From positions 1 through 53,264 of the forward strand of contig NZ_LJIC01000126.1 of assembly GCF_001295845.1 (NCBI RefSeq): 53,264 nt of DNA, read 5' to 3'. Every line of letters starts with the position of its first letter. Position 1 is the stretch's first letter. Below the pieces are notes generated by a model. That model was not told the DNA's origin. It saw only the letters and a program-made list of their open reading frames with translations, and did not search any database. The stretch is from Rhodopseudomonas sp. AAP120 (lineage in GTDB: Bacteria > Pseudomonadota > Alphaproteobacteria > Rhizobiales > Xanthobacteraceae). Positions 1 through 53,264 of this stretch are shown here, piece after piece. The translations under genes and the position numbers were made by a program.

Positions 1-45
1 CAGCTCGTCGCCGCGCGGACGCGGGCTCCTCACGTGCAGCACCAT
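1..45 (-). CDS. possible 5' end of a gene leaving the window
   Basis: An ATG at 43-45 on the minus strand opens a frame that runs off the left edge and reads MVLHVRSPRPRGDEL. A purine-rich GGGAAAAAG lies just upstream, as a ribosome site would. Only 15 codons are visible, so no family can be named and the frame could be chance. Confidence 0.2.
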   Translation of the reverse strand, partial: MVLHVRSPRPRGDEL

Positions 46-308
46 ACTTTTTCCCGCCGATCTCACAAGTTGGATCTGATCAGCGGTCTAGCCGTCCGGC
101 CGGCATCCTTCTTTGAAGGGTGATTACGGGGTCTAATTGCTTGGAATTACGGTCGCTTTGTGTCCGCCCTGGGCGCCTGCCGAGAACTCGGGGAGGCGTC
201 GGAGCTGGACGGAGGACCATAAGCGGACGATCATGAACGAAGGCTGACTAATTGGACCCTGGCAATGCCGGGGGTGCTCGCTCCGGCCGGGCTTCTCTCT
301 ACCAGCAC
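46..308. other. intergenic region with no recognised gene
   Basis: I see no convincing coding sequence here. Short open frames on both strands have no ribosome site and continue into the palindromic repeat to the right, so they look like chance frames in GC-rich DNA. The stretch may hold the promoter of the minus-strand frame at the left edge, but no clear -35/-10 pair was found. Confidence 0.4.
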
Positions 309-430
309 CGTCATTCCGGGGCGCGAGCGCAGCTCGCGAACCCGGAATCTCCAAGCGTTCTGCGACCGGCTTTTGCCACACCGTCGGGATTCCGGGTTCG
401 CCCGCAAGGGCGGGCGCCCCGGAATGACGG
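309..430. repeat. palindromic repeat, GTCATTCCGGGGCGC type
   Basis: The element begins CGTCATTCCGGGGCGC and ends GCGCCCCGGAATGACGG, a long inverted repeat. Two smaller internal hairpins lie around 325-340 and 400-410. It is noncoding and lies upstream of the polyphosphate kinase gene. This arrangement is typical of REP-like palindromes scattered through Bradyrhizobium and Rhodopseudomonas genomes. It belongs to a different family from the GTCATTGCGAGG elements further right. Confidence 0.75.
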
Positions 431-518
431 GGTAAGGTGGTGCTCTTCAAGCCAGAGAGGGCTATATTCCGCTGGATGGCCCGGTCATCCGGGTTCAGAC
501 GCGGAATGGAAAGACCGG

Positions 519-1385
519 ATGAAGATCAAGACCAAGCAGTTTCGCGTCGAGGAAGGCAGCAAGGTCGACCTCGACAAATGGCCCACGCTGGTCGACCCGT
601 TCTACGAGTCCAAGGAAAACTACCAGGAAATGCTCCGCGGCCATGTCGCAAGGCTGGCCGAGCAGCAGAAGTTGCTCTACGCCAGCAACCGCCACGCGAT
701 CCTGCTGATCTTCCAGGCGATGGACGCGGCCGGCAAGGACGGCGTGATTCAGCACGTGATGTCGGGCGTCAACCCGCAGGGTTGTCAGGTCTTCAGTTTC
801 AAGCACCCCAGCGCCACCGAGCTGAAGCACGACTTTCTCTGGCGGACCACCCGCGACCTGCCGGAACGTGGCCGCATCGGCATCTTCAACCGCTCCTACT
901 ACGAGGAGGTGCTGATCGTCCGGGTCCATCCGGACATCCTCGCGAGCGAAGCAGTGCCGAACGGGCCGGCCGGCAAGCAGTTCTGGCACAAGCGCTATCG
1001 TTCGATCCGCAATGCCGAGCAGCATCTGCACGCCAACGGCACGCGGATCGTCAAGTTCTTCCTGCATTTGTCCAAGGAAGAGCAGCGCAAGCGCTTTCTG
1101 GCGCGGATCGACGAGCCCGACAAGAACTGGAAGTTCAGCGCCGCCGACATCGAGGAGCGCAAATACTGGGACGACTACATGGAGGCCTACGAGCACTGTC
1201 TCACCGAGACCAGCTCCGACGACTCGCCGTGGTACGTCGTCCCCGCCGACGACAAGCAGAACACCCGGCTGATCGTCTCGCAGGTCATTCTGGAGACCAT
1301 CGAGGATCTGAAAATGTCCTATCCCGAAACCTCGCCGGCGCGGCGGAAAGAGCTGCTGAAACTGCGTCGCCAGCTCGCGAAGTAG
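519..1385 (+). CDS. ppk2: polyphosphate kinase 2 family phosphotransferase
   Basis: A cytoplasmic PPK2-family enzyme of 288 residues that transfers phosphate between polyphosphate and nucleotides. The Walker A-like loop AMDAAGKD lies at residues 67-74, and the lid/second motif FNRSYYEEV at 123-131 is typical of the family. Its length fits the single-domain PPK2 type, which often phosphorylates AMP or ADP; which nucleotide is used cannot be told from sequence. The frame is open further upstream, but that part runs through a palindromic repeat, and ATG 519 gives the normal family N-terminus ([10 protein letters not shown]). It is followed after about 130 bp by fabI on the same strand and probably has its own promoter. 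Confidence 0.9.
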
Positions 1386-1514
1386 TGCGCTCGACAATGC
1401 CGCGCGACCGCGGTGTGGCCCGCGTGCATTCGCCGATGGTCGAACGGCCGCGGTCATGGGCATGACACATCGGACAGGCTAGGGATGCATCTTCGGCCGG
1501 TTCAGGGGTATGTC

Positions 1515-2276
1515 ATGACGCTGCAGGGAAAAAAGGGGCTGGTGGTCGGCATCGCCAACGCGGACAGCATCGCGTTCGGCTGCGCCCGTGTTTTTCGCGA
1601 CGCCAGTGCCGAGCTCGCCGTCACTTATCTCAACGAGAAGGCCAGGCCCTATGTGGCGCCGCTGGCCGAGCAGCTCGCGAGCGAGATCGTGCTGCCTTGC
1701 GACGTGCGTGAGCCCGGTCAGCTCGAAGCGGTGTTCGCGCGCATCGCCGAGCGTTGGGGGCGGCTCGACTTCCTGCTGCATTCGATCGCCTTCGCGCCGA
1801 AGGACGATCTGCACGGCCGTGTGGTCGATTGTTCGCAGGAGGGCTTCGCGACCGCGATGGACGTCTCCTGCCATTCCTTCATCCGCATGGCGCGGCTCGC
1901 CGAGCCGCTGATGCCGGACGGTGGCTGCCTGCTCACCGTGTCGTTCTACGGCTCCGAGAAGGTGGTCGAAGACTACAATCTGATGGGCCCTGTCAAAGCT
2001 GCGCTGGAGAGTTCGGTGCGCTATATGGCGGCCGAGCTCGCGCAGAAGCGTATTCGTGTTCACGCGCTGTCGCCGGGGCCGCTGAAGACCCGCGCGGCGT
2101 CCGGCATCGGCCATTTCGACGAACTTCTGGAGCGCGCCCGCGCTCGCGCCCCGGCGCATCAGCTCGTCAGCATCGAGGATGTCGGCCACGTCGCCGCCTT
2201 TCTGGTCGGCGATGGTGCCCGCTCTTTGACCGGCAACATCGAATACATCGACGCCGGATATCACGTCGTCGGCTGA
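1515..2276 (+). CDS. fabI: enoyl-[acyl-carrier-protein] reductase (FabI type)
   Basis: A 253-residue short-chain dehydrogenase of the FabI family, which reduces enoyl-ACP with NAD(P)H in the last step of fatty acid elongation. The nucleotide-binding start VVGIANADSIAFG (residues 10-22) is FabI-specific. The catalytic tyrosine and lysine are seen as Tyr154 (EDYNLMG) and Lys161 (VKAALE). The position of the other conserved FabI tyrosine appears to be Phe144 (SFYG). The gene is followed after 18 bp by the MaoC-phosphotransacetylase fusion and then acetate kinase, so it is probably a second, operon-specific FabI-like enzyme and not necessarily the housekeeping one. It may act on an enoyl thioester linked to the neighbouring hydratase. 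Confidence 0.88.
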   Translation: MTLQGKKGLVVGIANADSIAFGCARVFRDASAELAVTYLNEKARPYVAPLAEQLASEIVLPCDVREPGQLEAVFARIAERWGRLDFLLHSIAFAPKDDLHGRVVDCSQEGFATAMDVSCHSFIRMARLAEPLMPDGGCLLTVSFYGSEKVVEDYNLMGPVKAALESSVRYMAAELAQKRIRVHALSPGPLKTRAASGIGHFDELLERARARAPAHQLVSIEDVGHVAAFLVGDGARSLTGNIEYIDAGYHVVG

Positions 2277-2294
2277 CGCCGGCTGGAGAATGGC

Positions 2295-3713
2295 ATGGAG
2301 CAGATCCAGAACCGCACCTTCGACGAGATCGCGGTGGGCGACACCGCGAGTCTGGTGCGCACGCTGACCTATCGCGACATCGAGGTGTTCGCGGTGATGT
2401 CCGGCGACGTCAATCCGATGCATGTCGACGCCGCCTTCGCCAAGAGCGATCACTTCCACCAGGTGGTGGCGCACGGCATGTGGGGCGGCTCGCTGATCTC
2501 GACGCTGCTCGGTACGCAGCTGCCCGGCCCCGGCACGATCTATCTCGACCAGTCGCTGCGCTTCGTCCGTCCGGTGCTGCTCGGCGACACGGTGACCGTG
2601 TCGGTGACGGTGAAGGAGAAAAACGAGGCCAAGAAGCGCCTGCTGCTGGATTGCCGCGCCACCAACCAGAACGGCGACGACGTCATCGTCGGCCTCGCCG
2701 AAGTGATCGCGCCGGTGGAGAAGATCCGGCGCTCGCGCGTGCAACTGCCGGAGATCGACCTCCATCCGGCGGCGCGGCGCTACGAGCGGCTGATCGAGAT
2801 GACGCAGGGCCTGGAGCCGCTGCGCGTCGCGGTGGTGCATCCGGTCGATACGCCGTCGCTGCTCGGCGCCGTCGAAGCGCAGCGCGCCGGGCTGATCGTG
2901 CCGGTGCTGGTCGGTCCGGAGGCGAAGATCCGCGCCGCCGCCGCGCAGGCTTCGGTCGATCTGTCGGCCTATGAGATCGTCGGCGCCGAGCACAGCGACG
3001 CGGCGGCGGCCGCGGCGGTCGCGATGGCCCGCGCCGGCCAGGTCGAGGCGCTGATGAAAGGCGCGCTGCACACCGACGAACTGATGCGGGCTGTGGTCGA
3101 TCCGGCGCTCGGCCTGCGCACCGCGCGGCGGATCAGCCACGTCTATGCGGTCGACGCGCCGGACTATCCGCGGGCGCTGCTGGTCACCGACGCGGCGATC
3201 AACATCTATCCGACGCTGACCGACAAGCGCGACATCATCCAGAACGCGATCGAGCTGGCGCATGCGCTCGGCATCGAGCAGCCGCGCGTCGCTATCCTCT
3301 CCGCGGTCGAGACCGTCACCGAAAGCATCCGCTCGACGCTGGATGCGGCGGCGCTGTGCAAGATGGCGGAGCGCGGCCAGATCACCGGCGGCATCCTCGA
3401 CGGGCCGCTGGCGTTCGACAATGCGGTGTCGGCCGAGGCGGCCAAGACCAAGGGTATCGTCTCGCCGGTCGCCGGCCGCGCCGACATTTTCGTGGTGCCG
3501 GATCTCGAGGCGGGCAACATGCTGGCCAAGCAGCTCGAATATCTGGCGCGCGCGCATGTCGCCGGCATCGTGCTCGGCGCCCGCGTGCCGATCATCCTCA
3601 CCAGCCGCGCCGACAAGACGCTGGCCCGGCTCGGCTCCTGCGCGATCGGCCTGCTGATGGCGCGGCACAGGACGGCTGCGCTGCCGAGCCTGTCGTCCGG
3701 AGATGCCGCATGA
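2295..3713 (+). CDS. bifunctional enoyl-CoA hydratase (MaoC) / phosphate acetyltransferase
   Basis: A 472-residue fusion. Residues about 1-150 are a MaoC-like hotdog hydratase carrying the hydratase-2 motif MSGDVNPMHVDAAFA, with Asp38 and His43 as the expected catalytic pair. Residues about 165-465 are a phosphate acetyl/butyryltransferase domain that exchanges CoA and phosphate on an acyl group. The second half makes acyl-phosphate that the next gene, acetate kinase, can turn into ATP. The stop overlaps the ackA start by 4 bp (ATGA), implying translational coupling. Fusions of this type are known in alphaproteobacteria. Whether the hydratase feeds the transferase, or is a separate activity on the same chain, cannot be read from sequence. 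Confidence 0.9.
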   Translation: MEQIQNRTFDEIAVGDTASLVRTLTYRDIEVFAVMSGDVNPMHVDAAFAKSDHFHQVVAHGMWGGSLISTLLGTQLPGPGTIYLDQSLRFVRPVLLGDTVTVSVTVKEKNEAKKRLLLDCRATNQNGDDVIVGLAEVIAPVEKIRRSRVQLPEIDLHPAARRYERLIEMTQGLEPLRVAVVHPVDTPSLLGAVEAQRAGLIVPVLVGPEAKIRAAAAQASVDLSAYEIVGAEHSDAAAAAAVAMARAGQVEALMKGALHTDELMRAVVDPALGLRTARRISHVYAVDAPDYPRALLVTDAAINIYPTLTDKRDIIQNAIELAHALGIEQPRVAILSAVETVTESIRSTLDAAALCKMAERGQITGGILDGPLAFDNAVSAEAAKTKGIVSPVAGRADIFVVPDLEAGNMLAKQLEYLARAHVAGIVLGARVPIILTSRADKTLARLGSCAIGLLMARHRTAALPSLSSGDAA

Positions 3714-4912
3714 GCGAAACGCTGCTCGTGCTCAATGCCGGCTCCTCCAGCATCAAATTCGCGCTGTATGAAGCGCATACCGAGCCGACGCAGGACCATC
3801 TGATCTGCGAGGGCGGCATCGGCAGCCTCGGTCACCGCCCGCATCACAAGGTGGTGGACCGCGACGGTGCGACGGTCCACGACGCCTATCTGCCGGACGG
3901 CGCCGGCCATGACGACGCGATCGCGACGCTGATCGGCTGGATCGAACAGAACTTCCCCGACCGGCGGATCGCCGCGGCGGGGCATCGCGTGGTGCACGGC
4001 GGTGACAAATTCGACGCGCCGGCCCGGATCGATTCGGGGGTGATCGAGCAGCTCCGCAGCTTCATTCCGCTGGCGCCGCTGCACCAGCCGCACAGCGTCG
4101 CGGCAATCGAGGCGCTGGCGAAGCTGCATCCGAAGCTGCCCCAGGTCGCCTGTTTTGACACCGCGTTCCATCACCATCTGCCGCCGGTCGCGACCTGGTT
4201 CGCGCTGCCGCGCGAGCTCACCGCCCAGGGCGTGCGGCGCTACGGCTTTCACGGCATCTCCTACGAATACATCGCCGGCCAGCTGCCCGCGGTAGCGGGG
4301 CAGGAGATCGCCGACGGCCGCGTCGTGGTCGGGCATCTCGGCGCCGGCGCCAGCATGTGCGCGATGCGTGCCGGCCGCAGCATTGCCACCTCGATGGGCT
4401 TCACCGCGCTCGACGGCCTGATGATGGGCAGCCGCACCGGCGTGCTCGACCCCGGCGTGGTGCTGTATTTGCTGGAGCAGAAGGGCATGACGCCAGCCGC
4501 GATCAGCGATCTCTTGTATCGCCAGTCCGGCCTGCTCGGCGTCTCCGGCATCAGCGACGACATGCGCACGTTGCTGGCGAGTGCCGATCCGCGCGCCGAA
4601 GAAGCGATCGCGCTGTTCGTCTATCGCATCGGCCGCGAACTCGGCTCGCTCACCGCGGCGCTCGGCGGGCTCGACGCGCTGGTGTTCACCGCCGGCATCG
4701 GCGAGCGCGCTGCGGAGATCCGGCGGCGGGTCTGCGCGCAGGCCGCCTGGCTCGGCGTCGTGCTCGACGGCCACGCCAACGCAAATCTCTCCGGCGCCCG
4801 GCGCATCAGTACCGACGAGAGCAAGGTTTCGGTCTGGGTGATCCCGACCGACGAGGATCTGATGATCGCCTGTCAGGTCTGGCGGCTGGTCGACGGGGGG
4901 CGGGCGGCCTAG
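3710..4912 (+). CDS. ackA: acetate kinase
   Basis: A 400-residue acetate/propionate kinase that interconverts acetyl-phosphate plus ADP with acetate plus ATP. Signature 1 is seen as VLNAGSSSIKF at residues 7-17. The second signature is present around GFTALDGLMMGSRTG, and the catalytic region includes VACFDTAFH. Its length is normal for AckA. The start codon overlaps the stop of the phosphotransacetylase fusion, so the two enzymes are made together. The TAG stop lies within a CTAG shared with the convergent diguanylate cyclase gene. Confidence 0.95.
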   Translation: MSETLLVLNAGSSSIKFALYEAHTEPTQDHLICEGGIGSLGHRPHHKVVDRDGATVHDAYLPDGAGHDDAIATLIGWIEQNFPDRRIAAAGHRVVHGGDKFDAPARIDSGVIEQLRSFIPLAPLHQPHSVAAIEALAKLHPKLPQVACFDTAFHHHLPPVATWFALPRELTAQGVRRYGFHGISYEYIAGQLPAVAGQEIADGRVVVGHLGAGASMCAMRAGRSIATSMGFTALDGLMMGSRTGVLDPGVVLYLLEQKGMTPAAISDLLYRQSGLLGVSGISDDMRTLLASADPRAEEAIALFVYRIGRELGSLTAALGGLDALVFTAGIGERAAEIRRRVCAQAAWLGVVLDGHANANLSGARRISTDESKVSVWVIPTDEDLMIACQVWRLVDGGRAA

Positions 4913-6123
4913 CGCGGCTCCCCGAGCGTCGGGGCGGATCGGCGCGCGGCGCTGTTGGTCGCCTCGCCGGCGCCGCGCGACTGGCACAGCTCCGGCGCCA
5001 AGGGAATGTTTTCGGTCACCGCGGCCGGCTGCTGCTGCTGGCCGCCGCGGCTACGCTTGGCGGCATACAGCGCAGCGTCCGCCTTGCCGAGCAGCGCGTC
5101 GAGCGTGGTGCCGTCGGCCGGCGCCAGCGCGGTGCCCACACAGGCACCGAGCACGACGACATTGCCGTCGATGATATAAGGGGCCGACACGGTCGAAACG
5201 ATGCGGCCGCACAGCGCCTGGATCTCGTCCCGGCTGTCGACATCCGCCTGGATCACGATGAACTCGTCGCCGCCGACGCGGGCGGCGAGATCGCTGGGGC
5301 GCAGCAGTCCGGTCAGTCGCATCGCGACGATCTGCAGGATTTCGTCGCCGGCCGCGTGGCCGAAGCGGTCGTTGGCTTCCTTGAAGAAGTCGAGGTCGAT
5401 ACAGATCACCGCGAAGCCTTCGCCGTGACGCTGCAGCCGCGCGGCGGCTTCGTCGAAATGCTCCGACAGGCGCAGCCGGTTTGGCAGCTTGGTGAGGACG
5501 TCGGCACGCGCCAGATGCGCCGCCTCGGCGCGCAGCGTGAGCTGCTCTTTGGTGGTGTCGTGAATGTAGACGATCAGCTCGAAGCCGCCGAAGAAGAAGA
5601 TCAGGAACAGCAGCGCCTGCGCGGCGTGCATCAGGTCGAAATTCCACAGCGCCGCGCCGACCGCCGGGATCACTGAAACGGCGAGGCTGGCTTTGACGAT
5701 CCAGGGCCGGATTGAAAACCGCGTGGTGGTGCCGGCGCAATAGCCGAACACCAGGCCGCTTGCGACCATGTGAGCGGTGAGATCGGGCAGCAGGAAGCAA
5801 CGCAGCGCGAAACCGCCGACGCAAATGCCGGTCGAGATCACGCCGACGGCGAGCCGGCGCTCCCACACTTTGGCCGACGCGAGGTCGAGCGGTCGCCGGT
5901 CGAAGGTGCGGTCGAAGGCGATGCAGAGCGTCAGCCTCGCCAGCGTCACCAGCATGCCCGCCACGCCGATCGCCGGACTGATCAGGTCGCCCGTCTGGTA
6001 GCCGACCGCAGCGCCGACCATCAGGATGGCGGTACCGACGACGACGATCGGCCAGCGCGCGGTGTAGAGCAAGCGCACGAACTCGATATAGACGGTGTTC
6101 GCGACTTTGCTTTCCGACGTCAT
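4909..6123 (-). CDS. membrane-anchored diguanylate cyclase (GGDEF)
   Basis: A 404-residue protein with about five to six hydrophobic segments in residues 24-187, a short linker and a C-terminal GGDEF domain from about 205 to 380. The active-site motif is an intact GGDEF (284-288), and an RPSD inhibitory-site motif lies at 275-278, the expected five residues upstream. It should therefore make cyclic di-GMP from GTP and be product-inhibited. No EAL domain is present. The membrane part has no sensor fold I recognise, so the input signal is unknown. It converges with ackA, the two stop codons overlapping in CTAG. The C-terminal tail is rich in Gln, Pro and Ala and is probably disordered. Confidence 0.9.
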   Translation of the reverse strand: MTSESKVANTVYIEFVRLLYTARWPIVVVGTAILMVGAAVGYQTGDLISPAIGVAGMLVTLARLTLCIAFDRTFDRRPLDLASAKVWERRLAVGVISTGICVGGFALRCFLLPDLTAHMVASGLVFGYCAGTTTRFSIRPWIVKASLAVSVIPAVGAALWNFDLMHAAQALLFLIFFFGGFELIVYIHDTTKEQLTLRAEAAHLARADVLTKLPNRLRLSEHFDEAAARLQRHGEGFAVICIDLDFFKEANDRFGHAAGDEILQIVAMRLTGLLRPSDLAARVGGDEFIVIQADVDSRDEIQALCGRIVSTVSAPYIIDGNVVVLGACVGTALAPADGTTLDALLGKADAALYAAKRSRGGQQQQPAAVTENIPLAPELCQSRGAGEATNSAARRSAPTLGEPR

Positions 6124-6221
6124 CTTTGAAGGACTCGAGGCCGTCTCGATTCGCCGCCCGAACCATGCAGGCGGTCGATTGATACCTGTTGAGAACGAGA
6201 CCTATTCGACCAAAACTGAAT

Positions 6222-6240
6222 CCCCGGTGAAACACCGGGG
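6222..6240 (-). terminator. probable intrinsic terminator after the thioesterase gene
   Basis: A perfect 8-bp stem CCCCGGTG/CACCGGGG with a 3-base loop. Read on the minus strand it lies about 50 bp beyond the thioesterase stop and is followed within 7 bases by a TTTT run. The short U-tract makes it a moderate rather than strong terminator. It could instead be a leader element of the cyclase gene at 6123. Confidence 0.45.
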
Positions 6241-6291
6241 CAGGTTCCGAGCATTGGTGAATCGGCCCTTAAGGCAAGAGGGCAAATGCTG

Positions 6292-7227
6292 TCAGGACCC
6301 GGCAGACTCGGCCGAGGTGCCGTCGCCATGCGGGCGAAGCTTGAAATGGCCGTAGCAGGAAGCGATCGGCTTGTCGGGATCGGACTGATAGGCCTGGGCC
6401 TCGAACGCGACGACGCGGCGGCCCTGCTTGACGATCGACACTCTGGAGAAAGTGTCGATCGGCCGGCCGGAGCGCAGATAGTTGACGGTCAGTCCGATCG
6501 GCTTCGGCGCGGCGGCGAGGCCGATCTCGCGATGCACCTTGAAGATCGACGCGGTTTCGAGAAAGGCACCGATGACGCCGCCATGCAGCGCCGGCAGGAT
6601 TGGATTGCCGATCTGCTTCGGATCATACGGCATCACCGTGTTGGCCTGATCGTCGACCCGGATGCCGAGGAAGCGCGCATAGGGGCTGATCGCCAGCGGA
6701 CCGCCGTCGTCGTCCGGCGCCACCAGCGGCGGCGGCGTGTCGAACTTCACCTTCGGCTCCTGCCGCAGCATGTCGGTGCGGTTGGCGCCGATCATGAACA
6801 TCGCGGTGGCGCTGGCGATCGGATCGGATTCGGCGTCCTGATAAGCCGTCGCCCGGACGAAGGCGATCGAGCGGGTGACGTGATAGCAATGCGCGTGCGC
6901 ACGGATCGCCTGGCCGGGCGTCGCCGGCCGCAGGTAATCGATCCGCAGATCGAGCGTCGCGATCGCCTGCGTGCTCCGCAGCGCGAACTGCACCGCCATG
7001 CCGCAGCTCTCATCCAGCATCAGCGTGACCACGCCGCCGTGGATCACACCGGTGCGGGTGTCGCCGACGAACACCGGATGATAGGGCAGGCTGGTCCAGG
7101 CCTCGCCCGGCGCATAGCGCTCGAGCTGCAGGCCGATGAGGGCGCCATGGACCGAGCGGCGGAGCTTGATCAACTCCGCTTTCTGGTCGACGGCCAGCGC
7201 GGGATCTTGGGAGGACGTGTCGGGCAT
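6292..7227 (-). CDS. double-hotdog PaaI-type acyl-CoA thioesterase
   Basis: A 311-residue protein made of two hotdog domains of the PaaI/4-hydroxybenzoyl-CoA thioesterase group. The first (about 45-165) contains GVIHGGVVTLMLDESCG. The second (about 195-300) contains ALHGGVIGAFLETASI, each with the His-Gly-Gly helix start typical of the fold. It probably hydrolyses acyl- or aroyl-CoA in the cytoplasm; the substrate is unknown. The open frame extends to 7287, but ATG 7227 (MPDTSSQD) gives the more usual N-terminus. A hairpin terminator follows. It stands alone on the minus strand between unrelated genes. Confidence 0.83.
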   Translation of the reverse strand: MPDTSSQDPALAVDQKAELIKLRRSVHGALIGLQLERYAPGEAWTSLPYHPVFVGDTRTGVIHGGVVTLMLDESCGMAVQFALRSTQAIATLDLRIDYLRPATPGQAIRAHAHCYHVTRSIAFVRATAYQDAESDPIASATAMFMIGANRTDMLRQEPKVKFDTPPPLVAPDDDGGPLAISPYARFLGIRVDDQANTVMPYDPKQIGNPILPALHGGVIGAFLETASIFKVHREIGLAAAPKPIGLTVNYLRSGRPIDTFSRVSIVKQGRRVVAFEAQAYQSDPDKPIASCYGHFKLRPHGDGTSAESAGS

Positions 7228-7395
7228 GGGCGACGTTCTAGCAAGGCGCTCGGATGGCGGGAAGCGCTGGGCTGCGGCCTTGCCCATGCGTTGATGGCGG
7301 GGCCGCGAGGGAGGGCAGGACGGGCGGAGCGCCGCTGCAGGCTTTGTTTACCATCTCATGCGACGCTGACGTCGTGGTCGGTGTGGAGTTGCGTC

Positions 7396-7716
7396 GTGCG
7401 TCCTGTCAAACTGCTGTTGCCGCTGCTGGCGAGTGTCATGACTTCTTCCTGGGCGATGGCGGCCGACTATGCGGCGCCCTATCGGCCCGCCTACCGACAG
7501 GCTCCTCGCCCGCACGTCGTCTATGCGCCGCGCCCGATCGGCATTCCGCAGGCGCCGCCGGTGATCTGGGTCGAAGCTCCGCCGCAATATATGCAGCATC
7601 TGGTGCCGACCGGAGGCTGTGGCGGTTGTGGGCCGCGCTACGCTCCCGTCGGCGAATGGCGCCGGACCCCGCCGCCGTCGTTCTGGGACTCGGTCATCCG
7701 CGACTACGACTACTGA
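7396..7716 (+). CDS. small secreted Pro/Tyr-rich protein, unknown function
   Basis: A 106-residue protein of no recognised family. The GTG start at 7396 has a GGTGTGGAG site just upstream; GTG 7381 is an alternative. Residues 1 to about 22 form a Sec signal peptide ending AMA before ADYAAP. The mature part is rich in proline, tyrosine and arginine, with a CGGCG segment near residue 75 that could form a disulfide or bind metal, and it ends in an acidic-aromatic tail (RDYDY). Similar short envelope proteins are common in Bradyrhizobiaceae. No partner is evident from the neighbours. Confidence 0.6.
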   Translation: MRPVKLLLPLLASVMTSSWAMAADYAAPYRPAYRQAPRPHVVYAPRPIGIPQAPPVIWVEAPPQYMQHLVPTGGCGGCGPRYAPVGEWRRTPPPSFWDSVIRDYDY

Positions 7717-7842
7717 CGTCCTGTCGTTCGGCTCAACCCTCTGCGCGGCTGCGTTTGCTGCTGCACCCGCCCGGAATCGCGCTATAGCTGCCTGGCGGCG
7801 TCGCAAACGCCGCGTAGGCATGGCTGAGGCGAGAGGGCTGGA

Positions 7843-8583
7843 ATGTTTGCGGTCATTGTGGTGCTGGCGTTGCTGGTCGGCGGGCCCGCTTCGGCCGCCG
7901 ATGTCGTGGTCAAGGACGCGGCGACGCTGCAACTCGGCGGCGTCACCTACCGGCTCGAGGGAATCGACGCGCCGGAGCTCGACCAGCGCTGCATCAACGA
8001 ATTCGCCGATCCATCGGCCTGCGGGCTCGAAGCCCGTGACGCGGCGGTGAAGCTGATCGCCGGCCGGGCCGTGACTTGCCGCGATCTCGGGCCGGACCCG
8101 GCGTTCAGTGGGCGCCGGGTCGGCGCCTGCACGATCGCGGGCGACGGCAGCAATCTGAGCCAGCGCCTGGTCCAGGCCGGGCTGGCGCTGAACGCCGATC
8201 CGAAGGGTCGTTTCGCGGCCGACGAGACCAAGGCCAAAGAGGCGCGGCTGGCGTTGTGGCGGGGATGCTTCGTCGCTCCAGCGAGCTTCCGCCGCTGGGA
8301 CAAGACCGCGCCCCTGATTGGCGCGGCCTGCCGCGACGATCGCAAGACCGCGATGCTGGACCTGATGTTCCCCGAGATGCCGCCGATGCCGGAGGGCTGC
8401 GCCATCAAGGGCAAGCTCGCCAAGCGTGCGCGCCTCACCGGCAATGTCGGCGTCTATCAGCTGCAGGGCTGCCCCAGTTACGCCAGTCTGATCAAGCCGA
8501 ACCGCTGGTTCTGCTCCGAGGACGATGCCCGCGCCGCCGGCTTCCGCAAAGCCTATAACTGCCGGATCGGCGCGAAACGCTGA
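7843..8583 (+). CDS. secreted thermonuclease-family (SNase-like) protein
   Basis: A 246-residue exported protein. A signal peptide (residues 1-19, ending ASA) is followed by a staphylococcal-nuclease-like fold in residues 20 to about 145: [18 protein letters not shown], then the later helix [16 protein letters not shown] leading to [12 protein letters not shown]. The C-terminal 90 residues contain several cysteines and are specific to rhizobial and Rhodopseudomonas versions. Not all nuclease active-site arginines are obvious, so catalysis is uncertain. The start has a GAGAGGG site 7 bp upstream. It converges with the enoyl-CoA hydratase gene, only 9 bp apart. Confidence 0.8.
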
Positions 8584-8592
8584 TACTGGCTG

Positions 8593-9384
8593 TCAGCGCT
8601 GCGCCTTGAAGTCCGGTTTGCGCTTGCCGAGGAACGCCGCGACACCCTCGGCGAATTCGTCGCTGCCGAACGCGACGCCCTGGGCGAAGGCTTCCAGCGC
8701 GAAGAATTGTTCGATCGGCTGGAACGCTCCGTTGACCAGCATCTTGGTCAGCCCCAGCGACGTCGCCGGTCCGGCGGCGAGTTCGGCCGCGAGCGCCACC
8801 GCGGCATCGAGCAACTGATCGGCCGGCACCACGCACTTGGCGATGCCCAGCGCCTGCGCCTCCGCCGCGTCGACACGGCGATTGGTGAGCAGAATGTCCT
8901 TGGCCCGCATCGCGCCGATCGCACGTGGCAATGTTAAAGCCAGGCCGAGATCCGGCGCGGCGCCGAGCCCGGGGAACGCAGCCCGGAAGTAGGCCTGATC
9001 CGACATCAGCACGATGTCGCACAGCAGCGCCATCGAGAAGCCAGCGCCGGCTGCGGAGCCGTTGACCGCGGCGATCACCGGCTTCTCGGCGGTCAGCAGT
9101 CGCTGCGCCCAATTGTGCGTCACCTGCATGCGCTGCCGCACCTGCGGCGCGCCGCGATCGGCCATGTTGCTGATATCACCGCCGGCGCAGAACGACTGCC
9201 CGGTACCAGTAATCACCAGGCAGCGCACTGACGCGTCGGCGAGTAATTCCGGGATGCGGGTTTCCAGCTGATGTTTGACGGCGGGCTGCAGCGCATTCCG
9301 GGTCGCCGGGCTGTTGAGCCGGACGATCATCACGTCGTCACGGCGGTCGAAGATCACGGCATCGCTTGCGGCATCGGCTGACAT
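8593..9384 (-). CDS. enoyl-CoA hydratase/isomerase family protein
   Basis: A 263-residue crotonase-fold protein. The oxyanion-hole loops are seen as FCAGGDISNM (about residues 65-74) and NGSAAGAGFSMALLCD (about 109-124). The active-site region is FPGLGAAPDLGLALTLPR, with Asp rather than Glu at one usual acid position. It probably hydrates or isomerises an enoyl-CoA in acid breakdown. It is divergent from the acyl-CoA ligase gene at 9501, and the shared promoter region contains a 21-bp palindrome matching the one beside the iclR gene. This places it in the same probable regulon as the MaoC hydratase and Liv transporter. Confidence 0.88.
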   Translation of the reverse strand: MSADAASDAVIFDRRDDVMIVRLNSPATRNALQPAVKHQLETRIPELLADASVRCLVITGTGQSFCAGGDISNMADRGAPQVRQRMQVTHNWAQRLLTAEKPVIAAVNGSAAGAGFSMALLCDIVLMSDQAYFRAAFPGLGAAPDLGLALTLPRAIGAMRAKDILLTNRRVDAAEAQALGIAKCVVPADQLLDAAVALAAELAAGPATSLGLTKMLVNGAFQPIEQFFALEAFAQGVAFGSDEFAEGVAAFLGKRKPDFKAQR

Positions 9385-9434
9385 GTTCCCACCCCTGCTG
9401 TTGTTTTCCGCAGCCTAGCGCATCGCGTCGGTAT

Positions 9435-9455
9435 TTGCGAAATCGATTTTCGCAA
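9435..9455. promoter_or_regulatory. 21-bp palindromic operator, probable IclR-family site
   Basis: Perfect inverted repeat with 8-bp arms TTGCGAAA and TTTCGCAA around a 5-bp centre TCGAT. It lies between the divergent enoyl-CoA hydratase and acyl-CoA ligase genes, 51 bp and 46 bp from their starts. Almost the same palindrome occurs at 12162-12180 beside the iclR gene, which argues for a shared regulator. Confidence 0.7.
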
Positions 9456-9500
9456 TGCTAGGATTGCGCCCAACACAAGACTTCCACGGGACGGAAACTC

Positions 9501-11057
9501 ATGCAGATCACCGCGGGCCTTCGCAAGGCTGCCGCCTTTCGCGCGCACGACACCGCGCTGGTGACGCCGGAGCGCAGCTTCACGCACGGCGAAGTGCTGG
9601 ATCGCATCGCGCGCTTTGCCGCGGCGTTGCAGCGGCTCGGTGTCGCGCCCGACGACCGCGTGGCGATCCTCGCCGCCACTGGCGCCGCCTATGTCGAGAG
9701 TTACTTTTCGGTGCTGTGGGCCGGCGGCGTGGTGGTGCCGGTCAATTCGCGCTTCGCGTTGCCGGAGATGATCGAGCAGATCACCGACGCCGAGCCGTCA
9801 CTGCTGATCAGCGACGCCAGCTTTCTCGACACCGCCGTGCAACTCGCCAAGGCTTGCCCGTCGCTACGTTGTGTCATCGCCGATGCGCCGCGCTCCGGAC
9901 TGCCGCGTGTTCATGCTTACGAGGACCTGATCGCCAGCACGCCGCCTTGCGCCGATGCCGGGCGCGGCGGCGAGGACCTCGCCTGCCTGTTCTACACCGG
10001 CGGCACGACCGGCCGCGCCAAGGGCGTGATGCTCAGCCACCGCAATCTCTGGGTCAACGCCGTCGTGACCGCGATGGCGTTCGGCTTCGACGAGCACACC
10101 GTGGCGCTGCATGCCGGGCCACTGTTTCATCTCGGCGCCGGCGCGCGCGTCTACACGACATCGATCATGGGCGGCCGCCACGTCGTGATCCCGCGCTTCA
10201 CGCCTGCCGACGTGCTGGCGGCGATCAGTCGCCACAAGGTGACGGTTGCGACCTTCGTGCCGACCATGCTGGGCATGATCCTGCAATCGCCCGATCTCGA
10301 CCGCTACGATCTGTCCAGCCTCAAGCTGATCACTTACGGTGCTTCGCCGATGCCGGAGCCGGTGCTGCAGGAATGCCTGCGCCGCTTTCCCAACATCCGG
10401 TTCGGCCAGTCCTACGGCATGACCGAACTGTCCCCGGTCGCCACCATCCTGACGCCCGACGATCACCTGCCCTCCGCGCCGCGGCGCCGGCTGCGCTCGG
10501 CCGGCCGTCCGATCGTGTCGGCCGAGGTGAAGATCGCCGATGCCGCCGATCGCGAGTTGCGGCATGGCGAAGTCGGCGAGATCCTGGTGCGTGGTCCGAT
10601 GGTGATGATGGGCTATTGGCGCCAGCCGGAGCTGACGGCGCAGACGCTGCGCGGCGGCTGGATGCACACCGGCGATTCCGGCTCGTTCGATGCCGACGGC
10701 TATCTGTATATTTCCGACCGCATCAAGGACATGATCATCTCGGGCGGCGAGAACGTGTATTCGATCGAGGTCGAAAATGCGATCGCGGCGCATCCGGAGG
10801 TGGCGCAATGCGCCGTGATCGGCATCCCGCATCCGAAATGGGGCGAGACGGTGCATGCGGTGGTGGTGCGTAAATCAGGCGCATCGCTCACCGCCGACGA
10901 GTTGATCGCGTTCTGCCGGGCCGCGATCGCCGACTACAAGGTCCCGCGCAGCATCGACTTCCGCGACGACCCGCTGCCGCTGTCGAGCGTCAATAAGGTC
11001 AACAAGGCGGCCCTGCGCGCGCCTTATTGGAGCGACAAGGATCGGCGCGTGAATTGA
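9501..11057 (+). CDS. AMP-forming acyl-CoA synthetase/ligase
   Basis: A 518-residue member of the ANL superfamily that activates a carboxylic acid to its CoA thioester with ATP. The P-loop FYTGGTTGRAKGVMLSHRN lies near residues 164-182. The adenylate-binding YGMTELSP motif is near residue 306, the hinge region (HTGDSGSFDADGYLYISDR) follows, and a lysine in SSVNKVNKAAL near the C-terminus is the likely catalytic residue. The acid is unknown. Together with the neighbouring enoyl-CoA hydratase, MaoC hydratase and Liv-type importer it suggests uptake and beta-oxidation-like breakdown of an organic acid. A palindromic operator lies 46 bp upstream. Confidence 0.93.
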   Translation: MQITAGLRKAAAFRAHDTALVTPERSFTHGEVLDRIARFAAALQRLGVAPDDRVAILAATGAAYVESYFSVLWAGGVVVPVNSRFALPEMIEQITDAEPSLLISDASFLDTAVQLAKACPSLRCVIADAPRSGLPRVHAYEDLIASTPPCADAGRGGEDLACLFYTGGTTGRAKGVMLSHRNLWVNAVVTAMAFGFDEHTVALHAGPLFHLGAGARVYTTSIMGGRHVVIPRFTPADVLAAISRHKVTVATFVPTMLGMILQSPDLDRYDLSSLKLITYGASPMPEPVLQECLRRFPNIRFGQSYGMTELSPVATILTPDDHLPSAPRRRLRSAGRPIVSAEVKIADAADRELRHGEVGEILVRGPMVMMGYWRQPELTAQTLRGGWMHTGDSGSFDADGYLYISDRIKDMIISGGENVYSIEVENAIAAHPEVAQCAVIGIPHPKWGETVHAVVVRKSGASLTADELIAFCRAAIADYKVPRSIDFRDDPLPLSSVNKVNKAALRAPYWSDKDRRVN

Positions 11058-11087
11058 GTATAGTTATTGAGAGGCGCCCACCCCAGC

Positions 11088-11168
11088 GTCATTGCGAGGA
11101 GCGCAGCGACGAAGCAATCCAGCCGCATGCACTGGGCTTCTGGATTGCTTCGCTACGCTCGCAATGAC
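11088..11168 (+). repeat. GTCATTGCGAGG palindromic repeat, copy 1
   Basis: An inverted repeat beginning GTCATTGCGAGGAGCGCAGC and ending GCTCGCAATGAC, with inner arms AAGCAATCCAG and CTGGATTGCTT. It fills the space between the convergent acyl-CoA ligase and iclR genes. The same orientation is seen at 25320-25403; the reverse orientation occurs at 28043-28122 and 42523-42605. Confidence 0.85.
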
Positions 11169-11216
11169 GGGGAGGGGCCTCGTGCCGATGTTAGACCAGT
11201 AGCCAGTTGTGAGTGA

Positions 11217-12113
11217 TCACCCGCCCAGCGCCGCGCTGATCGCTCTCGCGGCATGGGCCAGCGCCGGGCCATGCTTCTCGATCAGCTGCTGCTGCGACAC
11301 CAGATAGGCCGGGCCGCCGAAGCTCAGCGTGTAGACCGGGCCGCCGTTCGGCGGCACGATCGCGGCGCCAACGGCGTTGATGTCGTTCCGCCATTCGCCG
11401 ATCGAGATGCAGAAGCCGCGCTTTGCCATCTCGCGCGTGGAGCGGGCGATCGCCTTTTCGAGCTTCGGCCAGTCGTTGCCGTGATGCGCGCGCAGCTCGG
11501 CGAGCAGCGCACTGCGTTCTTCGTCGCCGATCGCCGCCAGATAGGCCCGGCCGAGCGAGGTGGTGGCGATCGGCACGCGCGAGCCCGGCGGCAGCCGCAA
11601 CCCGATCAGCGCGTCGCTCTCGCAGCTCTCGATGTTCAGCATCATCAGCCGCTCGCGGGTGCCGAGCCCGACATGCAATTGGCTGTCCTCGGCCAGCCTG
11701 GTCATGATGGGGAGCGCCGCCTTGCGGACGTCAAGATTGGCCAGTGCCGCGTAACTCAGCGCCAGCGCCCGCGCGCCCAGCTGATAAGTCGCCGAGCGCG
11801 GCTCGTAAGTCAGATAGCCGAGCTGGATCAGCGTGTGCGTCATGCGCGAGATCGTCGGCTTCGGCAGCCCCGTGCGCTCGGCGAGTTCGAGGTTGCCGAG
11901 CGCGCGGTCACCGGCGCGGAAGGCGCCGAGCACGTCGAGGCCACGCGCCAGCGCTGACACGAACATCCGCCCGGCGTCGTCGTCGGCTCCCTCGGCGCGC
12001 GGTCGCCGCGAGGCGCGCTGCAGGGCGGGATTCTTACGCGCCAGCGTCTTCTTCGCCGGTGGGGCCGGAGCCGGGCCCGGCTTGGAGGGACGACGCGATC
12101 TGCCGGTGGTCAT
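11217..12113 (-). CDS. IclR-family transcriptional regulator
   Basis: A 298-residue regulator. A basic, Pro/Ala-rich N-terminal tail of about 45 residues precedes the winged helix-turn-helix (about 52-115, FVSALARGLDVLGAF through KPTISRMTHTLIQLGYL). The IclR effector domain follows (about 130-295), with the typical segment SLGRAYLAA. The open frame reaches 12278, but ATG 12113 avoids running the protein through the operator. It is divergent from the MaoC gene; a palindrome at 12162-12180 in the gap is the likely binding site, implying autoregulation. IclR regulators of this kind usually respond to an aromatic or aliphatic acid. Confidence 0.9.
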   Translation of the reverse strand: MTTGRSRRPSKPGPAPAPPAKKTLARKNPALQRASRRPRAEGADDDAGRMFVSALARGLDVLGAFRAGDRALGNLELAERTGLPKPTISRMTHTLIQLGYLTYEPRSATYQLGARALALSYAALANLDVRKAALPIMTRLAEDSQLHVGLGTRERLMMLNIESCESDALIGLRLPPGSRVPIATTSLGRAYLAAIGDEERSALLAELRAHHGNDWPKLEKAIARSTREMAKRGFCISIGEWRNDINAVGAAIVPPNGGPVYTLSFGGPAYLVSQQQLIEKHGPALAHAARAISAALGG

Positions 12114-12161
12114 CGACGGCTCCGGAAACTCGGCCGCAAGCTGCGGCGGGATCAAAACATT

Positions 12162-12180
12162 TGCGAAATTCGATTTCGCA
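12162..12180. promoter_or_regulatory. palindromic operator, second copy of the IclR-type site
   Basis: Inverted repeat with 7-bp arms TGCGAAA and TTTCGCA around TTCGA, extended on the left by a T. It lies 48 bp from the iclR start and 60 bp from the MaoC start. It is nearly identical to 9435-9455, and IclR-family proteins commonly bind such palindromes. Confidence 0.7.
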
Positions 12181-12240
12181 TATTGTGTGAGCCCCGCCCG
12201 GGTGGCAAGTTGCCGCAAAAATGTGACGAGGAAGCTCCCG

Positions 12241-13107
12241 ATGGCGATCGACCCGGCCCGGCTGCGCGACTGGCCCATTCCCGAGATCGAGCAGACCTAC
12301 ACCGAGCGCGACACCATGCTGTATGCGCTGGGGCTCGGCCTCGGCGCCGATCCGCTCGACGCCAAGCAGCTGCGCTACGTCTACGAGCAGGATCTGCAGG
12401 TGCTGCCGTCGATGTCGGTCGTGCTCGGTTATCCCGGCTTCTGGCTCGGCAACGAGGCGACCGGCGCGGACTGGCGCAAGGTGCTGCACGGCGAGCAGGG
12501 TTTCGAGATTTTCAAGCCGCTGCCGCCGAAAGGCACGGTGGTCGGCCGATCGCGCGTCACCGGCCTGTTCGACAAGGGCGCCGGCAAAGGCGCGGTGCTG
12601 CTGTCCGAGCGCGACGTCGTCGACAAGGCCAGCGGCGAATTGCTGTGCCGGCTGACTTCGACCACCATGCTGCGCGGCGACGGCGGCTTCGGCGGTCCCT
12701 CCGGCCCGCTGCCGGCGCCACATCCGCTGCCCGAACGCGCGCCCGATCTGCAGTCACGCATCGCCACCGCGCCGAGCGCCGCGCTGATCTACCGCCTGTC
12801 CGGCGACTACAACCCGCTGCATGCCGATCCCGAAGTCGCGCGCAAGGCCGGCTTCGACAAGCCGATCCTGCACGGCCTGTGCACCTTCGGCGTGGTCTGC
12901 CGCGCACTGGTCGAACTGTGCTGCGACGGCGATGCGAAGCGGCTGGTGAAGATGCAGGTGCGCTTCAGCTCCCCCGTGTATCCCGGCGAAACCATCGTCA
13001 CCGAAGTCTGGAAGGAGGGCGATTGTACGCTGTCGTTCAGAGCCAAGGTGGCGGAGCGCGAAGTCGTGGTGATCAACAACGGCGCCGCGACGGTCACGCC
13101 GGGTTGA
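12241..13107 (+). CDS. MaoC-family enoyl-CoA hydratase 2, two-hotdog type
   Basis: A 288-residue protein with an N-terminal degenerate hotdog (about 1-150) and a C-terminal catalytic hotdog. The C-terminal domain holds the hydratase-2 motif YRLSGDYNPLHADPEVA, with Asp189 and His194 as the expected catalytic pair. This is the architecture of the R-specific hydratase part of peroxisomal multifunctional enzyme 2. It probably hydrates a 2-enoyl-CoA in the pathway served by the acyl-CoA ligase at 9501. It is the first gene after the iclR divergent promoter. The transporter genes follow after a 165-bp gap, so they may have their own promoter. Confidence 0.9.
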   Translation: MAIDPARLRDWPIPEIEQTYTERDTMLYALGLGLGADPLDAKQLRYVYEQDLQVLPSMSVVLGYPGFWLGNEATGADWRKVLHGEQGFEIFKPLPPKGTVVGRSRVTGLFDKGAGKGAVLLSERDVVDKASGELLCRLTSTTMLRGDGGFGGPSGPLPAPHPLPERAPDLQSRIATAPSAALIYRLSGDYNPLHADPEVARKAGFDKPILHGLCTFGVVCRALVELCCDGDAKRLVKMQVRFSSPVYPGETIVTEVWKEGDCTLSFRAKVAEREVVVINNGAATVTPG

Positions 13108-13272
13108 GGCCAAATTCCGTGCGGCAGGAAAACGGCGGAGATCGTGAGTCATGTGCAGCTTGGGTGTGTGACGATCGCGCGAGTTTGAAAACATTCACTT
13201 GGGGCGGCGCCCGCACATCGCTATAAGCCCGCGGCGCTTGCCGCGACTAACAACAACCAGGAGGAACGCGCT

Positions 13273-14517
13273 TTGTCCATTTCCCGTCGCTCATTCGGAA
13301 TAGGCGCCACTGGTGTGATGCTCGGCACCGTCGCCGCGCCGTGGATTCGCAATGCCAACGCCGCGCCGCCGCCGATCAAGGTCGGCGTCATCAATTCGAT
13401 GAGCGGCGGCCTCGCCGCCTATGCGCAGGAAGGCCAGCCGGCGTTCGAATACATCATCAAGAAGATCAACGACGCTGGCGGCATCAAGAACAAGGACGGC
13501 GCCAAGATCCAGCTGATCCAGGCCGACGACACCAGTCAGCCGGCGCGCACCGCCACCGAGGCGCGGCGGCTGATCACCGAGGAGAAGGTGCAGCTGCTCA
13601 CCGGCACCATCCTCAGCGCGCAGATGCTGGCGCTGACGCCGGTGCTGGACGAACTGAAGGTGCCGACGCTGTCGATCTGGGCCGGTGGCGCGCATTCCAG
13701 CTACATGTTCTCGCTCGGCTATCCCTACGACCGCGGCTACGCCCAGTCGATGCACGACTTCATCAAGTCGCTGCGCGACGACAGCAAATTCCCGATCAAG
13801 ACCGCGGTGATGAGCTACTCGAACTACGAGGCCGGCCAGCAGGTCAACAAGTTCCTGGTCGAGAAGCTGAAGGCCAGCGGCTTCGAGGTGATCGGCGAGG
13901 CGCCGCTCGATACCAAGGCGCAGGATCAGACCTCGGCGATGATCCGCATCCGCTCGCTGAAGCCCGACATCGTCACCGGCCTGGTGACGCCGCGCGACGG
14001 CATCCTGCTGCATCAGGCGCGCTACAACCTCAACTATCACAACAGCCTGTTCGTCGGCGGCACCGGCGGCTATTCGGACCTGTCGCTGTGGAAGGACCTC
14101 GGCCCCGAGATCGGCAAGGCGGTGCTGACGCGCAATCTGTTCGCGATGACCGGCTTCAGCGCCGGCGCCAAGATCGACTCGATGCAGAAGATCATCGCCG
14201 AGCTGCGTGACGTCGCCAAGATCGATCGCATCGGCCAGGGCGCAATTCAATACGCGCAGGGCGCGCGCGTGCTGCAGCGCGTGCTGGAGAAAGCGTCGTC
14301 GCTCGAGCCGGCGGCTATTTTGGAGTCTTTCAAGACCTTCGACATTCCGTTCGGCGATCCGGATCTCTACGTCGCCAAGCCGAAGGGCCTGCAGTTTGCT
14401 GAGGACCGGCTGCTGAAGGACGGCTCGGCCATGATGGTGCAGTGGATGCCCGATCAGTCGCAGGAAGTCGTATTCCCGAAGGAGTTCGCGCAGGCCGCTC
14501 CGCGGCCGAAGAGCTGA
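13273..14517 (+). CDS. periplasmic substrate-binding protein of a Liv-type ABC transporter
   Basis: A 414-residue Leu/Ile/Val-binding-type (HAAT family) solute receptor. The start is TTG with a strong AGGAGG site (CCAGGAGGAACGC). Residues 4-10 contain the Tat motif SRRSFGIG, and the signal ends near ANA. The mature protein begins with IKVGVINSMSGGLAAYAQEG, the typical first strand and ligand loop. It delivers its ligand to the permease encoded by the four following genes. Given the local acyl-CoA ligase and hydratases, the ligand is more likely an organic acid than an amino acid; this is inference. Confidence 0.92.
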   Translation: MSISRRSFGIGATGVMLGTVAAPWIRNANAAPPPIKVGVINSMSGGLAAYAQEGQPAFEYIIKKINDAGGIKNKDGAKIQLIQADDTSQPARTATEARRLITEEKVQLLTGTILSAQMLALTPVLDELKVPTLSIWAGGAHSSYMFSLGYPYDRGYAQSMHDFIKSLRDDSKFPIKTAVMSYSNYEAGQQVNKFLVEKLKASGFEVIGEAPLDTKAQDQTSAMIRIRSLKPDIVTGLVTPRDGILLHQARYNLNYHNSLFVGGTGGYSDLSLWKDLGPEIGKAVLTRNLFAMTGFSAGAKIDSMQKIIAELRDVAKIDRIGQGAIQYAQGARVLQRVLEKASSLEPAAILESFKTFDIPFGDPDLYVAKPKGLQFAEDRLLKDGSAMMVQWMPDQSQEVVFPKEFAQAAPRPKS

Positions 14518-14520
14518 GCC

Positions 14521-15240
14521 GTGGCGCTGCTCGAAGTCGACAACGTCAGTAAGCGGTTCGGCGGCCTGCTCGCGCTCAACGACGTCAGCTTCGCCGTCGA
14601 GCGCGGCGAGATCCTCGGCATCATCGGCCCGAACGGCGCCGGCAAGACGACGCTGTTCAGCGTCATCTCCGGCTTCGCGCCGCCGACCAGTGGCGAGGTG
14701 CGGTTCGACGGCCAGCGCATCACCGGCATCTCGCCGGATCGGCTGACGCGCCGCGGTCTGGTGCGCAGCTTCCAGATCGTCCAGACCTTCGCAGACATGA
14801 CGACCCTCGAGGTCGTCACCACGGCGGCGCTCACGCGGCGGCCGATCCGCGAGGCGACCGACTACGCCGCCGCGGTGCTGACCCGCGTCGGCCTCGGCGG
14901 CAAGCTCGGCGAGACGCCGGCGACTCTGTCACTGCAGGACAAGAAGCTGCTCGAAGTCGCCAAATGCGTCGCCACCGATCCGCAGTGTATCCTGCTCGAC
15001 GAGGTGATGGCCGGCCTCACCATGGCCGAAACCGAGGCGCCGATGCAGATCATCCGCGAGCTCAACCAGTCGGGCGTCACCATCGTGATGGTCGAGCACG
15101 TGATGCCGGTGATCATGCGGATGGCGACCCGGATGGTGGTGATCAATTTCGGCGAGAAGATCGGCGAAGGCACGCCGGACGCGATCATCAAGGATCAGAA
15201 GGTCATCGACGCGTATTTCGGGGAGCACCTCGATGCTTGA
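14521..15240 (+). CDS. Liv-type ABC transporter ATP-binding protein (LivG-like)
   Basis: A 239-residue cytoplasmic ATPase. Walker A is GPNGAGKTT near residue 37 and Walker B is CILLDEVMAGL near residue 157. The signature position reads LSLQDKKLLEVAK instead of canonical LSGGQ, a degeneration seen in many LivG-like proteins. The start is GTG, 3 bp after the stop of the binding-protein gene. The last 8 bp overlap the next ATPase gene, so the two nucleotide-binding subunits are translationally coupled. Confidence 0.92.
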   Translation: MALLEVDNVSKRFGGLLALNDVSFAVERGEILGIIGPNGAGKTTLFSVISGFAPPTSGEVRFDGQRITGISPDRLTRRGLVRSFQIVQTFADMTTLEVVTTAALTRRPIREATDYAAAVLTRVGLGGKLGETPATLSLQDKKLLEVAKCVATDPQCILLDEVMAGLTMAETEAPMQIIRELNQSGVTIVMVEHVMPVIMRMATRMVVINFGEKIGEGTPDAIIKDQKVIDAYFGEHLDA

Positions 15241-15937
15241 GGTCGAAGGGCTGGTCGCCGGCTATGGCGGCACGCCAATGCTGCGCGACGTCTCGGTGCG
15301 GCTCGCGGCCGGCGAGCTCGTCGGCCTGCTCGGCGCCAACAATGCCGGAAAGACCACGCTGATCAATTGCCTGTCGGGCATCGTGCAGCCGATGTCCGGC
15401 CGCATCCTGTTCGAAGGCAAGGACATCACCCGCGCCACCGCGCGTGAACGCGTGGAGCTCGGCATCATCCAGGTGCCCGAGGGGCGACTGGTGTTTCCCG
15501 AGATGAGCATTCGCGAGAACCTGCTGCTCGGCGGCTTCTGCGATCGCGCGCGGCCGCATCGGCCGGCGCAGATGGACAAGGTGCTCGAGCTGTTTCCGCG
15601 GCTGAAGGAGCGGCTGACCCAGGCGGCCGGCACGCTGTCCGGCGGCGAACAGCAGATGCTGGCGATCGGCCGCGGGCTGATGGCCGAAGCGCGCATCCTG
15701 ATGCTGGACGAGCCGTCGCTCGGCCTGTCGCCGCTGTTCGTGCAGTACATCTTCGAGATCATCGACCGGCTGCACAAGGACGGGCTGACCATGCTGCTGG
15801 TCGAGCAGAATCTCAATCTGACGCTGCGCCACGCTCAGCGCTGCTACGTGCTGGAGCGCGGCCAGGTCGCGGTCGAGGGCGACGCCGATATCGTCAAGAA
15901 CGACCCGCGCACGCGGCAGGCCTATCTGGGGCTGTGA
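15233..15937 (+). CDS. Liv-type ABC transporter ATP-binding protein (LivF-like)
   Basis: A 234-residue ATPase, partner of the preceding LivG-like protein. The Walker A region reads GANNAGKTT (Asn in place of the usual Gly after Ala-Asn). The signature is LSGGEQQMLAIGR, Walker B is ILMLDEPSLGLSP, and the switch His position is LLVEQN as in other LivF proteins. It overlaps the upstream gene by 8 bp and is followed after 10 bp by the permease gene with a GAGGAGGA ribosome site. Confidence 0.92.
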   Translation: MLEVEGLVAGYGGTPMLRDVSVRLAAGELVGLLGANNAGKTTLINCLSGIVQPMSGRILFEGKDITRATARERVELGIIQVPEGRLVFPEMSIRENLLLGGFCDRARPHRPAQMDKVLELFPRLKERLTQAAGTLSGGEQQMLAIGRGLMAEARILMLDEPSLGLSPLFVQYIFEIIDRLHKDGLTMLLVEQNLNLTLRHAQRCYVLERGQVAVEGDADIVKNDPRTRQAYLGL

Positions 15938-15947
15938 GGAGGATCAA

Positions 15948-16811
15948 GTGAGCGAGTTCTGGCAGGCCTTGGCGCAAGGCGTACTGATCGGCAGCACCTA
16001 CGGGCTGCTCGCGCTCGGCATGGGACTGGTCTACGGCGTCAGCGGCATCGTCAACTTCGCCCATGGCGACTTTATCTCGCTGGCGATGTTCATGTCGCTG
16101 GCGTTGTTCTCCGCCTTCGCGATGGACCCTTACGTCTCAGCCATCATCACCATTCCGGTGATGGCGGCGATCGGCGCGCTGGTCTATCGCTTCCTGCTGC
16201 GGCCAATGGCCGGGCACCAATTCCTGATGATCGTGCAGCTCACGCTCGGCCTCAGCCTGCTGCTGCAGAACGGCATCCTGATGGTGTTCGGCGGTCAGCC
16301 AGCCCGCGTGCCGTCGGCCGTCGAGTCCAAGCTGATCATTTTGGGCGAAGTCGTGCTGCGGATGCCTAACGTGATCGCCTGCGTGGTCGCCTTCGCGATG
16401 GCGATCGGGCTCTACATCATGCTGCGCTCGACCGATTTCGGCCGCTCGATCCGCGCCGTGCATCAGAACGCGCGCGCCGCGGCGCTGATGGGCGTCGACG
16501 TCGGCCGCGTCCAGGTCGTCACGTTTGCGATCGGCGTCGCCATCCTGGCGGTCGCGGCCGCGCTGCTGCTGCCCGGGACGCCGATCCAGCCGACGCAGGG
16601 TCTGCAATACACCGTCATCACGCTGCTGATCGTGGTGCTCGGCGGCATGACCAATTTCGTCAGTATCATGCTCAGCGGCCTCGTCATCGGCATCGCCGAA
16701 GCCTTTGGCACCGTCTACATCTCGGATGCGCTCGGCCGGCTGGTGCCCTATGCGATCTTCGTGCTGATCATGCTGTTCCGCCCGCAAGGGTTGACCTGGA
16801 GGACGTCATGA
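15948..16811 (+). CDS. Liv-type ABC transporter permease (LivH-like)
   Basis: A 287-residue inner-membrane permease with about eight hydrophobic segments. The N-terminal GSTYGLLALGMGLVYGVSG and VNFAHGDF are hallmark LivH sequences. The start is GTG with a GAGGAGGA site 6 bp upstream. The stop overlaps the following permease start by 4 bp (ATGA). It should pair with the LivM-like protein to form the channel. Confidence 0.93.
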   Translation: MSEFWQALAQGVLIGSTYGLLALGMGLVYGVSGIVNFAHGDFISLAMFMSLALFSAFAMDPYVSAIITIPVMAAIGALVYRFLLRPMAGHQFLMIVQLTLGLSLLLQNGILMVFGGQPARVPSAVESKLIILGEVVLRMPNVIACVVAFAMAIGLYIMLRSTDFGRSIRAVHQNARAAALMGVDVGRVQVVTFAIGVAILAVAAALLLPGTPIQPTQGLQYTVITLLIVVLGGMTNFVSIMLSGLVIGIAEAFGTVYISDALGRLVPYAIFVLIMLFRPQGLTWRTS

Positions 16812-17794
16812 TCAACGACGGCTTCTACAAGACGCTGGCGTCGCCGGCGCTGTGGGTGATCCTGCTGCTGGCGGCATCGCTGCCGCTGGCGCTGAACAGC
16901 TATTATCTGCACATCCTCACCATCGCGCTGGTCTATGTGGCGCTGGCGTCGGCGTGGAATATCGTCGGCGGCATGGCCGGACAGATCTCGCTGGCGCACA
17001 GCCTGTTCATCGGCACCGGCGCGATGCTGGCGGCAGCGCTGCAGGTCAAGCTCGGCATCAACATGTGGGCCGGCTTGGTGATCTCCGCGGCGGTCGCCGG
17101 CGCGCTCGGCGCGATCATCGCCTGGATCGACTTCCGGTTTCAGCTCGGGCATCTGTCGTTCGTGCTGATCACGCTGGCGTTCGCCGAGATGGCGGCAATC
17201 GTGGTCGAGGGCTGGGAGTTCCTCGGCGGCGCCTCCGGCCTGCTGCTGCCGCGCGACACCGGCGACGTGACGGCGTTCCAATTCGGCGGCGTGCAAGGCG
17301 CCTATTGGGTGATGCTCGGGCTGTCGGCGGTGATCGTGCTGATCAACGTCGCCATCCTCAATGCGCCGCTCGGTTATTATCTGCGCACCATCCGCGACAA
17401 TGAGAAGGCTGCGCAGGCGATCGGCGTCAACGTGCTTCGTCACAAGATCGTCGCGATGACGATCTCGGCAGTGCTGACCTCGATCGTCGGCACCTGCTAC
17501 GTCCGTTATCTCACCTTCGCCGATCCGTATCAGCTGGCGTCGCCGACCATCACCATCGAGATCGTGCTGTTCGCCACCGTCGGCGGCCTCGGCCGCGCCT
17601 TCGGGCCGGCGCTCGGCGCGCTGCTGTTGGTGCCGCTCGGCGAAGTGCTGCGCGGCCAGCTGGGCGGCGCAATTCCCGGCCTGCACTACTTCATCTACGG
17701 CGTGGTGGTGATCGCCGTCATCATGGTGACGCCGCGCGGCCTGCTGCCGCTGTTCGAAAAGCTGCTGCTGCGCCGCCGCGCGCCGGCGCGCTAG
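16808..17794 (+). CDS. Liv-type ABC transporter permease (LivM-like)
   Basis: A 328-residue permease with about nine to ten membrane segments. The conserved SAWNIVGGMAGQISLAHS near residue 50 and the cytoplasmic loop YYLRTIRDNEKAAQAIGVN near residue 193, the contact with the ATPases, are typical of LivM. It is the last gene of the binding protein-ATPase-ATPase-permease-permease operon. A palindromic repeat and then a bidirectional hairpin follow, with no further gene on this strand nearby. Confidence 0.93.
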   Translation: MINDGFYKTLASPALWVILLLAASLPLALNSYYLHILTIALVYVALASAWNIVGGMAGQISLAHSLFIGTGAMLAAALQVKLGINMWAGLVISAAVAGALGAIIAWIDFRFQLGHLSFVLITLAFAEMAAIVVEGWEFLGGASGLLLPRDTGDVTAFQFGGVQGAYWVMLGLSAVIVLINVAILNAPLGYYLRTIRDNEKAAQAIGVNVLRHKIVAMTISAVLTSIVGTCYVRYLTFADPYQLASPTITIEIVLFATVGGLGRAFGPALGALLLVPLGEVLRGQLGGAIPGLHYFIYGVVVIAVIMVTPRGLLPLFEKLLLRRRAPAR

Positions 17795-17828
17795 GGTCGA
17801 AGCGTTCAGGCGCTTCCACTTGCACTGC

Positions 17829-17934
17829 CCTCATGCTGAGGAGCTCGGCGAAGCCGGGCGTCTCGAAGGATGAAGGCGACGGGGTGCCCGTGGCCATGGT
17901 TCGAGACGGCGCTTCGCGCCACCTCACCATGAGG
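17829..17934. repeat. CCTCATGCTGAGGAG palindromic repeat
   Basis: Starts CCTCATGCTGAGGAG and ends CCTCACCATGAGG, with inner arms GCGTCTCGAAGG and GGTTCGAGACGGC, and is noncoding. This is another dispersed palindrome family of Bradyrhizobiaceae. It lies between the convergent LivM-like and glycosyltransferase genes. Confidence 0.75.
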
Positions 17935-17965
17935 TTTCGATGCAGCGACGTCAGAAGCAAAGGAA

Positions 17966-17989
17966 AACGGCGCGGTCATCCGCGCCGTT
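17966..17989 (-). terminator. intrinsic terminator after the glycosyltransferase gene
   Basis: A perfect 10-bp stem AACGGCGCGG/CCGCGCCGTT with a 4-base loop. On the minus strand it is followed directly by TTTTCCTTT and lies about 30 bp beyond the glycosyltransferase stop. It could also stop transcripts from the Liv operon on the other strand. Confidence 0.75.
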
Positions 17990-18020
17990 CTCGTTTGAGT
18001 CGCCAGTTCTGCCGGCGAGC

Positions 18021-19088
18021 CTACTCCGCGCTCGACACCAGCCGGAACCTCGGCTCGGCCTTGGCCATCAGGCTGCGATACGCCGCCAGATAATCCAGCG
18101 CCATCCGCCGCGCGGTGAAGCGCTCTTCGAAGCGGGCGCGGATCGCCGAGCGGTCGAGCTCTTCGAGCTGATGCACGGCGGCGACCGCGCTGGTCTCGTC
18201 CTCGACGATAAAGCCGGTCAGTCCGGATTCGATGATCTCCGGCACCGAGCCGCGATTATAGGCGATCACCGGCGCGCCGCAGGCCATCGATTCGATCATC
18301 ACCAGGCCGAATGGCTCCGGCCAGTCCAGCGGCAGCAGCAGGCCGAGCGCGCCTGACAGGAATTCCGACTTCTGCTGATCGCCGATCTCGCCGATGAACT
18401 CGATCAGCGGGTGATGCAGCATCGGCTCGATCACCTGCTCGAAATAGTCCTGATCGGCGCGGTCGACCTTGGCGGCAATCTTCAGCGGAATGTCGGCGCG
18501 GATGGCGATGCGGATGGCGCGGTCGACTCCCTTCTCCGGAGCGATGCGGCCGAGCACGGCGAGATAGCCGGGCTTGGTGGCGATCGGCGAAAGCAGATCC
18601 GCGGGCAGGCCGTGATGGATGGTGCGGATCCAGTTGGCGTTCGGCACCGGCCGGCGCTGCGAATCCGAAATCGACACCACAGGGACTTCGGAGAACGTGG
18701 AGAACACCGGCTGGTGTTCGGGAAGGTCGAGACGGCCGTGCAGCGTGGTCAGAAAAGGCGTCGGCTGGCGGTGAAACAGCGACCACGGATAGTAGTCGAG
18801 ATGGAAGTGGAGGAGATCGAACTCCTCGTTGTCACAGCGCCGTCGTACTTGTTCCAGCATCATCATATGCAGCGCGTTGGGATCTCGCACTGCGCCGTCG
18901 AGTCGGAGCGCGCGGGGCCATGGCGCTTCGAGCTTGGCAGAGGTGATTGAATCACCGCTGGCGAACAACGTCACGTCGTGGCCGAGCGCCACGAGTTCTT
19001 CCGTCAACCAGTGCACCACACGTTCGGTGCCGCCGTAGAGCTTCGGGGGGATAGCTTCGGTGAGAGGAGCGACCTGCGCGATGCGCAT
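18021..19088 (-). CDS. GT4-family glycosyltransferase
   Basis: A 355-residue GT-B glycosyltransferase. The N-terminal domain starts MRIAQVAPLTEAIPPKLYGG with the acceptor-side glycine loop (YGGTERVVHWL). The C-terminal nucleotide-sugar domain has GRIAPEKGVDRAI near residue 195 and the family motif EPFGLVMIESMACGAPVIAY near 260-279, including the E-x7-E pair. It transfers a sugar from a nucleotide-sugar donor; the acceptor is unknown. It is divergent from an ABC exporter and near a glucosidase, so a role in an exported glycan or storage polysaccharide is possible but not shown. Confidence 0.88.
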   Translation of the reverse strand: MRIAQVAPLTEAIPPKLYGGTERVVHWLTEELVALGHDVTLFASGDSITSAKLEAPWPRALRLDGAVRDPNALHMMMLEQVRRRCDNEEFDLLHFHLDYYPWSLFHRQPTPFLTTLHGRLDLPEHQPVFSTFSEVPVVSISDSQRRPVPNANWIRTIHHGLPADLLSPIATKPGYLAVLGRIAPEKGVDRAIRIAIRADIPLKIAAKVDRADQDYFEQVIEPMLHHPLIEFIGEIGDQQKSEFLSGALGLLLPLDWPEPFGLVMIESMACGAPVIAYNRGSVPEIIESGLTGFIVEDETSAVAAVHQLEELDRSAIRARFEERFTARRMALDYLAAYRSLMAKAEPRFRLVSSAE

Positions 19089-19343
19089 CGACTAGTCTCC
19101 TGTTGGTACGTGAGAACGTTGAACATGGGCTTGGATCGAATGGCACCGGCATTGCCAGCTGCGGGAACGTTTTTGCACCTGCGAGGTTCCTTGCATGCGC
19201 TCACTTCTTCCACGTTGCTGTCTTGTTGATGCCACTTCCCGATGCCCTCTTGCGGTTGCCGAGAATGGAACAGGGCAGTGATCCCGGCGTAAAGCTGTAT
19301 CGCTAGCGACCTTGGCGAAGATGCGTTGCGGAGGCGGACTTTT

Positions 19344-21101
19344 ATGGACTCTCTTTCAGGCTACTCGCGTCGGCCGTTTGCCTTCATTTTGCGCTACGTT
19401 CGTCAAAGACCGGGCACACATGCGATCATTCTCGGGTGTGTTTTGTTGGCAGTTGCCTGTTCGGTCGGCACTCAGTACGGCGTCAAGTATCTGGTCGACG
19501 GATTGAGTGGCGGCCAGTCCGGCGTGGTCTGGCTCGGCTTTCTGTTTCTCGTCGCCCTCATCGCCGCCGACAATCTGCTGTGGCGCGTCGCCAGTTGGAT
19601 CGGGAGTTTCACGTTCCCCGCCGTCACCGCGGATCTGCGTCGCGACATGTTCCGGCATCTGACCGGACATGCGCCGAGCTACTTCTCCGATCGCCTGCCC
19701 GGCATGTTGTCCAGCCGCATCACCGCCACCTCCAATGCGGTGTTCACCATCGAAAACATGTTCGTCTGGAACGTGCTGCCGCCGTGCATCGCGACCTTCC
19801 TGGCGATCACGCTGATCGCGACGGTGAGCGGAACCATGGCGCTGGCGCTCGGCCTCGCGGCCGCGCTGCTGCTGGCGCTGGTGTTCAAGCTCGCCGCCGA
19901 CGGCAAGCCGCTGCACGACGAGTTCGCCGACAAGGCCGCGACGGTCGACGGCGAGATGGTCGATGTCATTAATAATATGCCGCTGGTGCGCGCGTTCTGC
20001 GGCCTCGGCTACGAGCACGCGCGGTTCGAGAACACGGTCAATCTCGAAGTGAACGCGCGCGGCCGCAGCTTACGTTACTTGGAGCGGCTGCGCCTGTTGC
20101 ACGCTGTGATCACCATCGTGCTGACCGTGGCGCTGCTCGCCTGGGCCATCATGCTGTGGCAGCGCGGCGGTGCCTCGACCGGCGACGTCGTGCTGATCTG
20201 CACGCTCGGCCTGTCGATTCTGCACGCCACCCGCGACCTCGCGGTGGCGCTGGTCGACGTCACCCAGCACGTCGCCCGCCTCGGCGAGGCGATCGCGACG
20301 CTGCTGACGCCGCACGAACTCAGCGATCATCCCGAGGCCGAGCCGCTGATTCGCGCCGGTGCTGCGATCACGTTCAACAACGTGTCGTTCCAGTATCCGG
20401 GCGGCTCCAAGGTGTTCGATCGCTTCACGCTGCGGCTGAACGCCGGCGAGCGGGTCGGCCTGGTCGGCACCTCCGGCGGCGGCAAGTCGACCTTGTTCAC
20501 GCTGCTGCAGCGCTTCTACGACGTGCAGGACGGCAGCATCACCATCGACGGCCAGGACATCTCGCGTGTCACCCAGCATAGTCTGCGCGAAGCGATCTCC
20601 GTCGTGCCGCAGGACATCTCGCTGTTCCAGCGTTCGATTCGCGACAACATCCGCTATGGCCGGCCGGGCGCGACCGACGAGGAAGTGCTGCAGGCAGCGA
20701 TTGCGGCACGTTGCGATTTCGTCGAAACGTTGCCGGAAGGGCTCGACACCATGGTGGGCGACCGCGGCTTCAAACTGTCCGGCGGGCAGCGTCAACGCTT
20801 GGCGATCGCGCGCGCCTTCCTGAAGGATGCGCCGATCCTGCTACTCGACGAGGCCACCGCCGCGCTCGACTCCGATTCGGAAGAAGCCATCCGCGAAGCG
20901 TTGGCGCGGTTGATGCATGGCCGGACCGTGATTGCGATCGCGCATCGTCTCGCGACGCTGCGAAATTTCGACCGGGTGGTGGTGCTGCAGAATGGTCGTA
21001 TCATCGAGGACGGTCCGCCCGATCGCCTGATGCAGGGCGAGGGGCCTTACCGCGACCTGGTTTCGCGCGAGATCAGCCGCCTGGCTGCTCACGCGGCCTG
21101 A
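19344..21101 (+). CDS. ABC exporter, fused membrane and ATPase domains
   Basis: A 585-residue half-transporter of the lipid/multidrug exporter (ABCB/MsbA-like) class. Six hydrophobic segments occupy residues about 15-310 and an ATPase domain about 340-580. The ATPase has Walker A GTSGGGKST, Q-loop VVPQDISLFQ, signature [14 protein letters not shown], Walker B ILLLDEATAALD and the switch His in IAHRLATL. It should work as a homodimer or with another half. ATG 19344 was chosen because GGAGGCGGA lies 6 bp upstream. The debranching-type glucosidase gene follows after 39 bp. The substrate is unknown. Confidence 0.9.
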   Translation: MDSLSGYSRRPFAFILRYVRQRPGTHAIILGCVLLAVACSVGTQYGVKYLVDGLSGGQSGVVWLGFLFLVALIAADNLLWRVASWIGSFTFPAVTADLRRDMFRHLTGHAPSYFSDRLPGMLSSRITATSNAVFTIENMFVWNVLPPCIATFLAITLIATVSGTMALALGLAAALLLALVFKLAADGKPLHDEFADKAATVDGEMVDVINNMPLVRAFCGLGYEHARFENTVNLEVNARGRSLRYLERLRLLHAVITIVLTVALLAWAIMLWQRGGASTGDVVLICTLGLSILHATRDLAVALVDVTQHVARLGEAIATLLTPHELSDHPEAEPLIRAGAAITFNNVSFQYPGGSKVFDRFTLRLNAGERVGLVGTSGGGKSTLFTLLQRFYDVQDGSITIDGQDISRVTQHSLREAISVVPQDISLFQRSIRDNIRYGRPGATDEEVLQAAIAARCDFVETLPEGLDTMVGDRGFKLSGGQRQRLAIARAFLKDAPILLLDEATAALDSDSEEAIREALARLMHGRTVIAIAHRLATLRNFDRVVVLQNGRIIEDGPPDRLMQGEGPYRDLVSREISRLAAHAA

Positions 21102-21140
21102 CGCGGCGGTTGCGACGTTCCAGCAGCGATAGGATGATCG

Positions 21141-23339
21141 ATGCTTTCTGACGTGATGACCCAACCTGCAGCGGCGCCTGAATCGACGCCGTCTGCGGAG
21201 TCGCCGTTCTACATCCCGATGACCGGACCGGCGCGGCCGCGGACCGTGCTGAAGCACGACGACACTTTCATGGTGCTCGACAGCCACGGCGATCTCGGCG
21301 CGCCCGGTGGCGCCAGCGACGGCCTGTTCAACGCCGACACGCGCTATCTGGCACGGTTGCAGCTGCGCCTCGCCGACGTGCAGCCGCTGCTGCTCGGCTC
21401 CAATCTGCGCGACGACAATTCGGCGTTGACGGTCGATCTCACCAATCCCGATATCTATCGCGAAGGCCGGCTGGTCCTCGCCAAAGATCTGCTGCACATC
21501 GTCCGCACCATCTTCTTGTGGCGCGACACCGCGTTTCAGCGCATCGGCTGTCAAAACCATGGTGATGCCGACGCGAGCTTCGAGCTGACGCTGGATTTCG
21601 ACAGCGACTTCGCCGATCTGTTCGAGGTCCGCGGCAGCGTGCGGCCGCGGCGCGGCACCGCGAGCAGCCGGCGAGTCTCAGACACGAGCGTCGTGTTCGA
21701 TTATCGCGGGCTCGACGATGTCACACGCAGCACGGCGCTGCACTTCGATCCGGCTCCGAGGCAGCTCAAGGCCGGCCGCGCAATGTACCAGATCAAGCTG
21801 GCGCCGGGGCAGACCGCCTCGGTCTTCGTCGCGGTGAGCTGCAACAAGCCGGCGTCGCAGAAGCCGATGCCGTTCTTCCGCAGCCTGCTGGCGCATCGCC
21901 GCGAGATGCGCGAGTCGACGCGCGGCGCCACCACGGTCGAGACCTCGAACGACATCTTCAACGAGGTGCTGTGCCAGGCGATGGCCGACCTCAACATCCT
22001 GATCACCGAAACGCCGCAGGGCCGCTATCCTTATGCGGGCATTCCTTGGTACTCGACGACGTTCGGCCGCGACGGACTGATCACCGCGCTGCAGATGCTG
22101 TGGATCGATCCGCGCATCGCCCGCGGCGTGCTGCGCCGGCTCGCGGCGTTCCAGGCAACCAGCGTCGATCCGCTCAATGATGCGGCGCCCGGCAAGATCC
22201 TGCACGAAATGCGCGGCGGCGAGATGGCGGCGCTGCGTGAAGTGCCGTTCGCGCAATATTACGGCAGCGTCGACTCGACGCCGCTGTTCGTGATGCTGGC
22301 GGGTCTGTACGTCCAGCGCACCGGTGACGACGAAACACTGAAAGTGTTGTGGCCGGCGATCGAGAAGGGGCTGGGCTGGATCGATGGCCCGGGCGATCCG
22401 GACCGCGACGGCTTCGTCGAGTATCAGCGCGCCACCGACCAGGGCCTGCAGAACCAGGGCTGGAAGGATTCGTACGACGCGATTTTCCATGCCGACGGCA
22501 AGCTCGCGGAGGGCAATATCGCGCTCGCTGAAGTGCAGGGCTATGTGTTCGCCGCCAAACGGCTCGCCGCGCTATGCGCGCGCAGGCTCGGGCACACCGA
22601 GCGCGCTGCCGAACTCGAGCAGCAGGCCGACAAGCTCGCGGCCCAATTCGAGCGCGCGTTCTGGTGCGAGGAACTCGGCACCTACGCACTGGCGCTCGAC
22701 GGCGCCAAGCGGCCCTGCAAGGTGCGCAGCTCCAACGCGGGGCAGGTGCTGTTCACCGGGATGGTGCGGGCGGATCGCGCCCGGCTGGTCGCGACGGACC
22801 TGATGCGGCCGCACTTCTTCTCCGGCTGGGGCATCCGCACCATCGCCTGCGGCGAGCCGCGCTACAATCCGATGTCGTATCACGACGGATCGATCTGGCC
22901 GCACGACAACGCGCTGATCACGCTCGGCTTTGCCCGCTACGGCTTCAAGGCTGCGGTGGAGAACGTGTTCAAGGGCCTGTTCGACGCCGCGACCTATATG
23001 GAGCTGCGCCGGTTGCCGGAGTTGTTCTGCGGCTTCCAGCGCGAGCGACGCCGCGGTCCGACGCTGTATCCGGTCGCCTGCGCGCCGCAGGCCTGGGCCA
23101 GCGCGACGCCGTTCACCCTGCTCGAAGCCGCGCTCGGCATTCAATTCGATGCCGACCGGCACGAGATCCGCCTGGTTAATCCGCGGCTGCCGGCGTTCCT
23201 GAACGAGGTGGTGTTGCGCGATCTGCGGATCGGCGCCGCCAGCATCGATCTGCGGGTACGCCGACATGGTGACGGCGTGTCGATGGAAGTGCTGCGCACC
23301 GACGGGCGCATTCAGGTTTCGATCGTGTTGGCTCGATAG
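21141..23339 (+). CDS. amylo-alpha-1,6-glucosidase / glycogen debranching-type protein
   Basis: A 732-residue protein with an N-terminal glycogen-debranching-associated beta domain (about 25-230, including TVLKHDDTFMVLDSHGDLG) and a C-terminal (alpha/alpha)6 glucosidase-like domain (about 270-730). The latter has WYSTTFGRDGLITALQ near residue 303 and GWKDSYDAIFHADG near 440, segments common to this debranching-like family. It has no signal peptide, so it probably acts in the cytoplasm. Substrate specificity is uncertain, since many relatives are annotated only by similarity. AGGA 6 bp upstream supports ATG 21141. Co-orientation with the ABC exporter suggests an operon. Confidence 0.85.
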   Translation: MLSDVMTQPAAAPESTPSAESPFYIPMTGPARPRTVLKHDDTFMVLDSHGDLGAPGGASDGLFNADTRYLARLQLRLADVQPLLLGSNLRDDNSALTVDLTNPDIYREGRLVLAKDLLHIVRTIFLWRDTAFQRIGCQNHGDADASFELTLDFDSDFADLFEVRGSVRPRRGTASSRRVSDTSVVFDYRGLDDVTRSTALHFDPAPRQLKAGRAMYQIKLAPGQTASVFVAVSCNKPASQKPMPFFRSLLAHRREMRESTRGATTVETSNDIFNEVLCQAMADLNILITETPQGRYPYAGIPWYSTTFGRDGLITALQMLWIDPRIARGVLRRLAAFQATSVDPLNDAAPGKILHEMRGGEMAALREVPFAQYYGSVDSTPLFVMLAGLYVQRTGDDETLKVLWPAIEKGLGWIDGPGDPDRDGFVEYQRATDQGLQNQGWKDSYDAIFHADGKLAEGNIALAEVQGYVFAAKRLAALCARRLGHTERAAELEQQADKLAAQFERAFWCEELGTYALALDGAKRPCKVRSSNAGQVLFTGMVRADRARLVATDLMRPHFFSGWGIRTIACGEPRYNPMSYHDGSIWPHDNALITLGFARYGFKAAVENVFKGLFDAATYMELRRLPELFCGFQRERRRGPTLYPVACAPQAWASATPFTLLEAALGIQFDADRHEIRLVNPRLPAFLNEVVLRDLRIGAASIDLRVRRHGDGVSMEVLRTDGRIQVSIVLAR

Positions 23340-23387
23340 ACGCTCCGATGAGGAGCACGGCGACGCCGTCGCCGTGAGGGAGGCTCG

Positions 23388-23981
23388 ATGCACATCCGGT
23401 TTAGTACTGCGTTCGCCCTGGTGGTGATCACCAGCGTCGTCTCGGCCGGACTGCGCGCCGATCCGGCCGATCCCGCAAAACCTGCGGAGCCGGCCAATCA
23501 GGCCGAACCCGCCAAGCCGGCGGAACCGGCGAAACCTGCTGAGCCGGCCAAGCAGGCTGAACCCGCCAAACAGGCCGAGCCTGCCAAGCCCCCCGCAAAG
23601 TCGTCCGCGACCGCGAAAAGCGATCCGCCGACCGTGACAGTGATTAGTCCCGATGATGCGCGCGGTGTACTTGGTCGTGAAGTGCGCAGCGCGGCCGACG
23701 AAGATATGGGCCGCATCGTCGACATCGTGGTCGATAAGGAAGGCAAGACCCGCGCCGCGATCATCGATTTCGGCGGCTTCCTCGGCGTCGGCAGCCGCAA
23801 GATCGCAGTGGATTGGACCGCGCTGAAGTTCAGCACCATCGCCAAGAAGGAGGACAAGGTCACGCTCGCGCTGACGCGTGACCAGGTGCGCGCTGCGCCG
23901 GAGTACAAGGACGACCAGACCGTGGTCGTGCTCGGGGCTTCCGGTAAGCTGTCGCCGCTCGAGTTCGGCCCGGAGAAGTAG
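23388..23981 (+). CDS. exported PRC-barrel domain protein with PAKPAEPA repeats
   Basis: A 197-residue protein. Residues 1 to about 24 look like a signal peptide. Residues 25-70 are a low-complexity tract of imperfect PAEPAKPAEPAKQAE units, probably an extended envelope-spanning linker. Residues about 85-190 are a PRC-barrel (LGREVRSAADEDMGRIVDIV, then GGFLGVGSRKIAVDW). PRC-barrels are small beta domains that bind partners; the ligand here is unknown. The repeat tract could vary in length between strains by replication slippage. The gene lies between the debranching enzyme and an MFS transporter on the same strand. Confidence 0.82.
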   Translation: MHIRFSTAFALVVITSVVSAGLRADPADPAKPAEPANQAEPAKPAEPAKPAEPAKQAEPAKQAEPAKPPAKSSATAKSDPPTVTVISPDDARGVLGREVRSAADEDMGRIVDIVVDKEGKTRAAIIDFGGFLGVGSRKIAVDWTALKFSTIAKKEDKVTLALTRDQVRAAPEYKDDQTVVVLGASGKLSPLEFGPEK

Positions 23982-24063
23982 TCTGAGCGCGCCGCTCCCC
24001 GAGCGCGGAGCCGGATTCGGCCCGCACCATTCCGCGCCGGCCGAGCCGCCGGGCGACGATCCG

Positions 24064-25299
24064 GTGCGGGCACCGGAGCCGCCGCGTGCTCCGTCGCAGC
24101 AGAGCCAGCGCGGGCTCGACTGGTTCATCTTCTTTCTCGCCGACGTGCAGACCGGGTTCGGCCCGTTCATCGCGGTGTATCTCACCACCCAGAAATGGAC
24201 CCAGGTCGAGATCGGCCTGGTTCTGTCGGTCGGCGGCATCATCGGGTTGATCGGCCAGATGCCGGGTGGCGCGCTCGTCGACGCAGCGAAAGACGAGCGC
24301 AAAGTCGCTGGCGCCGCCGTGGCGGCCATTGGCCTTGCAGCGCTGGCCTATGCGCTGCTGCCGATCTTCCCCGTCGTGATGGCGGCGGCGACGCTGCACG
24401 CGGCGGCGAGCTGCGTGCTCGGCCCGTCGATCGCTGCGATCAGCCTCGGCTTGGTCGGGCGCTACGCGATCGGCGAACGGCTCGGCCGCAACGCCCGCTG
24501 TGCCTCGCTCGGCAACGGCGTGGCCGCCGCCGTGATGGGCACCGCCGGCTATCTGCTGTCGAGCCGCTCGGTGTTTCTCGTCACCTGCCTGCTGGTGATT
24601 CCGACGCTGATCGCGTTGTCGCGCATTCGCGGCAGCGAGATCGACTCTGCCCAGGCGCACGGTGCGGCACGCGCCGACGCTGCGCCGGGCTTCCGGTTTT
24701 CCGATCTCGCGAAGTTGCTGCAGCAGCGGCCGCTGCTGGTGTTCGCCGGAGCGATGCTGATGCTGCAACTCGCCAATGCGGCGATGCTGCCGCTGATGGC
24801 CAGCGCCGTCACGGCGCGCTCCAGTGACTCCGCGCCGGCGCTGATTGCGTTCTGTATCGTCGTGCCGCAGGCGATCGTGGCGCTGTTTTCGCCGCGTGTG
24901 GGCAGATGGGCGCAAGTGATCGGCCGCAAGCCGCTGCTGTTCGCCGGCTTCGGTGCGCTGGCGATCCGCGGTGTGCTGTTCTCGACCGTCACCGACCCGT
25001 ATCTGCTGGTCGCAGTGCAGGTGTTCGACGGCGTCACCGCGGCGGTGTTCGCCGTGCTGGTGCCGCTGATCATCGCCGACGTCGCGTTCGGCAGCGGACA
25101 TTTCAGCTTCGCCCAAGGCGTGGTTGGGACGGCCGGCGGCATCGGCGCATCGCTCAGCAACGTCGTGGCCGGACTGGTGGCCGACAAGTTCGGCAGCCAC
25201 GCAGCCTTCCTCGGCCTCGCCAGCGTCGCCGCGCTCGGCCTGACGCTGGTGTGGCTGCTGATGCCGGAAACGCGGAAGGTGGAGCCGGAGAAGAGTTGA
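24064..25299 (+). CDS. MFS transporter
   Basis: A member of the major facilitator superfamily, 411 residues from GTG 24064, with about 12 membrane segments and the loop GGALVDAAKDERK matching the family's motif A region after helix 2. The start is uncertain. No ATG precedes the first helix (WFIFFLADVQTGFGPF). GTG 24064 has a poor ribosome site, while CTG 23983 sits behind a good GGAGAAG site and would add 27 residues. No substrate can be inferred. The gene follows the PRC-barrel gene within 2-85 bp depending on the start, so the two are probably co-transcribed. Confidence 0.82.
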   Translation: MRAPEPPRAPSQQSQRGLDWFIFFLADVQTGFGPFIAVYLTTQKWTQVEIGLVLSVGGIIGLIGQMPGGALVDAAKDERKVAGAAVAAIGLAALAYALLPIFPVVMAAATLHAAASCVLGPSIAAISLGLVGRYAIGERLGRNARCASLGNGVAAAVMGTAGYLLSSRSVFLVTCLLVIPTLIALSRIRGSEIDSAQAHGAARADAAPGFRFSDLAKLLQQRPLLVFAGAMLMLQLANAAMLPLMASAVTARSSDSAPALIAFCIVVPQAIVALFSPRVGRWAQVIGRKPLLFAGFGALAIRGVLFSTVTDPYLLVAVQVFDGVTAAVFAVLVPLIIADVAFGSGHFSFAQGVVGTAGGIGASLSNVVAGLVADKFGSHAAFLGLASVAALGLTLVWLLMPETRKVEPEKS

Positions 25300-25319
25300 G
25301 CGTCAAGACTCAGTCTCTC

Positions 25320-25403
25320 GTCATTGCGAGGAGCGCAGCGACGAAGCAATCCAGAGACGCAGTGCTCGGCGCCTTTGGATTGCTTCGCTTCGCTCGCAAT
25401 GAC
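25320..25403 (+). repeat. GTCATTGCGAGG palindromic repeat, copy 2
   Basis: Same family and orientation as 11088-11168: GTCATTGCGAGGAGCGCAGC at the left and GCTCGCAATGAC at the right, with AAGCAATCCAG and TTGGATTGCTT inside. It lies between the convergent MFS and small-protein genes and may act as a transcript end. Confidence 0.85.
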
Positions 25404-25417
25404 GGTGGAGAGGCTCG

Positions 25418-25609
25418 TCAGCCCATCAATTTCCGAATCTGCTCGGCGCAGGATTTCGCGGCCTTCTGCGCGGCGAGCAGCGACGCGAAGGTGCGGCGTT
25501 CGAGGCTGTGGAAGTCGTGATGGGCGGCGTGGAAGCAGAAGTTGCGTCCGTCGCGCACGACGATGCCGGCGGTGCGCGAGCTCACTTCGATCACATAGGC
25601 GTCGGACAT
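25418..25609 (-). CDS. small conserved-looking protein, unknown function
   Basis: A 63-residue cytoplasmic protein starting MSDAYVIEVSSRTAGIVVR. ATG 25609 has a GAGGG site about 5 bp upstream. The first half looks like two beta strands followed by FCFHAAHHDFHSLE, with three His near residues 28-34 that could bind metal. The second half is an Ala/Lys-rich helix (AAQKAAKSCAEQIRKL). I recall similar short proteins in Rhizobiales, but their function is unknown. A codon pattern like its neighbours and a good ribosome site support a real gene. Confidence 0.6.
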   Translation of the reverse strand: MSDAYVIEVSSRTAGIVVRDGRNFCFHAAHHDFHSLERRTFASLLAAQKAAKSCAEQIRKLMG

Positions 25610-25750
25610 CAACCCTCGCCGGCAACTGCCAGCGCTCCCGGAAATCGGGCGCTTTCTCAGGCGCCCGCACGCTTCAGACCGTCGAGCAGGCTCGACGGCG
25701 CAGAAACGCCAGCGACCGGGAAATTGTTCCTGTGGCCCTTCGTTAAAATC

Positions 25751-26608
25751 TTAGCGTTGCACAAACACCAGCAGCACGCCGTTGGCCGCGCTCGGCGGCA
25801 CCACCACGCTGTTGCCCAGCGTCTTGCCGGCCGCCCCCACGGCCTGCGCAGTGGCGGCGAGGTCGCTGACCGCAATGATGAGGCCGGCGCCGCCGCGCTC
25901 CGGCACGGTGTCGAGCGCGATGCCCGGATACTGCTGCGCCAGCGTGTCGCGCGACAGGAAGACGAATTCGGCGCGATCGGATCCCGACGGCACCACGACG
26001 CTGCCATCTGGCTCGGAATATTGCTCGCCGTCGATCAGCCGCAGCATGTGCCGGGCGTCGCTCTCCGGCCGCGGCGCGGCGATCAGCACGCGCACCAGCC
26101 CGGTGGCGCCGTTGGCGTGGCTCTGCAGCTCGGGAATCCACACGGTGCCGCGGGTGTGGTGCTGACAGGCGAAGATGCGCAGCCCGGCGGGCGCCTCGGT
26201 CACCGGCCACTGGAAGATGCTGAAGCGCGCTTCGTCTTCGCCGCCGCCCGGCAGCGGCACCGGCCGGCCGAAATCGATCGGCCCGACCGCGTCGAGGCCG
26301 AGGTCACGCAGCTCGTCAGCGCCCTTGGCGGCGTCGGTGGTGGTGAAAGCAATCCGCTCGATGCCGTCGCCGCGGGCGGCGAGGAAGGCGCGGCTCGGCG
26401 CGTTGTGCTCGGTCGGGTTCAGGATGCCTAGCAGCTCGATGTAATCGTGCCCGAACATGATGGTGTAATTGCCGGAGCCGAGCGCCGGGCTGTGGGTGCC
26501 CCGCGGCGACAGCGTGAAGCCGAGCCGCTGCCAATTGGCCGCGGCGGCGTCCAGATCCTTGACCATGACCACGGCGTGATCGATTCCGACGACGTATTGC
26601 AGTGACAC
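25751..26608 (-). CDS. VOC-family (glyoxalase-like) protein
   Basis: A 285-residue protein of the vicinal-oxygen-chelate superfamily. It starts with GIDHAVVMVKDLDAAAANWQRLGF, the typical first beta-alpha-beta module with a His ligand near residue 10. It contains GNYTIMFGHDYIELLGI with the expected Glu ligand, and a second, more diverged module in the C-terminal half. The proposed GTG start at 26608 has GGGGAG upstream. The group includes dioxygenases, isomerases and resistance proteins, so no reaction is assigned. It is divergent from the FAD oxidoreductase gene, and the shared 117-bp gap may be a common promoter region. Confidence 0.82.
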   Translation of the reverse strand: MSLQYVVGIDHAVVMVKDLDAAAANWQRLGFTLSPRGTHSPALGSGNYTIMFGHDYIELLGILNPTEHNAPSRAFLAARGDGIERIAFTTTDAAKGADELRDLGLDAVGPIDFGRPVPLPGGGEDEARFSIFQWPVTEAPAGLRIFACQHHTRGTVWIPELQSHANGATGLVRVLIAAPRPESDARHMLRLIDGEQYSEPDGSVVVPSGSDRAEFVFLSRDTLAQQYPGIALDTVPERGGAGLIIAVSDLAATAQAVGAAGKTLGNSVVVPPSAANGVLLVFVQR

Positions 26609-26725
26609 GCTGGCTTTGCTCCCCAAAACTCTTGCAGAGTAGGCTAGCCAGATCGTTCCGCCGCCGCAACCCGACGCAGGTCGGAGGCGAAGCGGGCGCG
26701 ATTGAAATCGATGGAAGGACCGAGA

Positions 26726-28027
26726 ATGACTGCCGACGTGCGCTGGCCGGATTCGCTGTGGGCCGCGGTAACGCCGCCGGGACCCGATCTGCCGGAATTG
26801 CGCGGCACTGAAGCCGCCGACGTCGTGGTGATCGGCGGCGGCTTCAGCGGGCTGTCGACGGCGCTGCATCTGCGAGAGGCCGGCGTCGACGTCGCGGTGG
26901 TCGAGGCCGCCGAGCCGGGCTGGGGCGCGTCCGGCCGCAACAACGGCCAGGTGATCCCGACGCTGTCCCGGCCCGACCCGGACGACATCGTCGCCAAACA
27001 CGGCGCCGCCGGCGAGCGGCTGGTCGGACTGATCCGCGACAGTGCGTCGATCCTGTTCGACGTGGCGCGGCGCCACGGCATCGACGCCGAGCAGGAGCAG
27101 AACGGCTGGGTGCAGCCGGTGCATTCGCCCGGCCGCATCAAGATCGCCGAGCGCCGGGTTCGGCAATGGTCGAAGGTCGGCGCGCCGGTCGAGCTGCTGT
27201 CGCGCGACCAGGTGCGGGACATGCTCGGCTCGGACGCGTGGTTCGGTGGCTTCTGGAACAGGACCGGCGGCCACATCAATCCGCTGGCGCTGGCGCGCGG
27301 GCTCGCCCGTGCCGTCGTCGCGCAAGGCGGAAAAATCTTCGCGCGCTCGCCGGCGACAAGCATCGAGCGCCGCGGCGGTCGCTGGATCGTCCGGACCGCG
27401 CAGGGCGAGATCAGCGGCCGCGCGCTGGTGGTCGCCAGCAACGCCTACACCGGCGAATTCGCCAAGACGCTGGCGCCGGCGATCGCCAGCGAGGTGATGC
27501 CGGTGCGGTCGTGGCAGATGGCGACGCAGCCGCTCGGCGACAACGTGCGCAAAAGCATGATCCCGGGCCGGCAGGCGATGTCGGACACCCACGGCGAACT
27601 GATCTTCGGCCGCTTCGACGCCCGCAACCGCTTCGTCACCGGCGGCGCGATCATCCGGCCGTTCAACCAGGTCGCGACGTTGAAGGCGCGCGTCGGCAGG
27701 CGGCTGCAGAGCCTGTGGCCGCAGATCGGCGAGGTGAAGTTCGACTACGTCTGGAACGGCTTCATCGGCATGACCACCGACTACCTGCCGCACATCCACC
27801 GCCTCGGCCCCAACGCCTACGGCTGGACCGGCTGCAACGGCCGCGGCGTCGCGCTGTCGATCGCGCTGGGCGATCAGTTGTCGAAAGCGGTGCAGGGCGT
27901 GCCGGACGGCGAGCTGGCGTTGCCCTTCACCGAGCCGACGCCGATCCCGGCCAACGAACTGCTCCGCCCGTTCGCGCCGCTGATGATGGTGCTGTACCGG
28001 CATCGCGACAGCAAGGAGATCGCGTAG
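26726..28027 (+). CDS. FAD-dependent amino acid/polyamine-type oxidoreductase (DAO family)
   Basis: A 433-residue flavoenzyme of the D-amino-acid-oxidase fold. The dinucleotide-binding motif VVVIGGGFSGLSTALHL is at about residues 32-48, followed by VVEAAEPGWGASGRNNGQV. This second stretch is typical of the gamma-glutamylputrescine oxidase-like group. The C-terminal FAD motif region GPNAYGWTGCNGRGVALS is present near 370. It probably oxidises an amine or amino acid with release of ammonia. ATG 26726 was chosen for its GGAAGGA site 6 bp upstream; ATG 26711 is possible. No related pathway genes are adjacent. Confidence 0.88.
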   Translation: MTADVRWPDSLWAAVTPPGPDLPELRGTEAADVVVIGGGFSGLSTALHLREAGVDVAVVEAAEPGWGASGRNNGQVIPTLSRPDPDDIVAKHGAAGERLVGLIRDSASILFDVARRHGIDAEQEQNGWVQPVHSPGRIKIAERRVRQWSKVGAPVELLSRDQVRDMLGSDAWFGGFWNRTGGHINPLALARGLARAVVAQGGKIFARSPATSIERRGGRWIVRTAQGEISGRALVVASNAYTGEFAKTLAPAIASEVMPVRSWQMATQPLGDNVRKSMIPGRQAMSDTHGELIFGRFDARNRFVTGGAIIRPFNQVATLKARVGRRLQSLWPQIGEVKFDYVWNGFIGMTTDYLPHIHRLGPNAYGWTGCNGRGVALSIALGDQLSKAVQGVPDGELALPFTEPTPIPANELLRPFAPLMMVLYRHRDSKEIA

Positions 28028-28042
28028 TCACGCTGCCTCTCC

Positions 28043-28122
28043 GTCATTGCGAGCGAAGCGAAGCAATCCAGGGCCACGCACCGGAAGCTGGATTGCTTCG
28101 TCGCTTCGCTCCTCGCAATGAC
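28043..28122 (-). repeat. GTCATTGCGAGG palindromic repeat, copy 3 (inverted)
   Basis: Same family as copies 1 and 2 but reversed: it starts GTCATTGCGAGCGAAGCGAA and ends TCGCTCCTCGCAATGAC. It follows the FAD oxidoreductase gene and precedes the convergent ATC-hydrolase gene. Confidence 0.85.
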
Positions 28123-28203
28123 GAGGTTCACGGTGTCATTTCAGGGATCGAATATACGGCAGGCTCTCACGTGCCCGGCAGGTCCCGCCAATGCCACGCC
28201 CGC

Positions 28204-28689
28204 TTACTTCTTAGCGGCCGCTTTGACCTGGTAGCGGAAGTCGCAGCATTGGCCGTCCGACATCAGCGTACGCGTGCGGGTCAGCTCGACGCGGGGATCG
28301 TAGCCTTCGATGAAACCGTGGTCCCGGTTGCACGAGAGCAGGTGTCCGATCTCCCCCAGCCCCATGTCGCGATACATTTCGGCGTAGCGACAACGATGGA
28401 CGTCGTAACTGAAGCCGGTATCGTCCGCGCGCAGGACCTCGACCTCCAGGGCGTCGTCCTGCGTCCACAGCTTCTGCAACTCCACGAAGCTGCGGATATC
28501 CGCTCCGCCCGGCTCGCGCGCCGCGCATTCGCGGCCCGCCTCGACGGCGGTCTTGGCAATCGCCTCGCCGATCAGCGATTGAGCCCGGTCCTTGCCCAGA
28601 TGCGCGCACAGCGTTTCGTAGATCGGCTTGATGATGCCGGCTTCGATCCGCCGGCGGGCGAGGATGCCGAGTTCTTCTTCCGCGCTCAT
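28204..28689 (-). CDS. L-2-amino-thiazoline-4-carboxylate hydrolase family protein
   Basis: A 161-residue protein that I recognise as the ATC-hydrolase family. It is helical in the first half and then has the conserved stretch VHRCRYAEMYRDMGLGEIGHLLSCNRD (Cys100, Cys120), shown here only as landmarks, and GQCCDFRY near 146-153. Family members open the thiazoline ring of L-2-amino-thiazoline-4-carboxylate to N-carbamoyl-cysteine, but the family is broad. From memory the position before CDFR is usually His; here it is Cys, so specificity may differ. The start overlaps the stop of the amidase gene by 4 bp, so the two are coupled. It is the last gene of the binding protein-amidase-hydrolase operon. 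Confidence 0.78.
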   Translation of the reverse strand: MSAEEELGILARRRIEAGIIKPIYETLCAHLGKDRAQSLIGEAIAKTAVEAGRECAAREPGGADIRSFVELQKLWTQDDALEVEVLRADDTGFSYDVHRCRYAEMYRDMGLGEIGHLLSCNRDHGFIEGYDPRVELTRTRTLMSDGQCCDFRYQVKAAAKK

Positions 28690-29408
28690 GATGAAGCCAA
28701 TTCCGCAGCGGGGAGTCGTTCCAGGACCTCGAGCAGTGCCGCACTCTCGGCCACCGCACCAAACACGCCGCTCTTCTTGATCAGCAGCTGAATGGCTGCC
28801 TCATGCACGGCTTCGAAGCAGGCCCCGGTGCCGTCCGACAGCGTCAGGCAGTCAAAGCCACGGTCGAGCGCCTCGCGCACATTGGTGTGGATGCAGCAGT
28901 CGGTCGTGAGCCCGGTCAGGATCAGGTTGGTGATGGCTCGCTCACGCAGATACTTTTCGATATCGGTGAAGCCGAACGCGCCATAGGAGGGCTTGTCGAA
29001 CACCGGCTCTCCATCGAGCGGAGCGAGCTCCGGGATGATCTGCCAGCACTCGGCACCTTCGATCAGATAGCGCCCTTTCGGGCCCTCGTCACCGACTGCT
29101 ACGCCTTTGCCGTCGATGCCGCGCCAAAGTCGATGCGGCTGCACGTCCGAGAGGTCCGGCTTGAACGTCTCGCGGGTGTGGATCACCGGCAGGCCGATCG
29201 CGCGGCAGGCTTCGAGAACGCGAGCGATGACCGGGATCGGTCGCCGCAGGGCGGAGAGGTCGAAGCCGAACTGGTGCATGTAACCACCCTCGGCGCAGAA
29301 ATCGCCCTGCACATCGATGACGAGTAGGGCGGTGTTGTGCGTCGTCAGCGCGCCGTGAAGCGGAAACGGATAGGGCGTGGAGTTCAGCTTCGGGGCGACG
29401 CCGGTCAT
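28686..29408 (-). CDS. isochorismatase-like cysteine hydrolase (biuret-hydrolase-like amidase)
   Basis: A 240-residue cysteine amidohydrolase. The catalytic triad is visible as Asp32 (LLVIDVQGDF), Lys139 (FDKPSYGAF) and Cys172 (TTDCCIHTNVREA). The opening PYPFPLHGALTTHNTALLVI and the GGYMHQFGFDL stretch resemble the biuret hydrolase / N-carbamoylsarcosine hydrolase branch, which cleaves ureido or carbamoyl amides. ATG 29408 overlaps the upstream binding-protein stop (ATGA). With the ATC-hydrolase-family gene next door, a plausible role is removal of a carbamoyl group from N-carbamoyl-cysteine or a similar compound. Biuret or another ureide is the main alternative. Confidence 0.82.
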   Translation of the reverse strand: MTGVAPKLNSTPYPFPLHGALTTHNTALLVIDVQGDFCAEGGYMHQFGFDLSALRRPIPVIARVLEACRAIGLPVIHTRETFKPDLSDVQPHRLWRGIDGKGVAVGDEGPKGRYLIEGAECWQIIPELAPLDGEPVFDKPSYGAFGFTDIEKYLRERAITNLILTGLTTDCCIHTNVREALDRGFDCLTLSDGTGACFEAVHEAAIQLLIKKSGVFGAVAESAALLEVLERLPAAELASS

Positions 29409-31003
29409 TTCTGCACCCACAGGTCATGCCAGCTGCTGGAGGGCCAACGTGGCGTATTGCGGTCATTGCGAAGTTTTTTGTTAGTGACCGTGATGAACTC
29501 GCGGTCGGTCGCCATCCACACGGGCACCTGCGTGTTGGCCAGCTTCACGAACTCGGTATAGAGCTGCTTGCGCACTTGGGGATTGAGTTCGATCGCTGCC
29601 TTGTCGATGATCTGATCGATCTCGGCATCCTGCCAGCCCCACTGGTTAGTCCAGGGCGCGCCTTTGGTGGCACCGGAGCGATACCAGACCGTCGTGCTGA
29701 CCGCCGGATCGCTCCTGTACTGGTGACGTCCGGTCGCCAGGTCGAAATTCCAGTCGCGGTAGACGTCGGAGAGGAATCCCGCTGCATCTCGCGGCACGAG
29801 TTCGACCTGAATGCCGACCTCGGTCAGGGACTGCTGGATGAAGGTTGCGAAAGAACTGACATCCTCGCCCCACGGCGCGGGCAGCAGTCGAAGTTTGAAG
29901 CGCTGGCCGTTGGTGCGCGGATATCCGGCCTCGTCCAGCAGCTTGTTGGCGAGCGCGACGTCGTATTTCAGATCCGGCGCGCCGGGCACGAAGAAGTCCG
30001 AAGACTGAGGGATCGGGCCTTGTCCGCGTTTGCCGAAGCCGTAAAGCAGGTTCTCGATGAAGAAATCAGTGTTGATGGCGTGAATGATGGCACGCCGCAC
30101 GCGAATATCGGACAGCTCCTTGCGGCGGAAGTTGAACTCCACCGTGTTCTGCACTGCGTTGCCTTCATTGCCCTTGGTGGAGACGTTGAAGTCCTTGTGC
30201 CCGCGAAGCCGATTGATGTCCGACAACGTCAGCGACGTATAAGCGCTGAGGTCCACCGACCCGCTTTCCAGGGCCATCGCCGCCGCCGATTTGTCGGGGA
30301 TGAACTTCCATACGATGCGGTCGAGATAGGGGAAGCCCTGGCGCCAGTAGTCCGGATTGCGGTCGGCGATGATGTACTGACCGCGCTCGTATTTCACGAA
30401 CTTGAACGGGCCGGTGCCGATCGGCTCGATGTTCGCCGGATTGTCGAGAACGTTGGTGCCCTCATAGACGTGCTTCGGCGCGATATACCCGAGGTCCGGC
30501 AATGCGCGCAGCAGCAGGTCCAGCGGCATCGGTTCGGAATACTGGAACACGGCCGTGTGCGCATCAGGTGTTTCAACCGCCTGCAGGCTCCGCTGCAAGG
30601 TCGAGCCATAGTTCAAGTACTTCTTCCAGAGCTCCATCGCGGTGTACTGGACATCTGCCGACGTGAAGGGCTTGCCATCGTGCCACTTCACGTTCTCACG
30701 CAGGGTGAAGGTGATCGTCTTGCCGTCGGCCGACGTTTTCCAGGCGGTCGCCAGCACGCCGACGGGCTTGCCGGCGCTGTCCAGATCCACCAGCGGCTCG
30801 ACGATCTTGCTGCCGACCAGATACACGTCGACCGACGCCCGGATCGCCGGGTTGAGGATGCGTTGCTCCGCATTCATGTGAACGTTGACCACCCCGCCCC
30901 GGAGGGGGGCGTCCTCGGCCAGAACGACGCGGGGCTGCGCCGCGACGAGCGCAGCCAATGCGACCGACGACAGGAACGTGCGCCGGGAAACGAGCGGTTG
31001 CAT
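29405..31003 (-). CDS. peptide-type (family 5) ABC substrate-binding protein, copy A
   Basis: A 532-residue periplasmic binding protein of the DppA/OppA/NikA class, with a Tat-type signal SRRTFLSSVALAALVAAQ at residues 7-24. The open frame reaches 31147, but ATG 31003 places the signal at the N-terminus. It is colinear over its full length with the binding protein at 35651-37267, sharing many identical stretches (KYERGQYIIADRN, FNFRRKELSDIRVRRAI, STTVWYRSG, GAPWTNQWGW). It has no permease in its own operon and probably uses the permease at 32194-35626. It heads the operon with the amidase and ATC-hydrolase genes and is divergent from a LysR gene. Confidence 0.9.
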   Translation of the reverse strand: MQPLVSRRTFLSSVALAALVAAQPRVVLAEDAPLRGGVVNVHMNAEQRILNPAIRASVDVYLVGSKIVEPLVDLDSAGKPVGVLATAWKTSADGKTITFTLRENVKWHDGKPFTSADVQYTAMELWKKYLNYGSTLQRSLQAVETPDAHTAVFQYSEPMPLDLLLRALPDLGYIAPKHVYEGTNVLDNPANIEPIGTGPFKFVKYERGQYIIADRNPDYWRQGFPYLDRIVWKFIPDKSAAAMALESGSVDLSAYTSLTLSDINRLRGHKDFNVSTKGNEGNAVQNTVEFNFRRKELSDIRVRRAIIHAINTDFFIENLLYGFGKRGQGPIPQSSDFFVPGAPDLKYDVALANKLLDEAGYPRTNGQRFKLRLLPAPWGEDVSSFATFIQQSLTEVGIQVELVPRDAAGFLSDVYRDWNFDLATGRHQYRSDPAVSTTVWYRSGATKGAPWTNQWGWQDAEIDQIIDKAAIELNPQVRKQLYTEFVKLANTQVPVWMATDREFITVTNKKLRNDRNTPRWPSSSWHDLWVQK

Positions 31004-31158
31004 CTTCAAGGTTCGACTCCGTTGGCGAATGCGGCTGGGCGAGGGCCGGCAAGCTACTTGCCGGGGCAATTTTCGAGCCGCCGCAGGGCGGTGGGCGCAA
31101 TGGGCGAGGAGAATGGTTTGCTGCTCTCCGCGCCCCGCGTAGTTCAATTTTTCTCACA

Positions 31159-31185
31159 TTAATTCAGCTTAAACGCTGGAATTAA
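31159..31185. promoter_or_regulatory. imperfect palindrome, probable LysR-regulator site
   Basis: Arms TTAATTCAGC and GCTGGAATTAA face each other across TTAAAC in an AT-rich gap between the divergent binding-protein (copy A) and LysR genes. Dyads of this kind are where LysR-type regulators usually bind. It lies 156 bp from the binding-protein start and 52 bp from the regulator start. Confidence 0.5.
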
Positions 31186-31236
31186 ACCGTCAACGGGCTA
31201 TTTATATGAGAATTATTCAATATATGAGGAATGACT

Positions 31237-32127
31237 ATGAGCGAGCGGGACGAGCCGCCGTTGACCTCGGTGCGGGCCTTCGAGGCTGTCGCACGGCTCG
31301 GCGGAGCCACCGCCGCCGCCCGAGAGCTGGGGGTATCGCCGTCGGCGATCAGCCATCAGCTTGCGTTGCTCGATGATTTCATGCGTCAGCCTCTGACCCG
31401 GCGGCAGGGGCGCGGCCTCATCCTGACCGACGCCGGACGCGAATACTTCCGCTCGGTCCGCACGGCTTTCGCGGTGCTGCGCGGCGCGACCGACCAATTG
31501 CGCGAGGGCAGCCGGAGCACGCAGGTTCGGCTCGGCGTGATCCCGCTGTTCGCGCGCGCCTGGCTGTTCCGCAACATGCAGGAGTTCCTGGACCAGAACC
31601 CCAGCATCGACCTCAACGTCTCGTACACCCACCATCGCAACTACGTCAGCGACTCGGCGGATCTCTCGGTTCGTTTCGGCGATGGCAATTGGAAAGGATA
31701 CGAGGCTCACCGGATTTTGTCCGGCGCGATGGCTGCGTTCTGCAGTCCGGCGTACCTGGCCCTGCACCCGGACGTGGCGACGGATCCGAAGCTACTTCAG
31801 AACTACGCACTGATCCACGATCAGGATCGCGCCGGCTGGCAGCAGTGGTGGGACATGCACAGCGTCGAGGGCGAGCCGCCCAACGGGCTGCTGGTCGAGG
31901 ATGGCAATCTCGCGTTACAGGCGGCGCTGGAGGGGCTGGGCATCGCGCTGCTGCGCCCCTCGCTTGTCGATGTGTTCGCCCGCGAGGGACGCCTGCTCCG
32001 GCTTTTCGATCCTGTGCTGGAGGACGGCCGGGACTACTACCTCTGTCATCTCGTCGAGCAGCCGTTGTCCGAGGCGGAGGGACGACTCGTTCGCTGGATC
32101 GTCGATCGCTGCCGGCATTCCCGCTAG
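31237..32127 (+). CDS. LysR-family transcriptional regulator (GcvA-like)
   Basis: A 296-residue LysR-type regulator. The winged helix-turn-helix is at residues about 6-64 (SVRAFEAVARLGGATAAARELGVS, here cited as a landmark region, then SAISHQLALLDD). The effector domain follows at about 90-293, with GLGIALLRPSLVD near 230. The start ATG 31237 has GAGGA 6 bp upstream; ATG 31231 would be too close to it. Its divergent position and the palindrome at 31159-31185 suggest that it controls the binding protein-amidase-hydrolase operon and itself. The inducer may be a sulfur compound or N-acylated cysteine derivative, but that is inference. Confidence 0.9.
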   Translation: MSERDEPPLTSVRAFEAVARLGGATAAARELGVSPSAISHQLALLDDFMRQPLTRRQGRGLILTDAGREYFRSVRTAFAVLRGATDQLREGSRSTQVRLGVIPLFARAWLFRNMQEFLDQNPSIDLNVSYTHHRNYVSDSADLSVRFGDGNWKGYEAHRILSGAMAAFCSPAYLALHPDVATDPKLLQNYALIHDQDRAGWQQWWDMHSVEGEPPNGLLVEDGNLALQAALEGLGIALLRPSLVDVFAREGRLLRLFDPVLEDGRDYYLCHLVEQPLSEAEGRLVRWIVDRCRHSR

Positions 32128-32193
32128 GGGGCGACGCCGGGTGGTGTCGATCGTGCCCGGCTCCGCCGTCCGGAGCGTTGCAGCGTATCGGAG

Positions 32194-33816
32194 CTACGCC
32201 TGAACGTGACTCCGCGCGAAGTCGCCGCCGGGAACAGAGGCGAGCAGCGCCTGAGTATATGGATGCTTCGGCGCGTTGAACACTTCGCCGGCCGGGCCGT
32301 GCTCGACGACTGCGCCGTCCTTCATCACCGCGACGAGGTCGCAGATCTGTGCGGCGACGCGCAAATCGTGGGTGATGAAGATGATCGACAGGCCGAGCTG
32401 CTCGCGCAAGCCGGTGAGCAGCTTTAGCACCTGGGCCTGCACCGAGACGTCGAGCGCTGACACCGCTTCGTCGGCGATCAGCACGTCCGGCTTCAGCGCC
32501 AGTGCGCGGGCGAGGCCAATGCGCTGGCGCTGGCCGCCGGAAAATTCGTGCGGCAGCCGGTCGCCGGCTGACGGATCGAGCCCGACCAGTTCGAACAGTT
32601 TGCGTGCCTCGGCGATCGCCTGCTTGCGCGGCGTGCCGTGGATGATCGGGCCCTGCGCGACGAGTTCCTCGGCCTTGTGGCGCGGATTGAGCGAGGCGAA
32701 CGGGTCCTGAAACACCATCTGCATGTGGCGCGTGGCGCGGCGGACCTCGTCGCGCGGCATCGTCGCCCAGTCGCGACCCTCGAGCAGGATCGAGCCCGAA
32801 TCCGGATCGAGCAGTCGGATGATGCAGCGCGCCAGCGTCGACTTGCCGGAGCCGGATTCGCCGACGATGCCGAGCGTCGCGCCCTTCGGCAGCTTCAGCG
32901 ACACCGACTTCACCGCCTCGGTGACGCGCGCGCCGCGGCCGAGGAATCCGCCGGTGCGGAAGGTCTTCGAGACGTTGTCGATGCTCAGGATGGTGTCGCC
33001 GCCGAACGGCCGCGGCGGCGGCGCGGTCAGCGGCGGCACTGCGGCGATCAGTTGCCGCGTATAGGGATGCTGCGGCCGCTGCAGCACGTCGTCGGCTTTG
33101 CCTTGTTCGACGATCTGGCCATGCTGCATCACCACGACGCGGTCGGCGATCTCGGCGACGACGCCGAAATCATGGGTGATGAACAGCACCGCGGTGTTGC
33201 GCCGGCTCTGCAACTCGCGGATCAAATGCAGGATCTGCGCCTGCGTGGTGACGTCGAGCGCGGTGGTCGGCTCGTCGGCGATCAAGAGCTTCGGATCGAG
33301 CGCAAGCGCCATCGCGATCATCGCGCGCTGGCGCTGGCCGCCGGAGAGCTCGTGCGGATAAGCGCCGGCGGCGCGCGCCGGATCGGGAATGCGCACGTCG
33401 GTGAGTAGCGTCAGCACCTTGGCCTTGATGTCGCGCTTGGACAGATCGGTGTGGATCGAGAACATCTCGCCGATCTGGTCGCCGATGGTCCGCAGCGGAT
33501 TGAGCGCGGTCATCGGCTCCTGGAACACCATGGCGATGCCGGCGCCGCGCACCTGGCGCATCTCGGCAGCGCTGGCCTTCGCCAGATCACGGCCCTCGAA
33601 CAGCACGCGGCCGCCGCCGAGCGCGACGCCGCCGGGCAGCAGCTGCATCACGGCGTTGGCCATGATCGATTTGCCGGAGCCGCTTTCGCCGACGACGCAG
33701 AGGATTTCGCCGGGCGCGATCGACAGCGAGGCGCCCTGCACCGCGTGCGAGCGGTCGGCGCCGGCGGGGAGGCGGACGCTGAGCTTGTCCAGCGTGAGAA
33801 CTGCGGGCGCGGTCAT
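32194..33816 (-). CDS. peptide-type ABC transporter ATPase, two fused domains (DppD-DppF type)
   Basis: A 540-residue protein carrying two complete ATPase domains in one chain. Domain 1 (about 5-255) has Walker A GESGSGKS at 43-50, signature [15 protein letters not shown] and Walker B LLIADEPTTALD. Domain 2 (about 275-535) has [29 protein letters not shown] and VLIADEAVSALD. Each ends with the oligopeptide-type C-terminal motif near YTRQL/YTQALLAS. It energises the permeases at 33813-35626. Its start overlaps the upstream permease stop. The upstream open frame to 33924 lies inside that permease gene and was not used. Confidence 0.92.
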   Translation of the reverse strand: MTAPAVLTLDKLSVRLPAGADRSHAVQGASLSIAPGEILCVVGESGSGKSIMANAVMQLLPGGVALGGGRVLFEGRDLAKASAAEMRQVRGAGIAMVFQEPMTALNPLRTIGDQIGEMFSIHTDLSKRDIKAKVLTLLTDVRIPDPARAAGAYPHELSGGQRQRAMIAMALALDPKLLIADEPTTALDVTTQAQILHLIRELQSRRNTAVLFITHDFGVVAEIADRVVVMQHGQIVEQGKADDVLQRPQHPYTRQLIAAVPPLTAPPPRPFGGDTILSIDNVSKTFRTGGFLGRGARVTEAVKSVSLKLPKGATLGIVGESGSGKSTLARCIIRLLDPDSGSILLEGRDWATMPRDEVRRATRHMQMVFQDPFASLNPRHKAEELVAQGPIIHGTPRKQAIAEARKLFELVGLDPSAGDRLPHEFSGGQRQRIGLARALALKPDVLIADEAVSALDVSVQAQVLKLLTGLREQLGLSIIFITHDLRVAAQICDLVAVMKDGAVVEHGPAGEVFNAPKHPYTQALLASVPGGDFARSHVQA

Positions 33817-34643
33817 CGGCCCTTCAGCCTCGGGTTGAGCGCGTCGTTGAGGCCCTGGCCGACCAGCGACACCGCCAGCACGGTGATCAGGATGGCGATG
33901 CCCGGGATCGCCGAGACGTACCACTGCACGCGCAGCACGTCGCGGCCGAGCCCGATCAGATTGCCCCAGGAGGCGACGTTGGGATCGGACAGCCGCAGGA
34001 ACGCCAGCGCGCTCTCCAGCAGGATCGCCACCGCCATCACCACACTGGCATAGACGATCACCGGCGGCAGCGCGTTGGGCAGGATCTCGCCGAGGATCAG
34101 CTGCAGGTCCTTCATCCCGAGCGTGCGGCCGGCCTGGACGAACTCACGATTACGCAAGCTGAGGAATTCGGCGCGCGTCAGCCGCGCCGGCGCAGGCCAC
34201 GACACGATGCCGACCGCGATCGTCACCGTAGCCAGCGTCGAGCCGAACACCGCGACCAGCACCAATAGCAGCACGAAATTCGGCAGGATCTGGAACGCCT
34301 CGGTGATCCGCATCAGCACGGTGTCGACCCAGCCGCCGAAGTAACCGGCGAAGGCGCCGATCAGGACGCCGATGACGATCGCGATCACGGTCGCGGCGCC
34401 GCCGATCAAGAGCGCGATCCGCGCGCCGTAGAACACCTGCGCGGCGATGTCGCGGCCGGAATTATCGGTGCCGAGCAGGAAACGCGGATTGCTGAATGGC
34501 CAGATCAGTGGCCGGCCGGCGAGCGCGAGCGGATCGCGCGGATAGAGCCAGCCGGCGCTGATCGCCATGCCGATCACCAGCAGCAGCAGGATCAGGCCGA
34601 CAATTGCGGCCGGGCTGCGGAAGTAGCGCTTGATCGCGTCCAT
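33813..34643 (-). CDS. peptide-type ABC transporter permease (DppC-like)
   Basis: A 276-residue permease with about five to six membrane helices. The N-terminal SPAAIVGLILLLLVIGMAIS helix and a DppC-type conserved NSGRD stretch (GTDNSGRDIAAQVFYG, residues about 66-82) are present. The ATPase-contact loop is VQAGRTLGMKDLQLILGEIL. ATG 34643 was chosen; a GTG directly before it (34646) is equally possible. It overlaps the ATPase gene by 4 bp and follows the DppB-like gene within 2-6 bp, so all subunits are co-translated. Confidence 0.92.
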   Translation of the reverse strand: MDAIKRYFRSPAAIVGLILLLLVIGMAISAGWLYPRDPLALAGRPLIWPFSNPRFLLGTDNSGRDIAAQVFYGARIALLIGGAATVIAIVIGVLIGAFAGYFGGWVDTVLMRITEAFQILPNFVLLLVLVAVFGSTLATVTIAVGIVSWPAPARLTRAEFLSLRNREFVQAGRTLGMKDLQLILGEILPNALPPVIVYASVVMAVAILLESALAFLRLSDPNVASWGNLIGLGRDVLRVQWYVSAIPGIAILITVLAVSLVGQGLNDALNPRLKGR

Positions 34644-34648
34644 CACGC

Positions 34649-35626
34649 CTAAGTCTCCGCCGTAATGCGCGGGTCGAGCCGGGCGTAGAGCAAGTCGACC
34701 AGGAAGTTGACGGCGATCACCAGCAGCGCCGAGACGAACACGATGCCGAGCAGCGTATTGAGATCGCGCTGCACGACGGATTCATAGGCCAGCCGCCCGA
34801 GACCCGGCAGCGAGAATACGCTCTCGACCACCACCGAACCGCCCAACATGGTGCCTGCCTGCAGCCCGATCAGCGTCACCATCGGCAGCAGCGCGTTGCG
34901 CAGCACGTGGCGCACGACGATGCGGGTCTCGTCGAGGCCCTTGGCGCGGGCGGTGCGAACGAAATCGAGGTTGAGGACTTCGAGCATCGACGCCCGCATG
35001 ATGCGCAGGTAGATCGCCAGGAAGATCAGCCCCAGCGTCAGCGTCGGCAATATCAAGTGCGCGGCGATGTCCAGCGTTCGCGCGAGGCCGGTGGCGGCCG
35101 CGCCGATGTCCTCGAAGCCGCCGGCCGGCAGCCATTGCAGATAGATCGAGAACACCACGATCGCCATCAGGCCGAACCAGAACGACGGCGTGGCGTAGAA
35201 GATCAGGCCGAGCGTCGAGATCAGAGTATCCGGCCACTTGTTGACGCCGCGCGCCGCAATCACGCCGAGCATCAGGCCGGCGAAGAACGCGAACGACAGC
35301 GAAGCGGTCATCAGCAGCAGCGTCGCCGGCAGCCGCTCGAAGATCACGGTGGCGACCGGCTTGCCGTAGATCGACGAGAAGCCGAGGTCGAACCGCACCA
35401 GCCGCCACAGATACTGGCTGAGCTGCAGCGGGATCGACAAATCGAGGCCGTAGAATTTGCGCAGCTCGCGGGCGGTGGCGGCGTCGCCGCCGCCCATCTG
35501 GGCCATCATCGCGTCGACGGTGTCGCCGGGCGCGAATTGCAGCAACAGGAAGATGCCGATCAGGATCAGCAGCAGGGTCGGGATCGAGGCGGCGAGACGC
35601 CGCCCCGCAAGGCTCAGGATACGCAT
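34649..35626 (-). CDS. peptide-type ABC transporter permease (DppB-like)
   Basis: A 325-residue permease. The first helix (SIPTLLLILIGIFLLLQFAPGD) is followed by a periplasmic segment and five further helices. The DppB-type ATPase-contact region reads LDFVRTARAKGLDETRIVVRH and the C-terminal motif region is VVESVFSLPGLGRLAYESV. It lies 24 bp downstream of the binding protein copy B and directly upstream of the DppC-like gene in one operon. Confidence 0.93.
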   Translation of the reverse strand: MRILSLAGRRLAASIPTLLLILIGIFLLLQFAPGDTVDAMMAQMGGGDAATARELRKFYGLDLSIPLQLSQYLWRLVRFDLGFSSIYGKPVATVIFERLPATLLLMTASLSFAFFAGLMLGVIAARGVNKWPDTLISTLGLIFYATPSFWFGLMAIVVFSIYLQWLPAGGFEDIGAAATGLARTLDIAAHLILPTLTLGLIFLAIYLRIMRASMLEVLNLDFVRTARAKGLDETRIVVRHVLRNALLPMVTLIGLQAGTMLGGSVVVESVFSLPGLGRLAYESVVQRDLNTLLGIVFVSALLVIAVNFLVDLLYARLDPRITAET

Positions 35627-35650
35627 GCGATCATCTTGGCGAAGTTGGCG

Positions 35651-37267
35651 CTATTCGGCCAGCCAAAGATCGTGCCATGTGGAGGAAGCCCAGCGTGGCG
35701 TATTAGAGTGATTTCGGGCCTTCGCCGTTATCACCGTGACGAACAATTGCTCAATTGGCATCCAAATAGGCAGCTCGGTATTGGCGCGGGTAACGAAGTC
35801 GGCGTAAAGCGCTTTGCGCTTGGCCGGATCGACTTCGGTGGCGGCGTCGTCGATGATCTTGTCGATCGTCGCGTCTTCCCAGCCCCACTGATTGGTCCAG
35901 GGCGCGCCCTTCGGCTGGCCGGAGCGATACCACACCGTGGTCGAGACGGCGGGATCGTTGCGATACTGATGCCAGCCGGTGGCGAGGTCGAAGGCGTGCT
36001 CGTCATAGACCTGCTTGAGGAAGCCGCCGCCGTCGTTGCGCACCACTTCGACCTGGATGCCGACTTCGCCGAGCGATTGCTGGATGAAGGTCGCCCACAG
36101 CGAAATGTCCTCGCCCCACGGCGCGGGCAGCAGCCGCAGGGACAGCCGGGTGCCGCCGGCGGCGGGCTTGAGACCCGCCTCGTCGAGCAGTGCGATCGCT
36201 TTCTTCTTGTCGTACGGGTACTGCGGCGTGTTCGGGCCCGGATAGAAGTCCGTCGAGGTCGAGGGGATCGGGCCGGTGCCGAGCTTGGCGAAATCGCCGA
36301 GGAAGTTCTCGATGAAGAACGGCACGTTGATGGCGTGCGCGATGGCGCGGCGGACGCGGATGTCCGACAGTTCCTTGCGGCGGAAGTTGAACTCGATGGT
36401 GTTGGTGCGGGCGTTGCCCTCGTTGCCCTTGGTCGAGACGATGAAGCGCTTGTCCTTGCCGAGCCGCGCGATGTCGGAGATCGTCAGTCCCGAGAACGGG
36501 CTGAGCTGCAGCCCGCCGGCCTCGAGCTGAGCAGCGGCGGCGGCGCGATCGGTGATCACCTTCCAGACGATGCGGTCGAGATACGGCGCGTTCGGCCGCC
36601 AGTAATTGTCGTTGCGGTCGGCGATGATGTACTGACCGCGCTCGTATTTATTGAACTTGAACGGGCCGGTGCCGATCGGCGCGAGGTTGGCCGGGTTCTG
36701 CCGGATGTCGCCGGTCTCGTAGATGTGCTTGGCCGAAACGTAGCCGAGGTCCGGCAGCGCGCGTAGCAGCAGATTGAGCGGCATCGGCCGCTCGTAGCGA
36801 AAGATTGCGGTCTGCGGGTCGGGCGTATCGACCGCGGTGAGGAACAGCTGCAGCGTCGATCCGTAGTTGAGGATCTTCTTCCACATGTTCATCGCCGTGA
36901 AGGCGACGTCCTCGGACGTGAAGGGCTTGCCGTCGTGCCAGACGACGCCCTTGCGCAGCCTGAACGTGATGGTCTTGCCGTCGGGCGACGCTTCCCAGCT
37001 CTCCGCCAGCACGCCGACCGGATTGCCCGCGGCGTCGAGATCGACCAGCGGCTCCTGGATCTTGCCGCCGACGATGTACACGCCGGTCGAAGCCTGCAGG
37101 CTCGGGTTGAGCTGGCGCTGCTCGGCGCCATAGTGGACGTTGAACACGCCGCCCTTGCGCGGCGTCTCCTGCGCGAAGGCGCGCATCGGGTTGATCACAT
37201 TGGCGGCGATCGCGGCCGACGTCAGCAGAATGGTGCGGCGATTGATCTCGAGGCGCGACAAGGCCAT
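35651..37267 (-). CDS. peptide-type (family 5) ABC substrate-binding protein, copy B
   Basis: A 538-residue periplasmic receptor of the DppA/OppA class with a signal containing the Tat-like NRRTILLTSAA at residues 9-19. AGGAG lies 7 bp before ATG 37267. It is the first gene of a complete operon with DppB-, DppC- and fused DppDF-type subunits. It is clearly paralogous to copy A at 29405-31003 along the whole length; by eye more than half of aligned residues are identical. It begins only 129 bp downstream of the cysNC stop on the same strand. That position next to sulfate activation genes suggests a sulfur-containing substrate rather than ordinary peptides. Confidence 0.92.
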   Translation of the reverse strand: MALSRLEINRRTILLTSAAIAANVINPMRAFAQETPRKGGVFNVHYGAEQRQLNPSLQASTGVYIVGGKIQEPLVDLDAAGNPVGVLAESWEASPDGKTITFRLRKGVVWHDGKPFTSEDVAFTAMNMWKKILNYGSTLQLFLTAVDTPDPQTAIFRYERPMPLNLLLRALPDLGYVSAKHIYETGDIRQNPANLAPIGTGPFKFNKYERGQYIIADRNDNYWRPNAPYLDRIVWKVITDRAAAAAQLEAGGLQLSPFSGLTISDIARLGKDKRFIVSTKGNEGNARTNTIEFNFRRKELSDIRVRRAIAHAINVPFFIENFLGDFAKLGTGPIPSTSTDFYPGPNTPQYPYDKKKAIALLDEAGLKPAAGGTRLSLRLLPAPWGEDISLWATFIQQSLGEVGIQVEVVRNDGGGFLKQVYDEHAFDLATGWHQYRNDPAVSTTVWYRSGQPKGAPWTNQWGWEDATIDKIIDDAATEVDPAKRKALYADFVTRANTELPIWMPIEQLFVTVITAKARNHSNTPRWASSTWHDLWLAE

Positions 37268-37396
37268 GCGGTCTCCTGGCAGGAATGAGGCGGGCGGAAC
37301 CCATAAGACGATACGAGGCCGCCGCTGATCAAGCCATTTTCGGTCGCACGTCGTGGAGGGAAGTTGGGCAGTCGCGGCGGCGCCGCGACTGATTGT

Positions 37397-39325
37397 TCAG
37401 ATATGCGCCGCGAGGTCGATCAGTTCGCCGACCAGGACGCCGCTGCTCGCCAGCATGGTCTCGACCTTGTCGGCGGCCTCGGCGACGCTGTGCGCCGAGG
37501 TGTCGATCGTCAGCTCGCTGGCGACCGGCGGCTGATAGTCGGTGCCGATGCCGGTGAAGTTCTGCAGCGCGCCAGCGCGGGCTTTGGCGTAGTGCCCCTT
37601 CGGGTCGCGCTGTTCGCACACTTCCGCCGGCGTCGCCACGTAGATCTCGCGAAAATTCTCACCGGCGATGCGCCGCGCGGCGGCACGATCCTCCAGCGAC
37701 GGCGACACCGCGGCGACGATCGCCACATGGCCGTTGGCGGCGAGATGCGCGGCAATCTCCGCAAGGCGGCGGATGTTTTCGCTGCGGTCTTCCGGCGAGA
37801 AGCCGAGATCGCTATTGAGCCCGGCGCGCAGCGTGTCGCCGTCGAGCAGGATCGGCGAGCCGCCGCGGTCGAACAGCCGCCGCTCGATCGCCTTGGCGAG
37901 CGTCGATTTGCCGGAGCCGGGCAGGCCAGTGAACCACAGCACCGCGCCGGTGTGGCGGAAGCGCGCCGCGCGCTCCTCCGGCCGCAGCGCCGACTCCACC
38001 GGGACGATGTCGGCGGTGGCGGCGCGCTGGCCGGCATCGACGCTCAGCACGAGCCCGCCGCCGGCGATGCGGCCGCCGACTTCGATCACCAGGCGTCCGG
38101 TGCGCGGGAAGGTCTCGGCCGGATCGGCTGCGACCGGCTGCGCCAGCGACAGGTCGATCTCGCCCACGTGGTTGCGGGCGATCGCCTTGGCTTCGCTGCT
38201 GCCGAGATCGCCGGGATCGACCGCCTTCTCGATCGCCACCACGGTGGCGCGGGTCTCGCGGGTGCCGAGCCGCACGAGGATCGAGGCGCCGGCTTCGAGC
38301 GGCTGGTCGTGCAGCCAGAAGATGCGCGCGCGCAGCCGCCGTGTATCACGCGGCGCCGCGCCCGCATGGGCGATGACGTCGCCGCGCTCGACGAACAGCT
38401 CGCGGTCGAGCGTGATGCCGACCGAGCGGCCGGCGCCCTGCGGCCCGGCCACCGGCGTCACCGGCCAGCTTTCGACCGATTTGATCTTGGCGATCTTGCC
38501 GGCCGGCATGATGACGATGTCGTCGCCCGCCTGCAGCCGTCCGGATTCGATGCGGCCGGCGACGATGCGGCGATCGTCGAATTTGTAGATCGCCTGCACC
38601 GGCAGCCGCAGCGCCAGCTGATCGAGCGGCTGCGACGGCGTCAGCGCGTCGAGCGCCTCGACCACGGTCGGACCTTGGTACCAACGAATGTTGTCGGTGC
38701 GCTCGGCGACGCCGTCGCCGTCGCGCGCCGAGATCGGGATCACGGCGGTCGGGGTGACGCCGAGTGAGGTGAGATGTGCGGTGATCTCGTCGCTGATCGC
38801 GCTGAAGCGCTCGGCCGAGAAGTCGACGCGGTCCATCTTGTTGACCACCACCGCGACCTGCTTGATGCCGAGCAGGTGCAGCAGATAGCCGTGCCGCCGC
38901 GTCTGGTCGCGCACGCCTTCGAGCGCGTCAATGATCAGCACCGCGCCATCGGCCTGCGAAGCGCCGGTGATCATGTTGCGCAGGAATTCGGCGTGGCCGG
39001 GTGCGTCGATCAGGACGACGTCGCGCGAGCGCGTGCGGAAGCTGATCTGTGTGGTGTCGATGGTGATGCCCTGGTCGCGCTCGGTCTGCAGCGCGTCGAG
39101 CAGGAACGACCATTCGAACGGCATGCCGCGGCGGGCGCTGACGGCCTTCAGCATTTCCAGCTTGCCGTCCGGCAGCGAGCCGGTTTCGTGCAGCAGGCGG
39201 CCGACCAGCGTCGACTTGCCGTGGTCGACATGGCCGACGATGACGATGCGGACCAGCGGCCGCGTGGTGCCGTTCGGGGTGGTTAGCGAGGCGGGCGGGA
39301 CCGCAATGGTCATGGCGTCACTCAT
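37397..39325 (-). CDS. cysNC: bifunctional sulfate adenylyltransferase subunit 1 / adenylylsulfate kinase
   Basis: A 642-residue fusion. Residues about 20-450 are the CysN GTPase that drives adenylyl-sulfate (APS) formation: G1 GHVDHGKST (31-39), G3 DAPGH (107-111), G4 NKMD (162-165). Residues about 455-642 are APS kinase (CysC): P-loop GLPGSGKST (467-475), LDGDTLRAGLNSDLGFS (494-510) and EQRDPKGHYAKARAG (571-585). The product is PAPS. It partners with CysD, whose gene ends 14 bp upstream. MSDAMT (ATG 39325) is preferred; ATG 39313 is an alternative. The frame open to 40219 overlaps cysD and is not used. Confidence 0.95.
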   Translation of the reverse strand: MSDAMTIAVPPASLTTPNGTTRPLVRIVIVGHVDHGKSTLVGRLLHETGSLPDGKLEMLKAVSARRGMPFEWSFLLDALQTERDQGITIDTTQISFRTRSRDVVLIDAPGHAEFLRNMITGASQADGAVLIIDALEGVRDQTRRHGYLLHLLGIKQVAVVVNKMDRVDFSAERFSAISDEITAHLTSLGVTPTAVIPISARDGDGVAERTDNIRWYQGPTVVEALDALTPSQPLDQLALRLPVQAIYKFDDRRIVAGRIESGRLQAGDDIVIMPAGKIAKIKSVESWPVTPVAGPQGAGRSVGITLDRELFVERGDVIAHAGAAPRDTRRLRARIFWLHDQPLEAGASILVRLGTRETRATVVAIEKAVDPGDLGSSEAKAIARNHVGEIDLSLAQPVAADPAETFPRTGRLVIEVGGRIAGGGLVLSVDAGQRAATADIVPVESALRPEERAARFRHTGAVLWFTGLPGSGKSTLAKAIERRLFDRGGSPILLDGDTLRAGLNSDLGFSPEDRSENIRRLAEIAAHLAANGHVAIVAAVSPSLEDRAAARRIAGENFREIYVATPAEVCEQRDPKGHYAKARAGALQNFTGIGTDYQPPVASELTIDTSAHSVAEAADKVETMLASSGVLVGELIDLAAHI

Positions 39326-39339
39326 GGTCGGACGTTTGC

Positions 39340-40215
39340 TTACAGATAGCCGGCGACGCGCAGACGCTCGAACGCGTCCTCGGTCTCGTGGTCGAGCGCG
39401 CGGCCGGCGCGCTCCGGCACCTTGGTGGTCTGTAGTTCGTGCAGGATCTCGTCGATCGACGAGGCGTTCGAGGCCACCGGGAAGGTGATGTCCTGATCGC
39501 CGAGCGAGCGATAGCGCTTGCCGTTCTGCGACAGATACAGCGGGATGATCGGGATGTTCTCGCGCTTGGTGTAGGCCCAGATATCCGCCTCGGTCCAATG
39601 CAGGATCGGGTGGATGCGCAGGTGAGCGCCGGGCGGCGGCGAGGCGTTGAACTGATCCCAGAATTCCGGCGGTTGATCGCGCACGTCCCATCCACCCTCG
39701 GTGCCGCGCGGCGAGAACACGCGCTCCTTGGCGCGGGTCGCTTCCTCGTCGCGGCGGATGCCGGCGATCAATCCGTCGAAGCCGTATTTGGCGAGCGCCA
39801 TCTTCAGGCCCTCCGTCTTGCGCGCCGCGGAGCGCGCCGCCGGCGGCAAGGTCGGGTCGACGCTGTCGATCGGCGGGCAGGGATCGACGCGCAGGTCTAG
39901 ATCCCATTCCTTCGCGTAATGTTCGCGGAAGGCGTACATCTCGGGAAACTTCTTGCCGGTGTCGACGTGCAGCGCCGGGAACGGCACCTTGCCGAAGAAC
40001 GCTTTCCGCGCCAGCCAGATCATCACGTTGGAGTCTTTGCCGAGCGACCACAGCAGCGCCAGCTTCTTCAACCGGGCGAAGCCCTCGCGCAGGATGTAGA
40101 TGCTCTGCGCTTCCAGCGCGTCGAGGTGATCCATCGGCGGCAGCGCGTCGCGCGGCGGAAGATCGGGCAGCGACGCCGGCTGCGCGGCGCGAAGTTCGGG
40201 TGCAGCGAGGGTCAT
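39340..40215 (-). CDS. cysD: sulfate adenylyltransferase subunit 2
   Basis: A 291-residue ATP pyrophosphatase-type enzyme that makes adenylyl-sulfate from ATP and sulfate with CysN. The PP-loop is SLGKDSNV near residue 57, followed by LARKAFFGKVPFPALHVDTG. Further conserved stretches are GIRRDEEATRAKER and HWTEADIWAY. The PP-loop region (LLWSLGKDSNVMIWL) differs somewhat from the enterobacterial form. It is the first gene of the cysD-cysNC operon. The 281-bp gap to the divergent cysH gene contains a long palindrome that is a candidate regulatory site. Confidence 0.94.
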   Translation of the reverse strand: MTLAAPELRAAQPASLPDLPPRDALPPMDHLDALEAQSIYILREGFARLKKLALLWSLGKDSNVMIWLARKAFFGKVPFPALHVDTGKKFPEMYAFREHYAKEWDLDLRVDPCPPIDSVDPTLPPAARSAARKTEGLKMALAKYGFDGLIAGIRRDEEATRAKERVFSPRGTEGGWDVRDQPPEFWDQFNASPPPGAHLRIHPILHWTEADIWAYTKRENIPIIPLYLSQNGKRYRSLGDQDITFPVASNASSIDEILHELQTTKVPERAGRALDHETEDAFERLRVAGYL

Positions 40216-40368
40216 GCACAGGCTCCCGGCAGAGCAGGTCCGGACTGGTCCGGACCGCCGTTGTCGCGCGGAGAAGATGGCGTCATCATCGTCAGGAGAA
40301 CGAACATCTCTGCGGCGCGTAAGTGAGGGATGGAATTTCTACAATGGAAGCCCTCAACAGAAAGAATA

Positions 40369-40410
40369 ATTTTCTATCGATCTGGCTTGTAAGATACATA
40401 GATAGAAAAT
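40369..40410. promoter_or_regulatory. long inverted repeat in the cysD-cysH divergent promoter region
   Basis: Perfect 10-bp arms ATTTTCTATC and GATAGAAAAT separated by 22 bp, in a strikingly AT-rich patch of otherwise GC-rich DNA. The right arm overlaps a second small dyad, TAGAAA-ATA-TTTCTA, at 40403-40417. It lies 154 bp from the cysD start and 87 bp from the cysH start. A CysB/Cbl-like LysR regulator responding to sulfur supply is the likeliest binder, but none is encoded beside it. Confidence 0.55.
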
Positions 40411-40496
40411 ATTTCTAGTCAATCCTTCTTCGGTCACTTCACGCCGCGGCGCGTTGATGAACCGCCAACGCGACCGGCGCAGAAAGTCATTCGGCT

Positions 40497-41237
40497 ATGA
40501 GCGAGCTCACCCAGCACTCCCCTTCGCAGGCTCCGGCGCGCGACGCGGTGGCCGTGCGCGCCGCCACGTTGAACAGCGCGCTGCATGGTGCCTCACCGGC
40601 GGAGATCATCGCTGCCGCGGTGCGTGAGCTCGGCCGCGACCGCGTCGCGCTGGTGTCGTCGTTCGGCACCGAGTCGGCGGCGCTGCTCAAGGTGATGGCG
40701 GATGTCGATCCGGCGATCCCGGTGGTGTTTCTCGACACCGGCTGGCTGTTCGCCGAGACCCTCGCGTATCGCGATACGCTGATCGATCAGCTCGGCCTCA
40801 CCGACGTGCGCTCGATCAAGCCGCTGCCGGCGGATCTCGACCGCGACGATCCGGCACAGGATCTGTGGTTTTCCGATCCGGACAAATGCTGTTTCATCCG
40901 CAAGGTCGAACCGCTGCGCCGCGCATTGGCGCCGTTCGATGGCTGGATCAATGGCCGCAAGCGATTTCAGGGCGGCGCGCGCGCGGAGATCCCGGTGGTC
41001 GAAGCCGATGGAGTGCGTTTGAAATTCAATCCGTTCGCCGACGTCTCGCGCGAAGAGATCGACGCGATCTACACGCTCGGCAAATTGCCGCCGCATCCGC
41101 TATTGGCGTCCGGGTTCCTCTCCGTCGGCTGCATGCCGTGTACCAGCCGCGCGTCGTCAGCCGACGATACGCGCTCCGGCCGCTGGCAGGGCCGCAGCAA
41201 GACGGAATGCGGCATTCACACGATGAAGACTTCGTAG
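40497..41237 (+). CDS. cysH: assimilatory adenylylsulfate (APS) reductase, CysH family
   Basis: A 246-residue reductase that makes sulfite from activated sulfate. The nucleotide-binding start is VSSFGTESAALL (residues 53-64). It has the paired cysteines Cys131-Cys132 (DKCCFIRK) and Cys212/Cys215 (GCMPCT), which hold a [4Fe-4S] cluster. The catalytic Cys238 lies in TECGIH near the C-terminus. The cluster motif marks it as an APS reductase rather than the cluster-free PAPS reductase of enterobacteria. It is divergent from cysD-cysNC. The sulfate-binding protein gene follows on the same strand after 124 bp. Confidence 0.93.
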   Translation: MSELTQHSPSQAPARDAVAVRAATLNSALHGASPAEIIAAAVRELGRDRVALVSSFGTESAALLKVMADVDPAIPVVFLDTGWLFAETLAYRDTLIDQLGLTDVRSIKPLPADLDRDDPAQDLWFSDPDKCCFIRKVEPLRRALAPFDGWINGRKRFQGGARAEIPVVEADGVRLKFNPFADVSREEIDAIYTLGKLPPHPLLASGFLSVGCMPCTSRASSADDTRSGRWQGRSKTECGIHTMKTS

Positions 41238-41361
41238 CAGATTGCTGTCGCGCCCGATCGAACAATGAAATTCGGTTCCGTTGACTTGAGCGGCTTCATT
41301 CTTGAGTTTCGCAGCTCCGCCGCAGACGACACAGACGCCGTCCGGACCATGGAGAATTGAA

Positions 41362-42351
41362 ATGCTTCGCCGACTGATTCCGCTGTTCGCCGGCCTGGTG
41401 ATCGCGACTTCCGCCCAGGCGGCGGACGTGACGCTGCTCAACGTGTCCTACGATCCGACCCGCGAGCTCTACAGCGACTTCAACAAATCTTTCGCCGCCG
41501 CCTATCAGAAAGAGGCCGGCGACAAGCTGACCATCAAGCAGTCGCACGGCGGCTCCGGCGCACAGGCGCGCTCGGTGATCGACGGGCTGCAGGCCGATGT
41601 CGTGACGCTGGCGCTCGCCTACGACATCGACGCGATCGCCAACAAGGGGCTGCTGTCGAAGGATTGGCAGAAGCGCCTGCCGCAGAACTCCTCGCCCTAC
41701 ACCTCGACGATCGTGTTCCTGGTGCGCAAGGGCAATCCCAAGGGCATCAAGGATTGGGACGATCTCCTGAAGTCTGGCGTCAGCGTGATCACGCCGAATC
41801 CGAAGACCTCGGGTGGCGCACGCTGGAATTATCTGGCGGCGTGGGGCTATGCGCTGAAGAAATCCGGATCGGAGGAGGGCGCGCGTGACTTCGTCGCCAA
41901 GCTCTACAAGCAGGTTCCGGTGCTCGACACCGGCGCGCGCGGCTCGACCGTCACATTCGTCGAGCGTGGCGTCGGCGACGTGCTGCTGGCCTGGGAAAAC
42001 GAGGCCTATCTGGCGGTGAAGGAATTCGGCGCCGACAAGTTCGAGATCGTCGCGCCCTCGGTGTCGATCCTGGCCGAGCCGCCGGTCGCCGTGGTCGACA
42101 CCGTGGTCGACAAGAAGGGCACCCGTGCCGCCGCCGAGGCCTACCTCAAGTATCTCTACTCCAAGGACGGCCAGGAAATCGCCGCACGGAACTTCTATCG
42201 TCCGCGCGATGCGGAGATTGCCAAGAAGCACGAGGGCTCGTTCGCCAAGGTCGAGCTGTTCACCATCGACGATGTGTTCGGCGGCTGGACCAAGGCGCAA
42301 ACCGAACACTTCGCCGACGGCGGCGTGTTCGATAAGATCTACAAGAACTGA
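41362..42351 (+). CDS. sbp: periplasmic sulfate/thiosulfate-binding protein
   Basis: A 329-residue receptor for the CysTWA importer. A Sec signal (about 1-20, ending SAQA) precedes [19 protein letters not shown], the standard Sbp/CysP N-terminus. Ligand-site stretches [14 protein letters not shown] and [13 protein letters not shown] are intact. ATG 41362 gives the signal at the N-terminus; the frame is open 20 codons further upstream. Between this gene and cysT lie 310 bp containing two palindromic repeats, which may stabilise or separate the binding-protein transcript from the permease genes. Confidence 0.94.
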
Positions 42352-42433
42352 GCGGCGTCGGTCGCGATCCGTCCGGCGCGGCCGCGATCCGCAGAGTTGG
42401 GGACAGTATGCTTAGCACCGATAGCAGCGCGCT

Positions 42434-42459
42434 CCCTCTCCCCGCGCGCGGGGAGAGGG
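42434..42459. repeat. CCCTCTCCCC hairpin repeat
   Basis: Perfect 10-bp stem CCCTCTCCCC/GGGGAGAGGG around the self-complementary GCGCGC, followed by GGGGTGGGGTGAGGGGG. It resembles the element at 53212-53264 at the right edge and is a dispersed repeat type. It lies about 80 bp after the sbp stop. Confidence 0.7.
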
Positions 42460-42522
42460 GTGGGGTGAGGGGGCGTCGCAACGCCGCCGAGCCTTTGCGC
42501 GTAATCCCTGACCTCTCCACGC

Positions 42523-42605
42523 GTCGTTGCGAGCGAAGCGAAGCAATCCAGAAGCGCCGTGCACGGAGCTGGATTGCTTCGTCGGCTACGCCTCCTCGCA
42601 ATGAC
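42523..42605 (-). repeat. GTCATTGCGAGG palindromic repeat, copy 4 (inverted)
   Basis: Same orientation as copy 3. It starts GTCGTTGCGAGCGAAGCGAA (one base changed from the consensus GTCATTG) and ends CCTCCTCGCAATGAC. With the CCCTCTCCCC hairpin it fills much of the 310-bp gap between sbp and cysT; no gene is seen in that gap. Confidence 0.85.
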
Positions 42606-42661
42606 GCTGATCGTGTGGCGGCGTATGTCGCTTCATGCGAAGGTACCGCGCAGGTGCCCCT

Positions 42662-43498
42662 GTGAGCACGCTTTCGCGTAAGCGCTCTTTGCCCGGGTTC
42701 GGCCTCACCATGGGGCTCACGATCACCTGGCTGTCGCTGATGATCCTGATTCCGCTGGCCGGGCTGTTCGTGAAGACGGCGGATCTCAGTCTCGCGCAGT
42801 TCTGGGAGACGGTGACGTCGCAGCGCACGCTGCACGCTCTGAAGATTTCGTTCGGCCTGTCGTTCGCGGCGGCCTGCGTCAACCTCGTCGCCGGGCTGGT
42901 GATCGTCTGGGCGCTGGTGCGCTATCGCTTTCCCGGCCGGCGGATCTTCGACGCCATCGTCGACATTCCGTTCGCGCTGCCGACCGCGGTGGCGGGTATC
43001 GCGCTGACCACGCTGTTCGCGCAGAAGGGCTGGCTGGGCGCGCCGCTCGCCGCACTCGGCATCAAGGTGGCGTTTACGCCGCTCGGCATCTTTCTGGCGA
43101 TGATCTTCATCGGCATCCCGTTCGTCGTCCGCACCGTGCAGCCGGTGCTGATCGATCTCGACGTCGAGCTCGAAGAGGCGGCCGAGTGCCTCGGAGCATC
43201 GCGCTGGCAGACGATCCGCCGCGTCATCCTGCCGTCACTGACGCCGGCGCTGCTGACCGGCTTCGCGCTCGCCTTTGCCCGCGCGGTCGGCGAATACGGC
43301 TCGGTGATCTTCATCGCCGGCAATCTGCCCAACGTCTCGGAGATCGCGCCCTTGTTGATCGTGATCAGGCTGTCGGAGTTCCGCTATTCCGACGCGACCG
43401 CGATCGCCGTCGTCATGCTGGTGTTTTCCTTCGTGATCATCTTCATTCTCAATCGGATCCAGCACTGGGCACAGTCCCGGTCGCTGGCCACGGCGTGA
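42662..43498 (+). CDS. cysT: sulfate ABC transporter permease
   Basis: A 278-residue inner-membrane permease (also called CysU) with six membrane segments and the ATPase-contact EAA loop EAAECLGASRWQTIRRVILPS near residue 180, quoted here as a landmark. The start is uncertain. GTG 42662 gives the usual N-terminus (MSTLSRKRSLPGFGLT) but has a weak ribosome site; ATG 42635 would add nine residues and is no better. It is followed after 4 bp by cysW. It works with CysW, CysA and Sbp to import sulfate or thiosulfate. Confidence 0.93.
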   Translation: MSTLSRKRSLPGFGLTMGLTITWLSLMILIPLAGLFVKTADLSLAQFWETVTSQRTLHALKISFGLSFAAACVNLVAGLVIVWALVRYRFPGRRIFDAIVDIPFALPTAVAGIALTTLFAQKGWLGAPLAALGIKVAFTPLGIFLAMIFIGIPFVVRTVQPVLIDLDVELEEAAECLGASRWQTIRRVILPSLTPALLTGFALAFARAVGEYGSVIFIAGNLPNVSEIAPLLIVIRLSEFRYSDATAIAVVMLVFSFVIIFILNRIQHWAQSRSLATA

Positions 43499-43502
43499 TA
43501 TC

Positions 43503-44420
43503 ATGACGTTGGTCGCAACCAGTCCAGTGAGGCGCCCTGTGCGCAAATCGGCCGATACGGCCTCCACCCCCGCGGCTGCAACGCGGCGCGGCGCGCATAC
43601 CGAGCCGGCGTGGGTGCGGCTGCTGGTGATCGGCTTCGCGGTCGCGTTCCTCACGGTGTTCGTGGTGTTGCCGCTGCTGCTGGTGTTCTCCGAAGCGCTG
43701 TCGAAAGGCATCAGCTTCTATCTGGCGGCGCTGGCCGAAGAGGAGGCGCTGGCTGCGATCAAACTGACGCTGATTGCGGCGGGCATTTCGGTCGGCCTCA
43801 ATCTGGTGTTCGGCGTGATCGCCGCATGGGCGATCGCCAAGTTCGAATTCCCCGGCAAGACGCTGCTGATCACGCTGATCGACCTGCCGTTCTCGGTGTC
43901 GCCGGTGATCTCCGGCCTGGTCTTCGTGCTGCTGTTCGGCGCGCAGGGCTGGTTCGGGCCGTGGCTGATGGCGCACGGCGTGCAGATCCTGTTCGCGGTG
44001 CCGGCGATCGTGCTGGCTACCACCTTCGTGACCTTTCCGTTCGTCGCGCGCGAACTGATCCCGCTGATGCAGGAGCAGGGCTCGCTGGAAGAGGAAGCCG
44101 CGATCTCGCTCGGCGCCGGCGGCTGGACCACATTCTGGCGCGTCACGCTGCCGAACATCAAATGGGGTCTGCTGTACGGTGTGCTGCTGTGCAACGCCCG
44201 CGCGATGGGCGAATTCGGCGCGGTATCGGTGGTCTCCGGCCACATCCGCGGCGAAACCAACACCATGCCGCTGCTGGTGGAAATTCTCTACAACGAGTAC
44301 CAGATGGTCGCCGCATTCGCGATCGCCTCGCTGCTAGCGCTGCTCGCGCTGGTGACGCTGATCGTCAAGACCGTGCTGGAAGGCCGTATCGAGGAAGGGC
44401 TGCATCCCGATGACCATTGA
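43503..44420 (+). CDS. cysW: sulfate ABC transporter permease
   Basis: A 305-residue permease, partner of CysT. A polar N-terminal extension of about 35 residues precedes six helices. Conserved regions are [40 protein letters not shown] and the EAA loop [19 protein letters not shown]. It overlaps cysA by 11 bp, so permease and ATPase are translationally coupled. Confidence 0.94.
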
Positions 44421-45456
44421 AGTTCGTAACATCGTCAAGGAATTCGGCAGCTTCCGCGCGCTCGACAATGTCGACCTGCGAGTCGAGACCGGCGAACTGA
44501 TGGCGCTGCTCGGGCCGTCCGGCTCCGGCAAGACCACGCTGCTGCGGATCATCGCCGGGCTGGAATGGCCCGACGCCGGCTCGATCGCGTTCGACGGCGA
44601 GGATGCGCTGGCGCGCGGCGCCGCCGAGCGCCACGTCGGCTTCGTGTTCCAGCACTACGCGCTGTTCCGGCACATGAGCGTTTTCGAGAACGTCGCGTTC
44701 GGGCTGCGGGTGCAGCCGCGCAAAATCCGCAAGAGCGAGGCGGAGATCAAGAAGCGGGTCGGCGATCTCTTGGACCTCGTGCAGCTCGGCTGGCTCGCCG
44801 ACCGCTACCCGAACCAGCTCTCCGGCGGCCAGCGCCAGCGTATCGCGCTTGCCCGTGCGCTGGCGATCGAGCCGCGCATCCTGCTGCTCGACGAGCCGTT
44901 CGGCGCGCTCGACGCCAAGGTCCGCAAGGAGCTGCGCGCCTGGCTGCGTAATCTGCACGAGGAGATCCACGTCACCTCGATCTTCGTCACCCACGATCAG
45001 GAAGAGGCGCTCGAAGTCGCCAACCGCGTGGTGGTGATGGACAAGGGCCGCATCGAACAGATCGGCTCGCCCGGCGACGTCTATGAGCGGCCGGCCTCCG
45101 CCTTCGTGCACGGCTTCATCGGCGAGTCGATCGTGCTGCCGGTCGAGGTGCTGGACGGACGCGTCCGGCTCGGCGACCGCGTGCTCGATCTGGCATTGAC
45201 CGACGCCGTGTCCGGCCCATCGAAACTGTTCGTTCGCCGTCACGACGTCGCGGTCGGCCCGAGCGGCACCGGCGTGCTCGAAGGCGCCGTCAAGGCGGTG
45301 CGCGCCTTCGGCCCGATGCAGCGCGCCGACATCGTGCTGAACGGCGGCGCCGGCGATACGCTGATCGAGATCGACGCCCCGCGCGATCACTCCCTCAAAG
45401 TCGGCGACCGCATCGGCCTGCAGCCGCAGCGCTACCGCATCTTCGCGGACCACTGA
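44410..45456 (+). CDS. cysA: sulfate ABC transporter ATP-binding protein
   Basis: A 348-residue ATPase. Walker A is GPSGSGKTT (about 36-44), signature [15 protein letters not shown], Walker [13 protein letters not shown] and the switch His in [11 protein letters not shown]. After about residue 235 comes the C-terminal regulatory domain typical of CysA/MalK-type subunits ([11 protein letters not shown], then [17 protein letters not shown]). It completes the sbp-cysTWA sulfate importer that feeds cysD, cysNC and cysH. Confidence 0.95.
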
Positions 45457-45485
45457 CACTTCGCCTTCTCTAACGCACCACCCAT

Positions 45486-45577
45486 CCTCATGCCCGGCCT
45501 CGTGCCGGGCTCCACGCCTTGCTGACGGAAACGCCGAAAAGGCGTGGATGGCCGGGACAAGCCCGGCCATGACGAGG
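45486..45577. repeat. CCTCATGCCCGGCC palindromic repeat
   Basis: Starts CCTCATGCCCGGCCTCGTGC and ends AGCCCGGCCATGACGAGG, with inner arms CCACGCC and GGCGTGG. It lies between cysA and hupU. It is a separate family from the other palindromes in the window. About 115 bp remain between it and hupU for a promoter; I saw no clear one. Confidence 0.75.
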
Positions 45578-45691
45578 TCGTGGGTTCTCGGCTGTCCTTC
45601 TCCCAAGGCCTCGCTTGCGGCGCGGAGGGAAACTCGCTTTAGTCCGTCCCCGCGCTAACAAGAGAGAACAGCGGGCGGGAGGCTGCGGGGC

Positions 45692-46693
45692 ATGGAGCGC
45701 TTCAACGTGCTGTGGCTGCAGGGCGCGAGCTGTGGCGGATGCACCATGGCGGCGCTCGACAATGGCCATGCCGGCTGGTTCGCCGAGCTGGCGCGGTTCG
45801 GCATCGATCTGATCTGGCATCCGTCGCTGAGCGAGGCGACCGCGGACGAGGTGGTCGCAATCCTCGAGCGGATCGTCCACGGCACACAGCGGCTCGACGC
45901 GTTGGTGCTGGAAGGCTCAGTGCTGCGCGGGCCGAACGGCAGCGGCCGCTTCAATATGCTGGGCGGCACTGGCCGCTCGATGCTGCATTGGGTAAATGCC
46001 CTGGCGCCGCAAGCCGGCTACGTCGTCGCCGCCGGCAGCTGCGCGGCGTTCGGCGGCGTGCCGATGGCCGGCACCAATCCGACCGACGCCAGCGGGCTGC
46101 AATTCGCCGGAGCCGAAGCCGGCGGTGTGCTCGGCGAGGCGTTTCGCTCCCGCGCCGGCCTGCCGGTGATCAACATCGCCGGCTGTGCGCCGCACCCCGG
46201 CTGGATCTCCGAAACGCTGGCGGCGCTGGCGCTCGGCGGGGTCGATGCGGATGCGCTCGACAGTTTCGGCCGGCCGCGGTTCTATGCCGACCACCTCGCT
46301 CATCACGGCTGCGCCCGCAACGAGTACTACGAATTCAAGGCCAGCGCCGAGGAGATGTCGCAGCAGGGCTGCCTGATGGAGCATCTCGGCTGCAAGGCCA
46401 CCCAGGCGGTGGGCGATTGCAATCAGCGCGGCTGGAACGGCAGCGGTTCGTGTACCAGCGGCGGCTATGCCTGCATCGCCTGCACCTCGCCGGGTTTCGA
46501 AACTTCGCAGAACTTCCTGGAGACCGCCAAGCTCGGCGGCATTCCGGTCGGCCTGCCGCTCGATATGCCGAAGGCGTGGTTCGTGGCGCTGGCGGCGCTG
46601 TCGAAATCGGCGACGCCCAAGCGCGTGCGCGCCAACGCCGCCGCCGACCACATCGTCGTGCCGCCGCGTAGCGACGGCGGGCGGCGCAAATGA
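45692..46693 (+). CDS. hupU: regulatory (H2-sensing) [NiFe] hydrogenase small subunit
   Basis: A 333-residue iron-sulfur subunit of the sensor hydrogenase (HupU/HoxB). There is no Tat signal: the protein begins directly with MERFNVLWLQGASCGGCTMA, so it stays in the cytoplasm as expected for a sensor. Proximal-cluster cysteines Cys14 and Cys17 are present, and the CGGC and SCAAFGG motifs lack the extra cysteines found in HupS. Later cluster ligands lie in HHGCARNEYYEF and GCLMEHLGCKATQAVGDC. It overlaps hupV by 4 bp. HupUV sense hydrogen and signal to a histidine kinase (HoxJ/HupT) that is not in this window. Confidence 0.94.
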   Translation: MERFNVLWLQGASCGGCTMAALDNGHAGWFAELARFGIDLIWHPSLSEATADEVVAILERIVHGTQRLDALVLEGSVLRGPNGSGRFNMLGGTGRSMLHWVNALAPQAGYVVAAGSCAAFGGVPMAGTNPTDASGLQFAGAEAGGVLGEAFRSRAGLPVINIAGCAPHPGWISETLAALALGGVDADALDSFGRPRFYADHLAHHGCARNEYYEFKASAEEMSQQGCLMEHLGCKATQAVGDCNQRGWNGSGSCTSGGYACIACTSPGFETSQNFLETAKLGGIPVGLPLDMPKAWFVALAALSKSATPKRVRANAAADHIVVPPRSDGGRRK

Positions 46694-48135
46694 CCCGGCG
46701 AGTCACGGTCGGCCCGTTCAACCGCGTCGAAGGCGATCTCGAAGTGCGGCTCGATATCGACGACGGCGTCGTCACGACGGCCGAAGTCACCGCACCGCTG
46801 TATCGCGGCTTCGAGCAGATTTTGCGCGGCCGTCCCGCTTTGGATGCGCTGACGCTGGCGCCGCGGATCTGCGGCATCTGCTCGGTGTCGCAGTCGCTCG
46901 CGGCGGTGGCGGCGCTACGCGCGGTCGACGGCATTCGCGCCGCCGAGAATGGCGTCCTCGCGGCCAATCTCGCCCACGCGGCGGAGAACACCGCCGATCA
47001 TCTGACGCACTTCTATCTGTTCTTCATGCCGGACCTTGCCCGCGACAGCTACGCGGAGCGGCCGTGGCACGGCGAAGTCGCGACGCGCTTCAAGGCCGTG
47101 CAGGGCAGCGCCGCGCAGCAAATGTTGCCGGCCCGCGCGCGGCTGCTGCAGATCATGGGTCTGCTCGCCGGCAAATGGCCGCACTCGCTGGCGTTTCAGC
47201 CGGGCGGCACGACACGCGCGATCGACCTCGGCGAGCGCGTGCAGCTGATCTCGATCATCGGCGATCTGCGCGATTTCCTCGAACGCGTCGTGTTCGCCGA
47301 TACGCTCGACAATGTGCTGGCGCTCGACAGTTTCGCCGCGCTGGAGCGATGGCGCGACGGCCGCGGCGGCGACTTCGCCCGCTTCCTCGCCGTCGCCGAC
47401 GATCTCGGCTTCGATCGGCTCGGCCGCCTGACGCTGCCGCTGATGAGCTACGGCGCCTATCACGGCGGCGACGCTCCGCTGTTCGCCCGCGGCATCTACG
47501 ATCCGACGACGGGGACGCTCGCACCGCTCGATCCGGATGTCATTTCAGAAGACGTCGCCCACGCCTGGATGCGCGACACGGCGCTGCGGCCGGCGGAGGC
47601 CGAGACGGATCCCGACGCCGACAAGCCGGCCGGCTACAGCTGGTGCAAGGCGCCGCGCTATGCCGGACGCCCGGTCGAAGTCGGCGCGCTGGCGCGGCAG
47701 GCGGTCGACGGGGATCCCTTGATCCGCGATCTCCTCTCGCGCAGCGGACCGAATGTCGTCAACAGGGTGATCGCACGGCTGCGCGAGACCGCGAAGCTCG
47801 CGCTGGCGATGCACGACTGGGCGCGCCGGCTCGATCTGCGTGCGCCTTTCCTCGATCGTGGCGCACGGAGCGGCGAGGGCGCCGGCATCGGCCTGATCGA
47901 GGCGGCGCGCGGCAGCCTCGGCCATTGGATCGAATTGTCTGACGACAAGATCCGCCGCTACCAGATCATCGCGCCAACCACCTGGAATTTCTCGCCGCGC
48001 GACCGCGACGGCGTCGCCGGTCCGCTGGAGCAGGCGCTCGCCGGCACGCCGGTCGGCGCCGACGGCGCCAAGTCGGTCGCCGTGCAGCACGTCGTCCGCT
48101 CGTTCGATCCCTGCATGGTGTGCACGGCGCACTGA
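46690..48135 (+). CDS. hupV: regulatory (H2-sensing) [NiFe] hydrogenase large subunit
   Basis: A 481-residue subunit carrying the NiFe site of the H2 sensor (HupV/HoxC). Nickel ligands are Cys61 and Cys64 (RICGICSVSQ) and Cys475 and Cys478 (DPCMVCTAH). The protein ends exactly at that histidine, so it needs no C-terminal cleavage by an endopeptidase, the hallmark of regulatory hydrogenases. The frame is intact throughout. In R. palustris CGA009, as I recall from the literature, hupV is frameshifted and hydrogenase is not expressed, so this appears to be a hydrogen-competent strain or species. Confidence 0.95.
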   Translation: MTRRVTVGPFNRVEGDLEVRLDIDDGVVTTAEVTAPLYRGFEQILRGRPALDALTLAPRICGICSVSQSLAAVAALRAVDGIRAAENGVLAANLAHAAENTADHLTHFYLFFMPDLARDSYAERPWHGEVATRFKAVQGSAAQQMLPARARLLQIMGLLAGKWPHSLAFQPGGTTRAIDLGERVQLISIIGDLRDFLERVVFADTLDNVLALDSFAALERWRDGRGGDFARFLAVADDLGFDRLGRLTLPLMSYGAYHGGDAPLFARGIYDPTTGTLAPLDPDVISEDVAHAWMRDTALRPAEAETDPDADKPAGYSWCKAPRYAGRPVEVGALARQAVDGDPLIRDLLSRSGPNVVNRVIARLRETAKLALAMHDWARRLDLRAPFLDRGARSGEGAGIGLIEAARGSLGHWIELSDDKIRRYQIIAPTTWNFSPRDRDGVAGPLEQALAGTPVGADGAKSVAVQHVVRSFDPCMVCTAH

Positions 48136-48144
48136 ATCGGCGGC

Positions 48145-48702
48145 TCAGTCCGCCTGCAGCGCTCGGGCGAATATCGCGACGTGGACGGCGATCATACGGC
48201 GCATGTCCTCGACGTCGGAAGCGCCCTCGCGCAGGCCGCGCAGACCGTAGACCAGCACGCGCGCGATCTCCGCCGCGTCGACACCCACCCGTGAACAGCT
48301 CGCCGCGTCGGCGATCAGCTCTGCGATCAGCGTCTGGAAGTTGACATAGACCCGCTGCACCGCCGGGAATCGCAGGTCGAACAAATCGGCGGAATCCGGA
48401 TGGACCGCCGCGAGCTCGACGCCGTGAAGGCCCCAGGCCTCACAGGCGTGCAGCAGCTTGGCCTCCAGACCTTTTAGCGTCGGCAACACCGCGGCGATCT
48501 CGCTGAGCGTGCGCCGGTCCATCTCGGCGATGACGCGATCGAATGCGGCCTGCTTGTCGGGAAACAGCAGATACAGCGCCGGCCGCGACATGCCGGCTTT
48601 CGCGGCGATGTCGCCCATCGTGGTCCGGGCATAGCCGAATCGCGAGAACACGTCCGTCGCGCTCTCGATTGCGATCAGCTCTTTGCTTCGCTTTTCACTC
48701 AC
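48145..48702 (-). CDS. TetR-family transcriptional regulator
   Basis: A 185-residue repressor-type regulator. The N-terminal helix-turn-helix spans about 10-56 (ATDVFSRFGYARTTMGDIAAKAGMS region, then PALYLLFPDKQAAFDRVI). The C-terminal ligand domain is not specific to any known group. The start is GTG 48702. It is convergent with hupV (9 bp between stops) and divergent from the small protein at 48786. The gap between them contains several TGAC/GTCA half-sites, so it probably represses itself and that gene. No link to hydrogen metabolism is evident; it looks like an inserted module. Confidence 0.9.
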   Translation of the reverse strand: MSEKRSKELIAIESATDVFSRFGYARTTMGDIAAKAGMSRPALYLLFPDKQAAFDRVIAEMDRRTLSEIAAVLPTLKGLEAKLLHACEAWGLHGVELAAVHPDSADLFDLRFPAVQRVYVNFQTLIAELIADAASCSRVGVDAAEIARVLVYGLRGLREGASDVEDMRRMIAVHVAIFARALQAD

Positions 48703-48712
48703 CGGGTCCTTG

Positions 48713-48770
48713 TTGACAAAATATCGAAATTCGTCAACTTGTCATTCTGACAAAAATTGCCATTCCGTCA
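48713..48770. promoter_or_regulatory. cluster of TGAC/GTCA palindromes, probable TetR operator
   Basis: A perfect 15-bp palindrome TTGTCA-TTC-TGACAA at 48739-48753 is flanked by further half-sites: TTGAC (48713-48717), GTCAA (48733-48737) and GTCA (48767-48770). It sits between divergent regulator and target starts, as TetR operators usually do, and TTGACA at 48713 could double as a -35 element. Confidence 0.65.
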
Positions 48771-48785
48771 GAAATCGGAGAGCCC

Positions 48786-49199
48786 ATGATCTTGAACGAA
48801 CTGACGCCGCAGGCGCTGGACGCCGCGCGCAAGACGATCGGAGACGGCCCTGTCGTCATGGTCAACCTGCTGTGGTTTCACGAGCGTCCGCACTATCCCC
48901 ACGGGTTTGCCGGCGCCAAAGAGAGTTCACGCGAGGCTTACTACCAGGGCTATGCGGGCGCGATCCGCGCCGTCGCGGCGGACCTCGGGATCGAGATGGA
49001 GCTCGTCTATGCGGGCGATCGCCTCAGCGGCCTGCTGGCCGGTCCCGACGAGGATTGGGATGATATCGCGATCGTCCGGTATCGCAGCCTCGACGATCTG
49101 AGGCGGATCGTGGAAACCAAAGCCTATCAGGAAACAGCCCAGCCGCACCGGCTGGCGGCGATCGCAAACTGGCGATTCTTCGCGACGAAGAGCAAGTGA
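48786..49199 (+). CDS. small alpha/beta-barrel (DUF1330-like) protein
   Basis: A 137-residue protein with the look of a dimeric ferredoxin-like barrel: VVMVNLLWFHE (residues 22-32), EAYYQGYAGAIRAVAADLG, then DDIAIVRYRSLDDLRRIVETKAYQE and a terminal HRLAAIANWRFF. These match the general pattern of DUF1330/antibiotic-monooxygenase-fold proteins. The reaction is unknown. It is divergent from the TetR gene and probably its regulated target. GGAG lies 6 bp before ATG 48786. Confidence 0.78.
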   Translation: MILNELTPQALDAARKTIGDGPVVMVNLLWFHERPHYPHGFAGAKESSREAYYQGYAGAIRAVAADLGIEMELVYAGDRLSGLLAGPDEDWDDIAIVRYRSLDDLRRIVETKAYQETAQPHRLAAIANWRFFATKSK

Positions 49200-49405
49200 G
49201 CCGGGTGCGCGCCTGCACCCATGCTCCACGATAAGCGGACGCATCCTGATTGCGGATCATCGGTCCGCGGTCACGGCCTTTGCAGCGTAGCAACGGAGTT
49301 ATCACTCGCGGCGGCGGCGCGGCGCTGCAGCACGAACCGCCGCCCTCGCACCTTTACCAGTTGCTTTCAATCACTTGGGGCACGGCGCGCGACTTGCGGC
49401 GCCGC

Positions 49406-49421
49406 TGGCATGGTTCTTGCG
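49406..49421 (+). promoter_or_regulatory. sigma-54 (-24/-12) promoter of hupSLC
   Basis: TGGCATG-GTTC-TTGCG matches the sigma-54 consensus TGGCAYR-N4-TTGCW. The invariant GG (49407-49408) and GC (49419-49420) are separated by 10 bp. It lies 63 bp before the hupS start, predicting transcription from about 49432. Uptake hydrogenase promoters of Bradyrhizobium are of this type and are activated by HoxA in response to HupUV. Confidence 0.87.
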
Positions 49422-49483
49422 ATCCCGGCCTCAACGCGAAGCTGAAAAGACTTCGCACGCGGCGAGGACACCGAGGAGCCATC

Positions 49484-50608
49484 ATGGGCGCAGCGACCGA
49501 AACCTTCTACGAGGTGATCAGGCGGCAGGGCATCACCCGCCGCAGCTTCATCAAGTTCTGCAGCCTGACGGCCACCAGCCTCGGCCTCGGCCCGATCGGC
49601 ACCAGCCAGATCGCGCATGCGCTCGAAACCAAGCCGCGCGTGCCAGTGATCTGGATGCACGGGCTGGAATGCACCTGCTGCTCGGAAAGTTTCATCCGCT
49701 CGGCGCATCCGCTCGCCAAGGACGCGGTGCTGTCGATGATCTCGCTCGATTACGACGACACCATCATGGCGGCCGCCGGCCATCAGGCCGATGCGATCCT
49801 GGAAGAGACACGCGCCAAGTACAAAGGGCAGTACATCCTCGCGGTCGAGGGCAATCCGCCGCTCAATGAAGACGGCATGTTCTGCATCGACGGCGGCCGG
49901 CCGTTCGTCGAGAAGCTCAAGGAGATGGCCGAGGATTCGATGGCGGTGATCGCCTGGGGCGCCTGCGCGTCGTGGGGCTGCGTCCAGGCCGCGAAGCCAA
50001 ATCCCACCCAGGCGACGCCGATCGACAAGGTGATCCGCAACAAGCCGATCATCAAGGTGCCCGGCTGTCCGCCGATCGCCGAAGTGATGACCGGCGTCGT
50101 CACTTACGTCACCACTTTCGGCCGGTTGCCCGAACTCGACCGCCAGGGCCGGCCGAAGATGTTCTACTCGCAGCGCATTCACGACAAATGCTACCGCCGG
50201 CCGCATTTCGATGCCGGCCAGTTCGTCGAGCAATGGGACGACGACGCGGCGCGCAAGGGCTACTGCCTGTACAAGATGGGCTGCAAGGGCCCGACCACCT
50301 ACAACGCGTGTTCGACCGTGCGCTGGAACGGCGGCGTGTCGTTCCCGATCCAGTCCGGCCACGGCTGCATCGGTTGTTCGGAAGACAATTTCTGGGATCA
50401 GGGCTCGTTCTACGATCGCCTCACCACGATCAATCAGTTCGGCATCGAGGCCAACGCCGACAAGATCGGCGCCACTGCGGCTGGCGTGGTCGGCGCGGCG
50501 ATCGCCGCGCACGCCGCGGTCACCACCGTGCGCAACCTGTCGCGGCGCAAGGAAGTGCCGAACGGCAACGGCAAATCCAACGGCAATTCGCCCAGCGCCT
50601 CCGCCTAA
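49484..50608 (+). CDS. hupS: uptake [NiFe] hydrogenase small subunit
   Basis: A 374-residue precursor of the iron-sulfur subunit. The Tat signal has TRRSFIK at residues 19-24 and is cleaved near AHA46. Proximal-cluster cysteines are Cys63 and Cys66, plus an extra Cys65 (ECTCCSES). A second extra cysteine is in WGACASWGC. These two additional cysteines mark the [4Fe-3S] oxygen-tolerant type. A C-terminal hydrophobic helix (about 325-345, [18 protein letters not shown]) anchors it in the membrane. GAGGAG lies 8 bp before ATG 49484. It is driven by the sigma-54 promoter and co-transcribed with hupL and hupC. Confidence 0.95.
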
Positions 50609-50626
50609 GCCCGGGATACCAGCATC

Positions 50627-52420
50627 ATGACCAACGTTACGACACCCAACGGCTTCAAGCTCGACAATGCCGGCCGCCGCATCGTGGTCGATCCGGTGAC
50701 CCGGATCGAGGGGCACATGCGGGTCGAGGTCAATCTCGACTCCGGCAACGTCATCCGCAACGCGGTGTCCACCGGCACGATGTGGCGCGGCATCGAAACC
50801 ATCCTGAAGGGCCGCGATCCGCGGGACGCCTGGGCCTTCACCCAGCGCATCTGCGGCGTCTGCACCGGCACTCACGCGCTCACCTCGGTGCGCGCGGTCG
50901 AGAACGCGCTCAAGATCGCCATCCCCGAAAACGCCAACACTATCCGCAACATCATGCAGCTGACGCTGCAGGTGCACGATCACGTCGTGCATTTCTATCA
51001 TCTGCACGCGCTCGACTGGGTCGACGTGGTGTCGGCACTGAAGGCCGATCCGAAGGCGACCTCGACGCTCGCGCAGTCGATCTCGGCCTGGCCGCTGTCG
51101 AGCCCCGGCTATTTCAAGGAAATCCAGACCCGGCTGAAGAAGTTCGTCGAGAGCGGTCAGCTCGGCCCGTTCAAGAACGGCTATTGGGGCCACGCCGCCT
51201 ACAAGCTGCCGCCCGAAGCCAATCTGATGGCGGTGGCGCATTATCTGGAAGCGCTCGATTTCCAGAAGGACATGGTCAAGATCCACGCCATCTACGGTGG
51301 CAAGAATCCGCATCCGAACTGGCTGGTCGGCGGCGTGCCCTGCGCCATCAACATCGACGGCGTCGGTGCGGTCGGCGCCGTCAACATGGAGCGGCTCAAC
51401 CTCGTCTCGTCGATCATCGACCAGATGGTGACCTTCGTCGATCAGGTGTATCTGCCCGACCTGCAGGCGATCGCCTCGTTCTACAAGGACTGGACCTATG
51501 GGGGCGGGCTGTCGGGCAAGTCGGTGATGAGCTACGGCGACATCCCCGAGCATGCCAACGACTACTCGGCAGCGTCGCTGAAGCTGCCTTGCGGCGTGAT
51601 CCTGAACGGCAATCTCGCCGAGGTCTATCCGGTGGATCTCACCGATCCGTCGCAGGTGCAGGAGTTCGTCGCGCATTCCTGGTACAAATATCCCGACGAG
51701 ACCAAGGGGCTGCATCCGTGGGACGGCGTCACCGAGCCGAATTTCAAGCTCGGCCCCAACGCCAAGGGCACCAAGACCCGGATCGAGGCGCTCGACGAGG
51801 AGGCGAAGTATTCCTGGATCAAATCGCCGCGCTGGAAGGGCAACGCCGTCGAGGTCGGGCCGCTGGCGCGCTACATCATCGGCTACGCGCAGAACAAGGC
51901 CGAGTTCAAGGAGCCGACCGACAAGCTCCTGAAAGATCTCGGCCTGCCGCTGCCGGCGCTGTTCTCGACACTCGGCCGCACCGCGGCGCGCGCCCTCGAG
52001 GCGCAATGGGCGGCGCACCAGTTGCGCTACTTCCAGGACAAGCTGGTCGCCACCCTGAAGGCCGGCGACAGCGCCACCGCCAATGTCGACAAATGGAGTC
52101 CGGAGAGCTGGCCCAAGGACGTCAAGGGCGTCGGCTTCACCGAGGCGCCGCGCGGCGCGCTCGGTCACTGGGTCAAGATCAAGGACGGCAAGATCGACAA
52201 CTATCAGGCGGTGGTGCCGACCACCTGGAACGGCAGTCCGCGCGATCCGAAGGGCGGCATCGGCGCGTTCGAGGCGTCGCTGCTCGATACCCCGATGGCC
52301 GATCCGGAGAAGCCGCTGGAAATCCTCCGTACGCTGCATTCGTTCGACCCGTGCCTCGCCTGCTCGACGCATGTGATCAGCGAGGACGGTCGGGAAATGA
52401 CCAGGGTCACCGTGCGCTGA
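50627..52420 (+). CDS. hupL: uptake [NiFe] hydrogenase large subunit
   Basis: A 597-residue precursor carrying the NiFe active site that oxidises H2 on the periplasmic face. Nickel ligands are Cys76 and Cys79 ([10 protein letters not shown]) and Cys576 and Cys579 (DPCLACSTH). After His582 there is a 15-residue tail ([15 protein letters not shown]) that is removed by the HupD endopeptidase once nickel is inserted, unlike HupV. It has no signal of its own and is exported bound to HupS. The gap to hupS is 18 bp, and hupC follows after 19 bp. Confidence 0.96.
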
Positions 52421-52439
52421 GCGCCCCAGGGAGACGATC

Positions 52440-53165
52440 ATGAACACACAGATCGCACGGGTTCAGGGTGCGCTCGACTCGGCCGGCGAACGGGCCCGGT
52501 CGCTGCAGACCGTCTATGTGTATCAGGCGCCGGTGCGGCTGTGGCACTGGGTCAACGCGCTGTTGATCGTGGTGCTGTGCGTCACCGGTTACTTCATCGG
52601 CACGCCGCTGCCGTCGGTGCCGGGCGAAGCATCCGCCAGCTACCAGATGGGCTACATCCGCTTCGTGCATTTCGCCGCCGGGCAGCTGCTGGTCGTGTTC
52701 TTCCTGCTGCGGGTGTACTGGGCGTTCGTCGGCAACAAATATTCCCGCCAGATCTTCTGGCTGCCGCTCACCAACAAGACCTGGTGGTGGGGCATGCTGT
52801 ATGAATTCAAATGGTACGCGTTCCTGGTCAAGGACCCGAAGAAGTACATCGGCCACAACCCGCTGGCACATGTGGCGATGTTCTCTTTCATGGTGTTCAT
52901 GGTGCTGATGATGCTCAGCGGCATGGCGCTGTATTCCGAAGGCCACGGCATCGACAGCTGGCAGTACGCCGTGTTCGGCTTCATGTTCTCGTTCTTCACC
53001 AGCCAGACGCTGCACACGCTGCACCATCTGGGCATGTGGGCGATCGTGGTGTTCGTCATCGTCCACATCTACGCGGCAGTGCGCGAGGACATCCTCAGCC
53101 GCCAGAGCATGATCTCCTCGATCGTCTCCGGCGAACGCCTGTTCCGCGACGATCTGCCGGATTGA
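52440..53165 (+). CDS. hupC: Ni/Fe-hydrogenase b-type cytochrome
   Basis: A 241-residue membrane cytochrome b that takes electrons from HupSL to quinone. Four hydrophobic helices are visible, with candidate heme-ligand histidines in LWHWVNALL, FVHFAAGQLL and the later TLHHLGMW segment. A GGGAG site lies 6 bp before ATG 52440. It ends the structural hup operon inside this window; the maturation genes (hupD onward) would be expected to the right, and a repeat element follows directly. Confidence 0.94.
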   Translation: MNTQIARVQGALDSAGERARSLQTVYVYQAPVRLWHWVNALLIVVLCVTGYFIGTPLPSVPGEASASYQMGYIRFVHFAAGQLLVVFFLLRVYWAFVGNKYSRQIFWLPLTNKTWWWGMLYEFKWYAFLVKDPKKYIGHNPLAHVAMFSFMVFMVLMMLSGMALYSEGHGIDSWQYAVFGFMFSFFTSQTLHTLHHLGMWAIVVFVIVHIYAAVREDILSRQSMISSIVSGERLFRDDLPD

Positions 53166-53211
53166 GTGACGAAGTGAGGATGAGGGCACATCGCGATCCG
53201 CGAGCACCTCA

Positions 53212-53264
53212 CCCTCCCCCGGAGGGGGAGGGTCGCTCGCGCAGCGAGCGGGGTGGGGTGGCGA
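53212..53264. repeat. G-rich double-hairpin repeat at right edge
   Basis: Two adjacent hairpins: CCCTCCCCC/GGGGGAGGG at 53212-53232, then CGCTCGC-GCA-GCGAGCG at 53234-53250, followed by GGGGTGGGGTGGCGA at the window end. It resembles the element at 42434-42459. It lies 46 bp after the hupC stop and may reduce read-through into downstream hup genes. Confidence 0.65.

Follow-up and report, generated by a model that had tools for sequence, protein, structure and literature searches.

On evidence that we judge evenly balanced, the genes between positions 28029 and 32206 of the window (the whole 53,264-nucleotide stretch analysed), encoding a LysR regulator, a family-5 binding protein (SBP1), an amidase and an ATC hydrolase, may form a cysteine-releasing module of the Pseudomonas kind in which, judging by sequence relationships, an amidase of the isochorismatase fold would replace the M20 carbamoylase. 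The substrates named here for the locus are all putative. A thiazoline, for example 2-amino-thiazoline-4-carboxylate, would be bound by SBP1 and imported, probably via the adjacent DppBCDF transporter; by its kinship, the PF14196 enzyme would open the thiazoline ring to give carbamoyl-cysteine, from which the amidase would remove the carbamoyl group, leaving cysteine, ammonia and CO2. In this way the amidase, encoded on the opposite side of the ATC gene, would stand in for the beta- and gammaproteobacterial M20 carbamoylase as its non-orthologous replacement. Both N- and S-carbamoyl-cysteine are recorded as intermediates in an excerpt of a review (PMC10821248). Around the block lies a second cassette (SBP2-DppBCDF, a FAD oxidoreductase and a VOC protein), which in the genus is mostly next to cysDNC. 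The features of the locus are listed below; cysD, cysNC and sbp-cysTWA owe their names to translations and to the order kept in relatives rather than to a family scan.

25751..26608 (start approximate), minus strand: VOC / Glyoxalase_3 protein
26702..28027, plus strand: FAD-dependent oxidoreductase, DAO family (Pfam)
28204..28689, minus strand: ATC hydrolase gene, PF14196 (Pfam, 135.6 bits; cut-off 28.1)
28686..29408, minus strand: isochorismatase-fold amidase, biuret-hydrolase-like, PF00857 (Pfam; alternative GTG start at 29420)
29405..31003 (ORF to 31147), minus strand: SBP1, family-5 binding protein, SBP_bac_5 (Pfam)
31004..31230, no strand: divergent promoter region, LysR/SBP1
31231..32127, plus strand: LysR regulator (Pfam)
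32194..33816 (ORF to 33924), minus strand: fused, two-domain ABC ATPase of the DppDF type (Pfam)
33813..34646, minus strand: DppC-type permease (Pfam)
34649..35626, minus strand: DppB-type permease (Pfam)
35651..37267, minus strand: SBP2, family-5 binding protein of the importer, SBP_bac_5 (Pfam)
37369..37391, minus strand: G+C-rich hairpin, 10 bp, directly 3' of the cysNC stop, without a T tract
37397..39325, minus strand: cysNC (translation and kept gene order in relatives)
39340..40215, minus strand: cysD (translation and kept gene order; relatives in 16/16 same-genus genomes)
40497..41237, plus strand: cysH, PAPS reductase (Pfam)

The gene set and the ATGA coupling claimed in the preliminary description were borne out by the Pfam families and by stop and start codons that overlap between SBP1 and the amidase (ATG at 29408) and between the amidase and ATC (ATG at 28689). 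Both overlaps recur in two other genomes of the genus, G585 and G557, in which about 9.1 kb of the locus aligns with unchanged order and a nucleotide identity of 87%, so that the gene order is not due to chance. The importer with a second binding protein, likewise described earlier as lying 129 bp from cysNC, was confirmed in both spacing and families; the FAD oxidoreductase and VOC genes beside the block had not been mentioned. The 71-base stretch with the hairpin directly after the cysNC stop folds with a z of -3.78, and the scan for T-tract terminators listed none there; the promoter and terminator scans as a whole gave no promoters, against 1.6 in shuffles, and five terminators, against 7.9.

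The PF14196 match of the ATC protein is full-length (positions 1–145), and C100, G110, C120, D123, R138, T141, C149 and F151 are identical in 132/132 aligned rows, picked by BLAST to the window ATC. A V4R-like fold is predicted; a sequence search of the PDB gave no match up to an E value of 1. The best 80 of 194 named ATC relatives are 60–70% identical and all from beta- and gammaproteobacteria, and in 80/80 of these the start of an M20 carbamoylase-family gene falls in the interval from 3 bases upstream to 59 bases downstream of the ATC stop, a count that leans towards that branch because the profile query combined the window ATC with five M20-linked beta/gamma relatives and only the best 80 of 194 were kept. 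The window-type amidase had no match in any of the 80. In a tree of 63 of 120 rows (M20-linked rows thinned to every third; a quick method, with a long-branch warning), the window ATC falls in a 30-row clade (SH-aLRT 93) whose other rows are M20-linked or are its two same-genus kin, away from the FAD-oxidoreductase-linked rows. Among 84 ATC-bearing plasmid records, 11 were examined; one lacks annotation at the ATC gene, and in one neither partner adjoins it. On a Shinella plasmid, ATC-M20 is followed by a PLP gene of the cysteine synthase family. A tally of partners (35% identity, up to 3.5 kb away) covered 122 longer ATC loci, the window not among them: M20 in 89, FAD oxidoreductase with M20 aminoacylase in nine, an acyl-CoA-synthetase-like gene in four, FAD oxidoreductase with the window-type amidase in two, aminoacylase alone in two, and none of the five partner types tested in 16. 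The tie of the ATC gene to the Pseudomonas enzyme is one of genus, family and gene order.

The window LysR is 43–52% identical to the LysR proteins of ATC-M20 operons, where the gene is divergent in 79/80 (again the best 80 of 194). An ATC gene is no more than 9 kb away for 88/88 LysR proteins of at least 40% identity and for 11/16 weaker ones; this linkage is no independent support, as ATC genes were the anchor for retrieving the loci. Beside the LysR start, in the divergent promoter region, is a 10-letter word of the TCATATATTG type, found with one mismatch in 47/79 other ATC-M20 operons, where three shuffles gave 28 or fewer; in the operons inspected it overlaps the LysR start codon. The sharing of this word with ATC-M20 operons is a weak hint.

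Within the genus, the LysR-SBP1-amidase-ATC block behaves as a separate presence/absence unit, carried by 3/16 genomes. The preliminary description had set it inside a sulfate-assimilation island and had suggested asking whether the SBP-isochorismatase-PF14196 set co-occurs with cys genes across genomes. It is near cysD in only one of the three carriers; in G585 and G557 the block lies 1.8–2.0 Mb away, and six same-genus genomes with importer and oxidoreductase have no ATC gene at E 1e-15. We therefore rejected the block as a fixed part of the island. The linkage stands for the importer, present in 9/16 genomes and about 2.1 kb from cysD in seven of the nine, mostly without the block. SBP1, 64% identical to SBP2, has no permease of its own within the block.

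The alternative that survives best, which we consider rather unlikely, makes the whole locus a route from thiazolidines to cysteine: the FAD oxidoreductase would turn a thiazolidine-4-carboxylate (an adduct of cysteine with an aldehyde or a keto acid) into a thiazoline, which the PF14196 enzyme would hydrolyse to an N-acyl-cysteine; an amidase would then remove the acyl group, with ATC a side substrate. The order Lrp, VOC, family-5 SBP, DppBCDF, FAD oxidoreductase, ATC, M20 aminoacylase and PLP enzyme is found in six same-family genomes and on an Agrobacterium plasmid, and in the two copies scanned the PLP enzyme scores 565.5 and 563.1 bits against the L-cysteine desulfhydrase Cds1, short of the cut-off of 600. 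Four more plasmid loci pair a FAD oxidoreductase with ATC, one of them also with Rid. The gene directly before SBP2 in G585 and G557 encodes an M20 aminoacylase, 57% identical to the operon type. Operons joining ATC, aminoacylase and desulfhydrase-like genes, together with the G585/G557 aminoacylase, point to cysteine and to a possible thiazolidine route. The window oxidoreductase is 47–51% identical to those of eight same-family loci, and its best NCBIfam match, the L-pipecolate oxidase AmaA (NF050086; 258.3 bits, below the cut-off of 600), acts on a cyclic amine. An excerpt of PMC9814826 cites bacteria and mitochondria as converting timonacic (thiazolidine-4-carboxylate) to N-formylcysteine. 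Against this, the window ATC clusters with the M20-carbamoylase-linked rows, the six genomes noted above have oxidoreductase and importer without ATC, and the window oxidoreductase is convergent to the ATC block, outside its operon, with no aminoacylase of the G585/G557 type in the 53 kb. The open-access literature searched gave no such activity for an enzyme of the oxidoreductase family and, in a search not aimed at the exact combination, no FAD oxidoreductase-ATC operon.

Returning to the module with a replaced carbamoylase, the amidase is coupled directly upstream of ATC in 3/3 carriers, none of which has an M20 carbamoylase gene adjoining ATC; in the window, the block ends with ATC. That the amidase instead acts on a sulfur-free ureide (biuret or a relative) for nitrogen, its coupling to ATC being incidental, is improbable. 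Its closest solved structures are of the BiuH/TrtA kind (best match 235.9 bits) and it scores 266.4 bits against the biuret hydrolase family NF050097, but this is below the cut-off of 370, and the ATGA coupling is kept in all three carriers. By alignment, D36, F41, E84, K143 and C176 are kept, including the catalytic triad D36, K143 and C176, whereas Y146 and K216 stand, in 3/3 carriers, where BiuH has K145 and Q215; a structure model made without an alignment reached a pLDDT of 31.4, so residue placement rests on the sequence alignment. Among the relatives examined, which were top matches (27 from the family, 17 from the phylum, two plasmid loci, plus the three carriers), 45/46 others have K and Q. 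In an excerpt of PMC7948467, alanine at K145 of BiuH abolishes all activity and alanine at Q215 more than 90% of it. With both biuret-binding residues replaced, biuret is an unlikely substrate, and a plain biuret hydrolase was rejected on this ground and on the NF050097 score. K216, which takes the position of the biuret-binding glutamine, may contact the carboxylate of the substrate. The Y/K pair is not specific to cysteine derivatives, as it recurs in one Rhizobium plasmid protein; beside its gene lie deaminase and NMT1-type transport genes, and the stretch read contains no ATC gene, which would fit action on a sulfur-free ureide. No amidase of at least 60% identity was present among 748 matching records of the plasmid collection, and an isochorismatase-fold amidase in an ATC operon was not found in the open-access literature by a search not aimed at that exact combination.

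The amidase replacement put forward in the preliminary description thus gains from the kinship of ATC and LysR, the coupling in 3/3 carriers, the absence of an adjoining M20 gene and the loss of two biuret-binding residues, and loses its placement in the island. Against it, the amidase is upstream of ATC whereas M20 is downstream in relatives, and SBP1 lacks its own permease. The amide step could also fall to the G585/G557 aminoacylase or to carbamoylase-family proteins of the window's own genome, 42% (on another contig) and 41% identical to the operon-type M20; no protein there exceeded 42% identity to one operon-type M20 query. Family-5 binding proteins often bind peptides or nickel chelates. 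A reading of SBP1 and the importer as ordinary peptide importers, accidentally linked to sulfur metabolism, would agree with their best NCBIfam matches (to Opp4A and NikA, well short of the cut-off) and with the missing cys adjacency in 2/9 importer genomes. It is improbable given that the genomes with SBP2 are the same 9/16 as those with the oxidoreductase, and that in six same-family genomes relatives of SBP1-DppBCDF (54–63% identical) are part of operons containing ATC genes.

Tentatively, PF14196 enzymes may be a widespread hub regaining cysteine from its cyclic adducts: cyanide adducts by ring opening and decarbamoylation, and thiazolidines (aldehyde or keto-acid adducts) by the action of an FAD oxidoreductase followed by ring opening and deacylation. 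Parts of both routes would be joined in the window beside cysDNC, with the isochorismatase-fold amidase as a carbamoyl- or acyl-cysteine hydrolase. If true, the replacement would exemplify enzyme exchange within a known sulfur-scavenging pathway and assign a role to a sub-branch among the biuret-hydrolase-like proteins whose members similarity could mislabel; the alphaproteobacterial operons would encode a candidate thiazolidine breakdown pathway (FAD oxidoreductase, ATC hydrolase, aminoacylase and desulfhydrase).

The Pseudomonas pathway from ATC to cysteine, reportedly described by Shiba in 2002 and by Tashima in 2006, has the genes atcB and atcC. Like it, the window has a PF14196 gene (63–70% identical to Pseudomonas ATC genes with M20 next), LysR beside it and a coupled amidase gene; unlike it, the amidase is of the isochorismatase fold and upstream of ATC, whereas the M20 gene is downstream, and the binding protein is of family 5, in contrast to the branched-chain-type binding protein and transporter of most of the 80 M20 loci (best 80 of 194). 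With the alphaproteobacterial operon of the Agrobacterium plasmid, the window shares related SBP, Dpp, FAD oxidoreductase, VOC and ATC genes, but that operon has another ATC branch, an M20 aminoacylase, an Lrp regulator and a desulfhydrase-like last gene. The amidase shares about 50% identity, fold family and catalytic triad with BiuH-type relatives (PMC7948467, in excerpt), and differs from BiuH in the changes K145 to Y and Q215 to K and in its coupling to an ATC hydrolase gene. N-carbamoylsarcosine amidohydrolase (1nba) and RutB (8bkd), by name isochorismatase-fold hydrolases of carbamoyl acids, match it at 46.6 and 72.1 bits (best match, 235.9) and offer a precedent for the type of reaction.

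The gene positions of the preliminary description were reproduced, as were, to the base, its ATGA overlaps and the 129 bp between cysNC and the importer (SBP2, DppB, DppC and the fused ATPase DppDF). Family scans name the hydrolase of 2-amino-thiazoline-4-carboxylate (ATC; PF14196), an isochorismatase-fold amidase, two family-5 binding proteins, LysR, two permeases, the fused ATPase and cysH; cysD, cysNC and sbp-cysTWA were named without a family scan, from their translations and the gene order kept in relatives. The genome has one PF14196 gene; the amidase gene lies upstream of it, between SBP1 and ATC, and in the window no same-strand gene follows ATC before the convergent oxidoreductase gene:

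26702–28027, plus strand, FAD oxidoreductase gene
28040–28130, inverted intergenic repeat of the TCATTGCGAGCGAAGCGAAGCAATCC type, in the gap separating the oxidoreductase gene from ATC
28204–28689, minus strand, ATC hydrolase gene
45692–46693, NiFe-hydrogenase small-subunit gene, directly 3′ of the sulfate transporter genes

Of 398 phylum genomes, 30 gave a PF14196 match. A search with the window ATC protein at E 1e-15 picked up relatives in 74 of 391 family genomes, with identities of 88% or more in just three. Out of 194 relatives found, the 80 best named ones (60–70% identity) belong to Pseudomonas, Enterobacterales and Burkholderiales. Each of these 80 has an M20 gene whose start falls within a range from 3 bases ahead of the ATC stop to 59 bases past it, and the one operon M20 protein scanned scores 394 bits with the hydantoinase/carbamoylase model TIGR01879 (cut-off 204). 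A divergent LysR gene, its product 43–52% identical to that of the window, lies upstream of ATC in 79 of the 80; at the remaining locus, L164, the contig ends at the ATC gene. A tree of 63 rows, made by a quick method from thinned rows, unites the window ATC with its two same-genus relatives in one clade (99), itself nested in a 30-row clade (SH-aLRT 93) whose other rows are M20-linked; the rows linked to a FAD oxidoreductase stand apart. At four loci (L087, L089, L093 and L096) a different PF14196 branch adjoins a gene similar to acyl-CoA synthetases (AMP-binding) and branched-chain-type transporter genes; a window open frame (9501–11057) has 33% identity with the L087 AMP-binding protein. 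Second PF14196 copies, assigned by Pfam match or record annotation, share a gene run with the first copy and lie close to it at L098 (2827–3333), L249 (2756–3268) and L253 (2663–3160); they are perhaps heteromeric partners.

All 132 aligned ATC rows agree at eight residues, of which three are cysteines. A model built from 25 sequences (mean pLDDT 87.1) found its best matches in the PoxR and MopR sensor domains, which are of V4R type (E ~2e-5, TM-score 0.55); PF14196 has already been grouped with V4R and heme-NO-binding domains, with a common three-cysteine cluster (PMC5847659). We infer that the active site is metal-bound.

The amidase shares about 50% identity with BiuH-type proteins (biuret hydrolases) and scores under the biuret hydrolase cut-off. 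In BiuH, alanine at D36, K142 or K145 is described as abolishing activity, and changes at F41 or Q215 as removing more than 90% of it (PMC7948467). The window protein retains D36, F41, K143 and C176, and has Y146 for K145 and K216 for Q215, as do both same-genus relatives. K and Q occupy these two biuret-binding positions in 45 of 46 other relatives, the top matches of family, phylum and plasmid searches; the exception, with Y and K, is a Rhizobium plasmid protein (54%; L243, 8983–9681). Its neighbours encode deaminases, an OYE-type reductase and an NMT1-type binding protein, with no ATC gene in the annotated stretch, and it is possibly part of another carbamoyl-acid pathway; the pair thus indicates an altered substrate and not specifically cysteine. 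In partly overlapping genome draws, window-type amidases (>90% identity) occur in three of 391 family genomes, the best other match in 398 phylum genomes is 53%, and 327 order genomes gave none at E 1e-76 except the genome's own. The same genome encodes a second isochorismatase-fold relative (45%; G000:C130:5934-6569).

Among 16 same-genus genomes, at the E limits used, cysD is present in all, SBP2 in nine, the FAD oxidoreductase in the same nine and ATC in three. The proposed linkage to cys genes is partly supported for the importer, with about 2.1 kb separating SBP2 and cysD in seven of the nine; it is not supported as proposed for ATC, which lies 1.8–2.0 Mb from the cys genes in two of its three carriers (G585 and G557). 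In G593 and G499, aligned in detail, both flanks match the window and ~28029–32206 is missing, the gap being filled by ~360 bp of other, repeat-like intergenic DNA. In four genomes that lack ATC, the oxidoreductase and SBP2 genes share a contig and are no more than 4 kb apart; in two more such genomes they are on different contigs. LysR–SBP1–amidase–ATC therefore behaves as one presence/absence unit and SBP2–DppBCDF–oxidoreductase as another.

Two neighbours, the FAD oxidoreductase gene and a VOC gene (about 25751–26608, minus strand), were missed in the preliminary description. Six family genomes (L085, L086, L090–L092 and L095) and an Agrobacterium plasmid share the order Lrp, VOC, SBP, DppB, DppC, DppDF, FAD oxidoreductase, ATC, M20 aminoacylase, PLP enzyme; Azospirillum, Martelella and Sagittula plasmids carry variants, one with a Rid gene. 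Two copies of the PLP enzyme reach 565.5 and 563.1 bits with the L-cysteine desulfhydrase Cds1 model, under its cut-off of 600. Cysteine as product is consistent with such a desulfhydrase-like last step and with Rid. At E 1e-60 a Cds1-like gene is present in seven of the 16 same-genus genomes, including four of the six that have the importer and lack ATC; the three ATC carriers have none at this limit. This would fit assimilation of cysteine in the carriers, although the absence of one family proves little.

A wider idea, resting on gene neighbourhoods and cited reports, is that the locus would serve a thiazolidine route. Directly before SBP2, where the window has cysNC, G585 and G557 have an M20 aminoacylase gene (L081, 17227–18393; L082, 16862–18028) followed by a gene of weak VOC similarity (33%); the aminoacylase is 57% identical to that of L085 and passes TIGR01891 (353 bits; cut-off 153.75). 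This aminoacylase next to the importer strengthens the idea; the reports, cited in PMC9814826, are of timonacic turnover to N-formylcysteine.

The best-supported reading, which we judge evenly balanced between right and wrong, is that the isochorismatase-fold amidase takes the role of the M20 carbamoylase in the ATC block. The M20 gene lies 3′ of ATC in the ATC-M20 operons, whereas the amidase gene lies 5′ of it in the window, so that any replacement would be of function within the block and not of the same slot. Both N- and S-carbamoyl-cysteine are recorded as Pseudomonas intermediates (PMC10821248), and N-carbamoylsarcosine amidohydrolase and RutB, of the same fold family as the amidase, are by name precedents for the reaction type.
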